Below are positions 1 through 64,000 of a stretch of DNA of 64,000 nucleotides, in pieces. Source of the DNA: Nostoc linckia FACHB-104 (GTDB taxonomy: Bacteria; Cyanobacteriota; Cyanobacteriia; Cyanobacteriales; Nostocaceae). The stretch covers positions 1 through 64,000 of the forward strand of contig NZ_JACJQJ010000005.1 in NCBI RefSeq assembly GCF_014696615.1, given 5' to 3'. Position 1 is the first letter of the stretch; each line of letters opens with the position of its first letter. The translations under genes were made by a program, and so were the position numbers. The notes beneath the pieces were generated by a model. That model searched no databases, had not been told where the DNA came from, and worked only from the letters and a program-made list of their open reading frames with translations.

Positions 1-333
1 AACTAAAACGCCCAAGTATTCTTATGTGCTTGGTTTGATTTGAATTGTCACGGGGTAAGGCGCAGCCCTACCCGCTCTTTGTGCCAGTTGCGTAAGTCCT
101 GGTGGATACTAAATCCAATCAGGGGTGAAAGAAATAATATCAACTCAAATAATGTTTGCGACACATCAATATATTCTAGAGGGCAAGGCAATGCCTTGCC
201 CCTACAATTTGTCGCCTTCTTTTTTCAAATTGGTATAACTAGAAATACCACCATACAAAAATACTGTTTTTATTCATAAATTAGTGTTCTAATCACAGAG
301 AAAATAGAGGTACTAGCAGAAAGGAAGACGAAA
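1..333. other. Intergenic region with dispersed repeats
   Basis: I see no convincing gene here; an 80-codon open frame at 40-279 resembles nothing and runs through repeats. Positions 82-101 are the exact reverse complement of 51978-51997 (CAGGACTTACGCAACTGGCA), part of a foldback element found there. Positions 181-201 form a palindrome with arms GGGCAAGGCA and TGCCTTGCCC around one base. The ribosome binding site AAGGAAG of the next gene lies just before position 334. Confidence 0.7.
181..201. repeat. Short perfect palindrome
   Basis: Ten-base arms GGGCAAGGCA and TGCCTTGCCC are separated by a single A. Palindromes of this kind are widespread intergenic repeats in Nostocales. No coding or terminator role is evident: there is no T-run and no gene ending just upstream. 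Confidence 0.7.
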
Positions 334-3000
334 ATGCAAAAATTGAATTATCGTTTTTATCCTAGGTTGAAGAGATATAAATTAATAAACTTAGTAATTT
401 TTATTACTTTACTAACAAGCTTCTTACCTTTAAACCCAAGTTTTACAACTGTTTCTGCGGTATTAATAGCCCAAACTCTTACTCGCCAGGAAGCCGATCG
501 CATTTTTAAACAAGGTGTAGCCCAGTATCAAGCCAAGCAATTACAATATGCTATTGGGTCTTGGCAGCAAGCAATGACAGCTTATCGTAGCCTGAAAGAC
601 CTTGTGGGTGAAGCAACAACCCTGAAAAATCTAAGTGCGGTTTATATAGAACTCGCCGACTATCCCCAAGCGATCGCACATTTACAACAATACCTGAATC
701 TGACGCGAGAGTTGCGCGATCGCCAAGGTGAACAAGCAGCTTTAGTCACACTCGCAGATATCTATGCTAGCCAAGAAAATTATGCCAAAGCAGTAGAATT
801 CTATCAACAAGGTTTAAAAAATATTCCACAATCGCAGCCAAATTTGGCAGCCGCAATTATTCTCGGTAATTTAGCCAAGGCTTACCGAATATTAGGTCAA
901 TATAATAGTGCGATTGAATTAAATCAAAAAGCTTTGCAAATCTCGCGTACATTAAAAGACCGTAAAATAGAAGCAAAGTTATTAATTAATCTTGGTAATG
1001 CTTACAAATCCTTGGGTGATTATGACAGTGCATTTAAAACTTTTCAAGAAAGTTTAAAGATTGTACAGGAAATTAAAGATAGCACTGTGGAATCTATTGC
1101 TTTAGGCAATTTAGGCGCAGCAGCAGCTGACCAGCAAAAGTATGAACAGGCGATTGCTTTCCATCAACAAAGCCTAAAAATTAGTGAAGCAATTAATGAT
1201 GCTACCGGAAAAGCTAGCACTTTAATTAACTTAGGTTCTAATTATTATTCCCTAGGCGATCGCCCAAAAGCCCTAAGCTATTATCAACAGGCTTTAGAAA
1301 TTGCCAAAACTGCCAAGAATAATAAACTCGAAGCTGAAGCTTTGGGTAGTTTGGGATTAATTTATGAAGACTTACAACAGTATCCCCAGGCGATTCAACA
1401 TCAACAGCAAAGTTTAGCAATTTTCCAGAAAATTGGCGATCCAGCAGCCCAAGGGATGATTTTTAATAATTTGGGACATGCTTTTTTTAGTGCTGGCAAA
1501 TTGAATGATGCTGAATTACAATTGCGGTCGGCAATTAAACTACTTGATAATCTCCGTTTGGGGCTGAGTGATATCTATAAAGTCTCAATTTTTGATACCC
1601 AAGTCTTTACTTATAATTTATTACAACAAATCTTAATTACTGCTAAAAAACCGGAAGCAGCTTTGGAAGTTTCTGAACAAGGACGAGCCCGTGCTTTTGC
1701 TGAATTACTAACTAGAAAATTAACTATAAACGCTGCCAAACCTAACGCATCTGTGAAATCAGAGGCTTATAGTTCATCAGCTAATACTTCACCTAATATT
1801 GAGAAAATTCGCCAAATCGCCCGCCAGCAAAACGCCACACTCGTAGAATATACTATTATTCCAGACGATGATTTTAAATTTCGTGGCAAGCAACGGGGTA
1901 GAGAACAGGAATTATTTATTTGGGTAGTGCAACCAAATGGTAAAGTTAGCTTCCGCCGCCGTGATTTAAAATTTTTGTGGCAAACAGAATACAAGTCTTT
2001 AGAAACCCTGGTCAAAAATAGCCGCGAATTCATGGGTATTGACGATGGCCGTGGTCTTTTTTCTACAGAAGTGATCGTCAATCAATCAAGTCAGAAAAAG
2101 CAGTTACAACAACTGCATGAAATTTTAATTTCACCCATTGCTGATTTACTACCATCAGATCCCAATGCTAACCTTGTTTTTATCCCTCAAGAGTCTTTAT
2201 TTCTAGTTCCCTTCCCAGCACTGCAAGATAAAAATGGTAAATACTTAATTGAACAGCATACTATCCTGACTGCGCCTTCAATTCAGGTGCTAGATTTAAC
2301 AAGAGGACTGAGAGAAAGAAGAAATAAAAATAGAGGAAACAATGCCTCAATCAGAAGGTTTCAATCATCAGCTTTGATTGTCGGCAATCCTGCACCCATG
2401 CCGATATTACTTAAAACGCAGTTAAAAGCACTACCCAACGCCGAGAAGGAAGCAAATGCGATCGCTAATCTATTGCAGACAACTGCAATGACTGGCGAAA
2501 AAGCCACCGAAACGAACATACTGCAAGAATTACCCAAGGCCAGACTCATACATTTGGCTACCCACGGCTTATTAGAATACGGTAGTCAAGGTGGTAAAAG
2601 TTATGGGCAAGATTTAGGCATACCAGGTGCGATCGCTCTGGCTCCGACTTCGGCAACAAATAATGGTTTATTGACAGCCGATGAAATTATCAATCTCCCC
2701 CTCAACGCAGAGTTAGTTGTTCTTAGTGCATGCAGTACTGGACAAGGTAGAATTTCTGGTGATGGTGTCATCGGGCTATCTCGTTCCTTCATTTCTGCAG
2801 GAACAGAAAGTGTATTAGTTTCTTTGTGGTCAGTTCCCGATAAAGCCACAGCCGATTTAATGACCGAATTTTATAGTCAGCTACAGCAAAATAATCATAA
2901 AGCCCAATCTTTGCGAAATGCCATGCTCAAGCTGGTGAAGGAATATCCTGAAACTCCTAAGAACTGGGCGGCGTTTACTCTCATTGGGGAAGCAAGGTAA
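334..3000 (+). CDS. TPR-CHAT protein (caspase-like, HetF-associated with TPRs)
   Basis: Predicted exported or membrane-tethered caspase-like protein of 888 residues. A hydrophobic stretch at about residues 18-43 looks like a signal peptide or anchor. Residues 50-410 are tandem tetratricopeptide repeats of about 40 residues (recurring pattern ALGNLG.AY...Y..A). The C-terminal third is a CHAT domain with the expected pair His744 (in HLATHG) and Cys800 (in LSACSTG), followed by the usual GVIGLSRSF and SLWSV segments. CHAT is the caspase-type peptidase clan of HetF and of TPR-CHAT proteases; the substrate here is unknown. The start is supported by AAGGAAG about eight bases upstream. The next gene is convergent, so it is probably transcribed alone. 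Family assignment is firm; a proteolytic role is inferred from the dyad. Confidence 0.9.
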   Translation: MQKLNYRFYPRLKRYKLINLVIFITLLTSFLPLNPSFTTVSAVLIAQTLTRQEADRIFKQGVAQYQAKQLQYAIGSWQQAMTAYRSLKDLVGEATTLKNLSAVYIELADYPQAIAHLQQYLNLTRELRDRQGEQAALVTLADIYASQENYAKAVEFYQQGLKNIPQSQPNLAAAIILGNLAKAYRILGQYNSAIELNQKALQISRTLKDRKIEAKLLINLGNAYKSLGDYDSAFKTFQESLKIVQEIKDSTVESIALGNLGAAAADQQKYEQAIAFHQQSLKISEAINDATGKASTLINLGSNYYSLGDRPKALSYYQQALEIAKTAKNNKLEAEALGSLGLIYEDLQQYPQAIQHQQQSLAIFQKIGDPAAQGMIFNNLGHAFFSAGKLNDAELQLRSAIKLLDNLRLGLSDIYKVSIFDTQVFTYNLLQQILITAKKPEAALEVSEQGRARAFAELLTRKLTINAAKPNASVKSEAYSSSANTSPNIEKIRQIARQQNATLVEYTIIPDDDFKFRGKQRGREQELFIWVVQPNGKVSFRRRDLKFLWQTEYKSLETLVKNSREFMGIDDGRGLFSTEVIVNQSSQKKQLQQLHEILISPIADLLPSDPNANLVFIPQESLFLVPFPALQDKNGKYLIEQHTILTAPSIQVLDLTRGLRERRNKNRGNNASIRRFQSSALIVGNPAPMPILLKTQLKALPNAEKEANAIANLLQTTAMTGEKATETNILQELPKARLIHLATHGLLEYGSQGGKSYGQDLGIPGAIALAPTSATNNGLLTADEIINLPLNAELVVLSACSTGQGRISGDGVIGLSRSFISAGTESVLVSLWSVPDKATADLMTEFYSQLQQNNHKAQSLRNAMLKLVKEYPETPKNWAAFTLIGEAR

Positions 3001-3070
3001 TCAATTTTGGATTTTAGATTGCTCCGTGTCCCCTTCCCCTTGTCCCCTTGTCCCCTTATCCCCCTACCTC

Positions 3071-4648
3071 TTACGCCGCCATCACTTCAGACTTCACCTT
3101 GGCTTCTGCTGCTAAAAATTCAGCAACTTGAGCTTCAATTTCATCCCGGACTATTTCGCGATACTCCACAAAATGCTCAATTTGGGCGCAAACCGATAAA
3201 TAGCTACTCACTCCACCAGGATTATACCGATACATATTCCATAAGTTGCGCCAGAACTGCCAGCGTGTGTTGCGTAACACGCCTTGACGGTAGCAGATGG
3301 TTAACAATGCCCGAATTACCTTCCACTTCAAGGCTTTTTTTGCACCTTTGCCTTTTTTGGGGTAAGTTGCTTCGCCTAAAATTCGATAGTGGCGGTAAGC
3401 ACGATCCAAAAATCGTGATGGCTCATACAATTCCCAGAAAGCTTCTACATATTCACGAGCGATATCTTCCAAGGGTCGAGTTGGTATAAAGTTCATCAAC
3501 GTAGTTTGGTTGATATTGGCAGATTTACTGCGGAGTCGTCCTTCCTTAGCTAAGCGATGCCACAAAGCTGTATCTGGCAGTGCTTGCAGCATACTAAATA
3601 AAGCTGTGGGAATCGCTGTTTGCTCCACAAACTTGACAATTCTGGCTCCAGCACCAGGCTTTTCACCATCAAAGCCAATAATAAAGCCAGCCATAACTCG
3701 CAACCCCGAACGAGTAATTTTGTGTACTGCTTCACTGAGAGAATCTCTCGTATTTTGGAATTTATGAGTCAAGGTGAGGCTTTCTTCATCAGGGGTTTCA
3801 ATTCCCAGAAAAACTGCTCCAAAATTACACGCCACCATTGAATCCATCAGTTCTTGGTCATTGGCTAAATCAACTGAAGCTTCCGTGGCAAAGGAAAATG
3901 GATAGTTATGTGCCACCATCCAAGGCTGGAGTTCCTTTAAAAATAATTTCACATTGCGCTTATTGCCGATGAAGTTGTCATCCACCATAAAAATGCTGCG
4001 CCGCCAACCTAATTCGTAGAGATAATCTAGTTCCGCTAGCAGCTGCGCTGGGGTTTTAGTGCGGGGTTTACGACCATAAAGGACAATAATGTCGCAGAAT
4101 TCGCACTGGAAAGGACATCCACGGGAAAATTGCACCGACATTTCTGCATAAGCTTCAAATTCCAGCAAATCAAAGCGGGGAATTGGAGTTTGAGTAACAT
4201 CAGGCCTTTCACCACCAGCGCGAAATACACCTTTAGATTGGCCTTGTGCGATCGCTTCTACAAATAACGGTAGAGTGATTTCCCCTTCATCTAAAATTAA
4301 GTAGTCTGTACCTACATCTTTGACTTCATCGGGTAAAGCTGTAGCATAAGGGCCACCCACCGCAACACGCTTACCTCGACGTTTAGCTTCTTTAATCTGA
4401 TCTAGTAAATCCTCTTTCTGCACAATCATCGCCGACAGAATCACCAAATCAGCCCAAGCCCACTCTGCTTCTGTGACTTGACGCACGTTCCGATCTACTA
4501 GCTTGAAGTTCCATTCTTGAGGCAAAATCGCAGCCACAGTTACCAAACCCAAAGGCGGTATCATTGCCTTACGGTCTAACAAAGCTAGGGTTTTTTCAAA
4601 AGACCAAAAACTTTTAGGAAAGCGTGGATATAAAAGTAAAACGTTCAT
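3071..4648 (-). CDS. B12-binding-domain radical SAM protein (DUF4070-type)
   Basis: A 525-residue protein with an N-terminal cobalamin-binding-like Rossmann domain (residues 1-140, with VGGPYAT) and a radical SAM core carrying the iron-sulfur motif Cys178-x3-Cys182-x2-Cys185 in SRGCPFQCEFC. The C-terminal 200 residues match the DUF4070-type extension seen in many cyanobacterial homologues. The family includes HpnP, the hopanoid C-2 methylase, and the N-terminal layout (YPRFPKSFWSFEK, IPPLGL) is similar. I do not see enough to call HpnP, and a paralogue of unknown substrate is as likely. It converges on the TPR-CHAT gene and has no partner gene in an operon. Radical SAM identity is firm; the methyl acceptor is unknown. 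Confidence 0.85.
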   Translation of the reverse strand: MNVLLLYPRFPKSFWSFEKTLALLDRKAMIPPLGLVTVAAILPQEWNFKLVDRNVRQVTEAEWAWADLVILSAMIVQKEDLLDQIKEAKRRGKRVAVGGPYATALPDEVKDVGTDYLILDEGEITLPLFVEAIAQGQSKGVFRAGGERPDVTQTPIPRFDLLEFEAYAEMSVQFSRGCPFQCEFCDIIVLYGRKPRTKTPAQLLAELDYLYELGWRRSIFMVDDNFIGNKRNVKLFLKELQPWMVAHNYPFSFATEASVDLANDQELMDSMVACNFGAVFLGIETPDEESLTLTHKFQNTRDSLSEAVHKITRSGLRVMAGFIIGFDGEKPGAGARIVKFVEQTAIPTALFSMLQALPDTALWHRLAKEGRLRSKSANINQTTLMNFIPTRPLEDIAREYVEAFWELYEPSRFLDRAYRHYRILGEATYPKKGKGAKKALKWKVIRALLTICYRQGVLRNTRWQFWRNLWNMYRYNPGGVSSYLSVCAQIEHFVEYREIVRDEIEAQVAEFLAAEAKVKSEVMAA

Positions 4649-5012
4649 GGAGATGATTGTTAAGCTTGAGTTTTTATTGCTGATTGTGTTTTTACGGCTG
4701 CAACTGTGGAGGATTATTTATACTTTTCTGAAGCAGCTAAATTGCTGGCATTGTTTGGTCAATTAAGAAACCATAGCAGAATAATGGTAGCACTTATTAC
4801 TAGATGCCATGTATCAATTCTGAGTTCCCATACACGCATTTACTTGTGGGAATATCTTACTTTTGATAGGTTTAACGAAATAGGATTAACTCTCAAGAAA
4901 TAAGGAAATAGGGAAAACATTTGACTGTTGGCTGTTGACTGTCAACGGTTAACAGTTAACAGTTAACAGCCACACAACTGAAATAAAATTGCTATAGCCC
5001 TGTTCAGGATGA
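4649..5012. other. Intergenic region with heptamer-type repeats
   Basis: Positions 4920-4972 are a run of GTTGACTGT and GTTAACA units with internal dyad symmetry, a short tandem repeat of the kind common in Nostocales spacers. A 65-codon frame at 4706-4903 has no recognisable features and is probably not a gene. The region separates the divergent upstream end of the radical SAM gene from the 3' end of the helicase gene. Confidence 0.6.
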
Positions 5013-6377
5013 TTACTTACTACCGATGGATCTGCGTGAGCGTTTTGCCGAACGACGTGATGCGGAAGAACTACCACCGGATTTTTTACCACCAGCTACA
5101 GTTCTTGGTGTCGATTGTTTAACCGATGTCTCTGGTGAAGATTTAGGTGTAGAACGAGCCGGACGCTTACCACCTTTAGGGCTGGGTTTGTGATTGCGTC
5201 CATCTGGAACTGTTTGGGACTGAGTATGGGGGTTGGCTCCAAAGCCAGCAACTACTTCAAAGGGCAAACGTTGTTCAATTAGTTTTTCAATATCTGCTAA
5301 CAGATGGTACTCATCAACGCAAACCAGGGATACTGCTTCACCTGACGCACCAGCGCGACCAGTACGACCAATGCGATGAACGTAATCTTCTGGTACAAAT
5401 GGCAAATCGAAGTTGACCACATGGGGTAGTTCGCTGATGTCAAGACCTCGCGCTGCAATGTCGGTTGCTACCAATACCTGTAAGTTGCCGTTCTTGAATT
5501 TCTCTAGAGCATGGGTACGGGCCGATTGGCTCTTATTACCGTGGATGGCTAGTGCTTGAATCCGCTCATCGCCCAACTGCTTCACTAGGCGATCAGCACC
5601 ATACTTAGTACGCGTGAATACTAAAACTTGGTACCAATTACCTTGGCGTATGAGGTTAGCAAGTAATTGCCGCTTCCTGTCACGTTCTACCTTGTAGACT
5701 TTTTGGATCACGGTTTCGGCGGTAACGTTGCGGCGTGCTACCTCGATCATCTTCGGGCGATTGAGTAGCCCGGCGGCGAGTTCCTTAATTTTTTCCGAGA
5801 AGGTGGCAAAAAATAGTAAATTCTGTCTTTGTTTGGGTAAAAGCGCAATAATGCGGCGAATATCCCGAATAAAGCCCATATCAAGCATCCGGTCTGCTTC
5901 ATCCAGTACTAATACCTCAATCTGCGACAGGTTCACCGTACCCTGCTGCACATGGTCTAGTAGTCGTCCTGGGGTAGCAACCAGAATATCCACGTGGCTG
6001 TTTAAACGCCGTTTTTGCTGACTAATGCTGACTCCGCCGAACATTACCATTGAGTTCAGTTTCAGATACTTGCCGTAGTCGCGCACGCTCTCCTCCACCT
6101 GTGCAGCAAGTTCGCGAGTTGGCGTAAGAATCAGCGCTCGAATTGGCGATCGCCCATTAGCTGTGCTTCTCAAGCTCTGATCGGACGACAAGCGATGCAG
6201 CAGCGGTAGGGTAAAGCTGGCGGTTTTTCCCGTCCCTGTTTGGGCACCAGCTAGTAAATCGCTACCCGATAACACCGCAGGAATAGCCTGCATCTGGATA
6301 GGCGTGGGTTTAGTGTACCCAAGCTCCGTGACAGCACGAATAATTTCATTGGACAAGCCGAGAGTAGAAAAAGACAT
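5013..6377 (-). CDS. DEAD-box ATP-dependent RNA helicase (RhlE type)
   Basis: RNA-unwinding ATPase of 454 residues with all helicase motifs in order: Q motif (PTPIQ), AQTGTGKT Walker [18 protein letters not shown], the second-domain motifs VFTRTK and [10 protein letters not shown], and [10 protein letters not shown] with the arginine finger. Motif III, normally SAT, reads FAT here (codons at 5802-5810), as noted in the findings. The last 90 residues are a disordered tail rich in Lys, Arg, Ser and Pro, typical of RNA-binding extensions in this class. Length and order fit RhlE-like enzymes. Likely roles are ribosome assembly or cold adaptation, by family analogy only. It is transcribed alone. 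Confidence 0.95.
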
Positions 6378-6698
6378 AGAACTCCATAATTAACATCGGC
6401 CTGTCGCTTGTGGCAGCGTCAGTCTTAGGCTCCCGAATAAAGGTTTGAAGGGCTTTTTGGGCAGTAAACGCTAAGACTGAAAGCGAATGCCGCAGCTCTG
6501 AATTGTAACAGACTGTAGTTTGTTGTGCCGTGATGTTTTCTAACTTTACCCAAACAAGATGTAGGTGCAATTTAGATGTGCATCAGCTGATTTTCTTTCT
6601 CCCCCTGCTCCCAGCTTCCTCTGCTTCCTCTACCTCCTCTGCATACACAGCGTTCGCGTAGCGTCCCGCAGGGATGGAATATTTTTAGTTGGAAGTCC
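6378..6698. other. Intergenic region with dispersed repeat sequence
   Basis: No gene is supported; a 74-codon frame at 6346-6570 overlaps the helicase start. Positions 6596-6640 are a pyrimidine-rich simple repeat (CTGCTTCCTCTACCTCCTC type). Positions 6646-6673 carry a GCGTTCGCGTAGCGTCCCGCAGGG-type dispersed repeat similar to one at 62489-62530. The 5' leader of the helicase must lie here. Confidence 0.55.
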
Positions 6699-7310
6699 CT
6701 AATCAAGTACCTGCTGGTTAGGATAAAGGTTTGTAGCTATAGCTAGGAATGTACTATCCCCAATGACTACACCAGGTGAGAGAGTAGATCCAGCCCCCAC
6801 AAACACATCATTACCAATTTTGACCTTCTTGACATACAACATTAAATTTTGCTTGCGGGGCTTGATTATATGGGAAGAAATAGTGACACGATGTCCCATA
6901 ATTACGCGATCGCCTATTTCTATTAAACCGCGATCGGCAATCTCTAATCCTGGTGTCCAATAAACATCTCGCCCTACTTTAGCTCCCCACAATCGCAACC
7001 ATAACGAAAAAGCACCGGGAATCAATCGCAATATTGCTTCCAATACAGGAATTGCAATATAAATTACCTGAATTTGATGGCTACCCCACCAAGGACTATA
7101 TGAGTTACCACGTAAATAACTAATACCTTCCTGCACAGGATACACCCATTGATGTAAGCGGTAAACTAGCACAGGTAATCCATAAATAGAAACGAATACT
7201 GCCATAATGCTAAAGACGCTGGGTGAATAAGCGAGGTAGAATATTGCAGCCCCAGTTAGTATTAATATCAGGGTAGGAAAAAATAAAAGAATTGTACTTA
7301 AAATTGTCAT
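6699..7310 (-). CDS. Hexapeptide-repeat acyltransferase, WcaF/LbH family
   Basis: Membrane-associated left-handed beta-helix acyltransferase. The first 50 residues hold two hydrophobic helices. The C-terminal half has imperfect hexapeptide repeats (IGDRVIMG, VTISSHI, VKIGNDVFVGAGSTLSPGVVIGDST) that build the acetyl-CoA or acyl-CoA binding helix. The frame is open nine codons further upstream, but that extension is encoded by a repeat of GGGCATA units, so ATG at 7310 (203 residues) is preferred. It is the last gene of a codirectional run with the hydroxylase, Rieske oxygenase, ferredoxin and adenine deaminase (68 bp from the hydroxylase). This suggests it acylates the product of that run, but the acceptor is unknown. 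Confidence 0.8.
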   Translation of the reverse strand: MTILSTILLFFPTLILILTGAAIFYLAYSPSVFSIMAVFVSIYGLPVLVYRLHQWVYPVQEGISYLRGNSYSPWWGSHQIQVIYIAIPVLEAILRLIPGAFSLWLRLWGAKVGRDVYWTPGLEIADRGLIEIGDRVIMGHRVTISSHIIKPRKQNLMLYVKKVKIGNDVFVGAGSTLSPGVVIGDSTFLAIATNLYPNQQVLD

Positions 7311-7378
7311 ATAAATAGGGCATTGGGCATAGGGCATTGGGCATAGAAAGAGATATGCTCATGCCTTTTTTGTAAATC

Positions 7379-8125
7379 TTATGAAAATGGCCATAAAAGT
7401 TTTTGGCTTAATGATAAAGAAGTAGAAATTCCCATATTTGTAGGTAAATTTTTGCTTTCGTAATAAGTTTTATGTAGCTTATCCCACAATTTTAAGTTAG
7501 CACCATAATTGCAATTAAAAACTTCGCTGCAATGATGCCATGCATGATCCTGGGGTAATATTAACCAGGGAAATACAAATCGATATAGCCAGCTATTTTC
7601 ATCAATCATCAAGCGGCTATGTCGCCATAAATCTAGGGCAGAAGTCAGACTAACCCCTAGCAAATAAGCCGTTGGCTCGGATAGAAGATACAAAAATAAA
7701 GTGTGTATCCATAAATAAATTATTAACAAACTTGTCCACAGCGTATTACGAGAAGTACCTAATACATCCATCTGCGTCACAGTATGATGCACTTGATGTA
7801 CTTGCCACAGAAATTTACTATGTAATAAACGATGATTCCAATAATATAGATAATCAACTACAATAAAACTGATAATAAAAGACAAAATAGGTGAGATTTG
7901 TAATATCCCCTTTGAGTGTGGTAATAAATAATGGTAAAATTCATAAACTAAAGTAGCCTGTAATAAAGGAATAATAATTCCTTGAATCGTTAATCCTACA
8001 CCATCTAAAAGCCAATCTTCACGACTTTTGAGTTGAAATTGAGTTCTGCAAAATTGATTATTGATTGTCCATCCAAGCAAGAAAATAAATGCAATAAAAA
8101 TGATAATTTGTGCCAAATTATGCAT
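7379..8125 (-). CDS. Fatty acid hydroxylase / sterol desaturase superfamily membrane enzyme
   Basis: Integral-membrane di-iron oxygenase of 248 residues with four to five hydrophobic helices. The histidine boxes are complete: His98-x3-His102 (WNHRLLH), His110-x2-His113-His114 (HQVHH), a lone His169 and His194-x2-His197-His198 (HAWHH). These ligate the two irons in this superfamily, which hydroxylates or desaturates lipid, sterol or carotenoid substrates. The gene lies 53 bp downstream of a Rieske oxygenase and two genes from a ferredoxin that could supply electrons. The superfamily is certain; the substrate cannot be read from the sequence. Base composition is AT-rich, like the neighbouring acyltransferase. 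Confidence 0.88.
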   Translation of the reverse strand: MHNLAQIIIFIAFIFLLGWTINNQFCRTQFQLKSREDWLLDGVGLTIQGIIIPLLQATLVYEFYHYLLPHSKGILQISPILSFIISFIVVDYLYYWNHRLLHSKFLWQVHQVHHTVTQMDVLGTSRNTLWTSLLIIYLWIHTLFLYLLSEPTAYLLGVSLTSALDLWRHSRLMIDENSWLYRFVFPWLILPQDHAWHHCSEVFNCNYGANLKLWDKLHKTYYESKNLPTNMGISTSLSLSQKLLWPFS

Positions 8126-8178
8126 AATGAATAATTCTAAAAATTTTTATAAACAATATAACTTGATATGAATTACTA

Positions 8179-9201
8179 TCAAACCCAAAATGTTACCTTG
8201 AGCGATTGATTGGGCAAAAGTCGCGGATCTTCACCACGAGAAATTGCTGTTCTAATTGACTCTACAAACACATGAATTGTGTCCGCAGGAGTGTTAGAAA
8301 ATTGTGTACCGTATTTAGCGATCGCTTCTCCCTGAATACCCAAAATTTCAATGTCCTGGCGGATAATATGTTGAGCAGTCCACCACACCAAAGGACGTGC
8401 TAGCTTGTTCCAGATGCCATAGTTGTAGGTGACATCTGTATAAACCAGAGTGGAATTATCGCTTTCTGGGATAGATTGACTGGTAATGAACAGATGGCGA
8501 TCGCGCCCCATTTTATATTCCACAGAAGTAATATTAGGCATATAAAAGCGATCGCAATGTTTAATCTCTGCACCTTCACCATTAAGAAATCGGCTATACC
8601 AGCCTAAATTACTAGTTTCGTGACGATACTCTACTAAAACTGCGCCATTTTCCCGTTCCACAGTCATTTCTAACTTTTGTTGGCGAGAGGTACGGAATAC
8701 ACCAGGATGTACAAAAGCTGTGTGGGGAATATCAATAAAATTCTCTGCACAATTAGTAACGTTGTTAGCAAAACGGTTAATTACCCGCACCGTTTCCCAA
8801 CCAGGTTCTCCATAATTTGGCATAGAAAATGGCTGAAACTCTTCGCTGGGAGTCTCCGCTAACCGCACATATATATAACCATCCTGTTCTTTAGTGGCGT
8901 AACGCTTGGCTTGACGCTGCTGCGAAGGTTTGAAATCTTCTCCTTCAGCCGGAACTGCAATCACCTTGCCATTTTCATCGTATACCCAACCATGATAAGG
9001 ACATTGCAAAGCCCCTGCACAGACTTTACCAGTTGATAGACGACTACTGCGATGCAAACAGCGATCGCGCAACGCTACAGGTTGTCCATCTTCGCCACGA
9101 AATATTGCTAGCCACTCGCCTAAAACAGTTCTTGCTAATACCTTGTTTGGTGGTAGTTGCTCACTGAGTGCGACAATATACCAAAAATCTGCAAATTGCA
9201 T
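8179..9201 (-). CDS. Rieske non-heme iron oxygenase, copy 1
   Basis: Oxygenase alpha-subunit-type protein of 340 residues. The Rieske [2Fe-2S] site is Cys48-x-His50 and Cys67-x2-His70. The mononuclear iron site is seen in the segment with Asp158, His160 and His165 (IDIPHTAFVH). A helix near residues 280-290 (RQDIEILGIQGE) probably supplies the acidic ligand. It resembles single-component vanillate-demethylase and PaO-like enzymes more than the two KshA-like copies further along. The gene starts 31 bp after the ferredoxin gene, a likely electron donor, and is followed by a membrane hydroxylase. Chemistry is inferred from family; the substrate is unknown. Confidence 0.9.
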   Translation of the reverse strand: MQFADFWYIVALSEQLPPNKVLARTVLGEWLAIFRGEDGQPVALRDRCLHRSSRLSTGKVCAGALQCPYHGWVYDENGKVIAVPAEGEDFKPSQQRQAKRYATKEQDGYIYVRLAETPSEEFQPFSMPNYGEPGWETVRVINRFANNVTNCAENFIDIPHTAFVHPGVFRTSRQQKLEMTVERENGAVLVEYRHETSNLGWYSRFLNGEGAEIKHCDRFYMPNITSVEYKMGRDRHLFITSQSIPESDNSTLVYTDVTYNYGIWNKLARPLVWWTAQHIIRQDIEILGIQGEAIAKYGTQFSNTPADTIHVFVESIRTAISRGEDPRLLPNQSLKVTFWV

Positions 9202-9232
9202 AGTTGATAGTGGGGATTGCTGAGAGCGATCG

Positions 9233-9517
9233 TTAGGTTATGCGAATTTCAATATTATTTGTGAGTTCAATCTGACAGACTAATCGTGCCTTTTTATTAT
9301 CGGGAGCTAATGCATCTAGCATTTCTTGTTCATCAGGTTTGGGCGGAGGAATTTCACCAATCACCTCAACCAAGCAAGTTCCGCAAATACCAGTGCGACA
9401 ACCAAATAATACAGGTGAATTTTGAATTGTCAGATGCTCTGATAAATTCTGATGGGGGGACAAATTAATAGAGGAATAGTTAGTTTCCGGAAAGGATATT
9501 TTACAGAGTTCAGGCAT
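9233..9517 (-). CDS. Plant-type [2Fe-2S] ferredoxin
   Basis: Small soluble electron carrier of 94 residues with the plant-type cluster ligands Cys40, Cys45, Cys48 and Cys81 (FGCRTGICGTC and LVCQIE). The arrangement fits ferredoxins that serve oxygenases. The spacing Cys-x4-Cys-x2-Cys is canonical. It starts 6 bp after the adenine deaminase stop and ends 31 bp before a Rieske oxygenase, so it is almost certainly cotranscribed and probably feeds the oxygenase and perhaps the membrane hydroxylase. No reductase gene is visible nearby; ferredoxin-NADP reductase elsewhere in the genome could serve. Confidence 0.92.
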   Translation of the reverse strand: MPELCKISFPETNYSSINLSPHQNLSEHLTIQNSPVLFGCRTGICGTCLVEVIGEIPPPKPDEQEMLDALAPDNKKARLVCQIELTNNIEIRIT

Positions 9518-9523
9518 AATTCA

Positions 9524-11158
9524 TCAATTAACCCATAGGGACACAAACTTAAAATCTTTACCACTAAACAAGCCGCGATCGCTTAATTTTAAATCTGGAA
9601 TTACTAGCAATGCCATGAACGCAAGCGTCATAAATGGTGCTGCAAGAATAGTACCAAGCTGTTTTGCCCAAGCATCCAACTGGGCGTATTGTTGTGCAAC
9701 TTTGTAGCCATCTTCTGTACTCATCAATCCAGCTACAGGTAAAGCTAGCACTTGCACAGTATTTCCGTCAGCTACAGCAATACCTCCTTGAGTGCGAATT
9801 ATGGCATTTACCGCCGCACAAATTTCTTTATCACTTGTCCCCACTGCCACAATGTTATGGGAATCATGAGCCACGCTAGAAGCGATCGCACCTCGTTTGA
9901 GTCCAAAGTTATGTATTAATGCAACAGATGGTGAAGTATTTTGATAACGATTAACAACAGTAATTTTCAGAACATCATTTTCGATATCTGCGGTAACTTC
10001 GTTATTTTGAATATGGGCAGGTAAGTGATTTTCTTCTGTAATTAACTGCCCGTCAATTGCTGTAATTACACGTACAATTGAGCCGTTTTTAGGAATGCGA
10101 AAATCTCCTTCTTCTTTTGGATTAGTGAGAAAGTAATTTATCGGTGTTACTGGCACAGATTTCAGAATAGATTGTCCTTCTTTCGCTGCTAAAATTCCCT
10201 TGCAATAGGTAGAAATTACGGTAAATTCTTGTAAGTTGTTCACTACAATAAAATCGGCAGCATCTCCAACTTGCAGCAATCCTACATTTATTTTGTAGTG
10301 CCATACAGGATTGATACAGGCAATTTGCAGTACATTCATCAAATTATGCCCTAAGGCTACAGCACGCTGTACCAGTACGTTAATATGTCCTTTAACTAAA
10401 TCATGGGGATGCTTATCATCACTACAAAACATACATTGATTTGGGTGAGAATCAATCAAGCTGTGTAGTGCATCAAAATTTTTGGCTGCTGAACCCTCAC
10501 GAATCAGAATTTGCATTCCGAATGCAAGTTTATCTAGGGCTTCTGCTAAGGTGCTGCATTCGTGGTCTGTAGTAATTTTAGCATTAGCATAGCTACGTGC
10601 TTGCTCTCCACATAGCCCCGGTGCGTGTCCATCAATTGGATATCCTAATCTTTGGGCAATAGAAATTTTATCCATCACCTCGGCTGTGCGATTTAAAACC
10701 CCAGGAACGTTCATCACTTCGCTGAGGTAAGTGATACCATCCTGCTCAAAAAGTTCGTGAATTTCTGTGGCTGTCAGTTTTGCGCCTGCTGTTTCAAACT
10801 CAGTTGCGGGTACGCAGGAAGGCGCACCAAAAACAATTGTAAATGGTGTTTGGGCAGCATTGGCAAGCATAAAACGAATACCTGCTAACCCCAAGACATT
10901 GGCAATTTCATGTGGATCACAAACGGCTGCAACTGTACCATGTACCGTTGCGAGACGAGAAAATTCTGTAGGTACAAGCATTGAACTTTCGATATGAACG
11001 TGGGCATCAATAAAACCAGGAAGGATATATTGATTGTAAATTTGCCCATATTCAGGTGTTATGGCTTGAATATGCCCGTTATTGATGAAGACTGTTCCCG
11101 GAAATATGGTTTTGTGGAGAACGTCTACGATGTTTCCTGAAAGGCTAAACTTTTCCAT
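9524..11158 (-). CDS. ade: Adenine deaminase (Ade/YicP amidohydrolase family)
   Basis: Converts adenine to hypoxanthine and ammonia in purine salvage. The metal-binding signatures are present: FIDAHVHIESSM, CDPHEIANV, IDGHAPGL and FCSDDKHPHDL. The C-terminal domain carries HDSHNIVAVG and PVAGLMS, typical of the family. The frame extends upstream to a TTG at 11248, but no ribosome binding site fits there. ATG at 11158 has AGAAGG at good spacing and gives 544 residues, near the family length. The stop lies only 6 bp from the ferredoxin gene, so this gene appears to head the oxygenase operon, an unexpected partner for a salvage enzyme. Confidence 0.88.
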   Translation of the reverse strand: MEKFSLSGNIVDVLHKTIFPGTVFINNGHIQAITPEYGQIYNQYILPGFIDAHVHIESSMLVPTEFSRLATVHGTVAAVCDPHEIANVLGLAGIRFMLANAAQTPFTIVFGAPSCVPATEFETAGAKLTATEIHELFEQDGITYLSEVMNVPGVLNRTAEVMDKISIAQRLGYPIDGHAPGLCGEQARSYANAKITTDHECSTLAEALDKLAFGMQILIREGSAAKNFDALHSLIDSHPNQCMFCSDDKHPHDLVKGHINVLVQRAVALGHNLMNVLQIACINPVWHYKINVGLLQVGDAADFIVVNNLQEFTVISTYCKGILAAKEGQSILKSVPVTPINYFLTNPKEEGDFRIPKNGSIVRVITAIDGQLITEENHLPAHIQNNEVTADIENDVLKITVVNRYQNTSPSVALIHNFGLKRGAIASSVAHDSHNIVAVGTSDKEICAAVNAIIRTQGGIAVADGNTVQVLALPVAGLMSTEDGYKVAQQYAQLDAWAKQLGTILAAPFMTLAFMALLVIPDLKLSDRGLFSGKDFKFVSLWVN

Positions 11159-11311
11159 AACCCACCTTCTGGCACTATCACGAGTAATGAAGAGTTGCCC
11201 GTCTACATTTAAGTATAAAATGATTTGCTTCCTACGAAACTTGGGCAATAAAAACCGTAAAAATACTTAAACAAAAATCTGCTAAAAGTAATCAAGGGTA
11301 GGATAGACACT

Positions 11312-11434
11312 AATACTGCTCGGTTAAGGATTTTCTACTCGGAATTTGGTTTGGGGAAATGGTGAAAGGGTAAGGGTTAAAGGTTTTTTCTTGCCCTTTT
11401 CCCCTTCCCCTTTTGCCCTTAACCGACAAGTATT
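11312..11434. repeat. Inverted-repeat element, copy 1 (MITE-like), with flanking direct repeat
   Basis: A 123-base element with terminal inverted repeats AATACTGCTCGGTTAAG and CTTAACCGACAAGTATT. Its interior is purine-rich then pyrimidine-rich, so the whole could fold on itself. The sequence GGATAGACACTAAT occurs at 11301-11314 and again at 11436-11449, consistent with a target-site duplication. Related copies lie at 24924-25047 and 44292-44415. It has no coding capacity. The surrounding spacer 11159-11526 contains nothing else I can identify. Confidence 0.75.
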
Positions 11435-11526
11435 GGGATAGACACTAATGATCGTAATGCCCACCCTACAAATAATTTTGCTAAACTCTCAAATCCAAAG
11501 TTGATTACTCTGGCTTTATTGATACA

Positions 11527-11718
11527 TCAAACATCAACATTTATCTGTTCTATCTGTCTAGCAGCTTTCTCCCACAGCTTTGCTGAATGTTCGTCTTGCC
11601 AATGAGTTCTCAAATTTTCTGCTTTTTTGTGGCATAAGCGCTCTAACATTTCTAAAATTGCAGATAATGTCAATTTATCAAGTAATGTTTCTAGAATCTC
11701 CATATATTCTTTATGCAT
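11527..11718 (-). CDS. Small conserved-looking protein of unknown function
   Basis: A 63-residue acidic-to-neutral, probably all-helical protein (MHKEYMEILETLLDKLTL...) with no membrane segment and no recognisable domain. An AGAGG ribosome binding site stands about eight bases before the ATG, which argues for a real gene. It lies 91 bp downstream of the AurF-like gene on the same strand and could share its transcript. I do not recognise the family. Confidence 0.5.
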   Translation of the reverse strand: MHKEYMEILETLLDKLTLSAILEMLERLCHKKAENLRTHWQDEHSAKLWEKAARQIEQINVDV

Positions 11719-11809
11719 GATATTTACCTCTTGTATGTCTACTGATATATTCTGACAAAAGCTATGTAGATAACTTTTGTTTTATCAAATATATAGATTA
11801 AGATTTATT

Positions 11810-12985
11810 TCAATTTTGATAAGTTTTAAACCTTTGCAAAGCACTTTTTTGAGTTGCTAAATATCGAGCTAGGGAATTAGCTCCCATGATTGACATTTCT
11901 CGATTCTGTTGCCAAAGATAATCAAGCTTTTCGACATATACTTTATAAGATGCCATTGCTTCTTGATGGGTGGAAAAACTGCGATGCAAGCCTTCCGATT
12001 CTTCAGTAAAACAGCGACGCATCATTTCTTTAGCATCATTATCGCTCATAGAAAAAATTGGCGATCGCAACACTTGATAAATTTTGCTATATAGTGCTGG
12101 ATCGTACCAGAAAATACCGTTAATTGCTGCTGAAAAGTGAAAGTGATCGCGCTGACATCCCAGCAATCCTAAATTAGCAACTAGGCTCTCAAATGCCGTC
12201 GGTGCTGGAAGAAAGGTAACGACATCGTGAGATATAATTGTCGAACTATTAAAGTGAAAGCTTTCATCAAGAAAGTGGTAGTAAGAGATTTTTGCAGGAA
12301 CAGGCGCAGTTTCAGGATGAGGATGTTTCTGATAATAATTGCTGAGTTTATGCTGGACTAATTTACCATTCAGTGTCCGCACGCCTCTGACTGTGAAATA
12401 TTGACAAGCTAAAAATGTATTATTTGCAGAAATTAAACCAAAGTATTGCAGTTGAAGTTTTTTCCACCAACTTTTCAGTGCGTTTGTGTCAGCATAAACC
12501 ATCGTTTCGGTAAACGGGCCGCGCATCGGGTAAGTAAAGATGAGTTCTCCAAATAATGCTTGCTCAACCTGTTTAGCGATTGTGCGAAAAGCATTAATAT
12601 GCGCTCTTTCTTGGGAAGATTCTAAATCTAAAGTATCGCAGATTAAGCGGAAATCTTCGTAAGCATAAAGTCCGGCTGCGCTAGTTTGATTAAAATATAT
12701 AGTGGCAATTTCAGCAGAAACAATTTGCGAGTAGTATGCTACCCAGTAAAGTTGATTTAAAATAACACGCTGATGTGGGCTAGATTGTTCCCATAGAGGT
12801 GTACCGTAGAGTAGGGAAAATTCTTCGGGATTCCAATATTCGTTTTGGCAATCTTCATAGCGAAAGTTGGCGGTTGCTTCATCCATTAAAGCAGTATGAT
12901 CCTGCTGCTTATTGCGGGTGTGGTTAATTTGTAATTTCCGATAAGTTGTTAGATTTTCTGTTAACTGGTGAATAGTATTTGTCAT
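11810..12985 (-). CDS. AurF/CmlI-like di-iron oxygenase
   Basis: A 391-residue protein whose ligand pattern matches di-iron N-oxygenases such as AurF and CmlI. Glu92 lies in a helix (SAEIAT), Glu126-x2-His129 in ERAH, and His237-x3-Glu241-x2-His244 in HFLDESFH. The last pattern is the seven-ligand signature that sets AurF apart from ordinary ferritin-like proteins. That family oxidises arylamines to nitro groups, but distant members may act on other substrates. The gene sits among Rieske oxygenases and a second di-iron protein. Its length is somewhat above AurF (about 336 residues), with an extra N-terminal helix and C-terminal tail. The fold assignment rests on the motif only; activity is inference. 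Confidence 0.7.
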   Translation of the reverse strand: MTNTIHQLTENLTTYRKLQINHTRNKQQDHTALMDEATANFRYEDCQNEYWNPEEFSLLYGTPLWEQSSPHQRVILNQLYWVAYYSQIVSAEIATIYFNQTSAAGLYAYEDFRLICDTLDLESSQERAHINAFRTIAKQVEQALFGELIFTYPMRGPFTETMVYADTNALKSWWKKLQLQYFGLISANNTFLACQYFTVRGVRTLNGKLVQHKLSNYYQKHPHPETAPVPAKISYYHFLDESFHFNSSTIISHDVVTFLPAPTAFESLVANLGLLGCQRDHFHFSAAINGIFWYDPALYSKIYQVLRSPIFSMSDNDAKEMMRRCFTEESEGLHRSFSTHQEAMASYKVYVEKLDYLWQQNREMSIMGANSLARYLATQKSALQRFKTYQN

Positions 12986-13184
12986 AAAAAAATTTATAGA
13001 TATGATTCTTTAAATATGAGGTAAAAGGCAAGGCTAAAAAGGTAATAAGGGCTTAAATTACTGTATTTATTTCATTTGTAGCCTATAGCGTGGCGTTTTT
13101 TAAGCTAGCAGTAATGCTTCTTGATCATTGTGCAAGATGTAAAGTAGAAGATAAGCACAAGTCATAAAACTTACTACAATCGCT

Positions 13185-13934
13185 ATGAGCCTTTTTTGTC
13201 TAGTTCACGGTGCGTTTCAAGGCGCTTGGTGTTGGGATTTTTTAATTCCTTATTTAGAAGCCCAAGGTCACAAAACAGTAGCAATGGATTTGCCAATTGA
13301 AGATGCATCTGCAAGTTTATCGCAATTTGCTGATGTAGTACTTCAAGCCCTACCCAAAACTGATGATGATATTGTTTTAGTTGGTCATTCAATGGCTGGT
13401 ACATTTATTCCTCTTGTGGCTGAAGCGCATCAAGTACGTCAATTGGTATTCCTGAATGCGCTGATTCCATACCCTGGAATTAGTACAATTGATCAATTTT
13501 CTCATAACCTCGATAGGGATAGTCTTAAATCATTAAATTACGAACCAAAAGATGTAAGTCAACTGGCACAATTTAATGATGAACCTGATATGTTTAAGCC
13601 GGATTCTGTTGGTAGAGACTATTCAGATAAAGCAGTATTGATGGAACTGTTCTATCACGATTGTGAACTAAATATAATGCACTGGGCGCTTGCAAAAAGT
13701 CGTTCACAGCAATCAATGGCATATATTTTTGAGCCTAATCCTTTGAAATATTTACCAAAAATAGAGTGTAGATATATTGTGTGTACAGATGACCGAATAA
13801 TTTCTCCAGCATGGTCACGCTACGCTGCACGTAAGCGTTTGGGCGTTGATGTTATTGAAATGCCTGGAGGACATTGTCCCCATTTGTCTCGTCCTGATCA
13901 CCTTGCCTCCATATTGACTAATTTTAATTATTAA
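13185..13934 (+). CDS. Alpha/beta hydrolase (esterase / hydroxynitrile-lyase-like)
   Basis: A 249-residue soluble hydrolase. Features include the oxyanion segment LVHGAFQGAW near the N-terminus, the nucleophile Ser69 in GHSMAG, an acid in CTDDRII, and a catalytic His in GGHCPHLSRP near residue 230. The pattern fits the plant methylesterase and hydroxynitrile-lyase branch, which bacteria also carry. It is the only plus-strand gene in the oxygenase region and its end overlaps the convergent di-iron gene by 4 bp. It may hydrolyse an ester intermediate of the cluster, but that is guesswork. Confidence 0.85.
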   Translation: MSLFCLVHGAFQGAWCWDFLIPYLEAQGHKTVAMDLPIEDASASLSQFADVVLQALPKTDDDIVLVGHSMAGTFIPLVAEAHQVRQLVFLNALIPYPGISTIDQFSHNLDRDSLKSLNYEPKDVSQLAQFNDEPDMFKPDSVGRDYSDKAVLMELFYHDCELNIMHWALAKSRSQQSMAYIFEPNPLKYLPKIECRYIVCTDDRIISPAWSRYAARKRLGVDVIEMPGGHCPHLSRPDHLASILTNFNY

Positions 13935-14848
13935 TACACACATTTATCAGGTGGGAGTGGTTGAAATGCGTCTCGTTCGTCTAAAGCTTGTACAATAGCT
14001 TCTGCAGATGCACCGCGCATAAGCGATCGCAATATCTCTAATCGGGTTCCACTGTGGGTTTGTGTATCTAGTTCTTCGAGGATTTGGATTTTTTGCGATC
14101 GCGAAAGATGTCCTTTCACCTGCTCAATTGCTGATAGAACACTTTGCGGCCCTACCTGTACCATCGATAGAAAGCTGGCTAATACCTCAATTGCGGCTGC
14201 TTTACTTGTTGCCGAAACAGGATTGCGCTTAAATAGCATTGTTCCTGTACCATGATGGCGAGATTCTGCTTGGATAAAACTGGAGAAAAGTTCTCTTAAA
14301 ATTGGATGATGACACTCTTTAGACAAGCGGCGGTAATGGCTTAATCCCCATCCTTCTAAAACTACTTGCAGCACAAACAACAATACTGTTTTATCTGCAC
14401 TTTCAACTACTTCTGCTAATAAATTCAAAAATGGATCGTTGCTACTAGTTGATGCAATTACTGGTAAAAAATTAATGATTTGGCTGAGGTGAGTAGCCTC
14501 ATCAGCGCTAAAAATTGCGTAGAGCATTCGCTCTTCCACTGTTTCGGCTAACAATACCATTTTTGCCATGTAACCAACGCCAGCTTTTTCAATAAAGTAA
14601 GATTCTGCTAATAAGCTACAATTCGTAAGTTGAAGTATGGCAGACTGTTCATCTAAACTCGCTTGTTGGAAAATTTTTACCTGATGTAAATTAAAAAATT
14701 CTGCATCCCAATAATCTGATTGCTGCTGTGCAGTCTTATCGCTTTTATTAGGTAATGCTGCTGTTAATATTCGCCCCAATTTATCATCAGAATTGATATG
14801 CGGTAAATCGAGTCCAGCAATTTTATATGACAAATCAATGGTTTTCAT
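13931..14848 (-). CDS. Ferritin-like di-iron protein, coupled to Rieske copy 2
   Basis: A 305-residue protein with a four-helix-bundle di-iron pattern: Glu82 (or Glu87), Glu117-x2-His120 (DEATH), Glu165 (LEGWG) and Glu195-x2-His198 (AESRHH). This is the class I ferritin-like arrangement of acyl-ACP desaturases, MiaE and related oxidases. The C-terminal 80 residues form a separate helical region ending in PPDKCVY. The frame is open further upstream, but ATG at 14848 overlaps the end of the preceding Rieske gene by 14 bp and there is no independent ribosome binding site, pointing to translational coupling. A joint function with that Rieske enzyme is likely; the reaction is unknown. Confidence 0.72.
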   Translation of the reverse strand: MKTIDLSYKIAGLDLPHINSDDKLGRILTAALPNKSDKTAQQQSDYWDAEFFNLHQVKIFQQASLDEQSAILQLTNCSLLAESYFIEKAGVGYMAKMVLLAETVEERMLYAIFSADEATHLSQIINFLPVIASTSSNDPFLNLLAEVVESADKTVLLFVLQVVLEGWGLSHYRRLSKECHHPILRELFSSFIQAESRHHGTGTMLFKRNPVSATSKAAAIEVLASFLSMVQVGPQSVLSAIEQVKGHLSRSQKIQILEELDTQTHSGTRLEILRSLMRGASAEAIVQALDERDAFQPLPPDKCVY

Positions 14849-15884
14849 GTTCAAATAAGGATGCAGATGAAATAGGAGAATCAACAGTTTCCCAAGTTCC
14901 CCAGCTTAAAGCTTTTTGCTGGTTGACGTGTTGGATAAATTGCAGAATTGACTGATCTGCTTTAGTAGGAGTTTTTAAATCAAATTGAATTGTTTGAAAG
15001 ACTTGGGTATCACCTTTAGCAAAGTAATTACCAACCTGCTGCGTTAACCACAATAATGCACGATTTATACTCCATCCTAAACATCCATTTCGCTTAGGAG
15101 TTACGAGAATTGTTTGCCCTTCAGTTTTGCCATCTTCTAACATTCGCAACGTAAAGATAATATAGAAATGCAGAAAATCTGGGCCTAGTGTTACAGTACC
15201 AGTGCTGCCATACCAATAGCACATACTATAAGTCACCTCATTGCGATATAGAGGGCGAATTAAACGAATTAGGCAGGAATCATCGCCTCCTCTTGTAGTG
15301 TTGCTGAAGGTAATAGCATTAGAGTTGAGGTTTTGAGCATCAAAGACAATCTCTAAAGGTAGATTGTGTACTGTATTGAAATGGTGAGCATCAATTGCAT
15401 TAATTAATAACACATTGGGATGGCAATTTTTGACAAACCGAGTTCCTAATATATAGTCGCACTCTACGTTTTCTAGTTCCGGTACAAAAGGTAATTTACT
15501 TGGCTTATCCTCTCCCACCCAAACCCAAATCATGCCATATTTTTCTGCTGTTGACCAAGTTTTAATACATACAGGTAAGGGTTTTCCCAATGAAGGAACC
15601 TCTACACAAATTCCGCGCTCATCGTATTTCCAATTATGAAAAAAGCAGCGAATTCCTTCACCTTCTACTTTACCTTCTGCTAAATGTGCGCCCATGTGTG
15701 GACAATAAGCATCCACCGCTATTACTTGTCCACTAGCTCCGCGATAAATTGCGAGATTTCTACCTAGTAGGGTTATAGCTTTTACTTTGCCAACTTTTAA
15801 CTGTTTTGATGGTAGTGCCCAATACCATCCCTCAACAAATAGTTTGGGATTGTTAAAAATAGAGGTTGGGCTAGTAGAATGCAT
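14835..15884 (-). CDS. Rieske oxygenase, copy 2 (KshA / DAF-36 / Neverland-like)
   Basis: A 349-residue Rieske oxygenase. The [2Fe-2S] site is Cys61-x-His63 and Cys80-x2-His83 (CPHMGAHL, CFFHNW). The mononuclear iron site is Asp165-x2-His168-x4-His173 (IDAHHFNTVH). The segment CPHMGAHLAEGKVEGEGIRC closely resembles the KshA and Neverland class, which acts on steroid or sterol rings. The enzyme is paralogous to copy 3 at 18863-19885: both share the GWY-A-PS opening and the D-x2-H-x4-H site. The stop overlaps the start of the di-iron gene. The family is firm; a terpenoid or steroid-like substrate is only suggested by homology. Confidence 0.88.
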   Translation of the reverse strand: MHSTSPTSIFNNPKLFVEGWYWALPSKQLKVGKVKAITLLGRNLAIYRGASGQVIAVDAYCPHMGAHLAEGKVEGEGIRCFFHNWKYDERGICVEVPSLGKPLPVCIKTWSTAEKYGMIWVWVGEDKPSKLPFVPELENVECDYILGTRFVKNCHPNVLLINAIDAHHFNTVHNLPLEIVFDAQNLNSNAITFSNTTRGGDDSCLIRLIRPLYRNEVTYSMCYWYGSTGTVTLGPDFLHFYIIFTLRMLEDGKTEGQTILVTPKRNGCLGWSINRALLWLTQQVGNYFAKGDTQVFQTIQFDLKTPTKADQSILQFIQHVNQQKALSWGTWETVDSPISSASLFEHENH

Positions 15885-15932
15885 ATAATGATTGGAATTA
15901 GAAAATATTAATTATTTAAAATAATTTATTGG

Positions 15933-15962
15933 TGGTGCGTTAGGCTTCGCCGTAACGCACCA
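15933..15962. repeat. GGTGCGTTA-type palindromic repeat
   Basis: Perfect ten-base arms TGGTGCGTTA and TAACGCACCA, with the spacer GGCTTCGCCG itself partly self-complementary. It is one of at least six related hairpins in this window (18814, 34912, 42571, 44516, 46226), all between genes. The rest of the spacer 15885-16118 shows nothing else. Confidence 0.75.
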
Positions 15963-16118
15963 TACTAGACTGACACGCCTAAAATGATGCAATAGATTTT
16001 TGATGAAGTTGATTAAATCAATGCTTTCTCGTTTTTCCTAATGCACTATTTTAGCTGTGTCAATCCACTACGATTTAACTATCTACACCCAATGAATCGG
16101 TGTTTATCGGCGGTTAAT

Positions 16119-17819
16119 TCAATCATTTAACTCTAACAACTCTGAAGATTTTAAATTAGCCGCTACAGGTTGAGAAGATTGAGGAGTAATAGAGTAAATA
16201 GCATCTGTAGTTGTTTCAAAACAATTAGATAATCCAATTGTTTGTAACAATCCCGAACGTTCTAATAACTGTTTAACCTGTGGCTGCAAACCTGTGAGAA
16301 TTAAACGACAATTATGCCTTGCCAAATCGTGATAAATATCCTCTAAAGCTACTAATCCAGTTGTGTCCATATTCGGTACAAACCGCAACCGCAAAATTAA
16401 ATACTTCACTTCTGGTTGCTCTCTCAGGAAAGTAACAAACCTTTCCGCAGCACCAAAAAATACGGGGCCATCTACACGATAAACAGCAATTTCTTTGCCT
16501 AATTCTAAAGGAATACCAGGGGGAAATACTTCGGTTTCTGGGATTTTCGCTAAGCTTAAATCGCTCATCCGTTTAATAAATAATGCGCCGGCTGCAATTA
16601 ATCCCACTTCTACAGCCAGAACCAAGTCAAATAATATTGTGACTAACCAGGTGAGAATCATCACCGCAAAGTCAGAGTAGGTAGCGCGTAGCAGTAAGCC
16701 AATGGCTTCCCACTCAATCATCCGCAGACTAACTACCATCAAAATCCCCGCCAATGCTGCTAAGGGAATCTGCGCTGCAAGGGGTGCTAAAGTCAATACA
16801 ATCAGCGCTAAAGCAATGCCGTGAATTACTCCAGACAAGCGGGTTTTACCACCAGAACGGACATTAACTGCAGTCCGCGCGATCGCACCTGTGGCGGGAA
16901 TGCCACCGAAAAATGGAATAATGATATTGGCTAAGCCTTGACCAATTAATTCGCGATCGCTGTTGTGTTTTTCGCTCACAGTCATACCATCAGCCACGAC
17001 TGCTGACAGCAAGGATTCAATACTACCCAGTGCTGCTAAAGCTAAAGCTGGATTAATCAATTCCCGAATTAAGCCAAAATTATTCCAGTGGGGAATACCT
17101 TGTAGCATTGGTAAAGCTTGCGGAATGGCTCCAATGGTGGGAACCTCGAGATGCAAATAAGATGCGATCGCAGTTGCTAACACCAACCCCATCAACGAAC
17201 CGGGTATTGTCGTATTAATCTTGGGCCATAGAAGATTCGTTGCAATTACCAGCATTGCTAATAAAACTGCTGCCCAATTTAACGCTTCTACATGAGTTAG
17301 AGTTTGCCAAAGTCCTGGCAAAAAATGTTCTTGACGCGGTAGTTGTAAGCCAAAGAAATTATTTAATTGACCACAAAAAATAATAACGGCAATCCCATTA
17401 GTAAAACCAGCCGTTACCGGATAGGGAATAAATTTAACTAATTGTCCAAGTTTGGCGACTCCTAAAGCAATCTGGATGATTCCAGCCATTACCCCAGCAA
17501 TCCAAACTTTCTCTAGTCCGTACTTGGCGACAATTCCCACCAAAATTACAGCCATTGCACCTGTAGGGCCTGTAATTTGTACTGGTGAACCGCCAAAAAT
17601 TGCTGCGACAATTCCTGCCACAATAGCAGTGTACAGTCCCGCCTTTGGTTCTACGCCACTAGCCACCGCAAAGGCTAATGCTAAAGGTAAGGCTACCACA
17701 GCAGCCGTCAGTCCTCCCGCGAAATCACCGCGCAGGTTAGTAAACAAGCGATTAACACCAAAAAACTGCGGTGCTTCTACAGTCTTAGTTATTACTATCT
17801 CTTCACTTTTAACTTTCAT
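16119..17819 (-). CDS. SulP-family anion transporter with STAS domain
   Basis: Inner-membrane secondary transporter of 566 residues. The N-terminal 420 residues have about 10 to 12 hydrophobic helices with SulP signatures (DFAGGLTAAVVALPLALAFA, GPTGAMAVILVG, PYPVTAGFTNGIA). The C-terminal 120 residues form a STAS domain (YRVDGPVFFGAAERF, PNMDTTGLVALEDI). SulP proteins carry sulfate or, in the BicA branch, bicarbonate with sodium; the sequence alone does not decide between them. The gene starts 25 bp after the GNAT-like gene, so the two are probably cotranscribed. Its place among oxygenase genes may be accidental. Confidence 0.92.
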   Translation of the reverse strand: MKVKSEEIVITKTVEAPQFFGVNRLFTNLRGDFAGGLTAAVVALPLALAFAVASGVEPKAGLYTAIVAGIVAAIFGGSPVQITGPTGAMAVILVGIVAKYGLEKVWIAGVMAGIIQIALGVAKLGQLVKFIPYPVTAGFTNGIAVIIFCGQLNNFFGLQLPRQEHFLPGLWQTLTHVEALNWAAVLLAMLVIATNLLWPKINTTIPGSLMGLVLATAIASYLHLEVPTIGAIPQALPMLQGIPHWNNFGLIRELINPALALAALGSIESLLSAVVADGMTVSEKHNSDRELIGQGLANIIIPFFGGIPATGAIARTAVNVRSGGKTRLSGVIHGIALALIVLTLAPLAAQIPLAALAGILMVVSLRMIEWEAIGLLLRATYSDFAVMILTWLVTILFDLVLAVEVGLIAAGALFIKRMSDLSLAKIPETEVFPPGIPLELGKEIAVYRVDGPVFFGAAERFVTFLREQPEVKYLILRLRFVPNMDTTGLVALEDIYHDLARHNCRLILTGLQPQVKQLLERSGLLQTIGLSNCFETTTDAIYSITPQSSQPVAANLKSSELLELND

Positions 17820-17844
17820 ACACTAGTTGATAGACGCGTAGGTT

Positions 17845-18585
17845 TTAAATCAGAACCGAATCTTGCACAAATTCTAACAGCGATTCTGAATGCCACATTC
17901 TTTGTCCAGCACGTGTAAGATTGTCATAAGTGATTTCAGTTAAACACACCAATTCATCCCCTTGGCGATAATCTGGGTTTTTTTGTTCAAAAAACAGGAT
18001 ATGGGGGTTAGTCTGTCTTCCTGTAGGAATTTCAATTAAATTATCGCGCAGAATCTGCGGATTTTGGAAGCGAACAATACCACTTGCTGGTTGATAGGAA
18101 TCACCATAATATTGCTGTCCCAAACTCGCTATCAGGTTGGTGATATGGGTAGGTGTAATGGTATTGTGGCGGGGGTAAAACTCTTGCCAAAAAGTTGGGA
18201 GAAAGCGGTAAGTACGAAAGCCAGAACAAATCAGCAGCCAGTATAACTTATTTTCTACATAGTGTTGGCGCAGAAAATTCACAGCATTAATCCAAGAACG
18301 CGGTAGCGTTGTACTCGACCAAGCACTAGGATCAACAATCGTATCGCCGGAATAAATTACACTAATTCGCTCTCCTGCAAAAGTCGTCTGGCTCAACATG
18401 AGAGTTGAAAAGCCTTTCAGGGTATGGGTAATTTCGTCCCGCAACAACAACACCCAGTTTTTACGCTCTAAATCAGCCTGAAAGCCATCCCAGGTTACAC
18501 CTTTAAAATGATTATCTAACAGCGCATACATAGCAATGCGATCGCTTGGGTGCAAATTTTGAACAGGAACCAGCGAACTCTTCAT
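17845..18585 (-). CDS. GNAT-like protein of unknown substrate
   Basis: A 246-residue soluble protein. Residues 40-170 have the look of an acyl-CoA N-acyltransferase fold: a strand-rich segment (LKGFSTLML, ISVIYSGDTIVDP) followed by a helix and YWLLICSGFRTYRFLPTFW. The usual acetyl-CoA loop is not clear, so I call it GNAT-like only. It lies 25 bp upstream of the SulP gene on the same strand. No close characterised relative is known to me. Confidence 0.55.
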   Translation of the reverse strand: MKSSLVPVQNLHPSDRIAMYALLDNHFKGVTWDGFQADLERKNWVLLLRDEITHTLKGFSTLMLSQTTFAGERISVIYSGDTIVDPSAWSSTTLPRSWINAVNFLRQHYVENKLYWLLICSGFRTYRFLPTFWQEFYPRHNTITPTHITNLIASLGQQYYGDSYQPASGIVRFQNPQILRDNLIEIPTGRQTNPHILFFEQKNPDYRQGDELVCLTEITYDNLTRAGQRMWHSESLLEFVQDSVLI

Positions 18586-18813
18586 TATCGGTAATTACTT
18601 AAAAATAATTAGATACAAGCTATCAATTAACACTTTAACGAGTCGGTCGCTAAAGTTACATACTAATGTGACAGATTTTCAAATGGTTATTGAGTAGATT
18701 ATGAATTATGAATTAAAATCAGAAGTATAAGTAATATGTGTTAAATGTATATCTTCGATATAATTTGTCACTAAAAACATTATTAAAGCCTTTTATAGAA
18801 CACCATAAAAGAT

Positions 18814-18842
18814 GGTGCGTTATCCTATGGCATAACACACCC
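18814..18842. repeat. GGTGCGTTA-type palindromic repeat
   Basis: Arms GGTGCGTTAT and ATAACACACC pair with one G-T wobble around an eight-base spacer. It lies just downstream of the third Rieske gene (minus strand) and could help end its transcript, though it lacks a T-run. Confidence 0.65.
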
Positions 18843-18862
18843 TACGATTTAAATTTATTAGC

Positions 18863-19885
18863 TTAATTTTGAATCTTAACTTTTGAACTTACCTCAGATT
18901 TTGACCATCGAGAAGGTTCTAGTTGGTTTACATACTCCATATATTGAGCCAATGGCTGATCGATACTCAAGAGCAATTTAGGATTAAAGCGAATATTATC
19001 GTAAATCTTGCCGTCTTCATCTCTGAGCATATAGTAAGCCAAGCGAGTACAAAATAGCAAAAATTTACTCAGCAGATATCCCACAATTCCTTTACGTTTT
19101 GCAGTTACATAAATAGGTTGAATGCGCGTTCTTCCTGGTGCAATTGGAGTGTAAGCATATATCATGTGCAACGGCGGAAATAGCCGCACATTTTTCATCA
19201 TTGTTAATAAACCAATGCAACCATTAGCATAGCGCATCGAATATTCATATGTAGAACCTAGAAATCTTTGTCCTAACTTTTCTCTCCAGGTTGTTTGAGG
19301 AAATTGTCCCCGCATTGTAAAGTCAATTTGTGTACCTAATTCACTACGATGTAGCGACAAATCCATTTTGATATCTAAATGATGAATTGTTTTTAAATGT
19401 TGAGCATCAATCCCATTCATCATACAAATATGGTGATGGCAACTTCTTTCAAATGCAGTATCAGGTTGTGCAATAATTTCTTTACCTTTCAATTCATCAA
19501 AATTAGGCACACCTTCTGGCGCTACAGCATCAGGATAAACCCAGATAAAACCATACTTTTCTTCTGTTGCATAAGCCTCTACTTTCGCTTGATTCGGAAT
19601 CGCTGATTGACAGGGAATATTTTGACAAATTCCTGTTTCATCAAACGCCCAATGATGAAAAGCACAGCGAATCCAATTACCATCAACCTTTCCGATTCCT
19701 AAATCTGTTCCTAAATGCGGACAGTAAGCATCTAAAGTTCTTACTCGCCCATCTTCACCACGAAAGATAGTAATTTTTTGACCACAAATTTCTACAGACT
19801 TAGCTTTTTTTCGAGCTAATTCTTGACTAGGGCAGGCGATATACCAACCCTTAACTACTATATTCCAGTTGTTAAATATTTGCAT
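18863..19885 (-). CDS. Rieske oxygenase, copy 3 (KshA / Neverland-like)
   Basis: A 340-residue Rieske oxygenase with [2Fe-2S] ligands Cys55-x-His57 and Cys74-x2-His77 (CPHLGTDL, CAFHHW). The mononuclear iron site is Asp160-x2-His163-x4-His168 (IDAQHLKTIH). It is a paralogue of copy 2, with the same opening (GWYIACPSQEL) and the same domain order, but it has diverged well beyond a recent duplication. The C-terminus has a hydrophobic stretch (VGYLLSKFLLFCTRLAYYML) that could associate with membrane. It follows the Mpo1-like gene by 23 bp, so the two are probably one transcript. Confidence 0.88.
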   Translation of the reverse strand: MQIFNNWNIVVKGWYIACPSQELARKKAKSVEICGQKITIFRGEDGRVRTLDAYCPHLGTDLGIGKVDGNWIRCAFHHWAFDETGICQNIPCQSAIPNQAKVEAYATEEKYGFIWVYPDAVAPEGVPNFDELKGKEIIAQPDTAFERSCHHHICMMNGIDAQHLKTIHHLDIKMDLSLHRSELGTQIDFTMRGQFPQTTWREKLGQRFLGSTYEYSMRYANGCIGLLTMMKNVRLFPPLHMIYAYTPIAPGRTRIQPIYVTAKRKGIVGYLLSKFLLFCTRLAYYMLRDEDGKIYDNIRFNPKLLLSIDQPLAQYMEYVNQLEPSRWSKSEVSSKVKIQN

Positions 19886-19908
19886 AATTATTTATTCAAA
19901 AGTTTATT

Positions 19909-20319
19909 TCATATTTTAGATGACTGATAATTATTTAATATTTCCTGCCGTTGGCGAATATCATCTTGATACTTACCTATGATTACTCTGAATAGCATTT
20001 TACCTAAACAGTAAGAAGCGCGCCAAGAAAACACAGCGTCTTGTAAATCTATATGGCTACGCTCAAATAAAAAATGTCCGGTTAATCCAATTAGCTGAGT
20101 TAATGGTAAGCCTAAAAGTAACCAGAAGTTTTGCAACTTCCACGTAAAAAATAGTAAGCCGTAAAAAAAGATGATTCCTACAATATGGAGAGCAATATTA
20201 ATCGGATGTTGATGTTTAAGAACAAAAATATCCCAATAATCTGTAAAAGGATGCTCCTGAATTTGACTATTGATTTTATTTCTCAAATTTTGTTGAAAAT
20301 TATAGTTAACTTGATTCAT
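19909..20319 (-). CDS. DUF962 / Mpo1-like membrane protein
   Basis: A 136-residue protein with two or three hydrophobic helices. The pattern HPINIALHIVG near residue 38 and the later GHFLFERSHID match the DUF962 family. The yeast member Mpo1 is an iron-dependent dioxygenase that shortens 2-hydroxy fatty acids by alpha-oxidation, using histidines in these segments. Bacterial members are mostly uncharacterised. It lies 23 bp upstream of Rieske copy 3 on the same strand. Family membership is likely by pattern; a lipid alpha-oxidation role is inference, though it would suit a 2-hydroxylated lipid made by neighbouring enzymes. Confidence 0.65.
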   Translation of the reverse strand: MNQVNYNFQQNLRNKINSQIQEHPFTDYWDIFVLKHQHPINIALHIVGIIFFYGLLFFTWKLQNFWLLLGLPLTQLIGLTGHFLFERSHIDLQDAVFSWRASYCLGKMLFRVIIGKYQDDIRQRQEILNNYQSSKI

Positions 20320-20522
20320 AAATAATATAGATTACTTTTGCAGAAAGTAGATCCAGACGGTGCTATCTACTTAGCAACTAGCCATACTCTTTATTACCTG
20401 CGAGCAAAATAAGTATACTGCTTTTGATCAGTTTCTTCGGGATGCGATCGCCAACAACCTTTCCAAGACCTCAAGCGGCAATGAGGTAATATAGGTAAAA
20501 GCTAAACCCTAACTCTAGACTC

Positions 20523-20750
20523 ATGAGTTCTCATCCCCTTTTGAAAATTGATATTTCTGAACTCAGCGTTGCAGAACGTATCCAACTTGCTGAAGATTTA
20601 TGGGATAGCATTTTAGAACAGCAAGAGCAACTTCCCTTGAGTGAAGCGCAACAACAGGAACTAGATCGACGCTTAGAAAGTTACAAGAAAAATCCCACAA
20701 ATGGTTCTAGTTGGGAAGAGGTTAAAAAACGGTTAGGCTTCTCCCGATGA
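20523..20750 (+). CDS. Antitoxin of a ParE/RelE-type module (addiction-module protein)
   Basis: A 75-residue protein of the TIGR02574-like 'addiction module' family (LSVAERIQLAEDLWDSI, then a charged helix ending LGFSR). These antitoxins bind and neutralise the adjacent RelE/ParE-type toxin and usually repress their own promoter. Its stop overlaps the toxin start in an ATGA arrangement, the standard layout for such pairs. The spacer upstream (20320-20522) must carry the promoter. Confidence 0.88.
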   Translation: MSSHPLLKIDISELSVAERIQLAEDLWDSILEQQEQLPLSEAQQQELDRRLESYKKNPTNGSSWEEVKKRLGFSR

Positions 20751-21043
20751 ACTATAACCTGATTATCCAGCCAGAAGCAGAATACGATATTCAGGATGCT
20801 TTTGAGTGGTATGAATCTCAAAATCCAGGCTTAGGTTCCGAGTTTGTCCGTGCAGTCGATGCTTGTCTGTCGGGAATTGGACGAAAACCGCTTGCTTATC
20901 AAGTCATCCACAAACAGGTAAGAAGAGCATTAATCCGTCGATTTCCATACATAATTCTCTACATTTTCGACCAAGATACTGTTTTTGTACTTGCTTGCTT
21001 CCATGCAAAACGCGATCCAAAACAATGGCTGGATAGAATTTAA
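20747..21043 (+). CDS. RelE/ParE-family toxin
   Basis: A 98-residue toxin with the ParE/RelE pattern: AEYDIQDAFEWYESQNPGLG near the N-terminus, a basic central stretch (VRRALIRRFPYIILY) and the end FHAKRDPKQW. RelE-type members cut mRNA at the ribosome and ParE-type members poison gyrase; this branch cannot be assigned from sequence. The start overlaps the antitoxin stop by 4 bp. The module borders the oxygenase region and may act to stabilise it, although this is speculation. Confidence 0.9.
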   Translation: MNYNLIIQPEAEYDIQDAFEWYESQNPGLGSEFVRAVDACLSGIGRKPLAYQVIHKQVRRALIRRFPYIILYIFDQDTVFVLACFHAKRDPKQWLDRI

Positions 21044-21070
21044 TAAAAATTCTTTTTGCATGAGATACTC

Positions 21071-22777
21071 TCATGACAACGGAGACAAAACATTTCCTAA
21101 TCTTTCACGCCCTAAGCGATCGCTTACCTTACCCCCAAAAACAACCCGGACTCCATTAATATAAACCGCTTCCATAATCTCATCTGAACCACGCTTCACC
21201 ATCCGAGGTTCACTATCCAACACAGGATCTAATATTTCCACTTGGGGACTGATTGGCTGATTGAGTGCATTGGGGTTGAGTAAAACGATATCCGCTTTCG
21301 CGCCAACTCTCAGCACCCCTGTATCCAGACGAAACCAAGTAGCGGGTTCTCCTGTAATACGAAAAATCGCCGCTTCCGGTGTCAGAAAATTTGTTGTCAC
21401 CGCTTGTTTCAACAAAGACAAAGCGCCATCATAGTAACCAAGGTTACGCACATGAGCGCCAGCATCAGTAAATCCAGGGAAAATATAAGGATGCTGCATC
21501 ATCGCTAAACGCGGTTTTAAGCGATCATTGGCTCCTGTTGCTACCCAGCGCAAATCTGTATCGTATTTCTGCAAAGCCTGGATAAATAAATCCACAGGTT
21601 CCTGTTGCTTTTGACGGGCAATTTCTGCAAAACTCAACCCTTGCCAACTAGCTTCAGGACAGTCAATAACTTCCATTAAATCTAACCGACGATGAAATGA
21701 TTTCCGCCATTTACTCAGCCATTCTTGACGAAATTGACGACAAAAACTTTCAGATTGCCACAATTTTTCTCTTTCCTGGCGTGACTCACAACCGTTTAGT
21801 TGTGCGCCTGTCGCAAATTCTTCAAATAAAGGAGTAACAGGGCCATCAGAATAAATTGTGAATGGTTCTGTTAGCGTTTGAAAGCGTACATTACCATTAA
21901 GCAGCCGATTCCAGATAAATAGAAGAGGGGAAAATATTCGCCAGAGTTTGCGATTATGTACAGCATCTAAAGCTGAGAGGACAGTTAGCCGCAGCCGCTT
22001 GCCAAACCCCGAACCCATACGCAGAATCTCTACAAAGGAAGCCAGCTTTTGTAAATTGGGAGTGACTTGAAAAACGCGATCGCTTTTCCGACACAAATTA
22101 GCCAGCATCGCATATTCTGTAAATTTCGCGTGTTGCGAAGGAATTGTGTAACCTCGCCATTCGCCACTCATACGATGCCAAGGAAACATATCAATAGAAA
22201 TACCCACAAATCCAGCTTCTAAAGCATCTGCTGCGATTCTCTGCATCAGTTTTAGCTCAAATTTGCTCGGCTGAACGGTTAAGCTGCGTTCTAATCCCAT
22301 CACATGAGCGCGTAAAGCACTATGTCCAAACAAAGGCGCAACATTTGGCCCTAGCGGTAACTGTTGTAAATGCTGTAAATATTCTCCTGGTGTTTGCCAA
22401 GATATTGACTTGTTCAGCCATTTGCCAATTAACCGATGAGATAGCGTTTCGACTCGCTGAAAAATATCTGCCAGCATTTGAGCTTCACCAATGGCAACAG
22501 ATAAACTGCAATTGCCTATTACAACGCTGGTAACACCATGACGCACCGATTCGCTCAATCCTGGTGCAATTTCTAACTCTAAATCATAGTGGGTGTGAAT
22601 ATCGATAAATCCTGGGGTAACCCATAACCCAGAAGCATTAACCACTTCACGCGCTGGGGTAGATAAATTGGGAGCAATATTTACAATCCGGCCATTTTGA
22701 ATCCCAATATCTCCACGAATAGGTGCAGATCCTAAACCATCGAAAATCAAACCGTTTTGAATCAGCAAGTCCAACAT
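21071..22777 (-). CDS. N-acyl-D-amino-acid deacylase / D-aminoacylase-type amidohydrolase
   Basis: Metal-dependent amidohydrolase of 568 residues. The signatures are PGFIDIHTHYDLE near residue 60, GVTSVVIGNCS, and FTDAGAHVRNLGYYD with PEAAIFRITGEPA near the C-terminus. These fit the D-aminoacylase/DAN branch that removes acyl groups from D-amino acids, but several branches share them. The frame extends upstream to a TTG at 22855; ATG at 22777 begins the usual family opening (MLDLLIQNGLIFDG) and is preferred, although no strong ribosome binding site precedes it. It is convergent with the toxin gene. Confidence 0.8.
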   Translation of the reverse strand: MLDLLIQNGLIFDGLGSAPIRGDIGIQNGRIVNIAPNLSTPAREVVNASGLWVTPGFIDIHTHYDLELEIAPGLSESVRHGVTSVVIGNCSLSVAIGEAQMLADIFQRVETLSHRLIGKWLNKSISWQTPGEYLQHLQQLPLGPNVAPLFGHSALRAHVMGLERSLTVQPSKFELKLMQRIAADALEAGFVGISIDMFPWHRMSGEWRGYTIPSQHAKFTEYAMLANLCRKSDRVFQVTPNLQKLASFVEILRMGSGFGKRLRLTVLSALDAVHNRKLWRIFSPLLFIWNRLLNGNVRFQTLTEPFTIYSDGPVTPLFEEFATGAQLNGCESRQEREKLWQSESFCRQFRQEWLSKWRKSFHRRLDLMEVIDCPEASWQGLSFAEIARQKQQEPVDLFIQALQKYDTDLRWVATGANDRLKPRLAMMQHPYIFPGFTDAGAHVRNLGYYDGALSLLKQAVTTNFLTPEAAIFRITGEPATWFRLDTGVLRVGAKADIVLLNPNALNQPISPQVEILDPVLDSEPRMVKRGSDEIMEAVYINGVRVVFGGKVSDRLGRERLGNVLSPLS

Positions 22778-22916
22778 ATAGTGACTGGCAAAAATTATCT
22801 TCCTTGTTCCTTGATATCTTGCACCAATAATCACCTCAGTGTGGATACTGAGCAAATTAACAAAATTACTTAACGCAAATGTAGGCGATCGCTAACCCCA
22901 TCGACTACAAAATGTA

Positions 22917-22946
22917 AAAGCTCCTCTCATTTTTCAGAGGAGCTTT
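22917..22946 (-). terminator. Terminator-like hairpin after the 34-residue peptide gene
   Basis: Eleven-base perfect arms AAAGCTCCTCT and AGAGGAGCTTT flank an eight-base loop. Read on the minus strand the hairpin is followed by TTACATTTTG, a weak T-rich tail. It lies 34 bp after the stop of the small gene at 22981-23085 and before the amidohydrolase gene, so it probably ends the small transcript. Confidence 0.75.
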
Positions 22947-22980
22947 GTAAAGTTTCGTTGCTAAAATTTATTTTATTTTC

Positions 22981-23085
22981 TTAAAATGCACTCATGATAG
23001 TGATGATGCTCACGCTGGTCAACATGATGAGAGCGCCCATAACTATAGATTCACCAAAAGATCCAGGAGTTCTTGAGTTATTCAT
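22981..23085 (-). CDS. 34-residue single-span membrane peptide, unknown function
   Basis: An open frame of 34 codons. It has a polar N-terminus of about 12 residues (MNNSRTPGSFGES) followed by one hydrophobic helix (IVMGALIMLTSVSIITIM) and a very short tail. Small one-helix proteins of this shape are common photosystem or cytochrome-complex subunits in cyanobacteria, but I do not recognise this one as any named Psa, Psb or Pet subunit. The clean hairpin 34 bp downstream and the long spacer on its 5' side support a real single-gene transcript. The ribosome binding site is weak. It has no operon partner. Confidence 0.55.
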   Translation of the reverse strand: MNNSRTPGSFGESIVMGALIMLTSVSIITIMSAF

Positions 23086-23218
23086 TTTTTTAGAATCCAC
23101 ATCAAAGTTAAGGATTCATTAACAATATCAGTCTCAGAATTTAATATCTATATAAATGTGGCAAAAGTTTATCTTACGCAAACTATCTTAGTAAAAGCTG
23201 TGGTATTTACTTACAAAT

Positions 23219-23334
23219 GGGTAATGGGTAATGGGTAATGGGTAATGCAAATTTCTCCCCTTGTCCCCTAATCTCCCTCATCTCCCTCATCTCCCTCATC
23301 TCCCTCATCTCCCTCATCTCCCTCATCTCCCTAA
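23219..23334. repeat. Two simple tandem repeats
   Basis: Positions 23219-23246 are four units of GGGTAAT. Positions 23272-23334 are seven units of TCTCCCTCA, the last with one change. An open minus-strand frame through here reads as repeated Met-Arg-Glu and is an artefact of the repeat. The rest of the spacer 23086-23502 holds only the promoter region of cysH, with no further features seen. Confidence 0.9.
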
Positions 23335-23502
23335 TCCCCAATCCCCAATCCCTAATATATTTGCCAATATAGGTATAAATGCTATAAGCTATAAGTTTTA
23401 CAAATAACTGATACCCTAGCGGTTTATGTGCCTTTGCATTACCTATTTGGGGTAAAATAAATTTTGTTGAAGTATAAAGACCCATTTACCTAAAAAATTA
23501 TC

Positions 23503-24228
23503 ATGACAGTTTCCACGGTATCGAGAAACCAAACCAAAGAGTTTGATTTAGAACAGTTAAATCAACAATTTGAAACTGCCACCCCAAAAGACATACTGGC
23601 ATGGTCTGTAGAAAATATCCCCACGGGACTGGTGCAAACTAGCGCCTTTAACGTGGATGACATGATAATTACCCATATTCTTTATAGTGAACTGAAGCAC
23701 CCAGCCCCCGTTATATTTCTCGATACCCTATTCCACTTCCCCCAAACCTTAGAACTAGTCGCAAAAACTAAAGAAACTTATAACCTCGATCTGAAAACTT
23801 ATAAGACTCCAGACGTAGATAGCCGTGAAGCTTTTAACGCTAAATACGGCGATGCACTCTGGGACAAAGATATTACCCAATTCCACCACGTTACCAAAAT
23901 TGAACCTTTGCAAAGAGGTTTGGACGACCTCAACACAGTTGCGTGGATTACTGGTCGTCGTCGTGACCAGGCTGTTACCCGTGCTAATATGCCTATCTTT
24001 GAATTAGATGCTCAAGGACGCTTGAAAGTTAATCCTCTAGCTACCTGGACACGCAAAGAAAGCTGGGTTTATGTAGCTGAACATGGCGTAATTTACAACC
24101 CCTTACATGACCAAGGCTATCCCAGCATTGGCGACGAACCAATCACCACCAAAGTAGGCGATGGTGAAGACGAACGCGCTGGACGCTGGCGTGGAACTGG
24201 CAAAACTGAATGTGGAATTCACATTTAA
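23503..24228 (+). CDS. cysH: Phosphoadenylyl-sulfate (PAPS) reductase
   Basis: Reduces PAPS to sulfite with thioredoxin in assimilatory sulfate reduction. The 241-residue protein has the adenylyl-sulfate reductase pattern: TSAFNVDDMIITHIL, FLDTLFHFPQTL, WITGRRRDQ and the catalytic Cys237 in the C-terminal ECGIHI. It lacks the two extra Cys pairs that bind an iron-sulfur cluster in APS reductases, so PAPS is the expected substrate. It is transcribed alone. A hairpin at 24262-24292 follows the stop. Confidence 0.95.
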   Translation: MTVSTVSRNQTKEFDLEQLNQQFETATPKDILAWSVENIPTGLVQTSAFNVDDMIITHILYSELKHPAPVIFLDTLFHFPQTLELVAKTKETYNLDLKTYKTPDVDSREAFNAKYGDALWDKDITQFHHVTKIEPLQRGLDDLNTVAWITGRRRDQAVTRANMPIFELDAQGRLKVNPLATWTRKESWVYVAEHGVIYNPLHDQGYPSIGDEPITTKVGDGEDERAGRWRGTGKTECGIHI

Positions 24229-24261
24229 TGAATTCTAGAAACTAGTACCGCTGCCGAGTAA

Positions 24262-24292
24262 GTCAAAAGGTTGATATATCAAGGCTTTTGAC
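24262..24292 (+). terminator. Possible terminator hairpin downstream of cysH
   Basis: Arms GTCAAAAG and CTTTTGAC enclose the sequence TTGATATATCAA, itself palindromic, so a long hairpin can form 34 bp after the cysH stop. No T-run follows, so termination activity is uncertain. The remaining spacer to 24638 holds a second small dyad (CCGCCA/TGGCGG near 24397-24420) and the psb34 promoter region. Confidence 0.45.
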
Positions 24293-24638
24293 AATCTGAA
24301 AGGGTAGCTTTATTTACGCCGCAGTTTACTAGGAAATAGGAAATCGAGGAAAGCGAAAAATCCTCCACTCATCTAACACCCCCAGGAGACTCCCGCCACA
24401 GCGTAAGCTTGGCGGTGAGCGACCAATAAGTAGTTAACTGTTGGTACATAGCGAGTTGTAAGTATTTCACCTGTCTTCTAGTACATCGTTAATGATGGAT
24501 AAGTAAGTCGGGAAATAAATAATTTTTGACTCTTGAATTTTGACTCTCGAACAATGTAACGATTTATTTACTTTAATAAAAGCGTTATATAAAGTTTATG
24601 TAACAATTAAACAAACGCTAAGAACAAGGAATTAGTTC

Positions 24639-24809
24639 ATGCCCTATACAACTGAAGAAGGCGGCCTTCTCAATAATTTTGCTCGTGAACCAAAGGTTTA
24701 TGCAGCAGAACCTCCAAATGCAGGGCAAAAGCGAACCTACCTATTTGTAGGTATCGCCGCTGTTTTATTGGTTGGTGGCTTGATTTTTGTCGCCTTCTCT
24801 GTTTCGTAG
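24639..24809 (+). CDS. psb34: Photosystem II assembly protein Psb34-like
   Basis: A 56-residue thylakoid protein. The N-terminal half (MPYTTEEGGLLNNFAREPKVY, then AAEPPNAGQ) is hydrophilic and faces the stroma in the family. The C-terminal half is one membrane helix (LFVGIAAVLLVGGLIFVAF). Length and the opening match Psb34 (Synechocystis Ssl1498), which binds CP47 in photosystem II assembly intermediates and competes with high-light-inducible proteins. AAGGA stands about ten bases before the ATG. It is transcribed alone, between cysH and an intergenic repeat element. I identify it from remembered family features, not from an alignment. Confidence 0.75.
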   Translation: MPYTTEEGGLLNNFAREPKVYAAEPPNAGQKRTYLFVGIAAVLLVGGLIFVAFSVS

Positions 24810-24923
24810 CTTCTGTTGAACGCAAATAATTTTAATAAAATTTGATTTTTTCTTGTATCAGGTTGCCTATTCATTAGGAACCTGATTTTGTATGTGCATC
24901 CCTTGGTAAATACAGCGTACCTC

Positions 24924-25047
24924 AATACTTGTCGGTTAAGGGGAAAAAGGAGAATGGTAAAAGGGAAAGAAACAACCTTTTACCCTTGACTTTTAACCTT
25001 TTCCCCTTAACCAATTCTGGTTTCAAAATGTTTAACCGAGTAGTATT
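24924..25047. repeat. Inverted-repeat element, copy 2 (MITE-like)
   Basis: A 124-base element with ends AATACTTGTCGGTTAAG and TTAACCGAGTAGTATT. Flanking TACAGCG and CGCTGTA extend the dyad. The interior is nearly identical to copy 3 (44292-44415) for about 60 bases, including GGGAAAGAAACAACCTTT. It lies between psb34 and the 3' end of amt. Confidence 0.75.
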
Positions 25048-25064
25048 GCGCTGTATCTACACTT

Positions 25065-26642
25065 TTAGTCACGGATATTATATTTTTGCTCCCAGGAACG
25101 TCTTTGCCTCTGAGCCTGGATGTATTCTCGTTTTAAGCGTTTGATATTATTACCTTCAGCAAACAAACTATCGAGACCTACAACTTCTTCTTGAGGCAAA
25201 ACTCTTAAAGATTTGGAAACATTAAAATCAGAGCCAGAGGTATCAGAAACCTTATATATCAAATAACCGATCGCAATCCAGGCGATCGCACTTAATACAA
25301 CGGTGAAGGTACCAACTACTAATATCCCAAATAATTGAGTAAATAAGAGATTTGTCCCACCACCAAAGAATAAACCACCTTTCTCAAGACCAAAAAACTG
25401 TTTAGACCAACTGTAACTGCTCGGATCTTGGCTAAATAGCCCAACTGCTACGGTTCCCCAGGTTCCACAAACAAGGTGAACAGGAACAGCACCAACTGGA
25501 TCGTCAATCTGAGATTTATTCAAGAAAATAGCCGCATATACAACCAGTACACCACCACAAAAACCAATAAAAGCGGCACTGGGAATATTCACAAACGCAC
25601 AAGAAGCTGTGATACTGACGCAACCAGCTAAGATGCCATTCACCATGAATGAGAGACTAGGTTTCTCATAAAACTGCCAAGCCCAAAAAGTGGCACCGAT
25701 GGCACCCATTGCACCGCCGATGAGAGTTACCAACAGAACATGAGAGATCGCTTGAGAATTGGCTGTCAGTGTCGAGCCTGTGTTAAAACCAAACCAACCC
25801 AACCACAAAATAAAACAACCAAGAGTAGCACTGCTAAGGTTATGCGCTGGCATAGAAATGATTTTTTTGCCGTAAAAAGTTGTGTCTCGCCAAGTGCGTT
25901 TGTCATCTGGGCTAAATCTTCTATATTTTCCCAAACGTGGCTGTAATAGTAAAATTCCTATCAAAGCACCCCAACCACCAACTGAGTGAACTACGGTGGA
26001 ACCGGCAAAATCCCTAAAACCCAGCTTGTAGAGAAAACCTCCTCCCCATATCCAGTGACCGGTGATGGAATAGCTCAACACCAATAAAAAACTAAAAGTT
26101 ATAAATGCCGAAAACTTTATCCTTTCAGCAACAGCGCCAGAAACAATTGTTGCAGCGGTACCAGCAAAGGTTAATTGAAAGAAAAATTTAGCAGCGAGTG
26201 GAATAGCTGCCCATTTTAAAGAACTAAAAACTCCTTGGTAATCTTTTCCTATGAGGGGACTCAAGTCTGGCGGTAATAGAAAACCACTCAGACCAATGAA
26301 ATCATTCCCGTCACCAAACATGAACCCAAAACCTAAAACCCAATAGGCTACGGTTGCAATGGCAAACACAATCAGGTTTTTAGCTAACACAGTGATTGCA
26401 TTAGCGCTGCGGCAAAAGCCAGACTCTACCATAGCAAAGCCAGCATTCATGAAGAACACTAAGCAACCTGTTAATAGTACCCACTGAGTATTTTCGGCAA
26501 CTGCTGGAGTCTCTGCAAAGGGAGTAGCTGCAGTAGCACTAGATATCCAGAACACCAGGCTCAAGGCTAGTAAAGGTAAACAAGCATATTTAAAAAGCAG
26601 ACTTTTTTTTCGCCTTGCTTTCTGGTTTTCAGTGTTAGGCAT
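25065..26642 (-). CDS. amt: Ammonium transporter (Amt/MEP/Rh family)
   Basis: Ammonium channel of the cytoplasmic membrane, 525 residues from the ATG at 26642; a TTG four codons upstream is less likely. A signal-like segment ends near ATAATP, as in other cyanobacterial Amt proteins. About eleven membrane helices follow. Family signatures are NAGFAMVESGFCR, the first pore histidine in GHWIWGGGF, DFAGSTVVHSVGGW, MPAHNLSSATLG, and VHLVCGTWGTVAVGL with the second pore histidine. The cytosolic C-terminal tail is about 60 residues long, longer than usual. An NtcA-type site about 180 bp upstream suggests control by nitrogen status. Confidence 0.95.
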   Translation of the reverse strand: MPNTENQKARRKKSLLFKYACLPLLALSLVFWISSATAATPFAETPAVAENTQWVLLTGCLVFFMNAGFAMVESGFCRSANAITVLAKNLIVFAIATVAYWVLGFGFMFGDGNDFIGLSGFLLPPDLSPLIGKDYQGVFSSLKWAAIPLAAKFFFQLTFAGTAATIVSGAVAERIKFSAFITFSFLLVLSYSITGHWIWGGGFLYKLGFRDFAGSTVVHSVGGWGALIGILLLQPRLGKYRRFSPDDKRTWRDTTFYGKKIISMPAHNLSSATLGCFILWLGWFGFNTGSTLTANSQAISHVLLVTLIGGAMGAIGATFWAWQFYEKPSLSFMVNGILAGCVSITASCAFVNIPSAAFIGFCGGVLVVYAAIFLNKSQIDDPVGAVPVHLVCGTWGTVAVGLFSQDPSSYSWSKQFFGLEKGGLFFGGGTNLLFTQLFGILVVGTFTVVLSAIAWIAIGYLIYKVSDTSGSDFNVSKSLRVLPQEEVVGLDSLFAEGNNIKRLKREYIQAQRQRRSWEQKYNIRD

Positions 26643-27112
26643 AGACAATAGCAAGAGTTTGATAGATAAACTTTACTGTTTAAGCTGTTAATTATTTATA
26701 CCGCTTTGAAAATTACTTTTAATGTAAAAATTTCGACAGTATTTTCCCAAATTAGAGTGATAATATATAATTTACAATACCGATTAGTCAAGCGTTGATG
26801 TGTAAATTCATTAAATATCTGTATTAGAGGTTACAGTTGCTAACCAAAATTTTAAGTATTGATAAAACTTTACAATTTTATTACTTTCTCGCAGAGCAAT
26901 AAAGCAATCTTATTAGTCTATTAGTCAATAATTAAAATCTGCTACAATCGAATATTAATAAAATTTGTGGTACGGTTTTAAACCAAATTATTATATTTAA
27001 TTGTGAATATATTAAACTATATTGAGTAAAATTTTACGTAATCATACCCGATATAAAATAGCTAGCTTCACAGTCATTTTTTAAATATATCTACCACTTT
27101 ATTCCCAGCATA
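26643..27112. other. AT-rich divergent intergenic region between amt and the kinase gene
   Basis: Very AT-rich spacer that must carry two divergent promoters. The only motif I can support is the NtcA-type site at 26821-26834. No small gene is visible in either strand. Confidence 0.6.
26821..26834 (-). promoter_or_regulatory. NtcA-type binding site upstream of amt
   Basis: The sequence GTATTAGAGGTTAC fits the NtcA consensus GTA-N8-TAC exactly. NtcA activates nitrogen genes, including amt, when ammonium is scarce. On the minus strand the site is about 180 bp from the amt ATG. A TTTACACAT-like -10 region follows at a plausible distance but does not fit TA-N3-T well. The motif is near-palindromic and six fixed bases occur by chance, so the case rests on the gene context. 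Confidence 0.5.
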
Positions 27113-28510
27113 ATGGCAAGCTTAAACTCTTTTGGCGACCCAGAACCGCAGAACTTTAACGGCAACGAATATTGCCTATGTATCAACCCAAACTGCCCAA
27201 GTCCTAAAAGAAGTAAAGATGAAAATCGTTGCCAAGCTTGTGGTGCAGCTTTGTTGCTGAATGAAAAATATCGGGTAATTGATGTATTAAAGGAAAGTAA
27301 AAATAAAGCTTGTCAGCTATATAATGTTGTAGATATTACTGATAGCAATAAATTGAAAGTTCTAAAATTTTTGTATACCTATAATCCAGAAGCACTCACT
27401 CGTTTTAACAGAGGGGCTGATTTCTTAATAAACCACAGAGTTGCAGGGCTGCCAAAAGTCCAGAAAGGTGGATATTTTCATATTGATTTTCCGAAAAATT
27501 TAACACCAGCATATGCCTTGGTGATGGAAAAAATTGATGGTAAAAATTTACAAGAGTGGTTGGCTAATAAAACTAATTTACCTTTGTCTCCCCAGAAAGC
27601 AATTCAATGGTTAGAACAACTTGTCAAAATTTTAAGTAAACTCCATCAACAACAGTTTTATCATCAAGATATCAAGCCCTCAAATATTATGCTGAGAAAT
27701 CAACCTGAAGAACTAATTTTAATTGATTTAGATAGTGTAACAGCAATCGCCCAAGCAGCAGAGGGAAAAGATTTAACCATCATCGGTACTAGCGGTTACC
27801 AAGCACCAGAGCAAGTAGATGGGAACGCTGTACCACAGTCAGATTTCTACGCATTAGGCTGTACATTTGTGCATCTACTAACTGGCACACATCCTAATAA
27901 GTTCTCTAGAGATGATTTAGGGGTATTACATTGGAGAAATAGTGCTAAACAGGTCTCAAAAACTTTTGCAGATTTAATTGATAAACTCATAGAATGGGAT
28001 TACCAGAAACGCCCACAAAATACAGCAGAAATTTTGCAGATTCTAGAAGAAGTCAAACAAGATTTAGAACGCCAAAAACAAGTTAAACAGTGGTTAAGCT
28101 TTAAAAAAGCTGTTGGGGTAATAGTAATTTTATCAGTTGCCGTTCTGGGCTATATAGCTATTAAATCACCAAATCGTCCTCCTACTCCGGGAAATGTGCC
28201 TTCACCTGTAGCCACTAGTACATCAAATCCAAAATGTAAAATCCGTAAGGAGACAGGTACAGCCGATAACAGCGCTCTAGCCTGGGATGCACGTCAAATT
28301 TTGCAAGATTACAAAGTAGTGAATAGCCAAGATTTAGAATTTCAGCAAATTCAAGATTTAAAAGTAACACAGTTTAATTGCGACTTAAATATATATATTA
28401 GATTGGTAAATAATAATGTAATAAATCCCAAACTCAGAAATAAAATTACCGAAATTTTGCAGAAGAATTTTGATTATGTGGGAACGATAAGAGTAATCCA
28501 AGCTCAATAA
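27113..28510 (+). CDS. Ser/Thr protein kinase with N-terminal zinc ribbon and C-terminal membrane anchor
   Basis: A 465-residue Hanks-type kinase. Residues 21-43 hold Cys21, Cys23, Cys28, Cys40 and Cys43, a zinc-ribbon-like module found before the kinase domain in a cyanobacterial subgroup. The kinase domain (about 52-320) has the VLKF lysine, the catalytic loop HQDIKPSN with Asp186, DLD in place of DFG at Asp205-Asp207, and GTSGYQAPEQ. A membrane helix lies near residues 340-357, and an extracytoplasmic tail of about 100 residues follows. The HRD arginine is Gln here, so activation-loop control is probably absent. The substrate is unknown. It is transcribed alone, divergent from amt. Confidence 0.9.
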   Translation: MASLNSFGDPEPQNFNGNEYCLCINPNCPSPKRSKDENRCQACGAALLLNEKYRVIDVLKESKNKACQLYNVVDITDSNKLKVLKFLYTYNPEALTRFNRGADFLINHRVAGLPKVQKGGYFHIDFPKNLTPAYALVMEKIDGKNLQEWLANKTNLPLSPQKAIQWLEQLVKILSKLHQQQFYHQDIKPSNIMLRNQPEELILIDLDSVTAIAQAAEGKDLTIIGTSGYQAPEQVDGNAVPQSDFYALGCTFVHLLTGTHPNKFSRDDLGVLHWRNSAKQVSKTFADLIDKLIEWDYQKRPQNTAEILQILEEVKQDLERQKQVKQWLSFKKAVGVIVILSVAVLGYIAIKSPNRPPTPGNVPSPVATSTSNPKCKIRKETGTADNSALAWDARQILQDYKVVNSQDLEFQQIQDLKVTQFNCDLNIYIRLVNNNVINPKLRNKITEILQKNFDYVGTIRVIQAQ

Positions 28511-28662
28511 GAATAATATTTTTTGAATGGTAAATATTTTTACAACAGATTGCACATACATGAACTAGAAAAATTATCTTATAACTCTTGTAGATCAGGC
28601 ATCTTGCCCGCTACTATTGATACCTGAAAGCGTTACCCTAGGTATATACAGAAAAATTACCT

Positions 28663-29232
28663 ATGAAACCTGAAGAAATAGCGGGGACGCTGGCAGAATT
28701 ATTTGGTATAGCAGCAGTTAATGCGATCGCACCTGGATCTTGGCAAGTAGAAACTGCGAATTTTCGCCTTTTGGTGCTACTTGCCGAAGATCATACCTGG
28801 CTACGGGTTTTATTGCCGATTGTACCAATGGAAGCGGCTGAACAATTCTTAGAACAGTTTCTAGAAGCTAACTTTGATGACACTCAGGAAGTTCGCTACG
28901 CTTTGTATGAAGGTGTAGTGTGGGGAGTGTTTCAGCATAATAGCAACACTTTGGTAAAAGAGGATTTGTCTAGTGCGATCGCTAAACTCACATCTCTCTA
29001 TGAAACTGGATTAAATGATGTCTTTAATCGACTGATTGAAAGCCGTATCCGACAAATTATCTTGGCTGCAAAACAGCAAGGACAATCCCTGCACTCTACA
29101 ATGCAAAATCTGGAACGTTTTTATACAGAAGGATTGTTAGGAGAAATTGAGCAAACTCCAGAAGCCAGGGAACAAGTACTAGCTGTATGGCAGCATCAAT
29201 TAGAACGCTGGTGGCATCAAATAGAAGCATAG
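28663..29232 (+). CDS. Conserved-looking cytosolic protein, unknown function
   Basis: A 189-residue soluble, acidic protein. The N-terminal half is a mixed alpha-beta region (WQVETANFRLLVLLAEDHTWLRVLLPIV) whose order loosely recalls small secretion-chaperone-like folds. The C-terminal half is a charged helical region (ESRIRQIILAAKQQGQSLHSTMQNLERFY). No catalytic motif is seen. It lies upstream of the DUF2358 protein gene on the same strand, with a gap of about 100 bp. I do not recognise a function. Confidence 0.7.
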   Translation: MKPEEIAGTLAELFGIAAVNAIAPGSWQVETANFRLLVLLAEDHTWLRVLLPIVPMEAAEQFLEQFLEANFDDTQEVRYALYEGVVWGVFQHNSNTLVKEDLSSAIAKLTSLYETGLNDVFNRLIESRIRQIILAAKQQGQSLHSTMQNLERFYTEGLLGEIEQTPEAREQVLAVWQHQLERWWHQIEA

Positions 29233-29334
29233 AAAAAATTCAAAATTCAAAATCAATAACTAGTTAGAATCTTGAATTTTGAATCTAGGTTGGTTTTTTC
29301 ATTTTCATACTTTATACTTCAGCCTTTTAAATCT

Positions 29335-29724
29335 ATGGACATAATTTCAATTCTTAAAGAGGACTATCAAAGATTTCCAGTTAATCAAACTTACAGCATT
29401 TATGCTTCAGATGTTTATTTTCAAGATGCTGTTTTTAAATTTCGTGGTGTTGAACGCTATAAGCTGATGATTAATTTCATTAAGACTGCGTTTTTAAATG
29501 CAAAAATGGATTTGCATAATATTCAATCTTTGGACGACACCATTAAAACTGAGTGGACACTTAGTTGGAATAGTCCTCTACCGTGGAAACCCAGAATATC
29601 TATTTCCGGCTGGAGTGAATTACGTCTTAACGCTGAAGGTTTGATTGTTTCCCATATTGATTATTGGAACTGTTCTCCTTTGGATGTACTTAAGCAACAT
29701 TTATTTTCTTTAAACAGTCGGTAA
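29335..29724 (+). CDS. DUF2358-like protein (NTF2-type fold suspected)
   Basis: A 129-residue protein. Segments ILKEDYQRFP, YASDVYFQDAVFKFRGVERYKLMINFI and the later W-SEL-LN-GLIVSHIDYW fit the DUF2358 family, found in cyanobacteria and plants, with an NTF2-like layout. The frame is open further upstream to 29272, but that part is AT-rich leader sequence; ATG at 29335 starts at the conserved region. Function is unknown. The short spacer to 29938 contains nothing further that I can identify. Confidence 0.75.
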   Translation: MDIISILKEDYQRFPVNQTYSIYASDVYFQDAVFKFRGVERYKLMINFIKTAFLNAKMDLHNIQSLDDTIKTEWTLSWNSPLPWKPRISISGWSELRLNAEGLIVSHIDYWNCSPLDVLKQHLFSLNSR

Positions 29725-29937
29725 TTAAGCTGCTAATGACAATTTTGTGTGCATTGTGCAAATCTACAGATGAGCGATCGCAGCAATCATTTCCACCAAG
29801 CCGAATATTTTTCTCCAGCCATGTTTGGCAACTTTAGGCCCCTGGATGTGCAGCAACAGGATTTATTCCCTGCAAACAGTCGATAATAGAGATAGGTAAA
29901 TAAATGTAAACAATTCTCAGGCAGGAAAAAATCATTC

Positions 29938-31110
29938 ATGCGGGTAATTTTAATGACAGGCAAGGGTGGCGTTGGCAAAACCTCTGTAGCAGCGGCCACT
30001 GGACTCCGTTGTGCAGAATTGGGCTACCGCACACTTGTGTTGAGTACAGATCCCGCTCACTCCCTAGCGGATAGCTTTGATCTGGAATTGGGACACGCAC
30101 CAAAAGCAATTCGCCCAAATTTGTGGGGTGCGGAACTAGATGCATTACAAGAACTAGAAGGAAACTGGGGTTCTGTGAAGCGTTATATTACCCAAGTTTT
30201 ACAAGCTAGGGGTTTAGAAGGGGTACAAGCAGAAGAATTAGCCATTTTACCAGGCATGGATGAGATTTTTGGTTTGGTAAGAATGAAACGCCATTATGAT
30301 GAAGGCGATTTTGAAGTCTTGATTATCGATTCTGCGCCTACTGGTACAGCATTACGCCTGCTGAGTTTACCAGAAGTTGGTGGTTGGTATATGCGCCGTT
30401 TTTACAAACCATTCCAAAACATCTCTGTTGCACTTCGACCTTTGGTTGAACCGCTGTTTCGACCAATTGCGGGTTTTTCTCTGCCAGATAAAGAAGTGAT
30501 GGATGCTCCTTATGAGTTTTATGAACAGATTGAGGCTCTGGAAAAAGTATTAACGGATAACACTCAAACCTCAGTGCGCCTAGTCACCAACCCAGAAAAG
30601 ATGGTGATTAAAGAATCTCTGCGCGCTCATGCTTATTTGAGTTTATATAATGTTGCCACCGATTTAGTTGTAGCTAATCGTATCATTCCCCCCGAAGTCC
30701 AAGACCCGTTCTTCCAACGTTGGAAAGAAAATCAGCAGCAATATCGTCAGGAAATTCATGACGACTTTCATCCTCTACCTGTGAAGGAAGTTCCACTCTT
30801 TTCAGAAGAAATGTGTGGGCTAGCAGCCTTAGAAAGATTAAAAGATACTCTTTATAAGGATGAAGACCCCACCCAGGTTTATCACAAAGAAACAACTATT
30901 AGAGTTGTGCAGGATAACAACCAATACAGTTTAGAACTGTATTTACCGGGTATTCCCAAAAATCAAGTTCAACTAAGTAAAACTGGTGATGAATTAAATA
31001 TTACCATTGGCAACCATCGGCGTAATTTAGTATTGCCACAAGCACTGGCAGCACTCCAACCCTCAGGAGCAAAAATGGATGAAGACTATCTAAAAATCCG
31101 TTTTGCTTAA
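29938..31110 (+). CDS. ArsA/Get3-family ATPase with C-terminal HSP20-like domain
   Basis: A 390-residue cytosolic P-loop ATPase. The deviant Walker A is at residues 8-16 (GKGGVGKTS), followed by [13 protein letters not shown] and [15 protein letters not shown], the Switch regions of the ArsA/Get3 group. Residues 320-390 form a small beta domain ([10 protein letters not shown], then [11 protein letters not shown]) like the alpha-crystallin/HSP20 fold fused to many cyanobacterial members. Eukaryotic Get3 targets tail-anchored proteins and ArsA drives arsenite export. There are no arsenic genes nearby, so a protein-handling role is more likely. A clear hairpin follows. Confidence 0.9.
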
Positions 31111-31118
31111 TATGTAAA

Positions 31119-31155
31119 AGTTTAATTCTGCTGGCTTGATCAGCAGAATTAAACT
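31119..31155 (+). terminator. Hairpin downstream of the ArsA/Get3-like gene
   Basis: Fifteen-base perfect arms AGTTTAATTCTGCTG and CAGCAGAATTAAACT around a seven-base loop, starting 9 bp after the stop. There is no uninterrupted T-run, so it may be a bidirectional or weak terminator or a 3'-end stabiliser. Confidence 0.7.
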
Positions 31156-31556
31156 GTTTAAACATTCTTAAGCGTATTATAATCGTTTCTGCCTTTGCTA
31201 AGTAATTTAAATGTATTTAGTTACACTTAAAAATAAGTACTATTTTAAATAAAGCCTTAGTATACAAGGATTACGAAGATTTTTCATGGCAGACAGTTTT
31301 TAATATTTGTCAGTTAAGCCACACTTTATTCAATCAAAGATAATAGCAAGAAATTTAGTAATAGTGGAGAAATAAAGAATATTTTTCCTATAAAAAAATA
31401 TAATGTTTTTTTAAATTTAAATCTAATTTATCAACAATTATTAGCCAGTAGTTTTACTGAAGACACGTGAAACAATAAATTTAATAATATTTTTAGATAT
31501 AGAAATTCTTTAATTTTTAGTTTTTTTCTGACGGAAAAATTATTTAAGTACAAGCA
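31156..31556. other. AT-rich leader of the phytochrome-like kinase gene
   Basis: About 400 bases of very AT-rich DNA without open frames of note or recognisable repeats. The promoter of the following gene must lie here; I cannot identify its boxes with confidence. Confidence 0.5.
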
Positions 31557-34500
31557 ATGACCCCGATCGCCAAACCAGACTCACGGGTAAACCTTGAGCA
31601 AGAAGGTTTATTACGCCGCATCACAGACCGTATTCGTCGCACCTTAAATTTGGAAGAGATCCTCAAAACGACAACGACGGAGGTGCGATCGCTACTGGGT
31701 ACTGATAGGGTAATGATTTACAAGTTTCATGGCGATGGTAGTGGTCAGGTCATTGCGGAATCAATTTATAACCACAGACTACCATCACTTTTAGGGCTAA
31801 ATTTTCCCGCGGATGATATACCGCTTTATGCTAGAGAACTGTTTGTGAAGTCACGAGTGCGTTCAATTGTTGATGTCGAGAAGCAGCAAATTGGCCACAG
31901 CTTTTTAAATCTCTTGGACTCAGGAGAACTAATTGCAGAGGACATATATTATCGCACTGTAGATTCTTGCCATCTCAAATACTTAAAAGCGATGGGAGTA
32001 GAGTGTTCTCTGGCAGCGCCAATTTTACATCAAGATCAACTTTGGGGTTTGTTGGTGTCACATCACTCCACAAGCTTTGGGGTTGGCAAGCAGGAACTAG
32101 AAGCGGTACAGATGGTAGTAGATCAATTATCAGTAGCGATCGCTCAAAGTAATCTCCTCACCCAAACCCATAACAAAGCCGAACGGGAAGCTACTATTAA
32201 CCGCATTGCAACTTTACTGCATTCATTGCCCACAATTGTATTACAGCCAGCTTTAGAAGAGGCTGTTGCTGCCTTGGGAGGTTCTGGTGGTAGGCTGTGT
32301 ATCAGACATAATGCTTTTAATTTTCAAAATAGTAGTTTTCAGCCCTTTGCACAATGTTTAATCCCAGGAAGTGATTGTGTCAGGCTTTATATTTGCGGAC
32401 AGCAACCTGTGATGTCGGAACCAAATGTATATCCACTCATAGAGCAATATAATGTCTGGCAAGAACACTATGCATCTGGAAAGTATGATGTCTGGGCAAT
32501 TTCAGACATATACCAAACGCCTCATCTACTAACTGTACAAGCTGCTTTTCAGCCTACAAAAGTTCGCAGTATTTTGATGATTCCACTAGAGTATCGTCAA
32601 GAATTAGTAGGTTATTTGAGTATTTTTCGTGATGAAATAGATACAGAAACTTTATGGGCGGGAAGATTCGATCCCGATCAAAGGCAAATTTATCCTCGTT
32701 TATCTTTTGATGCCTGGTGCGAAACTAAAACAGCACAAGTGCAAAAATGGTCTGTTGAAGAAATAGAAATGGCCCGAGAAATTGCTAAACATTTTGCTTC
32801 AGCAATTCAGCAGTATGAACTATACCAGCAGGTAGAAGCTTTCAATAGTAGCTTAGAAAAACAAGTTAGAAAGCGCACAGTTGAACTGAAAAAAGCATCG
32901 GAACAACAACAGACCGTGTTTGGAGTGATTGCCAAAATTCGCGAGTCTCTTGATACTAAAACTATTTTTCAAATTACGACTAAAGAAGTTTGTCAATTAA
33001 TCAAAGCTGATCGCGTTTCTATTTACCGCTTTGATGCTGATTGGGGAGGTGAATTTGTTGGAGATTTTGAAGTTGCTAGCCCCCACTGGTCAAGTGCTTC
33101 CAAACTGGGAGTAAATACAATTTGGAATGACACCTTTTTACAAGATACACAAGGAGGACGCTACCGCTTTAACGAAACATTTGCGGTAGATAACATTTAC
33201 CATCAAGGTTTTACTCAGTGTCATGTTGACAATTTAGAAGAATATCAAATTCACGCTTTTGTACTTGCACCTATCTTTTTAGGACAAAAACTTTGGGGTT
33301 TACTAGCGACTTATCAACATTCTGGCCCGCGTCAATGGCTAGACTCGGAAGTTAACTTTCTCAGTCAGATAGCAGCGCAACTAGGGGTAGCTCTCCAGCA
33401 AGCTGAGTTACTGACACAAACACAGCAACAAGCAATAGTTTTGCGACAAGCAGCCGAACAACAACGAGTCTTGTTTGAAGTGGTCACCAAAATCCGCGAA
33501 TCCCTCGACCTCAATGCTATTTTTCAAACTGCGACTAAAGAAATTTGCCAATCGCTGCAAACAGATCGGGTAGCTGTTTACCAATTTCTCCCAGATTGGA
33601 GTGGTGAGTTTATTGCTGAGTTTGTTGTTGCAGGTTGGGAAAAGCTGGTAGGTGGAACAATCACCTCATTTTGGCAAGATACTTATTTGCAAGAAACCGA
33701 AGGTGGACGATATCGCCACAATGAAACCTTTGCAGTCAATGACATCTATCAGGTAGGGCATAGTGAATGTCATATTGAGTGTTTAGAGCGATATCAAGTT
33801 AAAGCCTATGCGATCGCACCTATCTTTATTGGGCAAAAACTTTGGGGTTTGCTAGCGGCTTATCAAAACTCTGCACCCCGCCACTGGGAACTCTCAGAAA
33901 TTCAATTTTTAGCTCAAATTGCTAATCAGCTGGGGGTAGCACTGCAACAAGTTGATTTACTCTGGCAAACACAGCAGCAAACAGAACAGCTAACTCAAGC
34001 CCTGCACGAGTTACAAGAAACTCAAACCCAACTAATTCAAACTGAGAAAATGTCCTCACTAGGACAACTAGTTGCAGGTATCGCCCATGAAATTAATAAC
34101 CCTGTCAACTTTATTTCTGGGAACCTGCTACATGTCAGCCAATATGCTGAAGATTTACTCAGTATGTTGCAACTCTATCAACAGGAAGTCTCAAATATTA
34201 GCCCTGATATGCAGGAGAGGGCAGAAGAGATTGATTTAGAATTTATCACAGCAGATTTGCCCAAAACTCTTTCTTCTATGAAAGTAGGCATCGATCGCAT
34301 CCGCCAAATTGTCTTAGGTTTAAGGAACTTCTCTCGTCTCGATGAGGCGGAAATGAAAGCGGTCAATATTCATGAAGGTATTGATAATACCCTGCTAATT
34401 TTGCAACACCGCCTGAAAGCCAAACCAGATAGCCCCAGTATTGAGATAGTAAAGGATTACGGCGATCTGCCTTTAGTAGAGTGTTACGCCGGACAATTGA

Positions 34501-34898
34501 ATCAAGTATTTATGAATGTCTTGAGCAATGCGATTGATGCTTTAGAGGATCAAAGTGAGTCTAAGTCTATATATCAACCCAATAAGGGTCTAATTACTCT
34601 CCACACCTCTATTGGAGAAATGAAGGGCAATATTAAGAGTGTGGTAATTCGCATTGTGGACAATGGCCCTGGAATCCCAGAAGCTTTGCGATCGCGAATT
34701 TGTGATCCATTTTTTACTACTAAGCCAGTTGGTAAGGGTACTGGTTTAGGCTTATCAATTAGTTACAAAATTGTTGTAGATAAACATGGTGGCATATTTA
34801 ATTGTGAATCTCAGCCGGGTTTAGGCACAGAATTCTGGATTGAAATTCCTGTTTATCAAAATAGACATCAGTCTAAAATACTGATTACTGATAATTAG
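31557..34898 (+). CDS. Cph2-like phytochrome histidine kinase with extra cyanobacteriochrome GAF domains
   Basis: A 1113-residue light-sensing histidine kinase. GAF1 (about 20-200) has the phytochrome FPADDIP motif and the bilin cysteine Cys138-His139. The next domain (about 215-430) carries the PHY tongue motif PRLSFDAW, so GAF1 and PHY make a PAS-less, Cph2-type photosensor. Two further GAF domains have Cys555-His and Cys738-His in cyanobacteriochrome context (FTQCH, HSECH), with GGRYR upstream as in red/green types. The kinase has H-box His844 (GIAHEINNP), N-box [17 protein letters not shown] and GTGLGLSIS, all intact. No response regulator lies beside it. Bilin attachment at all three sites is inferred from the Cys-His pairs. 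Confidence 0.85.
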
Positions 34899-34911
34899 TT
34901 AAATGTATTTT

Positions 34912-34995
34912 TGTAGGGTGTTTTATGCCGTAGACTAACACACCATTTATTAATAATACTTTGGTGCGTTGCACTGCGTGACAACACACCCTACA
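34912..34995. repeat. Composite of two GGTGCGTTA-type palindromes
   Basis: Two hairpin units (34912-34945 and 34961-34995) lie back to back, and the outer ends TGTAGGGTG and CACCCTACA are inverted relative to each other, so the whole can also fold as one. It sits between convergent genes. Confidence 0.65.
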
Positions 34996-35033
34996 TTAAA
35001 ATCTATTAGACTTAACTTTTTTGAAAATCTCTG

Positions 35034-36191
35034 TTAATTTCTCAACTGCACAGGCATGGCTAAATAGGTCATTTTCAATCCACCCAGTGGTGTAAAAATT
35101 ACTGGGGTTAAGCTTTGATTGAGATGCATTTGCACTTCGGAAGCAGGTAATTCTTTCAAGCCTTCCATAAGATATTTGATATTAAAGGCAATATCTATAT
35201 TTTCTCCAGATATCTGTGCTGGCATTGATTCTCTACCACTACCTACATCTTGAGCTTCGCAAGATAAGGTAATTTCTTGCTGAGAGCTATCAATGCTAAC
35301 TTTAACAATATTATTCTTTTGATCGGCTAGTACGGCAATTCGCTCTAAAGTGCTTAAGAATTGTTTGCGATCAATTGTTACTTGTCGCTCAAATTGACGT
35401 GGGATCAGTTGGCGATAAGCTGGATATTGACCTTCTAAAGTACGGCTAGTGAGGCGTTGATTTTTCCAAGCAAACACCACCTGACCTTGATCCAAATATA
35501 AAGCCACAGGCTCATCCTCAGAGGAACTATGAGGTAACATCCGCTGGAGTTCCCGTAAGGCTCTAGCTGGTACTGTTACTTCTAGCTGGCTACTACCTTC
35601 AATTGGACGTTCATTAGTAGTTTCTACTACTGCTAAACGGTGTCCATCAGTAGCAGCAAATTCTAATGTATCTTGTTTAACTGTTAGATGAACTCCGGTG
35701 AGTACTTGCTTAGTTTCATCACCACTAGTAGCAAATAATGAACCTTTTAATCCCTCGATTAACGCCGCAGCAGTTAATTGCAGTGGTTCAGCATCTTCAA
35801 TTATCGGTAATTCGGGAAACTCTTCCGCCCCCATTGCCCGTACTTGGTAATGTCCACTCTTGGGCGTGAGTGTCATAATTATACCTTCTCCGCCAGAGGT
35901 TGCCGTTGCTGACTCATCATCTAGAGTAATTTCTCCCTCTGGGAGACGGGAGGTGATGTCTACCAGTATTTTGGCAGGAAGTGCGATCGCTCCCCCTTCC
36001 CATACCTCAGCATTAAAGCTAGTGCGGATACCCAAGCTGAGATCGAAGGCGGTTAAGCTTACTTGGTTAGTTTGTGCATCTGCTTGTAGCAGAACGTTAG
36101 CAAGTATGGGATGTGTCGGACGTGAGGGTACAGCACGGCTGACAAGTGAAAGATTTGTACTAAGGTCGCTTTGGGCGCAAACTAATTTCAT
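35034..36191 (-). CDS. dnaN: DNA polymerase III beta sliding clamp
   Basis: Ring-forming processivity clamp of the replisome, 385 residues, the usual length. The start MKLVCAQSDL, SRPTHPILANVLL, the central region with DGHRLA and the C-terminal PLGGLKMTYLAMPVQL tail are all typical. The three repeated clamp domains are intact. The gene stands alone on the minus strand, with no dnaA beside it, which is common in cyanobacteria. Confidence 0.97.
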   Translation of the reverse strand: MKLVCAQSDLSTNLSLVSRAVPSRPTHPILANVLLQADAQTNQVSLTAFDLSLGIRTSFNAEVWEGGAIALPAKILVDITSRLPEGEITLDDESATATSGGEGIIMTLTPKSGHYQVRAMGAEEFPELPIIEDAEPLQLTAAALIEGLKGSLFATSGDETKQVLTGVHLTVKQDTLEFAATDGHRLAVVETTNERPIEGSSQLEVTVPARALRELQRMLPHSSSEDEPVALYLDQGQVVFAWKNQRLTSRTLEGQYPAYRQLIPRQFERQVTIDRKQFLSTLERIAVLADQKNNIVKVSIDSSQQEITLSCEAQDVGSGRESMPAQISGENIDIAFNIKYLMEGLKELPASEVQMHLNQSLTPVIFTPLGGLKMTYLAMPVQLRN

Positions 36192-36428
36192 GGTCAGATT
36201 CAGCTTGTGAGTGTCTATAGTAGCACTCTAGAAATATTTTTAGTACATTGTTACCAAGCAACTTTGATTGCCAAGCTCAAAGATTCCCCAGTCGTAGCTG
36301 TCAACCTATATGCTTTCCAGTAGATTTGGAAAAACAATTTAAAACCGTCCCTGACTGGCAAGAACGGCAAGCGATAAATTATTTATCAGTTCATCAAAGA
36401 ATTAGACAAATACTACAGCGCGGGTAGT

Positions 36429-36920
36429 TTACGCAGGAATAACTTGAGCAATCAGCGAACGTTTATCGAGTGATTGAACTTTACCTACTTCACTCAAATC
36501 GCTGACAATGCGTTCTAGTAGTTCTCCCGCCTTGTCACGATATTGATTTTCTCGGCCGCGTAAACGAATGGCAAACTTCACTGAATCGCCTTTACTCAAC
36601 CAAGAAAGTGCTTGCTGAATGCGTAAGTTGTAATCGGCTACACCAACGTTTGGTCGTAGCCGGACTTCCTTTACGGTCGGTCTAGCACTCTGTCCCTGAC
36701 GCTTTTTCTTTTGATACTGAAGCTTGCCATAGTTAAGAATTTTTGCAACTGGAGCGTCTTTGCCTTCGGAAACTAGAACTAGGTCAAGCTCGAGGCTCTG
36801 CGCTAATTGTAGAGCTTCGTAGGTATCTGTTAAACCACGATTGTTATTTTCATGGTCAATCAAGAAGACTTGAGGTGCCTTGATTTGTGAGTTAATTAGT
36901 TGTTTTTGGACTACGATAAT
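36429..36920 (-). CDS. infC: Translation initiation factor IF-3, probably started at ATT
   Basis: Ribosome-binding factor that proofreads start codon choice. The conserved IF-3 N-domain (INSQIKAPQVFLIDHENNNRG) runs upstream of the longest ATG/GTG/TTG frame. An in-frame TGA at 36930-36932 limits the start. Between that stop and the N-domain there is no ATG, GTG or TTG. ATT at 36918-36920 is preceded by AGAGG at five bases, giving MIVVQKQL and about 163 residues. An AUU start is known for Escherichia coli infC, where it allows autoregulation. The C-domain ends in LDKRSLIAQVIPA. The start is inferred from the sequence; gene identity is firm. Confidence 0.92.
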   Translation of the reverse strand: MIVVQKQLINSQIKAPQVFLIDHENNNRGLTDTYEALQLAQSLELDLVLVSEGKDAPVAKILNYGKLQYQKKKRQGQSARPTVKEVRLRPNVGVADYNLRIQQALSWLSKGDSVKFAIRLRGRENQYRDKAGELLERIVSDLSEVGKVQSLDKRSLIAQVIPA

Positions 36921-36930
36921 GGTTTCCTCT
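36918..36930 (-). promoter_or_regulatory. Ribosome binding site and non-canonical ATT start of infC
   Basis: AGAGG at 36926-36930 lies five bases before ATT at 36918-36920. The alternative in-frame TTG at 36861-36863 would delete part of the conserved N-domain. In other bacteria a rare start on infC lets IF-3 repress its own translation. Confidence 0.7.
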
Positions 36931-37089
36931 CAATTGTTCAATACTTTGCAAGTGCAAGTATTGCTAATGTAACACAACCTAACTAGCAACTAATATGTGC
37001 TTTAGCCATACTGTCTTATTGGGTTACACAATGGCGTATATCATTTTGTCAAGTCTTCTCAGTTTACACAAAGCTTCGCCCTAGGTCGT

Positions 37090-38583
37090 TCAAGGTAACC
37101 AATGTGGATCAAATCCGTTAAGGGGAAGCTTTTCTGGCTTGATATCAGCAGTAGTAGTGTCCGCGATGGGCAATAACGGCATTAACCACAAGTCACTAGT
37201 TGCGATCGCTTCTCCATCATCAGTTTTTAAGATATTTCCTGATAATGGCGCAGTTGCTTCCTGTGCTACTACTTGGTCAAATAATAAGCCTAAACCATCA
37301 GGCGATAGATTCATCTGCACATTTCGTTGCGCGATAGGCAACACTAACAAAGGTTTTTGTTGTGCGGTTTTGAGATCAATTGCTACTACATAAGGTTGTT
37401 CTATGTATTCTTCTTTTGACACTAACTGTGTTAGTAAGCAATAGAGGGTGGGAGAAGACGGATCAAATTGGCAATTAAGAATTGAGCCTGTAGTTTTTAA
37501 CAAGGGTTTTTGAGTACCTTGGTTAGTTACCAAAAATAAATCTCTTGTGTAATCTGTATTGAATTTGACCATCGCTGCTTGCGAGCCATCTTTTGAGAAA
37601 GCTTTAACTAACCCAAACTGGGGTAAAAAATCTAAAGGTTTGGTGGCATCCCCCTCTAGCGGTAAAATTGCGGCTCCTGCTCCTTGAGCCACGGCGACAG
37701 CTTTACTATCAGGGGTAATCATAAAGTCTCCCCCTGGCTGGCTTTTTAGGGGTTTCGCAATGGGCTTTTCGCCAGATTCGCTGCTTGTTGGCATTACCCA
37801 CAGGCCAAAGTCGCCGGGATTAGATTTGTTTCCGCGCTGGATGACTATGGTTTCTCCATCTGGAGATAAGTCAAATTTGAGGTTTTGATAAGTTTTATTA
37901 TCTAAAACTAAGTCAACTCGCCCTGGGGATTGTGCTTCTTGATCGGCTTGGCTAGCAATTCCCGTTGTAACTGTGTAAAGTTGAGCCGAAAGTAAATCTT
38001 GATCATTGGTAGTACGAGCCGAAAAGACAATTTTCTCCCCATTGGGAAATGGCTCAAAGTCCATGACAACTAAATCTTGGGGTGTCAGTATCTTTTTTTG
38101 CTCTTGGGTTAAGTTGTAGAGAACTAACCGCCCTTTTTCTTCAGGATTAACTCCTATATAAAGAATGGCGCGATCGCGGGTACGAAAGCTGCCTGTAAAT
38201 GGTTGGACTAATCTGGTTGTACTTTCTAGTGGCGCAAATTTATCTTTTGCTCCCTGCAATTGGACTTTATAATTCGTGCCATAGGGTGCTGGTGTCAAAA
38301 GTGTATAAACCATCCGTCGCCCTGCCCAGCTTACTTTCCCAGCTAGGGGCGGCTCAATTTTTAAGTTATCCTCTACACTTTTAGTATCCATTGGGCGGCT
38401 AAAGGTGAGGGTAAAGGATACATCTTCTGAGCCAATTTGCTGATTCTGCCAAGTAAAATTTCTGACTCTTGGCTTTACAGCATCACCTTGCCAGATGATT
38501 AACCCAATTAGCAAACTCAGCAGCAGTATCAATGCGATCGCTACCCGATCAAGTGGTTGAATGAATGCTTTGGATGTATTCAT
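37090..38583 (-). CDS. Membrane-anchored Ig-like plus TolB-type beta-propeller protein
   Basis: A 497-residue protein. One membrane helix near residues 15-33 anchors it, with the rest outside the cytoplasm. Residues 40-125 look like an SbsA/Big_5-type Ig domain (VSFTLTFSRPMDTKSVEDNLKIEPPLAG). Residues 130-480 are WD40/TolB-like propeller blades (LSPDGETIVI, ITPDSKAVAVA, SKDGSQAAMV, LSPDGLGLLF). The role is unknown; such proteins often bind peptides or cell-wall components. It lies upstream of neither gene at close range, though the next gene (38676) is on the same strand 92 bp away. Confidence 0.75.
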   Translation of the reverse strand: MNTSKAFIQPLDRVAIALILLLSLLIGLIIWQGDAVKPRVRNFTWQNQQIGSEDVSFTLTFSRPMDTKSVEDNLKIEPPLAGKVSWAGRRMVYTLLTPAPYGTNYKVQLQGAKDKFAPLESTTRLVQPFTGSFRTRDRAILYIGVNPEEKGRLVLYNLTQEQKKILTPQDLVVMDFEPFPNGEKIVFSARTTNDQDLLSAQLYTVTTGIASQADQEAQSPGRVDLVLDNKTYQNLKFDLSPDGETIVIQRGNKSNPGDFGLWVMPTSSESGEKPIAKPLKSQPGGDFMITPDSKAVAVAQGAGAAILPLEGDATKPLDFLPQFGLVKAFSKDGSQAAMVKFNTDYTRDLFLVTNQGTQKPLLKTTGSILNCQFDPSSPTLYCLLTQLVSKEEYIEQPYVVAIDLKTAQQKPLLVLPIAQRNVQMNLSPDGLGLLFDQVVAQEATAPLSGNILKTDDGEAIATSDLWLMPLLPIADTTTADIKPEKLPLNGFDPHWLP

Positions 38584-38675
38584 GTTTCAGGTCAAGGGTC
38601 AAATGTCAAAGGTGATTGGGGTGATCTATTTTGAATTTTGAATTTTTAATTACCCCTGAGGGGTTTGACTCTTGC

Positions 38676-39452
38676 CTAATAATCATAAGGATTTTTAGGT
38701 TGGGGAATCTTTTTCAGAGAGCTAGCGGCGATAGTCAACTGGCGTTTACCTGAGAGGGTTTCTGTGATCATTTGCCCTTCTACTTCTAGCCAGGTATCGG
38801 CTGGGTACTGATTGCTAGCGTCACTAAGTTTCACTGGTAATCCGGTTGGATAGGCATCAGCAGCACAGCAGGTGAGGACAAATCTTGCTAAGAAAAAATA
38901 TTCTTTCCCCAGATCTGGTGGGCGAATTACAAAGCCTTGAACCTTGACTTTTTGTCCATTATATGCATCAGGCTCAGGGTAAACGTTGAGGGTGCGTACC
39001 CAATCTATCAGCGATCGCTCTTCTGGGCGAACAGTGGCCCGAAATGCTTGGGGTTTCACACGTGTAGTTCCCAACGAATCAAGGGTCACACCCCGTTGCA
39101 GTGCTTTGTCGCTAGCAAAAACTTGTGGTGTAATGATGAAACCCAAAATGGCTGCTGTCAAGAGCAAACCGCTTCCCCATCCTGTGGGAAATATATTCAA
39201 ATGCATGGGATTAGCAACATTATCTCGCCGTCGTCGCCGCAAAAGTTGTCCAGCTTTTAAAAAACCGACAATTTGCAATGCGATACCACCGGCAATTGCT
39301 AACCAGAAATAATCAGGGTGAATTAATAAGTTCAGTTTGCCTGTAGCCCAGTATTTGAGAATTAAAATGCCCCAAGCTGTAATTGCTAAAACATCCAGCC
39401 AAGGCATTAACAAATTTTGGAGTTTAATTTGAGGATTTTGTTTGGAATTCAT
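38676..39452 (-). CDS. TIGR03943-family membrane protein (YcgQ-like)
   Basis: A 258-residue membrane protein with three N-terminal hydrophobic helices (about 17-112) and a C-terminal OB-like domain containing CCAADAYPTGLPV. This is the TIGR03943/DUF1980 pattern. In Bacillus the family partner of this protein is a DUF318 permease, and here the permease gene is directly upstream on the same strand, 78 bp away. The pair is controlled by zinc-responsive Zur in Bacillus; I found no Zur box here. The substrate of the pair is unknown. Confidence 0.85.
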   Translation of the reverse strand: MNSKQNPQIKLQNLLMPWLDVLAITAWGILILKYWATGKLNLLIHPDYFWLAIAGGIALQIVGFLKAGQLLRRRRRDNVANPMHLNIFPTGWGSGLLLTAAILGFIITPQVFASDKALQRGVTLDSLGTTRVKPQAFRATVRPEERSLIDWVRTLNVYPEPDAYNGQKVKVQGFVIRPPDLGKEYFFLARFVLTCCAADAYPTGLPVKLSDASNQYPADTWLEVEGQMITETLSGKRQLTIAASSLKKIPQPKNPYDY

Positions 39453-39530
39453 GAGAATTGGTCAAGAGTCAAGAGTCAAATGTCAACAGTCAAGGGTGAT
39501 GATAATTTTGGCATTGGACTCTTAAGTTAT

Positions 39531-40586
39531 TTACATGACGTGCAAATTCAAAAACAAGGTGAACAGAAATGTTAATAGTGCTGCCAGGGCAAATAGATAA
39601 AATAGAGCCTTAGCCTTGAAGATTGATAACATTAACCCTACACCTTTGATGTCAATCATCGGGCCAAAGACTAGAAAAGCTAGCAGGGAACCACTGGTAA
39701 AGGTAGAGGCAAAAGATAGGGCAAAGAAAGAATCAACTGTGGAACAAATAGACACAGCTGCTGCTAATACCAACATTGCCACAATCGAGGTAATAGGGCC
39801 AGCACCCAGACCAAGGATAATTTCTCGTGGTGCTAGTACTTGAATAGCCGCTGCGATCGCACTCCCTAACACCATGACTGCACCTAACTCGCGTAATTCT
39901 TGAACAATGTTATCCAATAACAATCGCAGTTTATCTGGCAGGGGTTTATTGCTAGTAGATGATGCCGTGATTTCTGGCATTAAATTACTATCAATGCGGG
40001 TAGTTAACCCCGCTTTTCCGCCTAATAAATAGGTTCCAGATTTTAACAAACTAGAACCCGTGGTGTCTTGCTGTGGCTGAGAACGTCTGCCACGCCTTTT
40101 GACTTCAGGTTGTGCTGGAGGATTAAACTTGAGGTAACGAGCGATCGCTGGTTGTACAATTGGACTCAAGTCTTTTTGAAAGCTGAATACAAAACCGATA
40201 ATTGTCGCGATCAGCAAAGAAAATACGACTCGTAACACCACGATTTCCGGCTGATCGCGAAATGCTGTCCAAGTTGACCAAATAACTATCGGGTTAATTG
40301 TCGGTGCTGCTAAGAGAAAACCAACTGCCACTGGTGTCGGAACTCCCTGCATTAGTAATCGCCTTGCTACAGGCACATTACCGCATTCACATACCGGAAA
40401 TAAAAAGCCGATTGTGCTACCAACTAACGCTCCCAGTAGTGGATTTTTGGGCATTTTTTCTACCAGTTTGCGCTCGTCTACAAAAAATAGCAGCAAGCTA
40501 GAGAATAAAACTCCCAGAAGCAAAAAAGGAATCGCCTCGACTAGCAGACTCAGAAAAATAGTGAAACCATTGTTCAGTTGATTCAT
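39531..40586 (-). CDS. DUF318/ArsP-type permease (YcgR/YraQ-like)
   Basis: A 351-residue integral membrane permease with about eight helices in two halves separated by a hydrophilic loop (about residues 160-220). The signature FPVCECGNVPVARRL and GFLLAAPTINPIVI mark the DUF318 family. ATG at 40586 is preferred over a TTG five codons upstream. It is paired with the TIGR03943 gene. Members export arsenicals or handle unknown metal species; the substrate is not readable here. Confidence 0.88.
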   Translation of the reverse strand: MNQLNNGFTIFLSLLVEAIPFLLLGVLFSSLLLFFVDERKLVEKMPKNPLLGALVGSTIGFLFPVCECGNVPVARRLLMQGVPTPVAVGFLLAAPTINPIVIWSTWTAFRDQPEIVVLRVVFSLLIATIIGFVFSFQKDLSPIVQPAIARYLKFNPPAQPEVKRRGRRSQPQQDTTGSSLLKSGTYLLGGKAGLTTRIDSNLMPEITASSTSNKPLPDKLRLLLDNIVQELRELGAVMVLGSAIAAAIQVLAPREIILGLGAGPITSIVAMLVLAAAVSICSTVDSFFALSFASTFTSGSLLAFLVFGPMIDIKGVGLMLSIFKAKALFYLFALAALLTFLFTLFLNLHVM

Positions 40587-41172
40587 GGGCCTCGCAGTCA
40601 AAAGCGCTTTGGAGTTTTTAGGTTATGCCTAGTCATTCTATCGGAATGGGGATCAAAAGCAGATCGGGACAATTTAAGCTCATTTCAGTCAAAAGTTGAT
40701 ATGGGATTTATATTAACGCTTCAGCGTTAGAAAGCAACTGTTACTCTGAAGTTACTTATGTTTACTTGAGTGGATTTACGGATGCTAACTACTCTTAAGA
40801 ATATCAAAACTGATAAATGGTTCCAATATTCTAGAGTAATCACTTAATGTACTACATTTAATTGGCTATGTTTATAGTTACTGCAATTTAGCAGTTTGGT
40901 GTGTTGTCTTGGGCAGATTTTTATCAAGAGTTTACAGTATTTAAACAATTGGGGATCGCTATTACTAGTAATTGCTTCCGGTTTTTGTTTAGGTCTGGCA
41001 ACACTTCTAACAGTCAGGTAAGCTTGAAGATCTCAAGTTGAATAGTACTAAGCCAAGATTGCTGAGTAATAAGTTGTAAATACTAGCTCAAGCTAGGGTA
41101 TTGAGTAAAGACGGGTAAAGGCTAAAATGTTAGCGTATTCATTGCCAGTTTTTATACCAATCAGAGTGTCAA
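40587..41172. other. Intergenic region, no clear gene
   Basis: Divergent spacer of 586 bp between the permease and the histidine kinase. A 40-codon frame with a GTG start at 40899-41021 encodes one possible hydrophobic helix (LLLVIASGFCLGLATLL) but has no ribosome binding site; I do not call it. No repeat family is evident. Confidence 0.5.
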
Positions 41173-42531
41173 GTGCCACAAAATTTCAATAGCCAAATAT
41201 CACCACCATTTGTAACTCAAGGTAGCGATCGCGATCTTGATTTAGAGTCTACCCTCAAGGATCTGTCAATGTATGACTTCCAAGTGGATATTAGCTGTAT
41301 GTCTGTGGAAGTTGCCCAGTTTTTTGAAAAAAACCCTTTGCTCCCAGGAGCTATCTTACTAGAAGCAGGAAAGTTCATCGGGATGATTTCGCGGCGGCGA
41401 TTGCTGGAATTTTGGATTCATCCCCAAGCACAAGAATTGTTTTTGCAACAACCTTTAAGTATTCTCTACAGTTATGCTCGTACGACAATTTTACAATTGC
41501 CTGATACAACGGCGATTTTAACAGCAATGCAACTTACCTTAAGGCGATCGCCAGATCTCTTGGCAGAACCATTGGTGGTACAAATCGCACCTGATACTTA
41601 TCAATTATTGGATGTACATGAATTAAATCTGGCTGCTTGGCAAATTCGCGGTATAGAAACTCAAGTGCGCTATGAACGTAGCCAAACTCAAATGATTCAA
41701 ATTGATAAAATGGCGAGTTTAGGGCGTTTAGTTGATGGCGTAGCCCACGAAATTTTAGACCCTGTCAGTTTTATTTGGGGTAACTTAACTTATGTTTCTA
41801 ATTATAGTCAAGACTTGCTTAAACTCATAGCAGCTTATGACCAAGAATTATCTCCTACTCCCAATTATATTAATCATCTCAAAGAAGAAATTGAATTTGA
41901 TTTTTTAGAAGAAGATTTATCTAAATCACTGGCTAGTATACGCACTGGAGCCGAAAGATTAAAGAAACTAGTTACTAGTTTACAAAACTTCTGCCATATT
42001 GATGAAGTTTATCCTAAGCCAGGGGATTTACACGCCTGTTTAGATAGTATTGTTTTATTAATTAATAGCCGGATTCATGGCGAAATCCAAATAGTGAAAA
42101 ACTATGGACATTTGCCGCCAGTTTATTGCTTTATGGGGCAATTAAGTCAAGTATTTATGAATATTTTTAGTGAATCTATAGATACCTTACTCAATGAAAC
42201 AGTGCGGCAGCAGTTTCATCCTGAAACAACTAAAACTAATGACAAACCACAGATAGAAATTACTACCAAGGTGATCACACAGGAAGCAACTAAACCAGGC
42301 TGTCCGGATTCTCGTTGGGTTTCAATTTCTATTGCTGATAATGGCCCTGGGATGTCTCCCAAATTGCAACAGCAAATTATTGATTCTTTTTCAATAGAAA
42401 AACGCGCTGATAAAGCCACTAGTTTAGCTGTCAGCTATCGAATTATTACTGCTAAACATGGAGGGAAATTAAATTTTCATTCCCAACTTGGTCAGGGTAC
42501 AGAATTTCAAGTATTGCTACCCTTACTTTAA
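41173..42531 (+). CDS. Histidine kinase with degenerate ATP site, possible pseudokinase
   Basis: A 452-residue cytosolic protein that starts at GTG 41173. Residues 1-160 resemble a CBS-like pair region (SMYDFQVDISCMSVEVAQFFEKNP, GKFIGMISRRRLLEFW). A coiled-coil leads to the dimerisation helix with H-box His192 (GVAHEILDP). The catalytic domain keeps the DNGPGM box but has lost two essentials: the N-box asparagine is Glu334 (FSESID) and the glycine-rich lid GxGLGL is replaced by KATSLAV. It is related to the kinase domain at 31557-34898, which is intact. ATP binding is therefore doubtful. It may act as a regulator or scaffold. There is no response regulator next to it. Confidence 0.8.
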   Translation: MPQNFNSQISPPFVTQGSDRDLDLESTLKDLSMYDFQVDISCMSVEVAQFFEKNPLLPGAILLEAGKFIGMISRRRLLEFWIHPQAQELFLQQPLSILYSYARTTILQLPDTTAILTAMQLTLRRSPDLLAEPLVVQIAPDTYQLLDVHELNLAAWQIRGIETQVRYERSQTQMIQIDKMASLGRLVDGVAHEILDPVSFIWGNLTYVSNYSQDLLKLIAAYDQELSPTPNYINHLKEEIEFDFLEEDLSKSLASIRTGAERLKKLVTSLQNFCHIDEVYPKPGDLHACLDSIVLLINSRIHGEIQIVKNYGHLPPVYCFMGQLSQVFMNIFSESIDTLLNETVRQQFHPETTKTNDKPQIEITTKVITQEATKPGCPDSRWVSISIADNGPGMSPKLQQQIIDSFSIEKRADKATSLAVSYRIITAKHGGKLNFHSQLGQGTEFQVLLPLL

Positions 42532-42570
42532 TAAAAATCATCTTGACGATATCTAAAATCAGCGATTATA

Positions 42571-42598
42571 GGTGTGTTATGCCGGAGAATAACACACC
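42571..42598. repeat. GGTGTGTTAT palindromic repeat
   Basis: Perfect arms GGTGTGTTAT and ATAACACACC around an eight-base spacer, between the convergent kinase and orthocaspase genes. It belongs to the GGTGCGTTA family described in the findings. Confidence 0.75.
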
Positions 42599-42630
42599 CT
42601 ATACATATCTTGAAATTCATCATTCATAAT

Positions 42631-44148
42631 TTAGTTACGCCGATAAAAATGTAACCTGCCAAAGCCTAAAAATTGACTATGAGTTTTTTCCCCTTTGGGA
42701 AATGCGGTAACTCCAAAAAGATAAACTCCATCAGATTGGGGATTTTGCATTGCTTTTAAACCAACTGTAATTTTCTTACCTGGAGATATGGGGGGGTTAA
42801 AAGCAATTGATACTGTTTGAGTTTTTTGATCGCTGCTAATATCTGTTAAATCGATTTTTTGCCCCTCTTGAGATTCTGTTCCCTCAAAAGCGACACTTTT
42901 ATCTAGCTGAAAGCGAATGTATTCTAAACCCTCGCGCTGTTGGATGGTAATTTTTTGTAATGGTTCGCCAGCATTTTCTGGCAGGTTAATAGTAAAGTAA
43001 TAAACTGCACCTGGTTCACTAACTCGATTGTATGTAGTCGTGGCTTTCAGCAAGCTTGGTGGTTTACTAAAATATGCTGTTCTGGTTGCAGAAGTAGGTG
43101 ATAAAGTTGCTGATGGGGTGACAACAAGTGATGTAATTGGCGAAGGTAAAGGCGTTGTAATTGTGGTTACTGGTGAAGGCTTAATTACTGAAGTTGCCAC
43201 ATTATTACTACTACCACCGACAGAATTAAAAGCAAAAGAACCAACTAAAGAAGAGGATTCCCAAGGAGTTTGTTTACCATGAGTTTCTTTTAACACATCT
43301 GCTCTGACTTGCTTAAACATTTGCTCCACATCTAAATCGGGAGTTTTCATGTGTTGCAACAAAGCTGTAGTATAGGGACTGTTCCGACCTTCACCATCTA
43401 AAGCAGTTTTCCCTGGAGAGGTGGCGTAAGCAATTAATGTACCTTTAACTGTCTGTGTGGGTGGCGCTAAACCACGCTGAAAAGAACGCCATTTGCGCCC
43501 AAAGGGATTATTACGACAAGCATCTAAGATAATGATATTGACATCGTTAGATGCATCTTCCATCACATTCAGTAATTTACCCACAGGTAGAGATTCATAT
43601 CGCACATCTTGTTCTCGTTCTAGACGTGCATCTATGGGGATCAAATAATTCTCTCCATCTACTTGCGTACCATGTCCAGCAAAGTAAAACAATCCTGTTC
43701 CACCTTGACGTAAGTTGCGATTAAAATTTTCAATCGCCTGTTCCATTTGACGCAAGTCTGCATCTTTAAGGAGAGTCACCTCAAATCCTAATTTACGTAA
43801 GGAATTAGCAATATCTGTAGCATCATTGATCGGGTTAGCTAATTCCGCAGCTAGTTTGTACTGAGCATTACCAATTACCAGTGCCGTGCGGTATTGTTTT
43901 TGCATTGCCAAACGATTTTGGGCAATTAACTCTCCCATGACGTTCTTGAGCCTATCGTCCATCAATGAATTATCACTGGCAACTGGCAAGTTATTAGCAA
44001 CTTTGATAATTTTCTCTTCAGTCGTAGCTATCCATTCGTCAGAAGCGAACTCGGGAATTTTCCAGATTTTTTTTACTATTAAAATCAATGCTAGCGGTAA
44101 CAGCAGTGCTGTAGTTGTTAAGAAAAGTAGCCATTTGTGCCGTAACAT
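42631..44148 (-). CDS. Orthocaspase (caspase-like peptidase, C14 family)
   Basis: A 505-residue membrane-anchored protein with one N-terminal helix (about residues 6-26). The caspase domain (about 85-320) has the catalytic pair His159 (YFAGHG) and Cys211 (ILDACRNNPF), and the opening ALVIGNAQYK. Orthocaspases cleave after Arg or Lys and in cyanobacteria are linked to stress and cell death. A Thr/Pro/Ser-rich linker (about 315-375) leads to a C-terminal beta-rich domain of unknown type (AVYYFTINLPENAGEPLQKITIQQ). The gene is minus strand and transcribed alone. Activity is inferred from the intact dyad. Confidence 0.88.
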   Translation of the reverse strand: MLRHKWLLFLTTTALLLPLALILIVKKIWKIPEFASDEWIATTEEKIIKVANNLPVASDNSLMDDRLKNVMGELIAQNRLAMQKQYRTALVIGNAQYKLAAELANPINDATDIANSLRKLGFEVTLLKDADLRQMEQAIENFNRNLRQGGTGLFYFAGHGTQVDGENYLIPIDARLEREQDVRYESLPVGKLLNVMEDASNDVNIIILDACRNNPFGRKWRSFQRGLAPPTQTVKGTLIAYATSPGKTALDGEGRNSPYTTALLQHMKTPDLDVEQMFKQVRADVLKETHGKQTPWESSSLVGSFAFNSVGGSSNNVATSVIKPSPVTTITTPLPSPITSLVVTPSATLSPTSATRTAYFSKPPSLLKATTTYNRVSEPGAVYYFTINLPENAGEPLQKITIQQREGLEYIRFQLDKSVAFEGTESQEGQKIDLTDISSDQKTQTVSIAFNPPISPGKKITVGLKAMQNPQSDGVYLFGVTAFPKGEKTHSQFLGFGRLHFYRRN

Positions 44149-44291
44149 TTTGTTACTTCTTTCTTAAGAGTGAGATTAAATTAAAAAATTGACTATTAAT
44201 TATATCAGGGTAATTCTAGGTCATACCACTTTTAAAAAGGAATGTGACAAATACATGAAGTAGGGGTGCAAAGCTTTGCACCATATAAATC

Positions 44292-44415
44292 AATACTTTT
44301 CGGTTAAGGGGAAAAAGGGGAATGGCAAAAGGGAAAGAAACAACCTTTCACCCTTAACCTTTAACCTTTTTCCCAAAAGCTATTTTGAGTTGAAAACGCT
44401 ATCCCTTGTAGTATT
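44292..44415. repeat. Inverted-repeat element, copy 3 (MITE-like), right end degenerate
   Basis: The left end AATACTTTTCGGTTAAG and about 60 bases of interior match copy 2. The right terminal repeat has decayed to GTAGTATT, which supports an older insertion. It is 124 bases long. It lies 5' of the orthocaspase gene. The spacer 44149-44573 holds this, the palindrome at 44516-44553 and no gene. Confidence 0.65.
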
Positions 44416-44515
44416 TCCCTATAAATGATTCTTGCTGTGCAAAGATTTTGTGAATTGCTATCAGCTATACAATTAATCTTTGCTTTTTGAAATATGGGTA
44501 TGGGAGCCAGTGGGC

Positions 44516-44553
44516 TGTAGGATGCGTTACGCCAAAGGCTAACGCATCCTACA
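44516..44553. repeat. GGATGCGTTA palindrome, 14-base perfect arms
   Basis: Arms TGTAGGATGCGTTA and TAACGCATCCTACA, with GCC-AAA-GGC also paired inside the loop. It is the cleanest member of the palindrome family here. It starts 20 bp after the stop of the GH57 gene (minus strand) and might end that transcript. Confidence 0.8.
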
Positions 44554-44573
44554 TTTACCGGAATTAGCAATTA

Positions 44574-46073
44574 CTAATTGTTGACTTGCACCAACTTTTC
44601 TCCACGTTGAAAAATGTCACGGGCATAGTCAGTCCATATACCTTGTCCCCAATAACGAAAACAGCTAGTTTGCAGCAATAAGTTATGTAAGAGAAGATGA
44701 CGATAATTCTCTTGTTTAGTCAGAGATTTTACTGATTGTGTTGCTAATAGTTCATTGACCTTTTCATGGAATGAACTACTTAATTTGTACATTGGAGATA
44801 AAACGTTTTCATATCCTTTTATCCAACTGATATGATTTGTCCATGATGCTCCATCGAGATGAAAATTTGGGTTAGTTTGCTTTAATTCTAAAATGGCATT
44901 CTCTACAGCTTCGGGTTGAAAATTATCTGGCGAAACTCGTTCCCAAATATAATGTTGTCCTACTGGTTGACAAGTTGGATAGTCTTCTGGTCGACATCCA
45001 GCAGCCTCAATTAATTCTAAATATTCTGTGCCACACATCCCCACAGTGCCTGTTTTCCCTGCACCATGATTGATCATATCCCACCAAGCTTGTTTAAAAG
45101 CGCTGGGAAATTCATTCATCATCACACCACCATTTTCACCATCTCCAATTTGGCTAACGATGGGTGGTATTAAGACATTCCCTAATTGCTGTTTAGATAA
45201 AGTTTTGGCTTCATAGTAAGGTTGCATTTGACCTACTAATTTCGTATCCGAACCTTGGGTTTTAATTAAGGCAGTGATACTAATTGTTTCGCCTTGGGAA
45301 TTGCGAGCAATTAGACGGTGTGGTAAATGTTTGTGGATGAGAGATTGACCGCTAATTGTTTCTACACTGTGTTCTTGAACAAGTAACCAACGGTAACCAC
45401 ATTCTTTCAGCGCTTTGACAAAAGCAAAGAAAGTATCAGGATGATTTGGCAGATGCATTTCTGGCGGAGAAAATCCTTTAACTCGTCTGAGTGCTTCCCA
45501 ACCAAAAATTGCAGCAAAATGCTGTTGCCATGCCAACATCTGCAATTTAATATCTGCTATGGGCGTGGAAGGAATCACCGCATGACTCCACATCGTACCC
45601 AACCACTCTACATAGGGTTGATAAGTTGAATCACAAGTTATACGCTTGAGGTTATCAAGAATATCACTGCGTCCCATTTGCCTCAGTCCCCAGAAAAGAT
45701 TACCAGAGTAATCCAACATCACGCGGGGATTGCAACCTTGGCTGACGAGTTCGGGAATAAAATCTCCCATGCGGCTGTAACAATAAGCAAATGGCCCAGC
45801 ATTATGATTATCCCCTTCGCCAGGATGTTCAAACATATATTGCAGATTACTGATCAGTCCGCCATCATAGCCAGCAGGGATAGTTGGCTGGTGCATATGT
45901 AAGGCGATCGCAAATCCGGCGTTAATATCTTCTAAACGGAGATTGGTTGTGGGCAAGAAAACAGGGGTATCATGATTCACTACTGAGAGAACTTCTGTTT
46001 CCCAACCACAAATATTTGGTAAACCATCTATAATTTCGGGCAAAGCGGGGAGAGTCTCAGGCAAAGTCTGCAT
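44574..46073 (-). CDS. Glycoside hydrolase family 57 protein
   Basis: A 499-residue protein with the GH57 opening segment IALHMHQP near residue 59, FSPPEMHLP with the catalytic nucleophile Glu, and NHISWIKGYENV further on. GH57 members are alpha-amylases, branching enzymes or 4-alpha-glucanotransferases that act on alpha-glucans such as glycogen. This branch, with MWSHAVIPSTP and GVMMNEFP, is common in cyanobacteria but uncharacterised. The gene is minus strand and transcribed alone. Its length is below the canonical branching enzyme. Confidence 0.85.
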   Translation of the reverse strand: MQTLPETLPALPEIIDGLPNICGWETEVLSVVNHDTPVFLPTTNLRLEDINAGFAIALHMHQPTIPAGYDGGLISNLQYMFEHPGEGDNHNAGPFAYCYSRMGDFIPELVSQGCNPRVMLDYSGNLFWGLRQMGRSDILDNLKRITCDSTYQPYVEWLGTMWSHAVIPSTPIADIKLQMLAWQQHFAAIFGWEALRRVKGFSPPEMHLPNHPDTFFAFVKALKECGYRWLLVQEHSVETISGQSLIHKHLPHRLIARNSQGETISITALIKTQGSDTKLVGQMQPYYEAKTLSKQQLGNVLIPPIVSQIGDGENGGVMMNEFPSAFKQAWWDMINHGAGKTGTVGMCGTEYLELIEAAGCRPEDYPTCQPVGQHYIWERVSPDNFQPEAVENAILELKQTNPNFHLDGASWTNHISWIKGYENVLSPMYKLSSSFHEKVNELLATQSVKSLTKQENYRHLLLHNLLLQTSCFRYWGQGIWTDYARDIFQRGEKLVQVNN

Positions 46074-46577
46074 TTCTGGTTGCTCCGAAATAAGGTAATA
46101 GGTTGTGATGCTAAACTTGCATAATTACTGGTGAGGCGATCGCGAGTCAAGAGTTCAGATTTAAAAGTCAAATTTACTCAACACTCAGTAATGTTTCCAC
46201 TCAAGTATTAAACTTTGTGTCAGTAGGGTGTATTGTCGCGTAGCGTAACGCACCACACCACCCAATAGGGTTCAGTTAAGAAGATTTTCTGTTCAGGCAG
46301 GCAGAGGAAATAGAGGAAGCAGAGGGAGAGAAAAAAAGGGTTTCTAAATCTCGCTCAAGAAAGAGCTAATGTCTTCTTGTACAGTAGCTTATATTTATTG
46401 CGAGCGTTGGAATTACATCTTGCCTGACGTGCCATTATTCCTATGCTCAGTATAACTATGAATATTTTGAAGCTCTGCCTCATGGGGTTGAGGCAGAGCG
46501 TCCTGTAGGGCGTTACCAGGTGGGGCCTGGTAACGAGGGGAACAGGGGGTAGAGATTTTTATTGTACCAAAAAATTT
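46074..46577. other. Intergenic region with palindromes
   Basis: No gene. Positions 46226-46258 hold an imperfect GGTGCGTTA-type dyad. Positions 46472-46535 hold two adjacent hairpins (see the separate entry). A purine-rich simple repeat lies at 46300-46340. Confidence 0.6.
46472..46535. repeat. Pair of adjacent palindromes
   Basis: First hairpin: GCTCTGCCTC and GAGGCAGAGC around eight bases (46472-46499). Second: CGTTACCAGG and CCTGGTAACG around five bases (46511-46535). Both are perfect and belong to a dispersed Nostocales-type repeat. They lie 43 bp or more downstream of the SDR gene end. Confidence 0.75.
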
Positions 46578-47408
46578 CTATTGTTCCAATGTACTGGGAA
46601 TAAGTTTTCTAAGTTGTTTGTATGGCTGTTTGATTGTTGGTGCTGAGGGGGTAGTCACATTTAAAATTATCTCTAGCAACCAAGGTGCAAGGCGTTGACA
46701 CCATACTGCTAGATGACTTTGCCATCCTACTAAGATTTCTGGTGAATCTCTTTGCAATCCTGCGGCAAGCGTTTGTGCTACTTTTTGGGGAGTTGTGGGA
46801 ATTACCCAGCGAAATAATTGAAAGTCCCGCACCATGTCTGTATCCGTGAGGGAAGGAAGTAACGCTTTTACCTGAATATTGTATGGCGCTAGTTCATGGC
46901 GCAAAGCTTGGGTAAATCCTAAGATGGCGAATTTGGTAGCCGAATAAGTCGCCATTGTGGGTGCAGCGATTTTGCCCATCAAGCTGGATACATTCACAAT
47001 TGTCCCTTGTCTTTGACTAGCCATGCGTCGTGCCACAAGACTAGTGAGGTTGTACATTCCCATTAAATTGACGGAGATTTCCTCTTGAACTTGGGGAAGT
47101 TTGGATTGCAAAAACGCATTCTGATAGGCGACTCCGGCACAATTCACTAGTAGATGTATGGGGCCATAATTACGCCAAAGTTGAGCAACAGCAATATTTA
47201 CCTCTACTGTTTGCGTCAAATCGATTGCTAAAGTTGAGACTTCTGTACCTAGCGCTGAGATTTCCTCTGCAACCTCAGCTAATTTTTGGCGATCGCGCGC
47301 TATGAGTATGACTCGCTTGATGCCTTGCTGTGCTAATTCTAGAGCGATCGCACGTCCAATACCACGGGAAGCCCCAGTAATTAAGGCAACCTTACCTTGA
47401 ATCTTCAT
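46578..47408 (-). CDS. Short-chain dehydrogenase/reductase
   Basis: A 276-residue NAD(P)-dependent oxidoreductase of the classical SDR type. The cofactor loop is GASRGIG near residue 14, followed by NCAG, the catalytic Ser in NVSSLMGK and YSATK with Tyr and Lys. The C-terminus is longer than usual and ends in a hydrophobic region (WLLEIILNVTTP), which suggests membrane association as in lipid-modifying members. The substrate is not known. It is transcribed alone. Confidence 0.9.
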   Translation of the reverse strand: MKIQGKVALITGASRGIGRAIALELAQQGIKRVILIARDRQKLAEVAEEISALGTEVSTLAIDLTQTVEVNIAVAQLWRNYGPIHLLVNCAGVAYQNAFLQSKLPQVQEEISVNLMGMYNLTSLVARRMASQRQGTIVNVSSLMGKIAAPTMATYSATKFAILGFTQALRHELAPYNIQVKALLPSLTDTDMVRDFQLFRWVIPTTPQKVAQTLAAGLQRDSPEILVGWQSHLAVWCQRLAPWLLEIILNVTTPSAPTIKQPYKQLRKLIPSTLEQ

Positions 47409-47973
47409 AAATTTTTACCTCCAAAATGTCAGTCCTACTGCGTTATGTGTTGCATCCGCAGTGCAGACAAATTAGCAATTGTTATTTAAATCGAAACTAA
47501 GCCTGTAAGTAGGAGATATTTCTGAGTTAATCTACAACCCTTGATCGTCAGTCCCTAAACAACAGAAATTTCTCGCTTTGCATCAAATCATCAGCACTTC
47601 CTACTATTCTCTGCATGGATATAGCTCATAGGTTTTGACATCCCCTCAATTTGAGTGTTCACCGGAGCGTTTCCATACACACGTTAACAACTAAATCAAG
47701 TTATAGCAACATTTTTTAATAAGTATTTCTTAATAGTTGTTTACAACAAGTATATATATGAGTAATTTTTTGGCAAATAAGTTTTTATAAATACTGCAGG
47801 TCTAATATAAAAATTTCTTGACAATCGGACTAATTTACCAAAATAAATTTAATAAAATCCGCAATATGGCTGAATTATGACAAAATTTGTCATCCCTAAG
47901 ACAACAGAAATACATATAGTTGAGGAAACTAGATCGGATAAATTTCCGTCAATATACTGATTACATTTAGATT
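47409..47973. other. AT-rich divergent intergenic region
   Basis: 565 bases between divergent genes. I see no open frame with a plausible start, no repeat family and no recognisable transcription factor site. Confidence 0.5.
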
Positions 47974-48552
47974 ATGAATACTCCTAGCCATGCGATTCTC
48001 AATCTGGTTGTGTTTAACCAACAAGTGAGAAATCAGGCGAGTTATGCAATATTTATTGGCGCAATATTGCCCGATGTGCCAATATTTTTGTTTTACTTTT
48101 TAATGAAATTCATCTATCGTTTACCCTCACGTCAGATTTGGTCAGAAGCTTACTACCAGCCGTTTTGGCAAGGAATAATCAGTATTTTTCACTCTATTCC
48201 TTTAGCATTAATTGGGCTAATAATTGCCCATTTTTTAAATTGGAAACTCATAGAAGTTGGGTTTAGCAGTATGGTGCTGCACTCGCTTTTAGATTTACCA
48301 GTTCATCACAATGATGCCCATCGCCACTTTTTCCCCTTTAGTAATTACCGTTTTATTAGTCCGATTTCCTATTGGGATCGCAACCATTACGGGGGGATCA
48401 TAGCTTTCGTGGAGATTTCCTTAGTATTAGTAGCTAGTATTTATTTGTTTCCCACTATGCGATCGCCCTTCACCAAAGGACTACTAATAATAATCAATGT
48501 ATTTTATTGGGGCGCATATTTGAGGTTTTATCTCAAAGACGCAATACCATAA
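47974..48552 (+). CDS. YdjM-like membrane protein (putative metal-dependent hydrolase)
   Basis: A 192-residue protein with about four hydrophobic helices. The opening MNTPSHAILN, the segment GAILPDVP and the histidine-rich loop LHSLLDLPVHHNDAHRHFFPFS fit the YdjM-type inner-membrane family annotated as metal-dependent hydrolases. The His and Asp residues probably bind a metal. No function has been shown for close relatives. It is transcribed alone. Confidence 0.7.
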   Translation: MNTPSHAILNLVVFNQQVRNQASYAIFIGAILPDVPIFLFYFLMKFIYRLPSRQIWSEAYYQPFWQGIISIFHSIPLALIGLIIAHFLNWKLIEVGFSSMVLHSLLDLPVHHNDAHRHFFPFSNYRFISPISYWDRNHYGGIIAFVEISLVLVASIYLFPTMRSPFTKGLLIIINVFYWGAYLRFYLKDAIP

Positions 48553-48648
48553 ATTGATTTGGGGTTGGGTGTTTGGTGTTGGGTGTTTGGTGTTTGTTCA
48601 ATTACCAATTCCTCATTCCCCATTACTCATTACTCATTCCCCATTCCC

Positions 48649-50313
48649 TCATGGCGCAGCCGGAGTTGGCTGTGGTGCTGGTATTTTTGGTTGCGGATCT
48701 ACAGCACTTAATGCTTGTTTTAACTGCTCTGTAGTTAAAGACTCGACAATACTGAGATTGAGTGGAGCCTGACTAATATATTGAGCATAGCCAGGCTGCA
48801 AATACGGACGATATTCTTGGCGGTTTAAAAGATGGGTGTCAAAGAAAGCGACGCTTAAAGCTCTTATATAGGAATAAGCAGGCGCACGGTTTGGCCCTAA
48901 TAAGGCTTCTGGTACGGGTAAAACATTATTTTCCGCCGTGGGTTCTGCGATCGCGCTAAAGTGGGTTGCGTTTTCAATGAGTACAAGATATTTGTTGGGG
49001 TTTGGAAGCCAAGTAAAGGGGTAAATCTGTTCAGATAGAGGGGGTGCAAAGATATCTTGGCTACCTGCGACTAACATTGTGGGTAATTTGATTTGATTTA
49101 TGCCACTTTCGCCCAAAACAGAACTATCAATGGGATTAACCGCCATCACAGCTTTAATGCGATCGTCTTGCAGTGGATAATTTTGGGCGGCTAATTCGTA
49201 GGCGCGACACTGTAAAAAGACTGAAACATTCAAGGTACGATTGGGCGCACAGTCGCGGCGCAGTTGCTCAAAGTTCAGCTTTCCTCCCCCCAAAGCTAAA
49301 ACAGTGTAACCGCCAAAGGAATGTCCTATTGCTCCAATTTGTTGAAAATTGATTTTACCTTGAAGGTTGCGATCGCTCTTGTCTCGTTGCTGGAGTTGAT
49401 CGAGAACAAACTTGACATCTAAAGGACGGTTAATAAATTCTTGTGCTTCTGGAGGCCCAGCCAAGCCAGAAAAGTATAGCTGAAAGCGTTGGGCATTACT
49501 ACCGGGATGTTCTAAGACAGCTACCGCAAAGCCATAGGATGCTAAATGTTCCGCTAGATAGACAAAAGCGTAGCGATCGGAAGCAACACCATGAGAAATT
49601 ACAATTAAAGGACTTGGTGCTGAGGCTTGCGGTAAATACAAATCTACAGGGAGATTGCGATTGCGTGCAGTATCGTTGAATTGGAAGCTGGTTTTCTGCC
49701 AAGGTAATTTGCCAGGCGATCGCAAATCTGGCAATTGAGCATAGTTAACTGTAGCATTATTAGTTTGGGCGATCGCCTGTTGTTTAATCAAAGCCACAAT
49801 TTGATCCTTGGCTTTCACCAAATCTGACAAGCTATTAACTATCTGTAGTCCCTCAGAGAAATTTAACCGCAAACTTGTGCTGGGGTACTTACGCAATAGG
49901 TTCACAACCGTTAAGCCTTGAGGATCAGCAGCAGATAAAATCAAAGCTGCACGGATGGCATAAAAACCATTTTGTCGTGAGTCAGTAAGTAACAATTCCC
50001 CCAACCGTCTTAGTACTTCTTCACCAAGAGGCGAATAGGTAAACTGAGAAACCAAAACAGGCGTAATCTCAAATTTTTGTTGCAAAAGCTGCCGCAATTG
50101 AGCTAGTTGCTCCGGATTAGCACGACTGGCATAAAATGATAATTCACTGTCGATTTTGCCTTCTTTAGCAAATTTTTCTAAAGATTCAGCCGATAAAGAA
50201 AATTCTCCAAACGGAGGGTAAAAAAAACTGATGCGCTCGGCTCCTAGTCCTGGCGTTGCCGTCAAAAATGTAGATAGTAAACCTAAACTGAGATATTTTA
50301 GAAATTTTTTCAT
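48649..50313 (-). CDS. Secreted alpha/beta hydrolase with DUF1400 N-terminal domain
   Basis: A 554-residue exported protein. Residues 1-26 are a signal peptide (MKKFLKYLSLGLLSTFLTATPGLGA). Residues 28-160 match DUF1400, a helical domain almost confined to cyanobacteria (FFYPPFGEFSLSAESLEKFAKEGKI). Residues 200-510 are an alpha/beta hydrolase like PAF-acetylhydrolase and dienelactone hydrolase, with the nucleophile in GHSFGGYT and a His in NATHFSA. The C-terminus is proline-rich. ATG at 50313 is better than the TTG two codons earlier. A lipase or esterase activity is likely; the substrate is unknown. Confidence 0.88.
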   Translation of the reverse strand: MKKFLKYLSLGLLSTFLTATPGLGAERISFFYPPFGEFSLSAESLEKFAKEGKIDSELSFYASRANPEQLAQLRQLLQQKFEITPVLVSQFTYSPLGEEVLRRLGELLLTDSRQNGFYAIRAALILSAADPQGLTVVNLLRKYPSTSLRLNFSEGLQIVNSLSDLVKAKDQIVALIKQQAIAQTNNATVNYAQLPDLRSPGKLPWQKTSFQFNDTARNRNLPVDLYLPQASAPSPLIVISHGVASDRYAFVYLAEHLASYGFAVAVLEHPGSNAQRFQLYFSGLAGPPEAQEFINRPLDVKFVLDQLQQRDKSDRNLQGKINFQQIGAIGHSFGGYTVLALGGGKLNFEQLRRDCAPNRTLNVSVFLQCRAYELAAQNYPLQDDRIKAVMAVNPIDSSVLGESGINQIKLPTMLVAGSQDIFAPPLSEQIYPFTWLPNPNKYLVLIENATHFSAIAEPTAENNVLPVPEALLGPNRAPAYSYIRALSVAFFDTHLLNRQEYRPYLQPGYAQYISQAPLNLSIVESLTTEQLKQALSAVDPQPKIPAPQPTPAAP

Positions 50314-50563
50314 GAGCAAAACCCGCTTTTTACCAAGTAGACACCTAATTGGGCGGCAAAGAAAGCGGGGCGGGATAAATACCGCTTTCCTATTGATTTA
50401 CTTTTAGATATACCAAATACCTCATTAATGCACATATATCCCAGAGGTTAGGCGTTAATACTTCTTTTCTGCTTCTCTGCATCCGTGTAGACTTCAGAAA
50501 GCCAAATTTTACCCCTAAAGCTCTAATTAGCGCGATAATTAATTTAGAGGTCAAAATTTTTAT

Positions 50564-50758
50564 ATGTCATCAATACCATGCTCTGGTTGTGTGGTTACCC
50601 TAACTCAACAACAAGAGAAAAATATCTCTCACCAAAAGCATTGTCAGGATGAGCAGGTTAACTACTGCAATGTCCCTGTCAAAAATTGCACTGTGGTTGA
50701 AAATGGTCGAGTAGTAGTTAAACCATTACAAACACCAGATCTCAAAGAGATTGATTAG
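50564..50758 (+). CDS. Small cysteine-containing protein, unknown
   Basis: A 64-residue frame with five cysteines (Cys6, Cys9, Cys27, Cys35 and Cys42) and no membrane segment. GAGGTC lies about 14 bases before the ATG, further than ideal. The composition looks protein-like, but no family is recognised, so I hold this as a possible gene. The spacing CxxC at the start could bind metal. Confidence 0.4.
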   Translation: MSSIPCSGCVVTLTQQQEKNISHQKHCQDEQVNYCNVPVKNCTVVENGRVVVKPLQTPDLKEID

Positions 50759-50819
50759 CTTTTAACGCATCGAAACTATCCTTCAATAAATTAACAACCA
50801 TTCTGGTTTGACTCAGAAT

Positions 50820-51755
50820 TCAGGACTCGTCATAGCTAATCTCATCTAGACTGACGACATCGTGGAAATACTGGTAATCAATGTAGCGATGTCCATCACT
50901 TGTCTCGTGCATAATGTTGACAAACTGATAGTTCCACAATAAGTCAGTGGCGCTATAAGTATGACGGGCATGAAGGACTTGAGCTACGGTTTCATCAATA
51001 CCACTTAGTGAAATCACAATAGAGCTATTTGTCTTGAGTAAAGATTCTGTAGTCATTCCATAAAGCTGGCTAGACTCATCAATAATATGCATTGCTAACC
51101 AGCTTAATGTAAAGCTAGGTGATAGATTCCTCACTAGTTTGAGTTCGTGAATGCGTCGTATATAATGCCCCTCTGCGGTAACTTCGTCTCGCATCAGGTA
51201 CACTCGCATCTGTGCTTCTAAAATCAAATTACGGCGCTTATTAGCAGTGCGAAACATCAGCGTCGGCTGTCCTTCATGGGGTGTAATCACTGCAACACGG
51301 CTAAAAACAACACGTGCAGTAGGACGAGAGAAACGAGCAAAGGCCAATCCTGTCATCACTGCAATTCCCATTAAGCCTACCATCGCTTCAATAGTCACGA
51401 TGGTATTGGCATAAGGTGTTTTAGGATACATAGCACCATAGCCAATGGATGCCAGGGTTTGCACGCTAAAAAAGAAGACATCTAAGAAAGAGCCTGGTCT
51501 AGCATTTTCTATACAATCTCCTCCAGCCAGGTATACTAAAGCAAATACGGCGTTAGTAGCTAAATACGCCACAGCAATCAGTAGGAAAAACCCAGGCCAG
51601 GAAACAGTTAACAGCAGATGATAGGGGTCACGCCAGTAAGAATACCAAACACCCATTCCGACAATCTGGAATTGTCCATCCCTGATTTTAATGTGAACAC
51701 GCGATCGCCTGTGTGTCCCTTGCTTGCGAAAAAGTTTATTGAGTGAAAATCTCAT
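50820..51755 (-). CDS. Inward-rectifier-type potassium channel (KirBac-like)
   Basis: A 311-residue channel protein. Two membrane helices (about 45-78 and 115-140) flank the pore loop QTLASIGYGAMYP. The selectivity filter is Ser103-Ile-Gly-Tyr-Gly, with Ser where Thr is usual. The C-terminal 170 residues form the cytoplasmic Kir immunoglobulin-like domain (LMFRTANKRRNLILEAQMRVYL, LSPSFTLSWLAMHIID). Bacterial Kir channels conduct potassium and are controlled by lipids and ligands. It is transcribed alone. Confidence 0.9.
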   Translation of the reverse strand: MRFSLNKLFRKQGTHRRSRVHIKIRDGQFQIVGMGVWYSYWRDPYHLLLTVSWPGFFLLIAVAYLATNAVFALVYLAGGDCIENARPGSFLDVFFFSVQTLASIGYGAMYPKTPYANTIVTIEAMVGLMGIAVMTGLAFARFSRPTARVVFSRVAVITPHEGQPTLMFRTANKRRNLILEAQMRVYLMRDEVTAEGHYIRRIHELKLVRNLSPSFTLSWLAMHIIDESSQLYGMTTESLLKTNSSIVISLSGIDETVAQVLHARHTYSATDLLWNYQFVNIMHETSDGHRYIDYQYFHDVVSLDEISYDES

Positions 51756-52384
51756 TAGGAGTAGCCAAAATCACTGCTAATCAGTAGGATAACTAGTGCC
51801 GCTACACGGAATTTACATCTATCCAATGTGCAATTATTTTTATTAACTCACATTCTGCTGATGGACAAGAAAATCTTTTAATTTCCCATAACACTTATAT
51901 ATTAAAGTTTGAGTGCGATATAGGGATGATATAGTGTCTGATTCAACGCAGCTATCACCCCATAAGTAAGAAAAAGTCAGGACTTACGCAACTGGCACAT
52001 TGATCCTCTGGTATAGGAGTCAAGAGTCAAAAGTCAAAAATTTAGATTTTTTGGACTCTTGACATTTGACTCTTGACAAACATAAACGAAAAAATATGAC
52101 ACTTGCGTAAGTCCTAAAAGTATTAAAATTCGCTCAAATATTTTTATGCGCTCAATAAAGACTTGCTTGCTTTCCTACAGGGTTATCAAAAATTTGCCAA
52201 TTTTATAGCTATAGGAGTAGGAAAAATATCATTCTATCTGCTATACCTAAGTGTGGGTGTATTATTCGTGCTGCTATGCATAATATGCATTTGAGTAATT
52301 TAATTGATTACTCGACTTATGTAGAATAACGCGAAAGAAAATGCTAAGATTTAGGCGCAGTCGTTAATTATTACTTATTATTTT
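51756..52384. other. Intergenic region with a foldback element
   Basis: 629 bases without a supported gene. The foldback element at 51978-52115 is the main feature. The rest, including 52140-52380, is AT-rich and carries the putative promoter of the small gene at 52385. Confidence 0.55.
51978..52115. repeat. Foldback repeat element (13-base inverted ends)
   Basis: The ends AGGACTTACGCAA (51979-51991) and TTGCGTAAGTCCT (52103-52115) are perfect inverted repeats. Inside, GAGTCAAGAGTCAAAAGTC and GACTCTTGACATTTGACTC are also nearly inverted, so the element can fold along most of its length. The left end is identical over 20 bases to a sequence at 82-101. AAAAGT occurs just outside both ends, a possible small target duplication. 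Confidence 0.7.
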
Positions 52385-52579
52385 GTGGCAAGAGCGAGTA
52401 CAGCGATAGGTGTTAGTCCAATCATTAAGGAGATTGTGCAAAAACAAGCACATTCGACACGGTTAACTTTGAAAGAGGTTATTCTCATGGGTATGATAGC
52501 AATTGACAAAATGGATGAACAAAGCCGTCAAGAGCTAGCAGATGAAGTGCATAAAATGCAAGTTAATGGCGAAATCTAA
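52385..52579 (+). CDS. Small conserved-looking protein, possibly DNA-binding
   Basis: A 64-residue protein with a GTG start. The sequence (MARASTAIGVSPIIKEIVQKQAHSTRLTLKEVILMGMIAIDKMDEQSR) suggests a short strand followed by helices, and may be a ribbon-helix-helix-like regulator, but I cannot confirm the fold. It has no cysteines and no membrane segment. No clear ribosome binding site is visible. A partner toxin was looked for and not found. Confidence 0.45.
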   Translation: MARASTAIGVSPIIKEIVQKQAHSTRLTLKEVILMGMIAIDKMDEQSRQELADEVHKMQVNGEI

Positions 52580-52765
52580 ATTTACTGGTAGGAGTCAAAA
52601 GTTTACAATCTTAGGTAAAATTATTAGTTAAATAACTATTAAAAGAGTTAGTGGGTTCAATTTTAGAATTGGCGATTTAGTCTTTACAAAAGCTTAGTAG
52701 TTATTACAGTGAATAATTCAGTATTCCAGAGAAAAAACTGCTCACTGTTCGCTTTTTACTGATTG

Positions 52766-53668
52766 TTAACTAAACCTATAACGACTTCCAGTAACATAAT
52801 CTTCATTAATTTCAAAAGCAATCCATTGACGTTGCAAATCTTCCGCAACGAATCCCGTAGTGTTAGATCCAGCAAATGGATCTAATACTAGATCGCCTTC
52901 ATCAGTCAAGAATTTAATAAAAAACTCTGCAAAGGCTTGGGGAAACCTAGCTGGATGAGGTTTAATACCTGCTTCTTTACAACGACGCAAATAAGCGCTA
53001 TTGGATTCTGTATTGGCAATTTCTAGCAGATTAGGTGGAATTGCGCCTTGATTATCTTTTTGAAATTTGTCAGAAATATCATGTCCGCTAGGACGTATTT
53101 TGGCTTTATAGCCATTCTTGAGTAATTGCTGCATACTCTGGCTATATGGTTTTAAAACTTTTCGATTATCTGCTTTAGGGTTTGGAGTTTTGGATAACCA
53201 CCAAACTACATTGACTGAATCTTTAACGCGGACTCTTCTAATTGTTACCCATTCAGCAGGGGTAGGTAATCTTGCCGGATTATAGTGGTAAAATTCTTGG
53301 GCGAGAAAAAAGCCGATTTCCTTACACAATCTTACTAAAAGCTCATATTGATAGATACTCCGGACGGGATTTCCGGGAAGATAAGCGCCGCCTAAATCTA
53401 AAACAAATGAGCCATTCTCAGCTAGTACTCTTTTAAATTCTGCAGCGAAGGGTAAAAACCATTCAATATATTTTTCTGAACTTTCATTACCGTATTCTTT
53501 TTTGCGTGTCAGCGCGAATGGTGGTGAAGTGAGAATTAAATTAATAGTGTTGTCATCAATGCATTTGATCAGTTCTAGACTGTCACCTAAATATAATGCT
53601 CCATTATTTTGAGTATAATAAGGGTGAAAATTACTCGATTTCTGTGATTTTTTCGCTTTTGGTGTCAA
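52766..53668 (-). CDS. Orphan beta-class DNA methyltransferase (probably N4-cytosine)
   Basis: A 300-residue methyltransferase with motif IV TSPPF near residue 50 before motif I DPFAGSNTTG near residue 270, the beta-class order. TSPPY/F is typical of N4-cytosine enzymes, although N6-adenine enzymes of this class exist. Motif X-like segments (YLGDSLELI) are present. The start is TTG at 53668 with no good ribosome binding site, so it may be misplaced. No restriction enzyme is adjacent, so it appears orphan. Synechocystis Sll0729 (GGCC, m4C) is a possible relative by analogy, not by alignment. Confidence 0.85.
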   Translation of the reverse strand: MTPKAKKSQKSSNFHPYYTQNNGALYLGDSLELIKCIDDNTINLILTSPPFALTRKKEYGNESSEKYIEWFLPFAAEFKRVLAENGSFVLDLGGAYLPGNPVRSIYQYELLVRLCKEIGFFLAQEFYHYNPARLPTPAEWVTIRRVRVKDSVNVVWWLSKTPNPKADNRKVLKPYSQSMQQLLKNGYKAKIRPSGHDISDKFQKDNQGAIPPNLLEIANTESNSAYLRRCKEAGIKPHPARFPQAFAEFFIKFLTDEGDLVLDPFAGSNTTGFVAEDLQRQWIAFEINEDYVTGSRYRFS

Positions 53669-53760
53669 GAGTAGTTAATTTTTTGAACTTAGCTAGTTAA
53701 AGCAATAATAATTATCCTTATAAGGATAGGAATGAGTTTATCCTATCCAGAGCTAAAATC

Positions 53761-54201
53761 CTACCATTTTTTGTATGGGAGAAATTTTCCAGACATAATA
53801 ATTTTCACGCGATCGCCTTTAGGATCTTCTTCTTTTTCAATATCCAAAGTAAAATCAATTGCGCTCATAATCCCATCGCCAAATTTTTCCTGAATTACAT
53901 CTTTAATGGGGAAACCATACACCTGCATAATCTCGTAAAAGCGATAAATCAGGGGATCGGTTGGTACGACTGGGCCTAACCCCTTCACAGGGCATTCAGT
54001 TAGTTCTTTAATATATATAGGCCCTAATTCTAATGCCTCTACTAGCAACTTCGCCTCTTCCTCAGAAGCGCTAGCTTGACGATAGAATACGGCAGCAATC
54101 CAGACTTCATCTCGTCCCAGAATTTTTTCTAAATCAGCAAATGTCAAACCTTTTTCTTTCTTAGCTTTTAATAGTGTTTGCGTAATTTCTGGGATAGACA
54201 T
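53761..54201 (-). CDS. cynS: Cyanate hydratase (cyanase)
   Basis: Converts cyanate and bicarbonate to ammonia and carbon dioxide. The 146-residue protein keeps the catalytic Arg87, Glu90 and Ser113, in [11 protein letters not shown] and [10 protein letters not shown], matching Arg96, Glu99 and Ser122 of the Escherichia coli enzyme. The length is standard. The usual cyanobacterial partners cynA, cynB and cynD (an ABC transporter for cyanate) are absent next to it. It stands alone, and no NtcA site is visible upstream. Confidence 0.95.
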
Positions 54202-54343
54202 CTGATAAATTTTCTCAGCGATTAATTTTATAAGAAGAAGATTTTATCATGATTCTCAGAAATAGGCGATCGCTTTTTGCTTCAGATTAAAAATGAACTC
54301 CAGAAATTGAAAACATTATCTAGTAAGGTCTTTTTAATTAGTC

Positions 54344-54383
54344 AATAAAAAATCCCCTGCCTTGCGGTCGGGGATTTTTTATT
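54344..54383. terminator. Strong bidirectional terminator after psaB
   Basis: Fourteen-base perfect arms AATAAAAAATCCCC and GGGGATTTTTTATT around a 12-base loop, 27 bp past the psaB stop. Both strands end in a T-run, so it can end psaB and transcripts from the opposite side. It is the clearest intrinsic terminator in the window. Confidence 0.95.
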
Positions 54384-54409
54384 AATTACCTACAAAACTA
54401 GTAGCCAGA

Positions 54410-56635
54410 TCAACCGAACTTACCAGCAGTAGAAGCAATTAGGAACGCTGCGTAGGTTACGAAGTAGCCAACGGTGAAGTGAGCTAGACCAACCAAACGA
54501 GCTTGAACGATGGAGAGTGCAACGGGCTTGTCTTTCCAGCGAACTAGGTTAGCTAGAGGAGTGCGCTCGTGTGCCCAGACAATAGTTTCAATCAACTCTT
54601 GCCAGTAACCTCTCCAGGAGATGAGGAACATGAAGCCTGTTGCCCATACTAAGTGTCCGAATAGGAACATCCAAGCCCAAACAGACAGGTTATTCACGCC
54701 GTAGGGGTTGTAACCGTTGATCAACTGAGCAGAGTTAGCCCAGAGGTAATCACGGAACCAGCCCATTAGGTAAGTGGAGTTTTCGTTGAACTGAGCAACG
54801 TTACCTTGCCAAATACCCAGGTGTTTCCAGTGCCAGTAGAAGGTTAACCAACCTACTGTGTTCAATGCCCAGAACAGAGCTAGATAGAAAGCGTCCCAAG
54901 CAGAGATGTCGCAAGTACCGCCACGACCAGGGCCGTCGCAAGGGAATGCATAACCGAAGTCCTTTTTATCGGGCATCAGCTTAGAGCCACGAGCATCCAA
55001 AGCACCCTTAACGAGAATCAAGGTGGTGGTGTGCAGACCTAAGGCGATCGCATGGTGTACCAAGAAGTCGCCAGGGCCAATTGTTAAGAAGAGAGAGTTA
55101 GTGCCAGAGTTAATGGCATCCAACCAGCCACTCAACCATACGTTGCCGTAGTTGGGGTAGGCTGTGTAAGCAACGCTATCGGGGTTAGACAGCAAGGTGT
55201 CTAAGCCGTAGAGTACTTTACCGTGAGCAGCTTGAATGAACTGAGCAAATACTGGCTCAATCAAGATTTGCTTTTCAGGAGTACCGAAAGCAACTACTAC
55301 GTCGTTGTGAACGTACAAGCTGAGGGTGTGGAAACCTAAGAAGAGAGATACCCAGCTGAGGTGGGAGATGATCGCTTCTTTGTGCTGTAGCACACGCTCG
55401 AGTACGTTACCTTTGTTTTGCTCGGGGTCGTAGTCACGAACCCAGAAGATGGCACCGTGAGCAAAGGCACCAACCATTAAGAAGATAGCAATGTACTGGT
55501 GGTGGGTGTACAGCGCTGCCTGTGTTGTATAGTCCTTAGCGATAAACGCATAAGGAGGCAGGGAGTACATGTGTTGTGCCACCAAGGAGGTGATTACACC
55601 CAAACAAGCTAGGTGCCAACCCAATTGGAAGTGAAGGGAGTTGTTGTAGGTGTCATAAATGCCTTGGTGAGGCATGTTGAATGGACCTTCAACAGGTTTG
55701 CCAAAGAAGGTTTTGGCATTCATCATCTCTTTGATGCTGTGACCAATACCAAAGTTGGTACGGTACATGTGACCAGCGACGATGAACAGAACAGCGATCG
55801 CCAAGTGGTGATGAGCAATGTCAGTCAACCACAGGGATTCGGTTTGGGGATGGAAACCACCTAAAAAGGTGAGAATTGCAGTCCCTGCACCTTGGGAGGT
55901 ACCGAACAAATGACCTGCTGTGTCTGGGTTTTGAGCGTAAACGCCCCAGTTACCAGTAAAGAAGGGTTGCAAGCCTGCTGGGTGAGGTGGGGTAGTTAGG
56001 AAGTTATCCCAACCTACGTGCTGTCCGCGAGATTCGGGGATAGCAACGTGAATCAAGTGACCAGCCCAAGCTAGAGAGCTAACGCCAAACAAACCTGCCA
56101 AGTGGTGGTTGAGGCGAGATTCAGCACTCTTAAACCAAGCGAGGCTGGGACGGAACTTGGGTTGCAAATGCAACCAACCAGCAAACAATAGCACTGATGC
56201 GAACAATAGCAGGAAGATTGAACCTGCGTAGAGGTCAGCATTTGTCCGCATCCCCTGGGTGTACCACCAGTGGTATACACCAGAGTAAGCAATATTTACA
56301 GGATTGCTAGCACCAGCTTGGGTAAAAGCTTCAATTGCTGGTTTACCAAAGTGGGGGTCCCAAATCGCATGGGCGATGGGGCGGATGTGAATGGGATCTG
56401 TGATCCACTGTTCAAAGTTACCTTGCCAGGCCACGTGGAACAGGAGGCTGGAAGCCCACAGGAAAATGATTGCCAAGTGACCGAAGTGAGTGGCGAAAAT
56501 CTTTTGGTAAAGATTTTCTTCCGTCATGCCATCATGGCTTTCAAAGTCATTGCCTGTAGCGATCGCATACCATATCCGACGCGTAGTCGGGTCCTGTGCG
56601 AGATCCTGGCTAAATTTTGGAAATTTTGTTGCCAT
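54410..56635 (-). CDS. psaB: Photosystem I P700 apoprotein A2
   Basis: Core subunit of photosystem I that binds P700, the electron carriers and about half of the core chlorophyll, 741 residues, the usual length. Eleven membrane helices, the FX-ligand segment [12 protein letters not shown], and the typical opening [16 protein letters not shown] are intact. The second cysteine of the iron-sulfur site is in the same loop, as in all PsaB. It lies 135 bp downstream of psaA in the usual operon. No far-red-specific signature was looked for in detail. A strong terminator follows. Confidence 0.98.
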
Positions 56636-56681
56636 AGGTTTGATAATTCCTCTGACCTTTAGCCATCATGTTTCAGCTTTC

Positions 56682-56758
56682 GGAGTTCTGAGTTTTGAGT
56701 CCTGATTTCTAAGTTCTTACTTGATCTCAGCACTCAGAACTCATTACTCAGCACTCTG
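56682..56758. repeat. Heptamer-type repeat in the psaA-psaB spacer
   Basis: The 135-bp intercistronic gap carries CTCAGCACTCAGAACTCATTACTCAGCACTC and, before it, GGAGTTCTGAGTTTTGAGTCC, related degenerate copies in opposite orientation. This is a short-tandem-repeat type typical of Nostocales. It could form a hairpin between the two coding regions, with possible effects on message processing. Confidence 0.55.
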
Positions 56759-56770
56759 TATAGCTGATTG

Positions 56771-59029
56771 CTACCCTACTGAAAGAATATGTGCGTGGAA
56801 GAATGCCCAGGTGGTAGCAATTCCTCCTAAGAGGTAGTGAGCTACACCTACTGCCCGACCTTGAGTGATGCTCAAAGCGCGAGGTTGAATTGCTGGTGCT
56901 ACCTTCAGTTTATTATGAGCCCAAACGATAGACTCAATTAGTTCTTGCCAGTAGCCACGACCACTGAACAGGAACATCAAGCTGAATGCCCAAACAAAGT
57001 GAGCGCCCAAGAACATTAGTCCATAAGCAGACAGCGCACTTCCGTAGGAGTTGATTACCTGTGAAGCTTGCGCCCACAAGAAGTCACGCAACCAGCCGTT
57101 GATTGTGATGGCACTTTGGGCAAAGTTACCACCAGTAATGTGAGTTACATTACCTGCTGCGTCTACAGTTCCCCAAACATCAGATTGCATCTTCCAGCTG
57201 AAGTGGAAAAGTACAATTGACAGGGAGTTGTACATCCAGAATAGTCCGAGGAATACATGATCCCAACCGGATACTTGACAGGTACCACCACGACCAGGAC
57301 CATCGCAAGGGAAGCGGAAGCCCAAGTTTGCCTTGTCTGGAATCAGACGAGAACTACGAGCATACAGCACACCCTTTAACAGGATGAGAACGGTTACGTG
57401 AATGGTAAAGGCATGAATGTGGTGAACTAAGAAGTCTGCTGTACCTAAAACAATGGGTGCAGCTGCTACTTTCCCGCCTACAGCCAAAATACCACCGCCA
57501 AAGGCATAGCTAACTGGTTCTAAGGCGTTGGGTGCAGTTGTACCAGGAGCTAAAGCATGGATATTTTGTATCCATTGAGCAAATACTGGCTGCAACTGAA
57601 TTGCGGTATCAGAGAACATGTCTTGGGGACGGCCCAAGGCACGCATTGTGTCGTTGTGGATGTACAGTCCAAAGCTGTGGAAGCCAAGGAAGATACAAAC
57701 CCAGTTTAGGTGAGAAATAATCGCATCGCGGTGACGAATCACCCGATCCAGTACGTTGTTTTGATTCACAACTGGATCGTAATCACGCACCATGAAAATT
57801 GCAGCGTGAGCAGCACCACCAACAATCAGGAAACCACCGATCCAAATATGGTGAGTAAAGATACACAACTGCGTAGCGTAGTCAGTTGCCAAATATGGAT
57901 AGGGGGGCATCGCGTACATGTGATGCGCGATGATGATTGTCAATGAACCCAAGAAGGCCAGGTTAGTACCTAATTGAGCGTGCCAAGATGTGGTCAGGTT
58001 TTCGTAAAGACCTTTGTGACCTTCACCAGTGAAAGGACCTTTGTGGTTTTCGAGGATCTCTTTAATGCTGTGACCGATACCCCAGTTGGTGCGGTATTGG
58101 TGACCAGCAATGATGAACAGTACAGCGATCGCCAAGTGGTGATGAGAAATATCAGTCATCCACAAGCCGCCTGTTACTGGGTTGAGACCACCCTTGAAGG
58201 TGAGGAAATCAGCGTACTGACCCCAGTTCAAGGTAAAGAAAGGTGCCAAACCACTAGCAAAGCCAGGGAATAGGTCGATCAGCAAGCTCTTGTTCAGGAT
58301 GAACTCGTGAGGCAAGGGGATATCTTTAATAGCTACCCCTGCATCCAATAGCTTGTTGGTCGGTGCGGACACGTGAATTAAGTGTCCAGCCCATCCCAAG
58401 GAACCACAACCAAGTAATACTTGCAGGTGGTGATTCAGCATTGACTCCACATTCTGGAACCATTCCAGTTTGGGAGCACGCTTGTGGTAATGGAACCAAC
58501 CAGCAAACAGGAACAAGCCTGCTAATACTAAACCGCCAATGGCAGTTACATACAGCTGGAATGAGTTGGTGATACCCCAGCCGCGCCATACTTGGAACAA
58601 GCCAGAGGTGATTTGAATACCGTGGAAGCCACCGCCAACATCACCATTTAAGATGTCTTGCCCAACAATAGGCCAAACGACTTGAGCACTAGGCTTAACG
58701 TTTAGTGGGTCACTGAGCCAAGCTTCGTAGTTAGAGAACTTAGCACCGTGGAATATCATCCCGCTCAGCCAAATCGTCACTACAGCTAAGTGACCGAAGT
58801 GAGCTGCGAATATCTTGCGGGAGATATCTTGTAGATCGCTTGTATGTGTATCAAAATCGTGGGCGAGGGCGTGCAGGTTCCAAATCCATGTGGTGGTTTT
58901 GGGACCTCTGGCTAAAGTTCTGTCGAAGTGTCCGGGTTGTGCCCATCTCTCAAAAGAGGTAGGTACTGGATCGTTATCGACTATTACTTTTGCCTTTTTT
59001 TCCTCTCGCTCCGGAGGACTAATCGTCAT
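56771..59029 (-). CDS. psaA: Photosystem I P700 apoprotein A1
   Basis: Partner of PsaB in the photosystem I core. ATG at 59029 (752 residues, standard length) is preceded by AGGAGG at four bases and begins [12 protein letters not shown], the usual opening; a longer frame upstream is not real. The eleven helices, the FX segment [12 protein letters not shown] and the tail HILSVG are intact. It is the first gene of the psaA-psaB operon. Transcription should fall in high light; a weak HLR1-like sequence lies about 250 bp upstream. Confidence 0.98.
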
Positions 59030-59696
59030 TCGACCTCCTCTCAAGATAAGGAATGAGGAATCAGGAAACCACAAAGTTAACCGTTATCGCATCCGCCAGA
59101 TTTTCTGGGGGGCGATGAAGACCCGATGTGGAAGTTTGTTTCTGTTGAATTATAAAGTCTTGAGTTGTACATTGTTGGAGAGAATTTAACAATAATTCAA
59201 AATCACTGGAATAATTGTCTAATCTGCCTTTGAAGTTCAAACTAATTGACAAAAAGTCAATAGATTATCCATTTTATTTACAAACGATAACAATTCGTAA
59301 AACTTATGGTTTACTAGCCCACAGCAAGGGTTTCAGCGGTTGTGGTTGCTGTTGTGGTCTGCAAATTTGCTATCGGTAAAAAAAACTGTCAAGAAGAAGA
59401 CATATTGCAGTAGTTATTAAAAAAACACAAAGTAAAGATTATTTGCTTTTCATAAACTGTATAAATTAACAAGGTATGAAGAAGGAACCAGGGCCTAGGT
59501 ATTAGTATTTTTTATTCATATAGTTAGAAATTTTTTAGGTAATGCGCTCTGGGGGATTGGGCATTGGTAATGGGTAATGGGTAATGGGTAATTGGTATGG
59601 GGATGAGGAATTTCCCCTGTTTCCTTTGCTCGTTATACTCCCCTGCTCTCTTGTCCTCTTGTCACCCGCGCCCATACTTTTGGGCTATAGTTCCCT
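59030..59696. other. psaA upstream region
   Basis: 667 bases that must contain the psaA promoters. AGGAGG at 59034-59039 is the psaA ribosome binding site. TTTACA-AACG-ATAACA at 59277-59292 loosely resembles the HLR1 motif bound by RpaB in high-light control, with two mismatches in the second half. Positions 59571-59591 are three TGGGTAA units. No gene is supported, although short frames exist. Confidence 0.5.
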
Positions 59697-59813
59697 ATGG
59701 ACACTTTGAGCCAAAATAATTTGTCAGTTGTTGGAACTATACGCTGGGTGGAAGGCATGAACTCGTGGCACAAAGCAGTGTTAGAGAATCTCCTCTCTAG
59801 GAGGTTTGCTGTT

Positions 59814-61484
59814 GTGAGATGGTTAATAACATTTTTACTAGTCTTGAGTTTGGCAAGCTGTGGTGATAAAGCTGTCAGCCAAGATGTAGCTGTGGGGAAT
59901 CGAGTAACCCCACAACAAAGTTTTAAGGAATTTGCGGAAGTTTCTCCACCAGCAACAATTCAAGAACTGCGCTCAGCATTGGATATCTACCAGCCACAGG
60001 TTGCTATAGTTACACCTCAAGCTGATGAAGTCTTGTCTGATAATCAGGTAACAGTAAGCTTTCAGGTTAAGGATCTGCCTATATTTAAAGATCCAAAATG
60101 GGAATTGGGGCCTCATCTCCATGTAATTTTGGATAACCAACCATATATAGCTGTTTACGACTTAAACAAGCCATTAGTTTTCTCGGACTTATCCCCAGGA
60201 ACTCACAGTTTGCGTGTCTTCGCGTCGCGCCCTTGGCATGAAAGTTTTAAAAATGAAGGTGCTTACGCCCAGATAAAATTTCACATCTTAGCCAAGACTG
60301 ATGATAATAATCCCGATCCAGCACTACCTGTGTTAACCTACAGCCGTCCTAAAGGTGACTACGGTGCAGAACCAATACTATTGGACTTTTATTTAACTAA
60401 CGCTCCCCTGCACCTTATTGCTCAAGACAACCCCAACAGCGGAATCAGTGATTGGCGGATTCGTTGCACGATTAATGGTGAAAGCTTTGTTCTTGATCGC
60501 TGGCAAGCAGTTTACCTCAAAGGTTTCAAACCGGGTAAAAACTGGGTAAAGCTGGAATTTCTTGATAATCAGGGTAATCCTGTAAAAAATGTCTTTAATA
60601 CTACAGTTGGCTTGATTAACTACCAGCCTAAAGGTAAAGATACGCTTTCAAGAATTGTGAGCGGCGAACTCAAAGCTGATGATGTGCGTGGGATTGTCGA
60701 TCCCAACTATATTCCGAAGACACCACCTGCTGAACCTACACCTAAGACTGAAACACAGCCAACTCCAGCTATTGAAATTCCAGAAACACCGATTACACAG
60801 CCAACTCAACCGCAACAGCCAGAACAACCAGTTCTACCATCACCAGAAACTAGCCAAGAACCACAGCCAGTTGTACCATCACCTGCTGCGACTGAATTAC
60901 CTGAAAAAGTCACTCCACAACCAGAAAAAGCAAAAGGCGGATATTTCAAACGCCGTTCTCGTCCTACGGCCACACCATCTCCTAGCGTGTCGCCAACACT
61001 ACCAGAGACAATTCCAACACTCACGGCGACAGAATCGCCTCAGCCGCAGGTAACACCAACACCCGCAGCAACAGAGTCGCCTCAGTCGCAGGTAACGCCA
61101 ACACCCGCAGTAACAGAACAACCTCAACCACTGGTAACGCCAACGCCTACGGCGACAGAACCGCCTCAACCTCAGGTAACGCCAACACCTGCGACGACAG
61201 AACCACCTCAACCACTGGTAACGCCAACACCTGCAGTGAAGGAATCGCCTCAACCCCAGGTAACCTCAACACCTACGGCGACGGAATCACCCAAGGCTCA
61301 GGTAAAACAGCGAACAAGAACGGATTTGAGTAAATATTTCCAGCGTCGTCCACGCCCTAGCCCTGAAACATCGCCCACTCTGGCTCCAACACTACCAGAA
61401 ATTATCGAATCTCCGGCACTGCAAACAGTACCATCACCAGAAGCTACGCCAACACCTGCTGCTGAAGGCGAAAGCGTTCGGTAA
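59814..61484 (+). CDS. Lipoprotein with a proline-rich repeat tail, unknown function
   Basis: A 556-residue protein from GTG at 59814, preceded by AGGAGG at nine bases; a longer frame exists upstream but gives an unlikely N-terminus. The first 16 residues are a lipoprotein signal ending in the lipobox L-A-S-Cys16. The middle (about 60-300) is a beta-rich domain with APL, HSLRVFASRPWHESF and NYQPKGKDTLSR segments that I do not recognise. The C-terminal 240 residues are Pro, Thr and Glu rich and include seven 14-residue repeats. It probably spans or decorates the periplasm. Nothing adjacent indicates a function. Confidence 0.75.
   Translation: MRWLITFLLVLSLASCGDKAVSQDVAVGNRVTPQQSFKEFAEVSPPATIQELRSALDIYQPQVAIVTPQADEVLSDNQVTVSFQVKDLPIFKDPKWELGPHLHVILDNQPYIAVYDLNKPLVFSDLSPGTHSLRVFASRPWHESFKNEGAYAQIKFHILAKTDDNNPDPALPVLTYSRPKGDYGAEPILLDFYLTNAPLHLIAQDNPNSGISDWRIRCTINGESFVLDRWQAVYLKGFKPGKNWVKLEFLDNQGNPVKNVFNTTVGLINYQPKGKDTLSRIVSGELKADDVRGIVDPNYIPKTPPAEPTPKTETQPTPAIEIPETPITQPTQPQQPEQPVLPSPETSQEPQPVVPSPAATELPEKVTPQPEKAKGGYFKRRSRPTATPSPSVSPTLPETIPTLTATESPQPQVTPTPAATESPQSQVTPTPAVTEQPQPLVTPTPTATEPPQPQVTPTPATTEPPQPLVTPTPAVKESPQPQVTSTPTATESPKAQVKQRTRTDLSKYFQRRPRPSPETSPTLAPTLPEIIESPALQTVPSPEATPTPAAEGESVR
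61011..61304 (+). repeat. Coding tandem repeat, seven 42-base units
   Basis: In-frame units of 14 codons with consensus TPTPxxTExPQPxV (Thr, Pro and Glu rich). The first unit is degenerate. Unit differences are mostly synonymous or conservative, so the array is old. The repeats are within a protein tail and not a CRISPR: units are contiguous with no spacers. Confidence 0.9.
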
Positions 61485-61497
61485 TAGTGGTTAGGAT

Positions 61498-62385
61498 TTA
61501 CCCAAAAATACTTAAATTGAGGTTTTGGGCTAAAACTTCTATAAATGCTAGCCCTGCTACGGGATTACCTACTTTATCTAAGGCGGGGCTATAACAAGCG
61601 ATCGCACCTTCACCTGGTACTATTGCTACCAATCCTCCACCAATACCAGATTTCATTGGTAGACCAATTTTGACAGCAAACTCCGCAGATGCTTCATATA
61701 AGCCGCAGGTTAACATCACAGCGTTAACAATCCTGCGGTTTTTTGTGGCTAATAAGGAATTTTCACAAGCTAAAAGTTTTCCCAGCTTGGCTAAATCTTC
61801 CACCGTACCAGAAAGACAGCATATTTGCTCGTATGTGTCAAGACCTATATCGAGGTTTTTCAGATGTCCGGTTTGCGCGAGATGATTAGCGATCGCTTGA
61901 TTTGCTGGGGAACGAGTTAATCGGACTGAAGCTAGCATAAGTTCATCTAACTTGAGCTGACAGTCTGCTAATTGGTTCAGCCAGAGACAAAATTGCTGAG
62001 TGCGATCGCTTGCATTTTCTCCCGGTAATTTATCGGCTAGGGTAATTGCGCCACTATTAATCATGGGATTGCGGGGGTAACCGCGATCGCTAATTAATTG
62101 ATCTAGAGAATTAAATGGCGCATCTGAGGGTTCCACTCCTACCCATCGCAAAACCTTCTCCGCACCGAAATGTTCTAAGAGATAGAGTAGAGAAAAGGCT
62201 TTGATTACACTCATAAGGGGAAACACACAACGGGTATCACCTAAGCTGTAAGTTTGTCTCGTACCACAACAGATGTGAACCGCAAACCAATCAGGGTTAG
62301 CCATATTCAATCGGGGAGTGCGATCGGCGACTCTTCCGCGATCGGCTTGGGATTTGGCTTGTTGTACCCAAGCAGATAACTCCAT
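61498..62385 (-). CDS. glsA: Glutaminase A family
   Basis: Hydrolyses glutamine to glutamate and ammonia. The 295-residue protein has the beta-lactamase-like Ser59-x-x-Lys62 catalytic pair, NPMINSGAI and GNPVAGLAFIE, typical of the family. ATG at 62385 is assumed; a TTG nine codons upstream is possible, and an AAAGGA sequence between them fits neither start well. It is convergent with the lipoprotein gene and transcribed alone. Confidence 0.92.
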   Translation of the reverse strand: MELSAWVQQAKSQADRGRVADRTPRLNMANPDWFAVHICCGTRQTYSLGDTRCVFPLMSVIKAFSLLYLLEHFGAEKVLRWVGVEPSDAPFNSLDQLISDRGYPRNPMINSGAITLADKLPGENASDRTQQFCLWLNQLADCQLKLDELMLASVRLTRSPANQAIANHLAQTGHLKNLDIGLDTYEQICCLSGTVEDLAKLGKLLACENSLLATKNRRIVNAVMLTCGLYEASAEFAVKIGLPMKSGIGGGLVAIVPGEGAIACYSPALDKVGNPVAGLAFIEVLAQNLNLSIFG

Positions 62386-62612
62386 CGTGGTGATTGCTGT
62401 CAGTCCTTTCAAAATAGATACAGCCCTTGCAATATTTCTCGATAAAGTAAAAAGGGAAGTAAACCTAACAGATGAGAATACCCAATGTGTAGGCGTTGGC
62501 GTAGCCTCTCGCAGAGAAGCACGTCGCAGACATAGCCCATTGAATTTGTATTGGTTAATAGGCAGGATGCTTATTTATATTATGTTGTTTTATTTGGAAT
62601 TTTAGATTATTT

Positions 62613-64000
62613 ATGATACCCCGTGTGAGAGCGCCAGAATTCCCACAAAATAGTACTTGGTTTAATACCGATACACCATTATCTATTAAGCAACTCAAAG
62701 GCAGAGTCGTAATTTTAGATTTCTGGACATACTGTTGTATAAATTGCCTGCATATCTTACCAGACTTAAAATATTTAGAACAAAAATATAAAGATAGTCT
62801 TACAATTATTGGCGTTCATTCTGCGAAGTTTGATAACGAAAAAGAAACTGAAAATATTCGCCAAGCAATCTTGCGTTATGACATTGAACACCCTGTTTTA
62901 GTAGATAGTGGTTTTCGGGTTTGGCAAGAGTATACCGTTCGTGCTTGGCCGACTTTAATGATTATCGATCCACAAGGTTATGTAATTGGCTATGTTTCTG
63001 GTGAAGGACATCGTAATGCTTTAGATGAGCTACTTGAAAAACTAATTTTTGAACACAAAGAAAAAGGTACGATCAATTTTCAAGAACTCAGCCTAAGTTT
63101 AGAAAAGCAGCGTCAACCATTAATTACGCCTTTAGCTTTTCCTGGTAAAGTCTTAGCGACATCAGCAGGTTTATTTATTGCTGATTCTGGTCATCATCGC
63201 TTGGTAATGAGTAGCTTAGAAGGCGAAATTATACACATTATTGGTACGGGTAAATCTGGTTTAACTGATGGTAATTTCAGTGAAGCTGAGTTTTCTTCAC
63301 CTCAAGGAATGGCGTTTGATGCAGATAATCAAATTCTCTATATTGCTGATACAGAAAACCATGCTTTGCGGCGAGTTGATTTACAACGCCAAGTTGTAGA
63401 AACCATAGCGGGAACTGGTGAACAAAGTCGTAATATTCACCCTGATGGTGGTGTTGGGTTAGAAACTAAATTAAATTCGCCTTGGGATTTGGTGAAGATA
63501 GGAAATACTCTATTTATTGCGATGGCTGGGCCGCATCAAATTTGGGAAATGAATTTAGAAACTAGTGTAATTAAAACTTATGCTGGTACTGGTGCAGAAG
63601 GTTGTGTTGATGGTTCATTAACTGAATCTGCTTTTGCTCAACCCAGTGGAATTAGTAGTAATGGCGAAGAATTATATATTGCTGATAGTGAAATAAGTTC
63701 AATTCGCGGTGTGGGAATTGTGGAACCGCGTTTAGCTAGAACTGTGTGCGGTAGTGGAGATTTATTTGGCTTTGGTGATGTTGATGGACAGGGTGAAAAT
63801 GTCCGCTTACAGCATTGCTTAGGAGTGGAATATGCAGATAATTTTTTGTGGGTAGCAGATACTTACAATCACAAAATTAAATTAGTTAGTCCTAGCACAG
63901 GTAATTGTCAAACAATTTTGGGTGATGGTTTCATGGGTTTGCAGGATGGACAAGGTAAGAATAGTAGATTTTTTGAGCCTTCAGGATTGAGTTTTTTGGG
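62613..64000 (+). CDS. Thioredoxin-like NHL-repeat protein (NHLRC2-like), truncated at window end
   Basis: At least 462 codons, running off the window. Residues 1-150 are a thioredoxin-like domain with the redox motif FWTYCCINCLH (Cys42 and Cys45, with an extra Cys41). From residue 170 NHL beta-propeller blades repeat (LFIADSGHHRLV, LYIADTENHALRRVD, LYIADSEISSIRG, LWVADTYNHKIKLV). This domain order matches NHLRC2. The substrate is unknown; an oxidative-stress or envelope role is assumed for the family. The start ATG at 62613 opens with MIPRVRAPEF; there is no strong ribosome binding site. Confidence 0.85.
   Translation, partial: MIPRVRAPEFPQNSTWFNTDTPLSIKQLKGRVVILDFWTYCCINCLHILPDLKYLEQKYKDSLTIIGVHSAKFDNEKETENIRQAILRYDIEHPVLVDSGFRVWQEYTVRAWPTLMIIDPQGYVIGYVSGEGHRNALDELLEKLIFEHKEKGTINFQELSLSLEKQRQPLITPLAFPGKVLATSAGLFIADSGHHRLVMSSLEGEIIHIIGTGKSGLTDGNFSEAEFSSPQGMAFDADNQILYIADTENHALRRVDLQRQVVETIAGTGEQSRNIHPDGGVGLETKLNSPWDLVKIGNTLFIAMAGPHQIWEMNLETSVIKTYAGTGAEGCVDGSLTESAFAQPSGISSNGEELYIADSEISSIRGVGIVEPRLARTVCGSGDLFGFGDVDGQGENVRLQHCLGVEYADNFLWVADTYNHKIKLVSPSTGNCQTILGDGFMGLQDGQGKNSRFFEPSGLSFL

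Follow-up and report, generated by a model that had tools for sequence, protein, structure and literature searches.

The oxygenase genes at positions 6699..20319 of the window, the 64,000-nucleotide stretch of Nostoc linckia FACHB-104 DNA analyzed here, very probably serve one pathway and are inherited as one unit. The region is this genome's version of a biosynthetic pathway conserved in several phyla; within the order, 28 of the 148 genomes sampled, roughly one in five, carry it. The core of the pathway consists of Rieske oxygenase B, a di-iron protein, an AurF/CylC-type enzyme, a ferredoxin, Rieske oxygenase C, a fatty acid hydroxylase family protein (FAH), a hexapeptide acyltransferase, and a GH3 ligase, and is joined by a GNAT-fold acyltransferase and Rieske oxygenase A.

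Gene content and organization

Open reading frames in the region were compared with Pfam and NCBIfam families at their cut-offs (Table 1). All eleven genes listed in the first-pass annotation are present, with reading frames that fit its description, and the three Rieske proteins and the Fer2, FA_hydroxylase, Hexapep, Abhydrolase_6, and Mpo1-like families score over the Pfam cut-off. Three genes had been overlooked: the adenine deaminase and the SulP transporter inside the region, and the amidohydrolase just outside it. The α/β hydrolase that had been counted in the set is there, but it is not a conserved member. Catalytic motifs are intact, with CxH..CxxH and DxxH..H in all three Rieske oxygenases, CX4CX2C..C in the ferredoxin, and three His boxes in FAH.

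Table 1. Genes of the cluster and its surroundings, in window positions
Feature	Position	Strand	Evidence
Amidohydrolase (Amidohydro_3 family), accessory companion outside the initially annotated interval	21071..22855	-	Pfam
Mpo1-like protein (2-hydroxy fatty acid dioxygenase family), accessory	19909..20319	-	PF06127 over cut-off
Rieske oxygenase A	18863..19885	-	PF00355; Rieske and mononuclear-iron motifs
GNAT-fold acyltransferase	17845..18585	-	Predicted structure; no Pfam match
SulP-family transporter, lineage-specific insertion, non-core	16119..17819	-	PF00916; 4/80 loci
Rieske oxygenase B	14835..15884	-	PF00355
Ferritin-like di-iron protein	13931..14848	-	E..ExxH..E..ExxH kept among relatives
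α/β hydrolase, convergent lineage-specific insertion, non-core	13185..13934	+	PF12697; 7/80 loci
AurF/CylC-type dimetal enzyme	11810..12985	-	Metal-ligand motifs, tree; Q211 against Glu in CylC-type relatives
Adenine deaminase, lineage-specific insertion, non-core	9524..11248	-	TIGR01178, 616 bits (cut-off 472.5); 4/80 loci
[2Fe-2S] ferredoxin, probable electron donor	9233..9517	-	PF00111; CX4CX2C..C; 71/80 loci
Rieske oxygenase C (VanA_C)	8179..9201	-	PF00355, PF19112
Histidine-box fatty acid hydroxylase family protein (FAH)	7379..8125	-	PF04116, 83 bits
Hexapeptide-repeat acyltransferase, hydrophobic N-terminal stretch	6699..7337	-	PF00132

The tight spacing and single overlap noted at first are reproduced by measurement. 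Gaps of 23 bp separate Mpo1 from Rieske A, 6 bp the ferredoxin from the adenine deaminase, 31 bp Rieske C from the ferredoxin, 53 bp FAH from Rieske C, and 41 bp the acyltransferase from FAH. The Rieske B and di-iron genes overlap by 50 bp if the latter begins at the TTG of the longest open reading frame (14884), or by 14 bp if it begins at the ATG favored by the alignment of relatives (14848). Taking the other 13 of the genome's 16 Rieske matches as background, the chance of at least three in 10.9 kb is about 6e-7. As the first-pass annotation had stated, no PKS, NRPS, or terpene synthase is among the families found in the group. Six predicted O2-dependent enzymes, or seven counting Mpo1, are unusual in a cluster that has neither PKS nor NRPS.

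Co-inheritance and conserved neighborhood

Co-occurrence was examined in 148 genomes of the window's order (Cyanobacteriales) and gene order in 80 named loci. Orthologs of the AurF-like protein, Rieske C, FAH, and the GH3 ligase occur in an identical set of 28 of the 148 genomes. The lowest ortholog and the next match stand at 61 versus 36% identity for the AurF-like protein, 63 versus 38% for Rieske C, 47 versus 38% for GH3, and 44 versus 35% for FAH. In one genome (G036), the AurF, Rieske C, FAH, and GH3 genes are unlinked, at 1.93, 1.38, 1.57, and 0.98 Mb, yet all four are present.

The di-iron, acyltransferase, GNAT, and Rieske B genes are likewise found in 28/28 cluster genomes, with varying specificity. 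The hexapeptide acyltransferase occurs elsewhere only in G029, and the di-iron protein has relatives in five genomes that lack the cluster. The GNAT gene is less specific: 9 of its 28 copies are just 35–39% identical to that of the window, and relatives exist in five non-cluster genomes, two of them at 54% identity. Rieske B has a paralog in all eight sampled genomes of the window's family, six of which lack the cluster, and the paralogs' identities (46–63%) overlap those of the orthologs (60–100%). A search of G029 for eight genes of the set found three, GNAT, di-iron, and acyltransferase, which are adjacent and have open frames; a subset of the genes can therefore occur by itself. Two stops marked in the match had suggested that the di-iron copy of G029 is broken, a reading that was rejected because 303 residues can be read in frame without interruption.

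Gene order is conserved as well. Wherever both partners are found, Rieske B adjoins the di-iron gene (72/72 loci), Mpo1 lies beside Rieske A (26/26), and the acyltransferase adjoins FAH (55/55). The eight core genes occur together in 50/80 loci and the GNAT gene in 64/80. The amidohydrolase is found in 21/80, always with Mpo1, and in nine of these 21 the two genes share a strand and are no more than 1.5 kb apart. In some loci, the Mpo1–Rieske A block separates from the remaining genes. Nearly the whole set is also present in one Myxococcota and one Elusimicrobia MAG. Both the co-occurrence in related genomes and the conserved neighborhood for which the first-pass annotation had proposed to search are found, and the joint pathway that it had suggested is supported, well beyond its own evidence, by conserved neighbors and by all-or-none co-occurrence that extends to unlinked genes.

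The GH3 ligase

The GH3 acyl-adenylating ligase is an addition of the present analysis and belongs to the core in most relatives, following the acyltransferase in 50 of the 52 loci that contain both. The window's genome encodes it on another contig (C131, positions 10232-11752), in an open frame with TSGSSG and YRYRIGD motifs; a second locus (L100) likewise lacks it after the acyltransferase. Seven plasmid records also have GH3 matches, with identities of 26–32%. A variant GNAT–GH3 cluster was observed at three loci (L180, L189, and L181).

The GH3-like enzyme OlsH produces N-acyl ornithine in planctomycetes (PMC12493201). OlsH (NF052613) is the sole NCBIfam match of the GH3 ligase, at 25.2 bits against a cut-off of 620, and OlsE (NF052566) is that of FAH, at 69 against 475. 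Since both scores are far below the curated cut-offs, the amine and the acid are guesses.

The AurF/CylC-type and other single proteins

The AurF-like protein scores 17.1 bits against PF11583, below the cut-off of 29.6. Its predicted structure is of low confidence (pLDDT 66); the six best rows of one structural comparison are AurF and CmlI, Foldseek, queried with this structure, returned no hit at E ≤ 0.001, and a PDB sequence search with the protein and its alignment found nothing. The putative metal ligands E92, E126, H129, H237, E241, and H244 are present in 107/107 orthologs. Q125 and D240 are invariant in the 20 copies of alignment A1 and the 10 rows of a second alignment. QExxH, HxxDExxH, and the further Glu of the CylC/NocO dimetal halogenases are therefore all found. 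The exception is residue 211, which is Gln in 107/107 orthologs examined and Glu in 8/8 CylC-like paralogs. It probably corresponds to NocO E252, judging by the distance of 27 residues to the HxxDExxH histidine in the paralogs and by an ungapped register from R200, in which case the orthologs lack the Glu of NocO at this site. In the tree, the 28 cyanobacterial and two MAG copies split from the eight CylC-like proteins with support of 100/100. Carriage on plasmids was considered and rejected: AurF relatives on four plasmids are 27–32% identical and therefore lie outside this clade.

No Pfam family reaches its cut-off with the second di-iron protein, and comparison of the protein and its alignment with PDB sequences gave only chance-level matches. 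Across 21 copies, its E..ExxH..E..ExxH motif varies little or not at all. The GNAT-like protein also lacks a Pfam match; its AlphaFold model (pLDDT 88) matches GNATs in Foldseek with a probability of 1.0.

Proposed pathway

The GH3 ligase may adenylate a fatty acid and join it to an amine in the manner of planctomycete OlsH, and the GNAT and hexapeptide enzymes could attach further acyl groups. Electrons would pass from the ferredoxin to the three Rieske oxygenases, which together with the membrane hydroxylase and the two di-iron enzymes would oxidize the chain or the head group and might chlorinate it as well. The product would then be of a heavily oxidized N-acyl-amino-lipid type, an assignment by analogy to which we give nearly, perhaps fully, an even chance. 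One pathway to such a product, with this predicted chemistry, is the best overall explanation, and we consider it evenly balanced between right and wrong. The lipid substrate proposed by the first-pass annotation is plausible, judging from the predicted functions of GH3, FAH, the acyltransferases, and Mpo1. With an all-or-none gene set and a GH3 ligase to work from, heterologous expression and knock-outs are feasible ways to test the pathway.

Alternative explanations

Alternatively, the substrate of the same pathway might be a scaffold of polycyclic or terpenoid type (a triterpenoid, a steroid-like compound, or a carotenoid), which the Rieske enzymes would demethylate or hydroxylate. The best solved relative of Rieske A and B is KshA (3-ketosteroid 9α-hydroxylase), and the top NCBIfam family for all three Rieske proteins is the 4β-methylsterol monooxygenase SdmA (NF052579); however, its cut-off is 600 bits and A, B, and C score 68.5, 79.7, and 70.8. 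A steroid-type assignment was not accepted on such low scores. The distribution of hopene cyclase speaks against a hopanoid scaffold, which had been offered as an example substrate: in the 28 cluster genomes, the enzyme scores over the cut-off in 11 and below it in one, and 16 lack any match. The frequency over the cut-off (11/28) compares with 60/120 in the other genomes (Fisher p 0.40), and for this failure to co-occur we rejected hopanoids as the substrate in general. Overall, a scaffold is an unlikely substrate. Alkaloid tailoring, as performed by the saxitoxin Rieske enzymes, is highly improbable: SxtDIOX and SxtT are the best solved relatives of Rieske C, but this weak match covers only residues 5–199 of 340, the top-ranking family for Rieske A and B is a different one, and FAH, Mpo1, and the acyltransferases indicate lipids; saxitoxin-type tailoring was accordingly set aside. 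Slightly less probable still is that unrelated oxygenase genes have gathered by chance or form several short independent operons. The adenine deaminase, SulP, and α/β hydrolase genes inserted in a few genomes and the parting of the Mpo1–Rieske A block would fit such an origin, but the identical presence of four genes, even where unlinked, and the neighbors conserved across loci already contradict it.

A further reading is compatible with the N-acyl-amino-lipid pathway, and both can be true. Here, the AurF-like protein would be a genuine halogenase of the CylC type, and the acyl chain that it chlorinates would be untethered or derived from GH3; we give this reading somewhat under an even chance. 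PMC12101540 lists nine active-site residues for the dimetal halogenases, of which eight are kept here. At the ninth, the Glu of NocO E252 is not absolutely conserved in those authors' homolog set, in which a small subset has Gln and is still counted. On the other hand, changing this Glu to Ala in NocO abolished chlorination (PMC12101540), the conserved genes include no carrier protein, and the clade is separate from the CylC-like enzymes. Returning to the N-acyl-amino-lipid pathway, its boldest form is a three-phylum pathway to a new class of heavily oxidized, possibly chlorinated N-acyl lipids, in which the Gln-bearing CylC branch needs no carrier protein and works on an acyl chain that is either activated by GH3 or amide-linked; this form is doubtful. 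A CylC-family enzyme working carrier-free would be a useful catalyst for C–H functionalization.

Comparison with known systems

The region had been called undescribed, which is incorrect as to its kind, because Eusebio et al. 2021 (PMC8406957) already list 36 'Rieske-containing' CylC-homolog clusters, in their text with no known product. As described, each has two to four Rieske proteins and a single CylC homolog, most also have acyltransferases and a protein of the sterol desaturase family, and they occur chiefly in Nostocales and Oscillatoriales. The window agrees in its three Rieske proteins, one sterol desaturase family protein (PF04116), and one CylC homolog, the last a probable member of their Rieske clade on the tree of 28 cyanobacterial copies, two MAG copies, and eight CylC-like proteins. 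According to the authors, the neighborhoods contain no substrate-activating or carrier proteins. The window likewise lacks an activating enzyme, but in loci that contain both, GH3 adjoins the acyltransferase almost invariably. The words 'GH3' and 'auxin' are absent from the main text of that paper, and the published open-access literature searched yielded neither a product for Rieske clusters nor a GH3 named with them. In the 'PriA-containing' clusters of Synechocystis, as described there, a CylC homolog, a Rieske protein, and a ferritin-like protein lie together while other functions are dispersed in the genome. Judged by gene arrangement, G036 and G078 resemble these, whereas the window's cluster is contiguous apart from GH3.

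With the ornithine-lipid enzymes OlsH, OlsI, and OlsE (PMC12493201; OlsE via NCBIfam), the cluster shares GH3 and a fatty-acid-hydroxylase-family protein, and the methyltransferase directly after GH3 in the Elusimicrobia locus is counted as a further likeness. It differs in its additional Rieske and di-iron enzymes, in family scores far below the cut-offs, and in an α/β hydrolase that is not conserved. With CylC and NocO (PMC12101540), the AurF-like protein shares QExxH, HxxDExxH, and the further Glu, and a low-confidence model hints at an AurF-like fold, but it has Gln for Glu, forms a separate clade, and lacks their conserved fatty-acid ligase–carrier–PKS neighbors. What is new here is the GH3 partner, the Gln in the AurF-like clade, and a clearer outline of the cluster.

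Gene order and membership

The cluster lies in a genome of 9.39 Mb and encodes, from 20319 down to 6699, an Mpo1-like protein, the oxygenase Rieske A, a GNAT-fold acyltransferase, a SulP transporter, Rieske B, a ferritin-like di-iron protein, an alpha/beta hydrolase on the opposite strand, an AurF-like enzyme, an adenine deaminase, a [2Fe-2S] ferredoxin, Rieske C, a fatty acid hydroxylase (FAH) and a hexapeptide acyltransferase. Their catalytic motifs are intact. The GNAT-like protein had been named in the first-pass annotation without sequence support, and a good structure model confirms the predicted identity. The nearest named relatives of the AurF-like gene are in Calothrix membranacea FACHB-236 (97%) and Nostoc carneum NIES-2107 (95%).

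Locations of the cluster and of related or neighboring features (G, genome, G000 being the window's own; C, contig; L, stretch read from a genome)
Feature	Location	Remark
Window	G000:C127:1-64000	
Iron-oxygenase-rich cluster	6699-20319	minus strand except alpha/beta hydrolase
AurF-like gene	11810-12985	
Adenine deaminase	9524-11248	inserted 6 bp upstream of ferredoxin
ParE-like toxin gene	20747-21043	opposite strand, between Mpo1 and an amidohydrolase
B12-binding radical SAM protein with DUF4070	3071-4648	near the cluster
Rieske B paralog	G000:C118:11739-12728	60% identical
CylC-type dimetal gene	G000:C105 (L196:34-19465)	second dimetal gene of the window's genome
CylC-type relative	L201:7727-9302 (G042:C427)	35% identical
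GNAT, di-iron and acyltransferase trio	L098 (G029:C1:1396001-1416000)	open frames
Variant GNAT-GH3 cluster	L180:8320-18894	mirrored in L189
Variant GNAT-GH3 cluster	L181:3252-11734	

The comparison covered 30 stretches. They come from 29 genomes within the order, namely 27 of the 28 cluster genomes (the window's own left out) plus G137 and G029, which hold parts of the cluster only. The nearest relatives (L069, L071-L073) run Mpo1, Rieske A, GNAT, Rieske B, di-iron and AurF, then ferredoxin, Rieske C, FAH, acyltransferase and a ligase of ~ 510 residues, some with a few other genes interspersed; L074 ends at FAH. In many other stretches Rieske A separates AurF from ferredoxin, and GNAT is elsewhere. 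The ligase is a GH3-family enzyme; 20 of the 30 stretches have it, and the window's cluster lacks it.

Among 80 named loci found with AurF as the query (80), the members recur as di-iron (75), Rieske B (73), ferredoxin (71), Rieske C (66), GNAT (64), Rieske A (62), FAH (60), acyltransferase (55), GH3 (52), Mpo1 (27) and amidohydrolase (21), many genes being missing at locus ends because only 54 loci exceed 19.5 kb. Eight core genes (Rieske B, di-iron, AurF, ferredoxin, Rieske C, FAH, acyltransferase and GH3) occur together in 50 loci, 34 of which also hold GNAT and Rieske A. The alpha/beta hydrolase, initially counted as a member, occurs in seven loci, and adenine deaminase and SulP in four each; all three are insertions in a few genomes. 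No additional widely recurring gene family was found among the loci compared. The radical SAM/DUF4070 protein was matched in two of the 80, once at only 29% identity.

Relatives of GNAT and GH3 are also paired in a different cluster, where their partner is a Rieske enzyme (L180, L189) or a fatty acid desaturase. L180 additionally encodes an NQR2 plus FG-GAP/ASPIC-UnbV protein, a fatty acid desaturase and a UDP-glycosyltransferase. UnbV-type proteins occur in enediyne clusters.

Co-inheritance across the order

A gene-by-gene search of 148 genomes of the order found AurF, Rieske C, GH3 and FAH orthologs, each delimited by an identity gap, in exactly the same 28 genomes, which are spread over 12 families and 20 genera. 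For two sets of 28 drawn at random from the 148, the chance of such agreement is ~ 10^-30, which is not a true probability because the genomes are related. The acyltransferase occurs in the 28 and G029, and the di-iron protein and GNAT each in the 28 and five others. Rieske B also occurs in all 28, with a paralog alone in six more genomes of the window's family; all eight genomes sampled from that family hold paralogs, six of them without the cluster. Since paralog identities (46-63%) overlap those of orthologs (60-100%), this split rests on family and on two genomes holding both copies.

G036 and G043 carry the complete set with its genes dispersed, and the window's own genome has GH3 on contig C131, where the 20 kb examined contain none of the other cluster genes. 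These scattered-yet-complete genomes are the strongest evidence for one pathway, and the joint pathway first proposed from the window is well supported across the order. Against a strict all-or-none rule stands G029, where GNAT, di-iron and acyltransferase lie side by side and none of the other cluster genes searched for was found; the trio could be a reduced version of the cluster, or its three genes could serve another purpose.

The AurF-like enzyme

The AurF-like enzyme is related to CylC-type proteins and forms its own clade (support 100/100). Of nine active-site residues listed for dimetal halogenases in a 2025 study, the sole one described as not absolutely conserved is a Glu, replaced by Gln in a small subset; in NocO, changing this Glu to Ala stopped chlorination (PMC12101540). 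The corresponding residue is Gln in 107/107 AurF-like orthologs and Glu in 8/8 aligned CylC-like paralogs, and therefore Gln marks the Rieske clade in this sample.

The CylC-type paralog in the window's genome is flanked by open reading frames resembling, by eye, a fatty-acid ligase, a carrier protein and a large PKS. The relative in L201 keeps Glu and is directly followed by a ferredoxin-like frame; it is perhaps intermediate between the two cluster kinds.

Other phyla and substrate

In L177, a MAG from the Myxococcota, all eight core genes are accompanied by GNAT and by a Rieske gene closest to Rieske A, these two at only 33 and 34% identity. L178, an Elusimicrobia MAG, also has the eight plus GNAT, together with amidohydrolase, Mpo1, SDR, methyltransferase and PAP2 protein genes; Rieske A was not found in the stretch examined. 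The two AurF copies pair in the tree (99/86), which suggests transfer between phyla. Relatives of the AurF-like gene outside cyanobacteria were noted previously (Eusebio et al. 2021, PMC8406957).

As candidate substrates, those authors put forward intermediates of central fatty acid metabolism; they reported no activating enzyme near Rieske-containing clusters. GH3 can fill this gap by analogy, because OlsH, a GH3-like bacterial enzyme, uses ATP to join fatty acid and ornithine into N-acyl ornithine (PMC12493201). OlsH is the sole NCBIfam match of the cluster GH3 and OlsE that of FAH, both far under cut-off, which supports "works like" and not membership. Hopanoids, offered in the first-pass annotation as an example, were excluded as a general substrate. 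The nature of the product is a matter of inference.

Relation to known clusters

The system was initially taken as a candidate undescribed one, but its kind had been catalogued: in the 2021 survey, 36 of 95 clusters are "Rieske-containing" and without known product (PMC8406957). To this we add GH3 and GNAT as members, co-inheritance, the Gln clade mark, gene content from two other phyla and the exclusion of hopanoids. The cluster is real and conserved, and belongs to the same orphan kind as the Rieske-containing CylC-homolog clusters of Eusebio et al.
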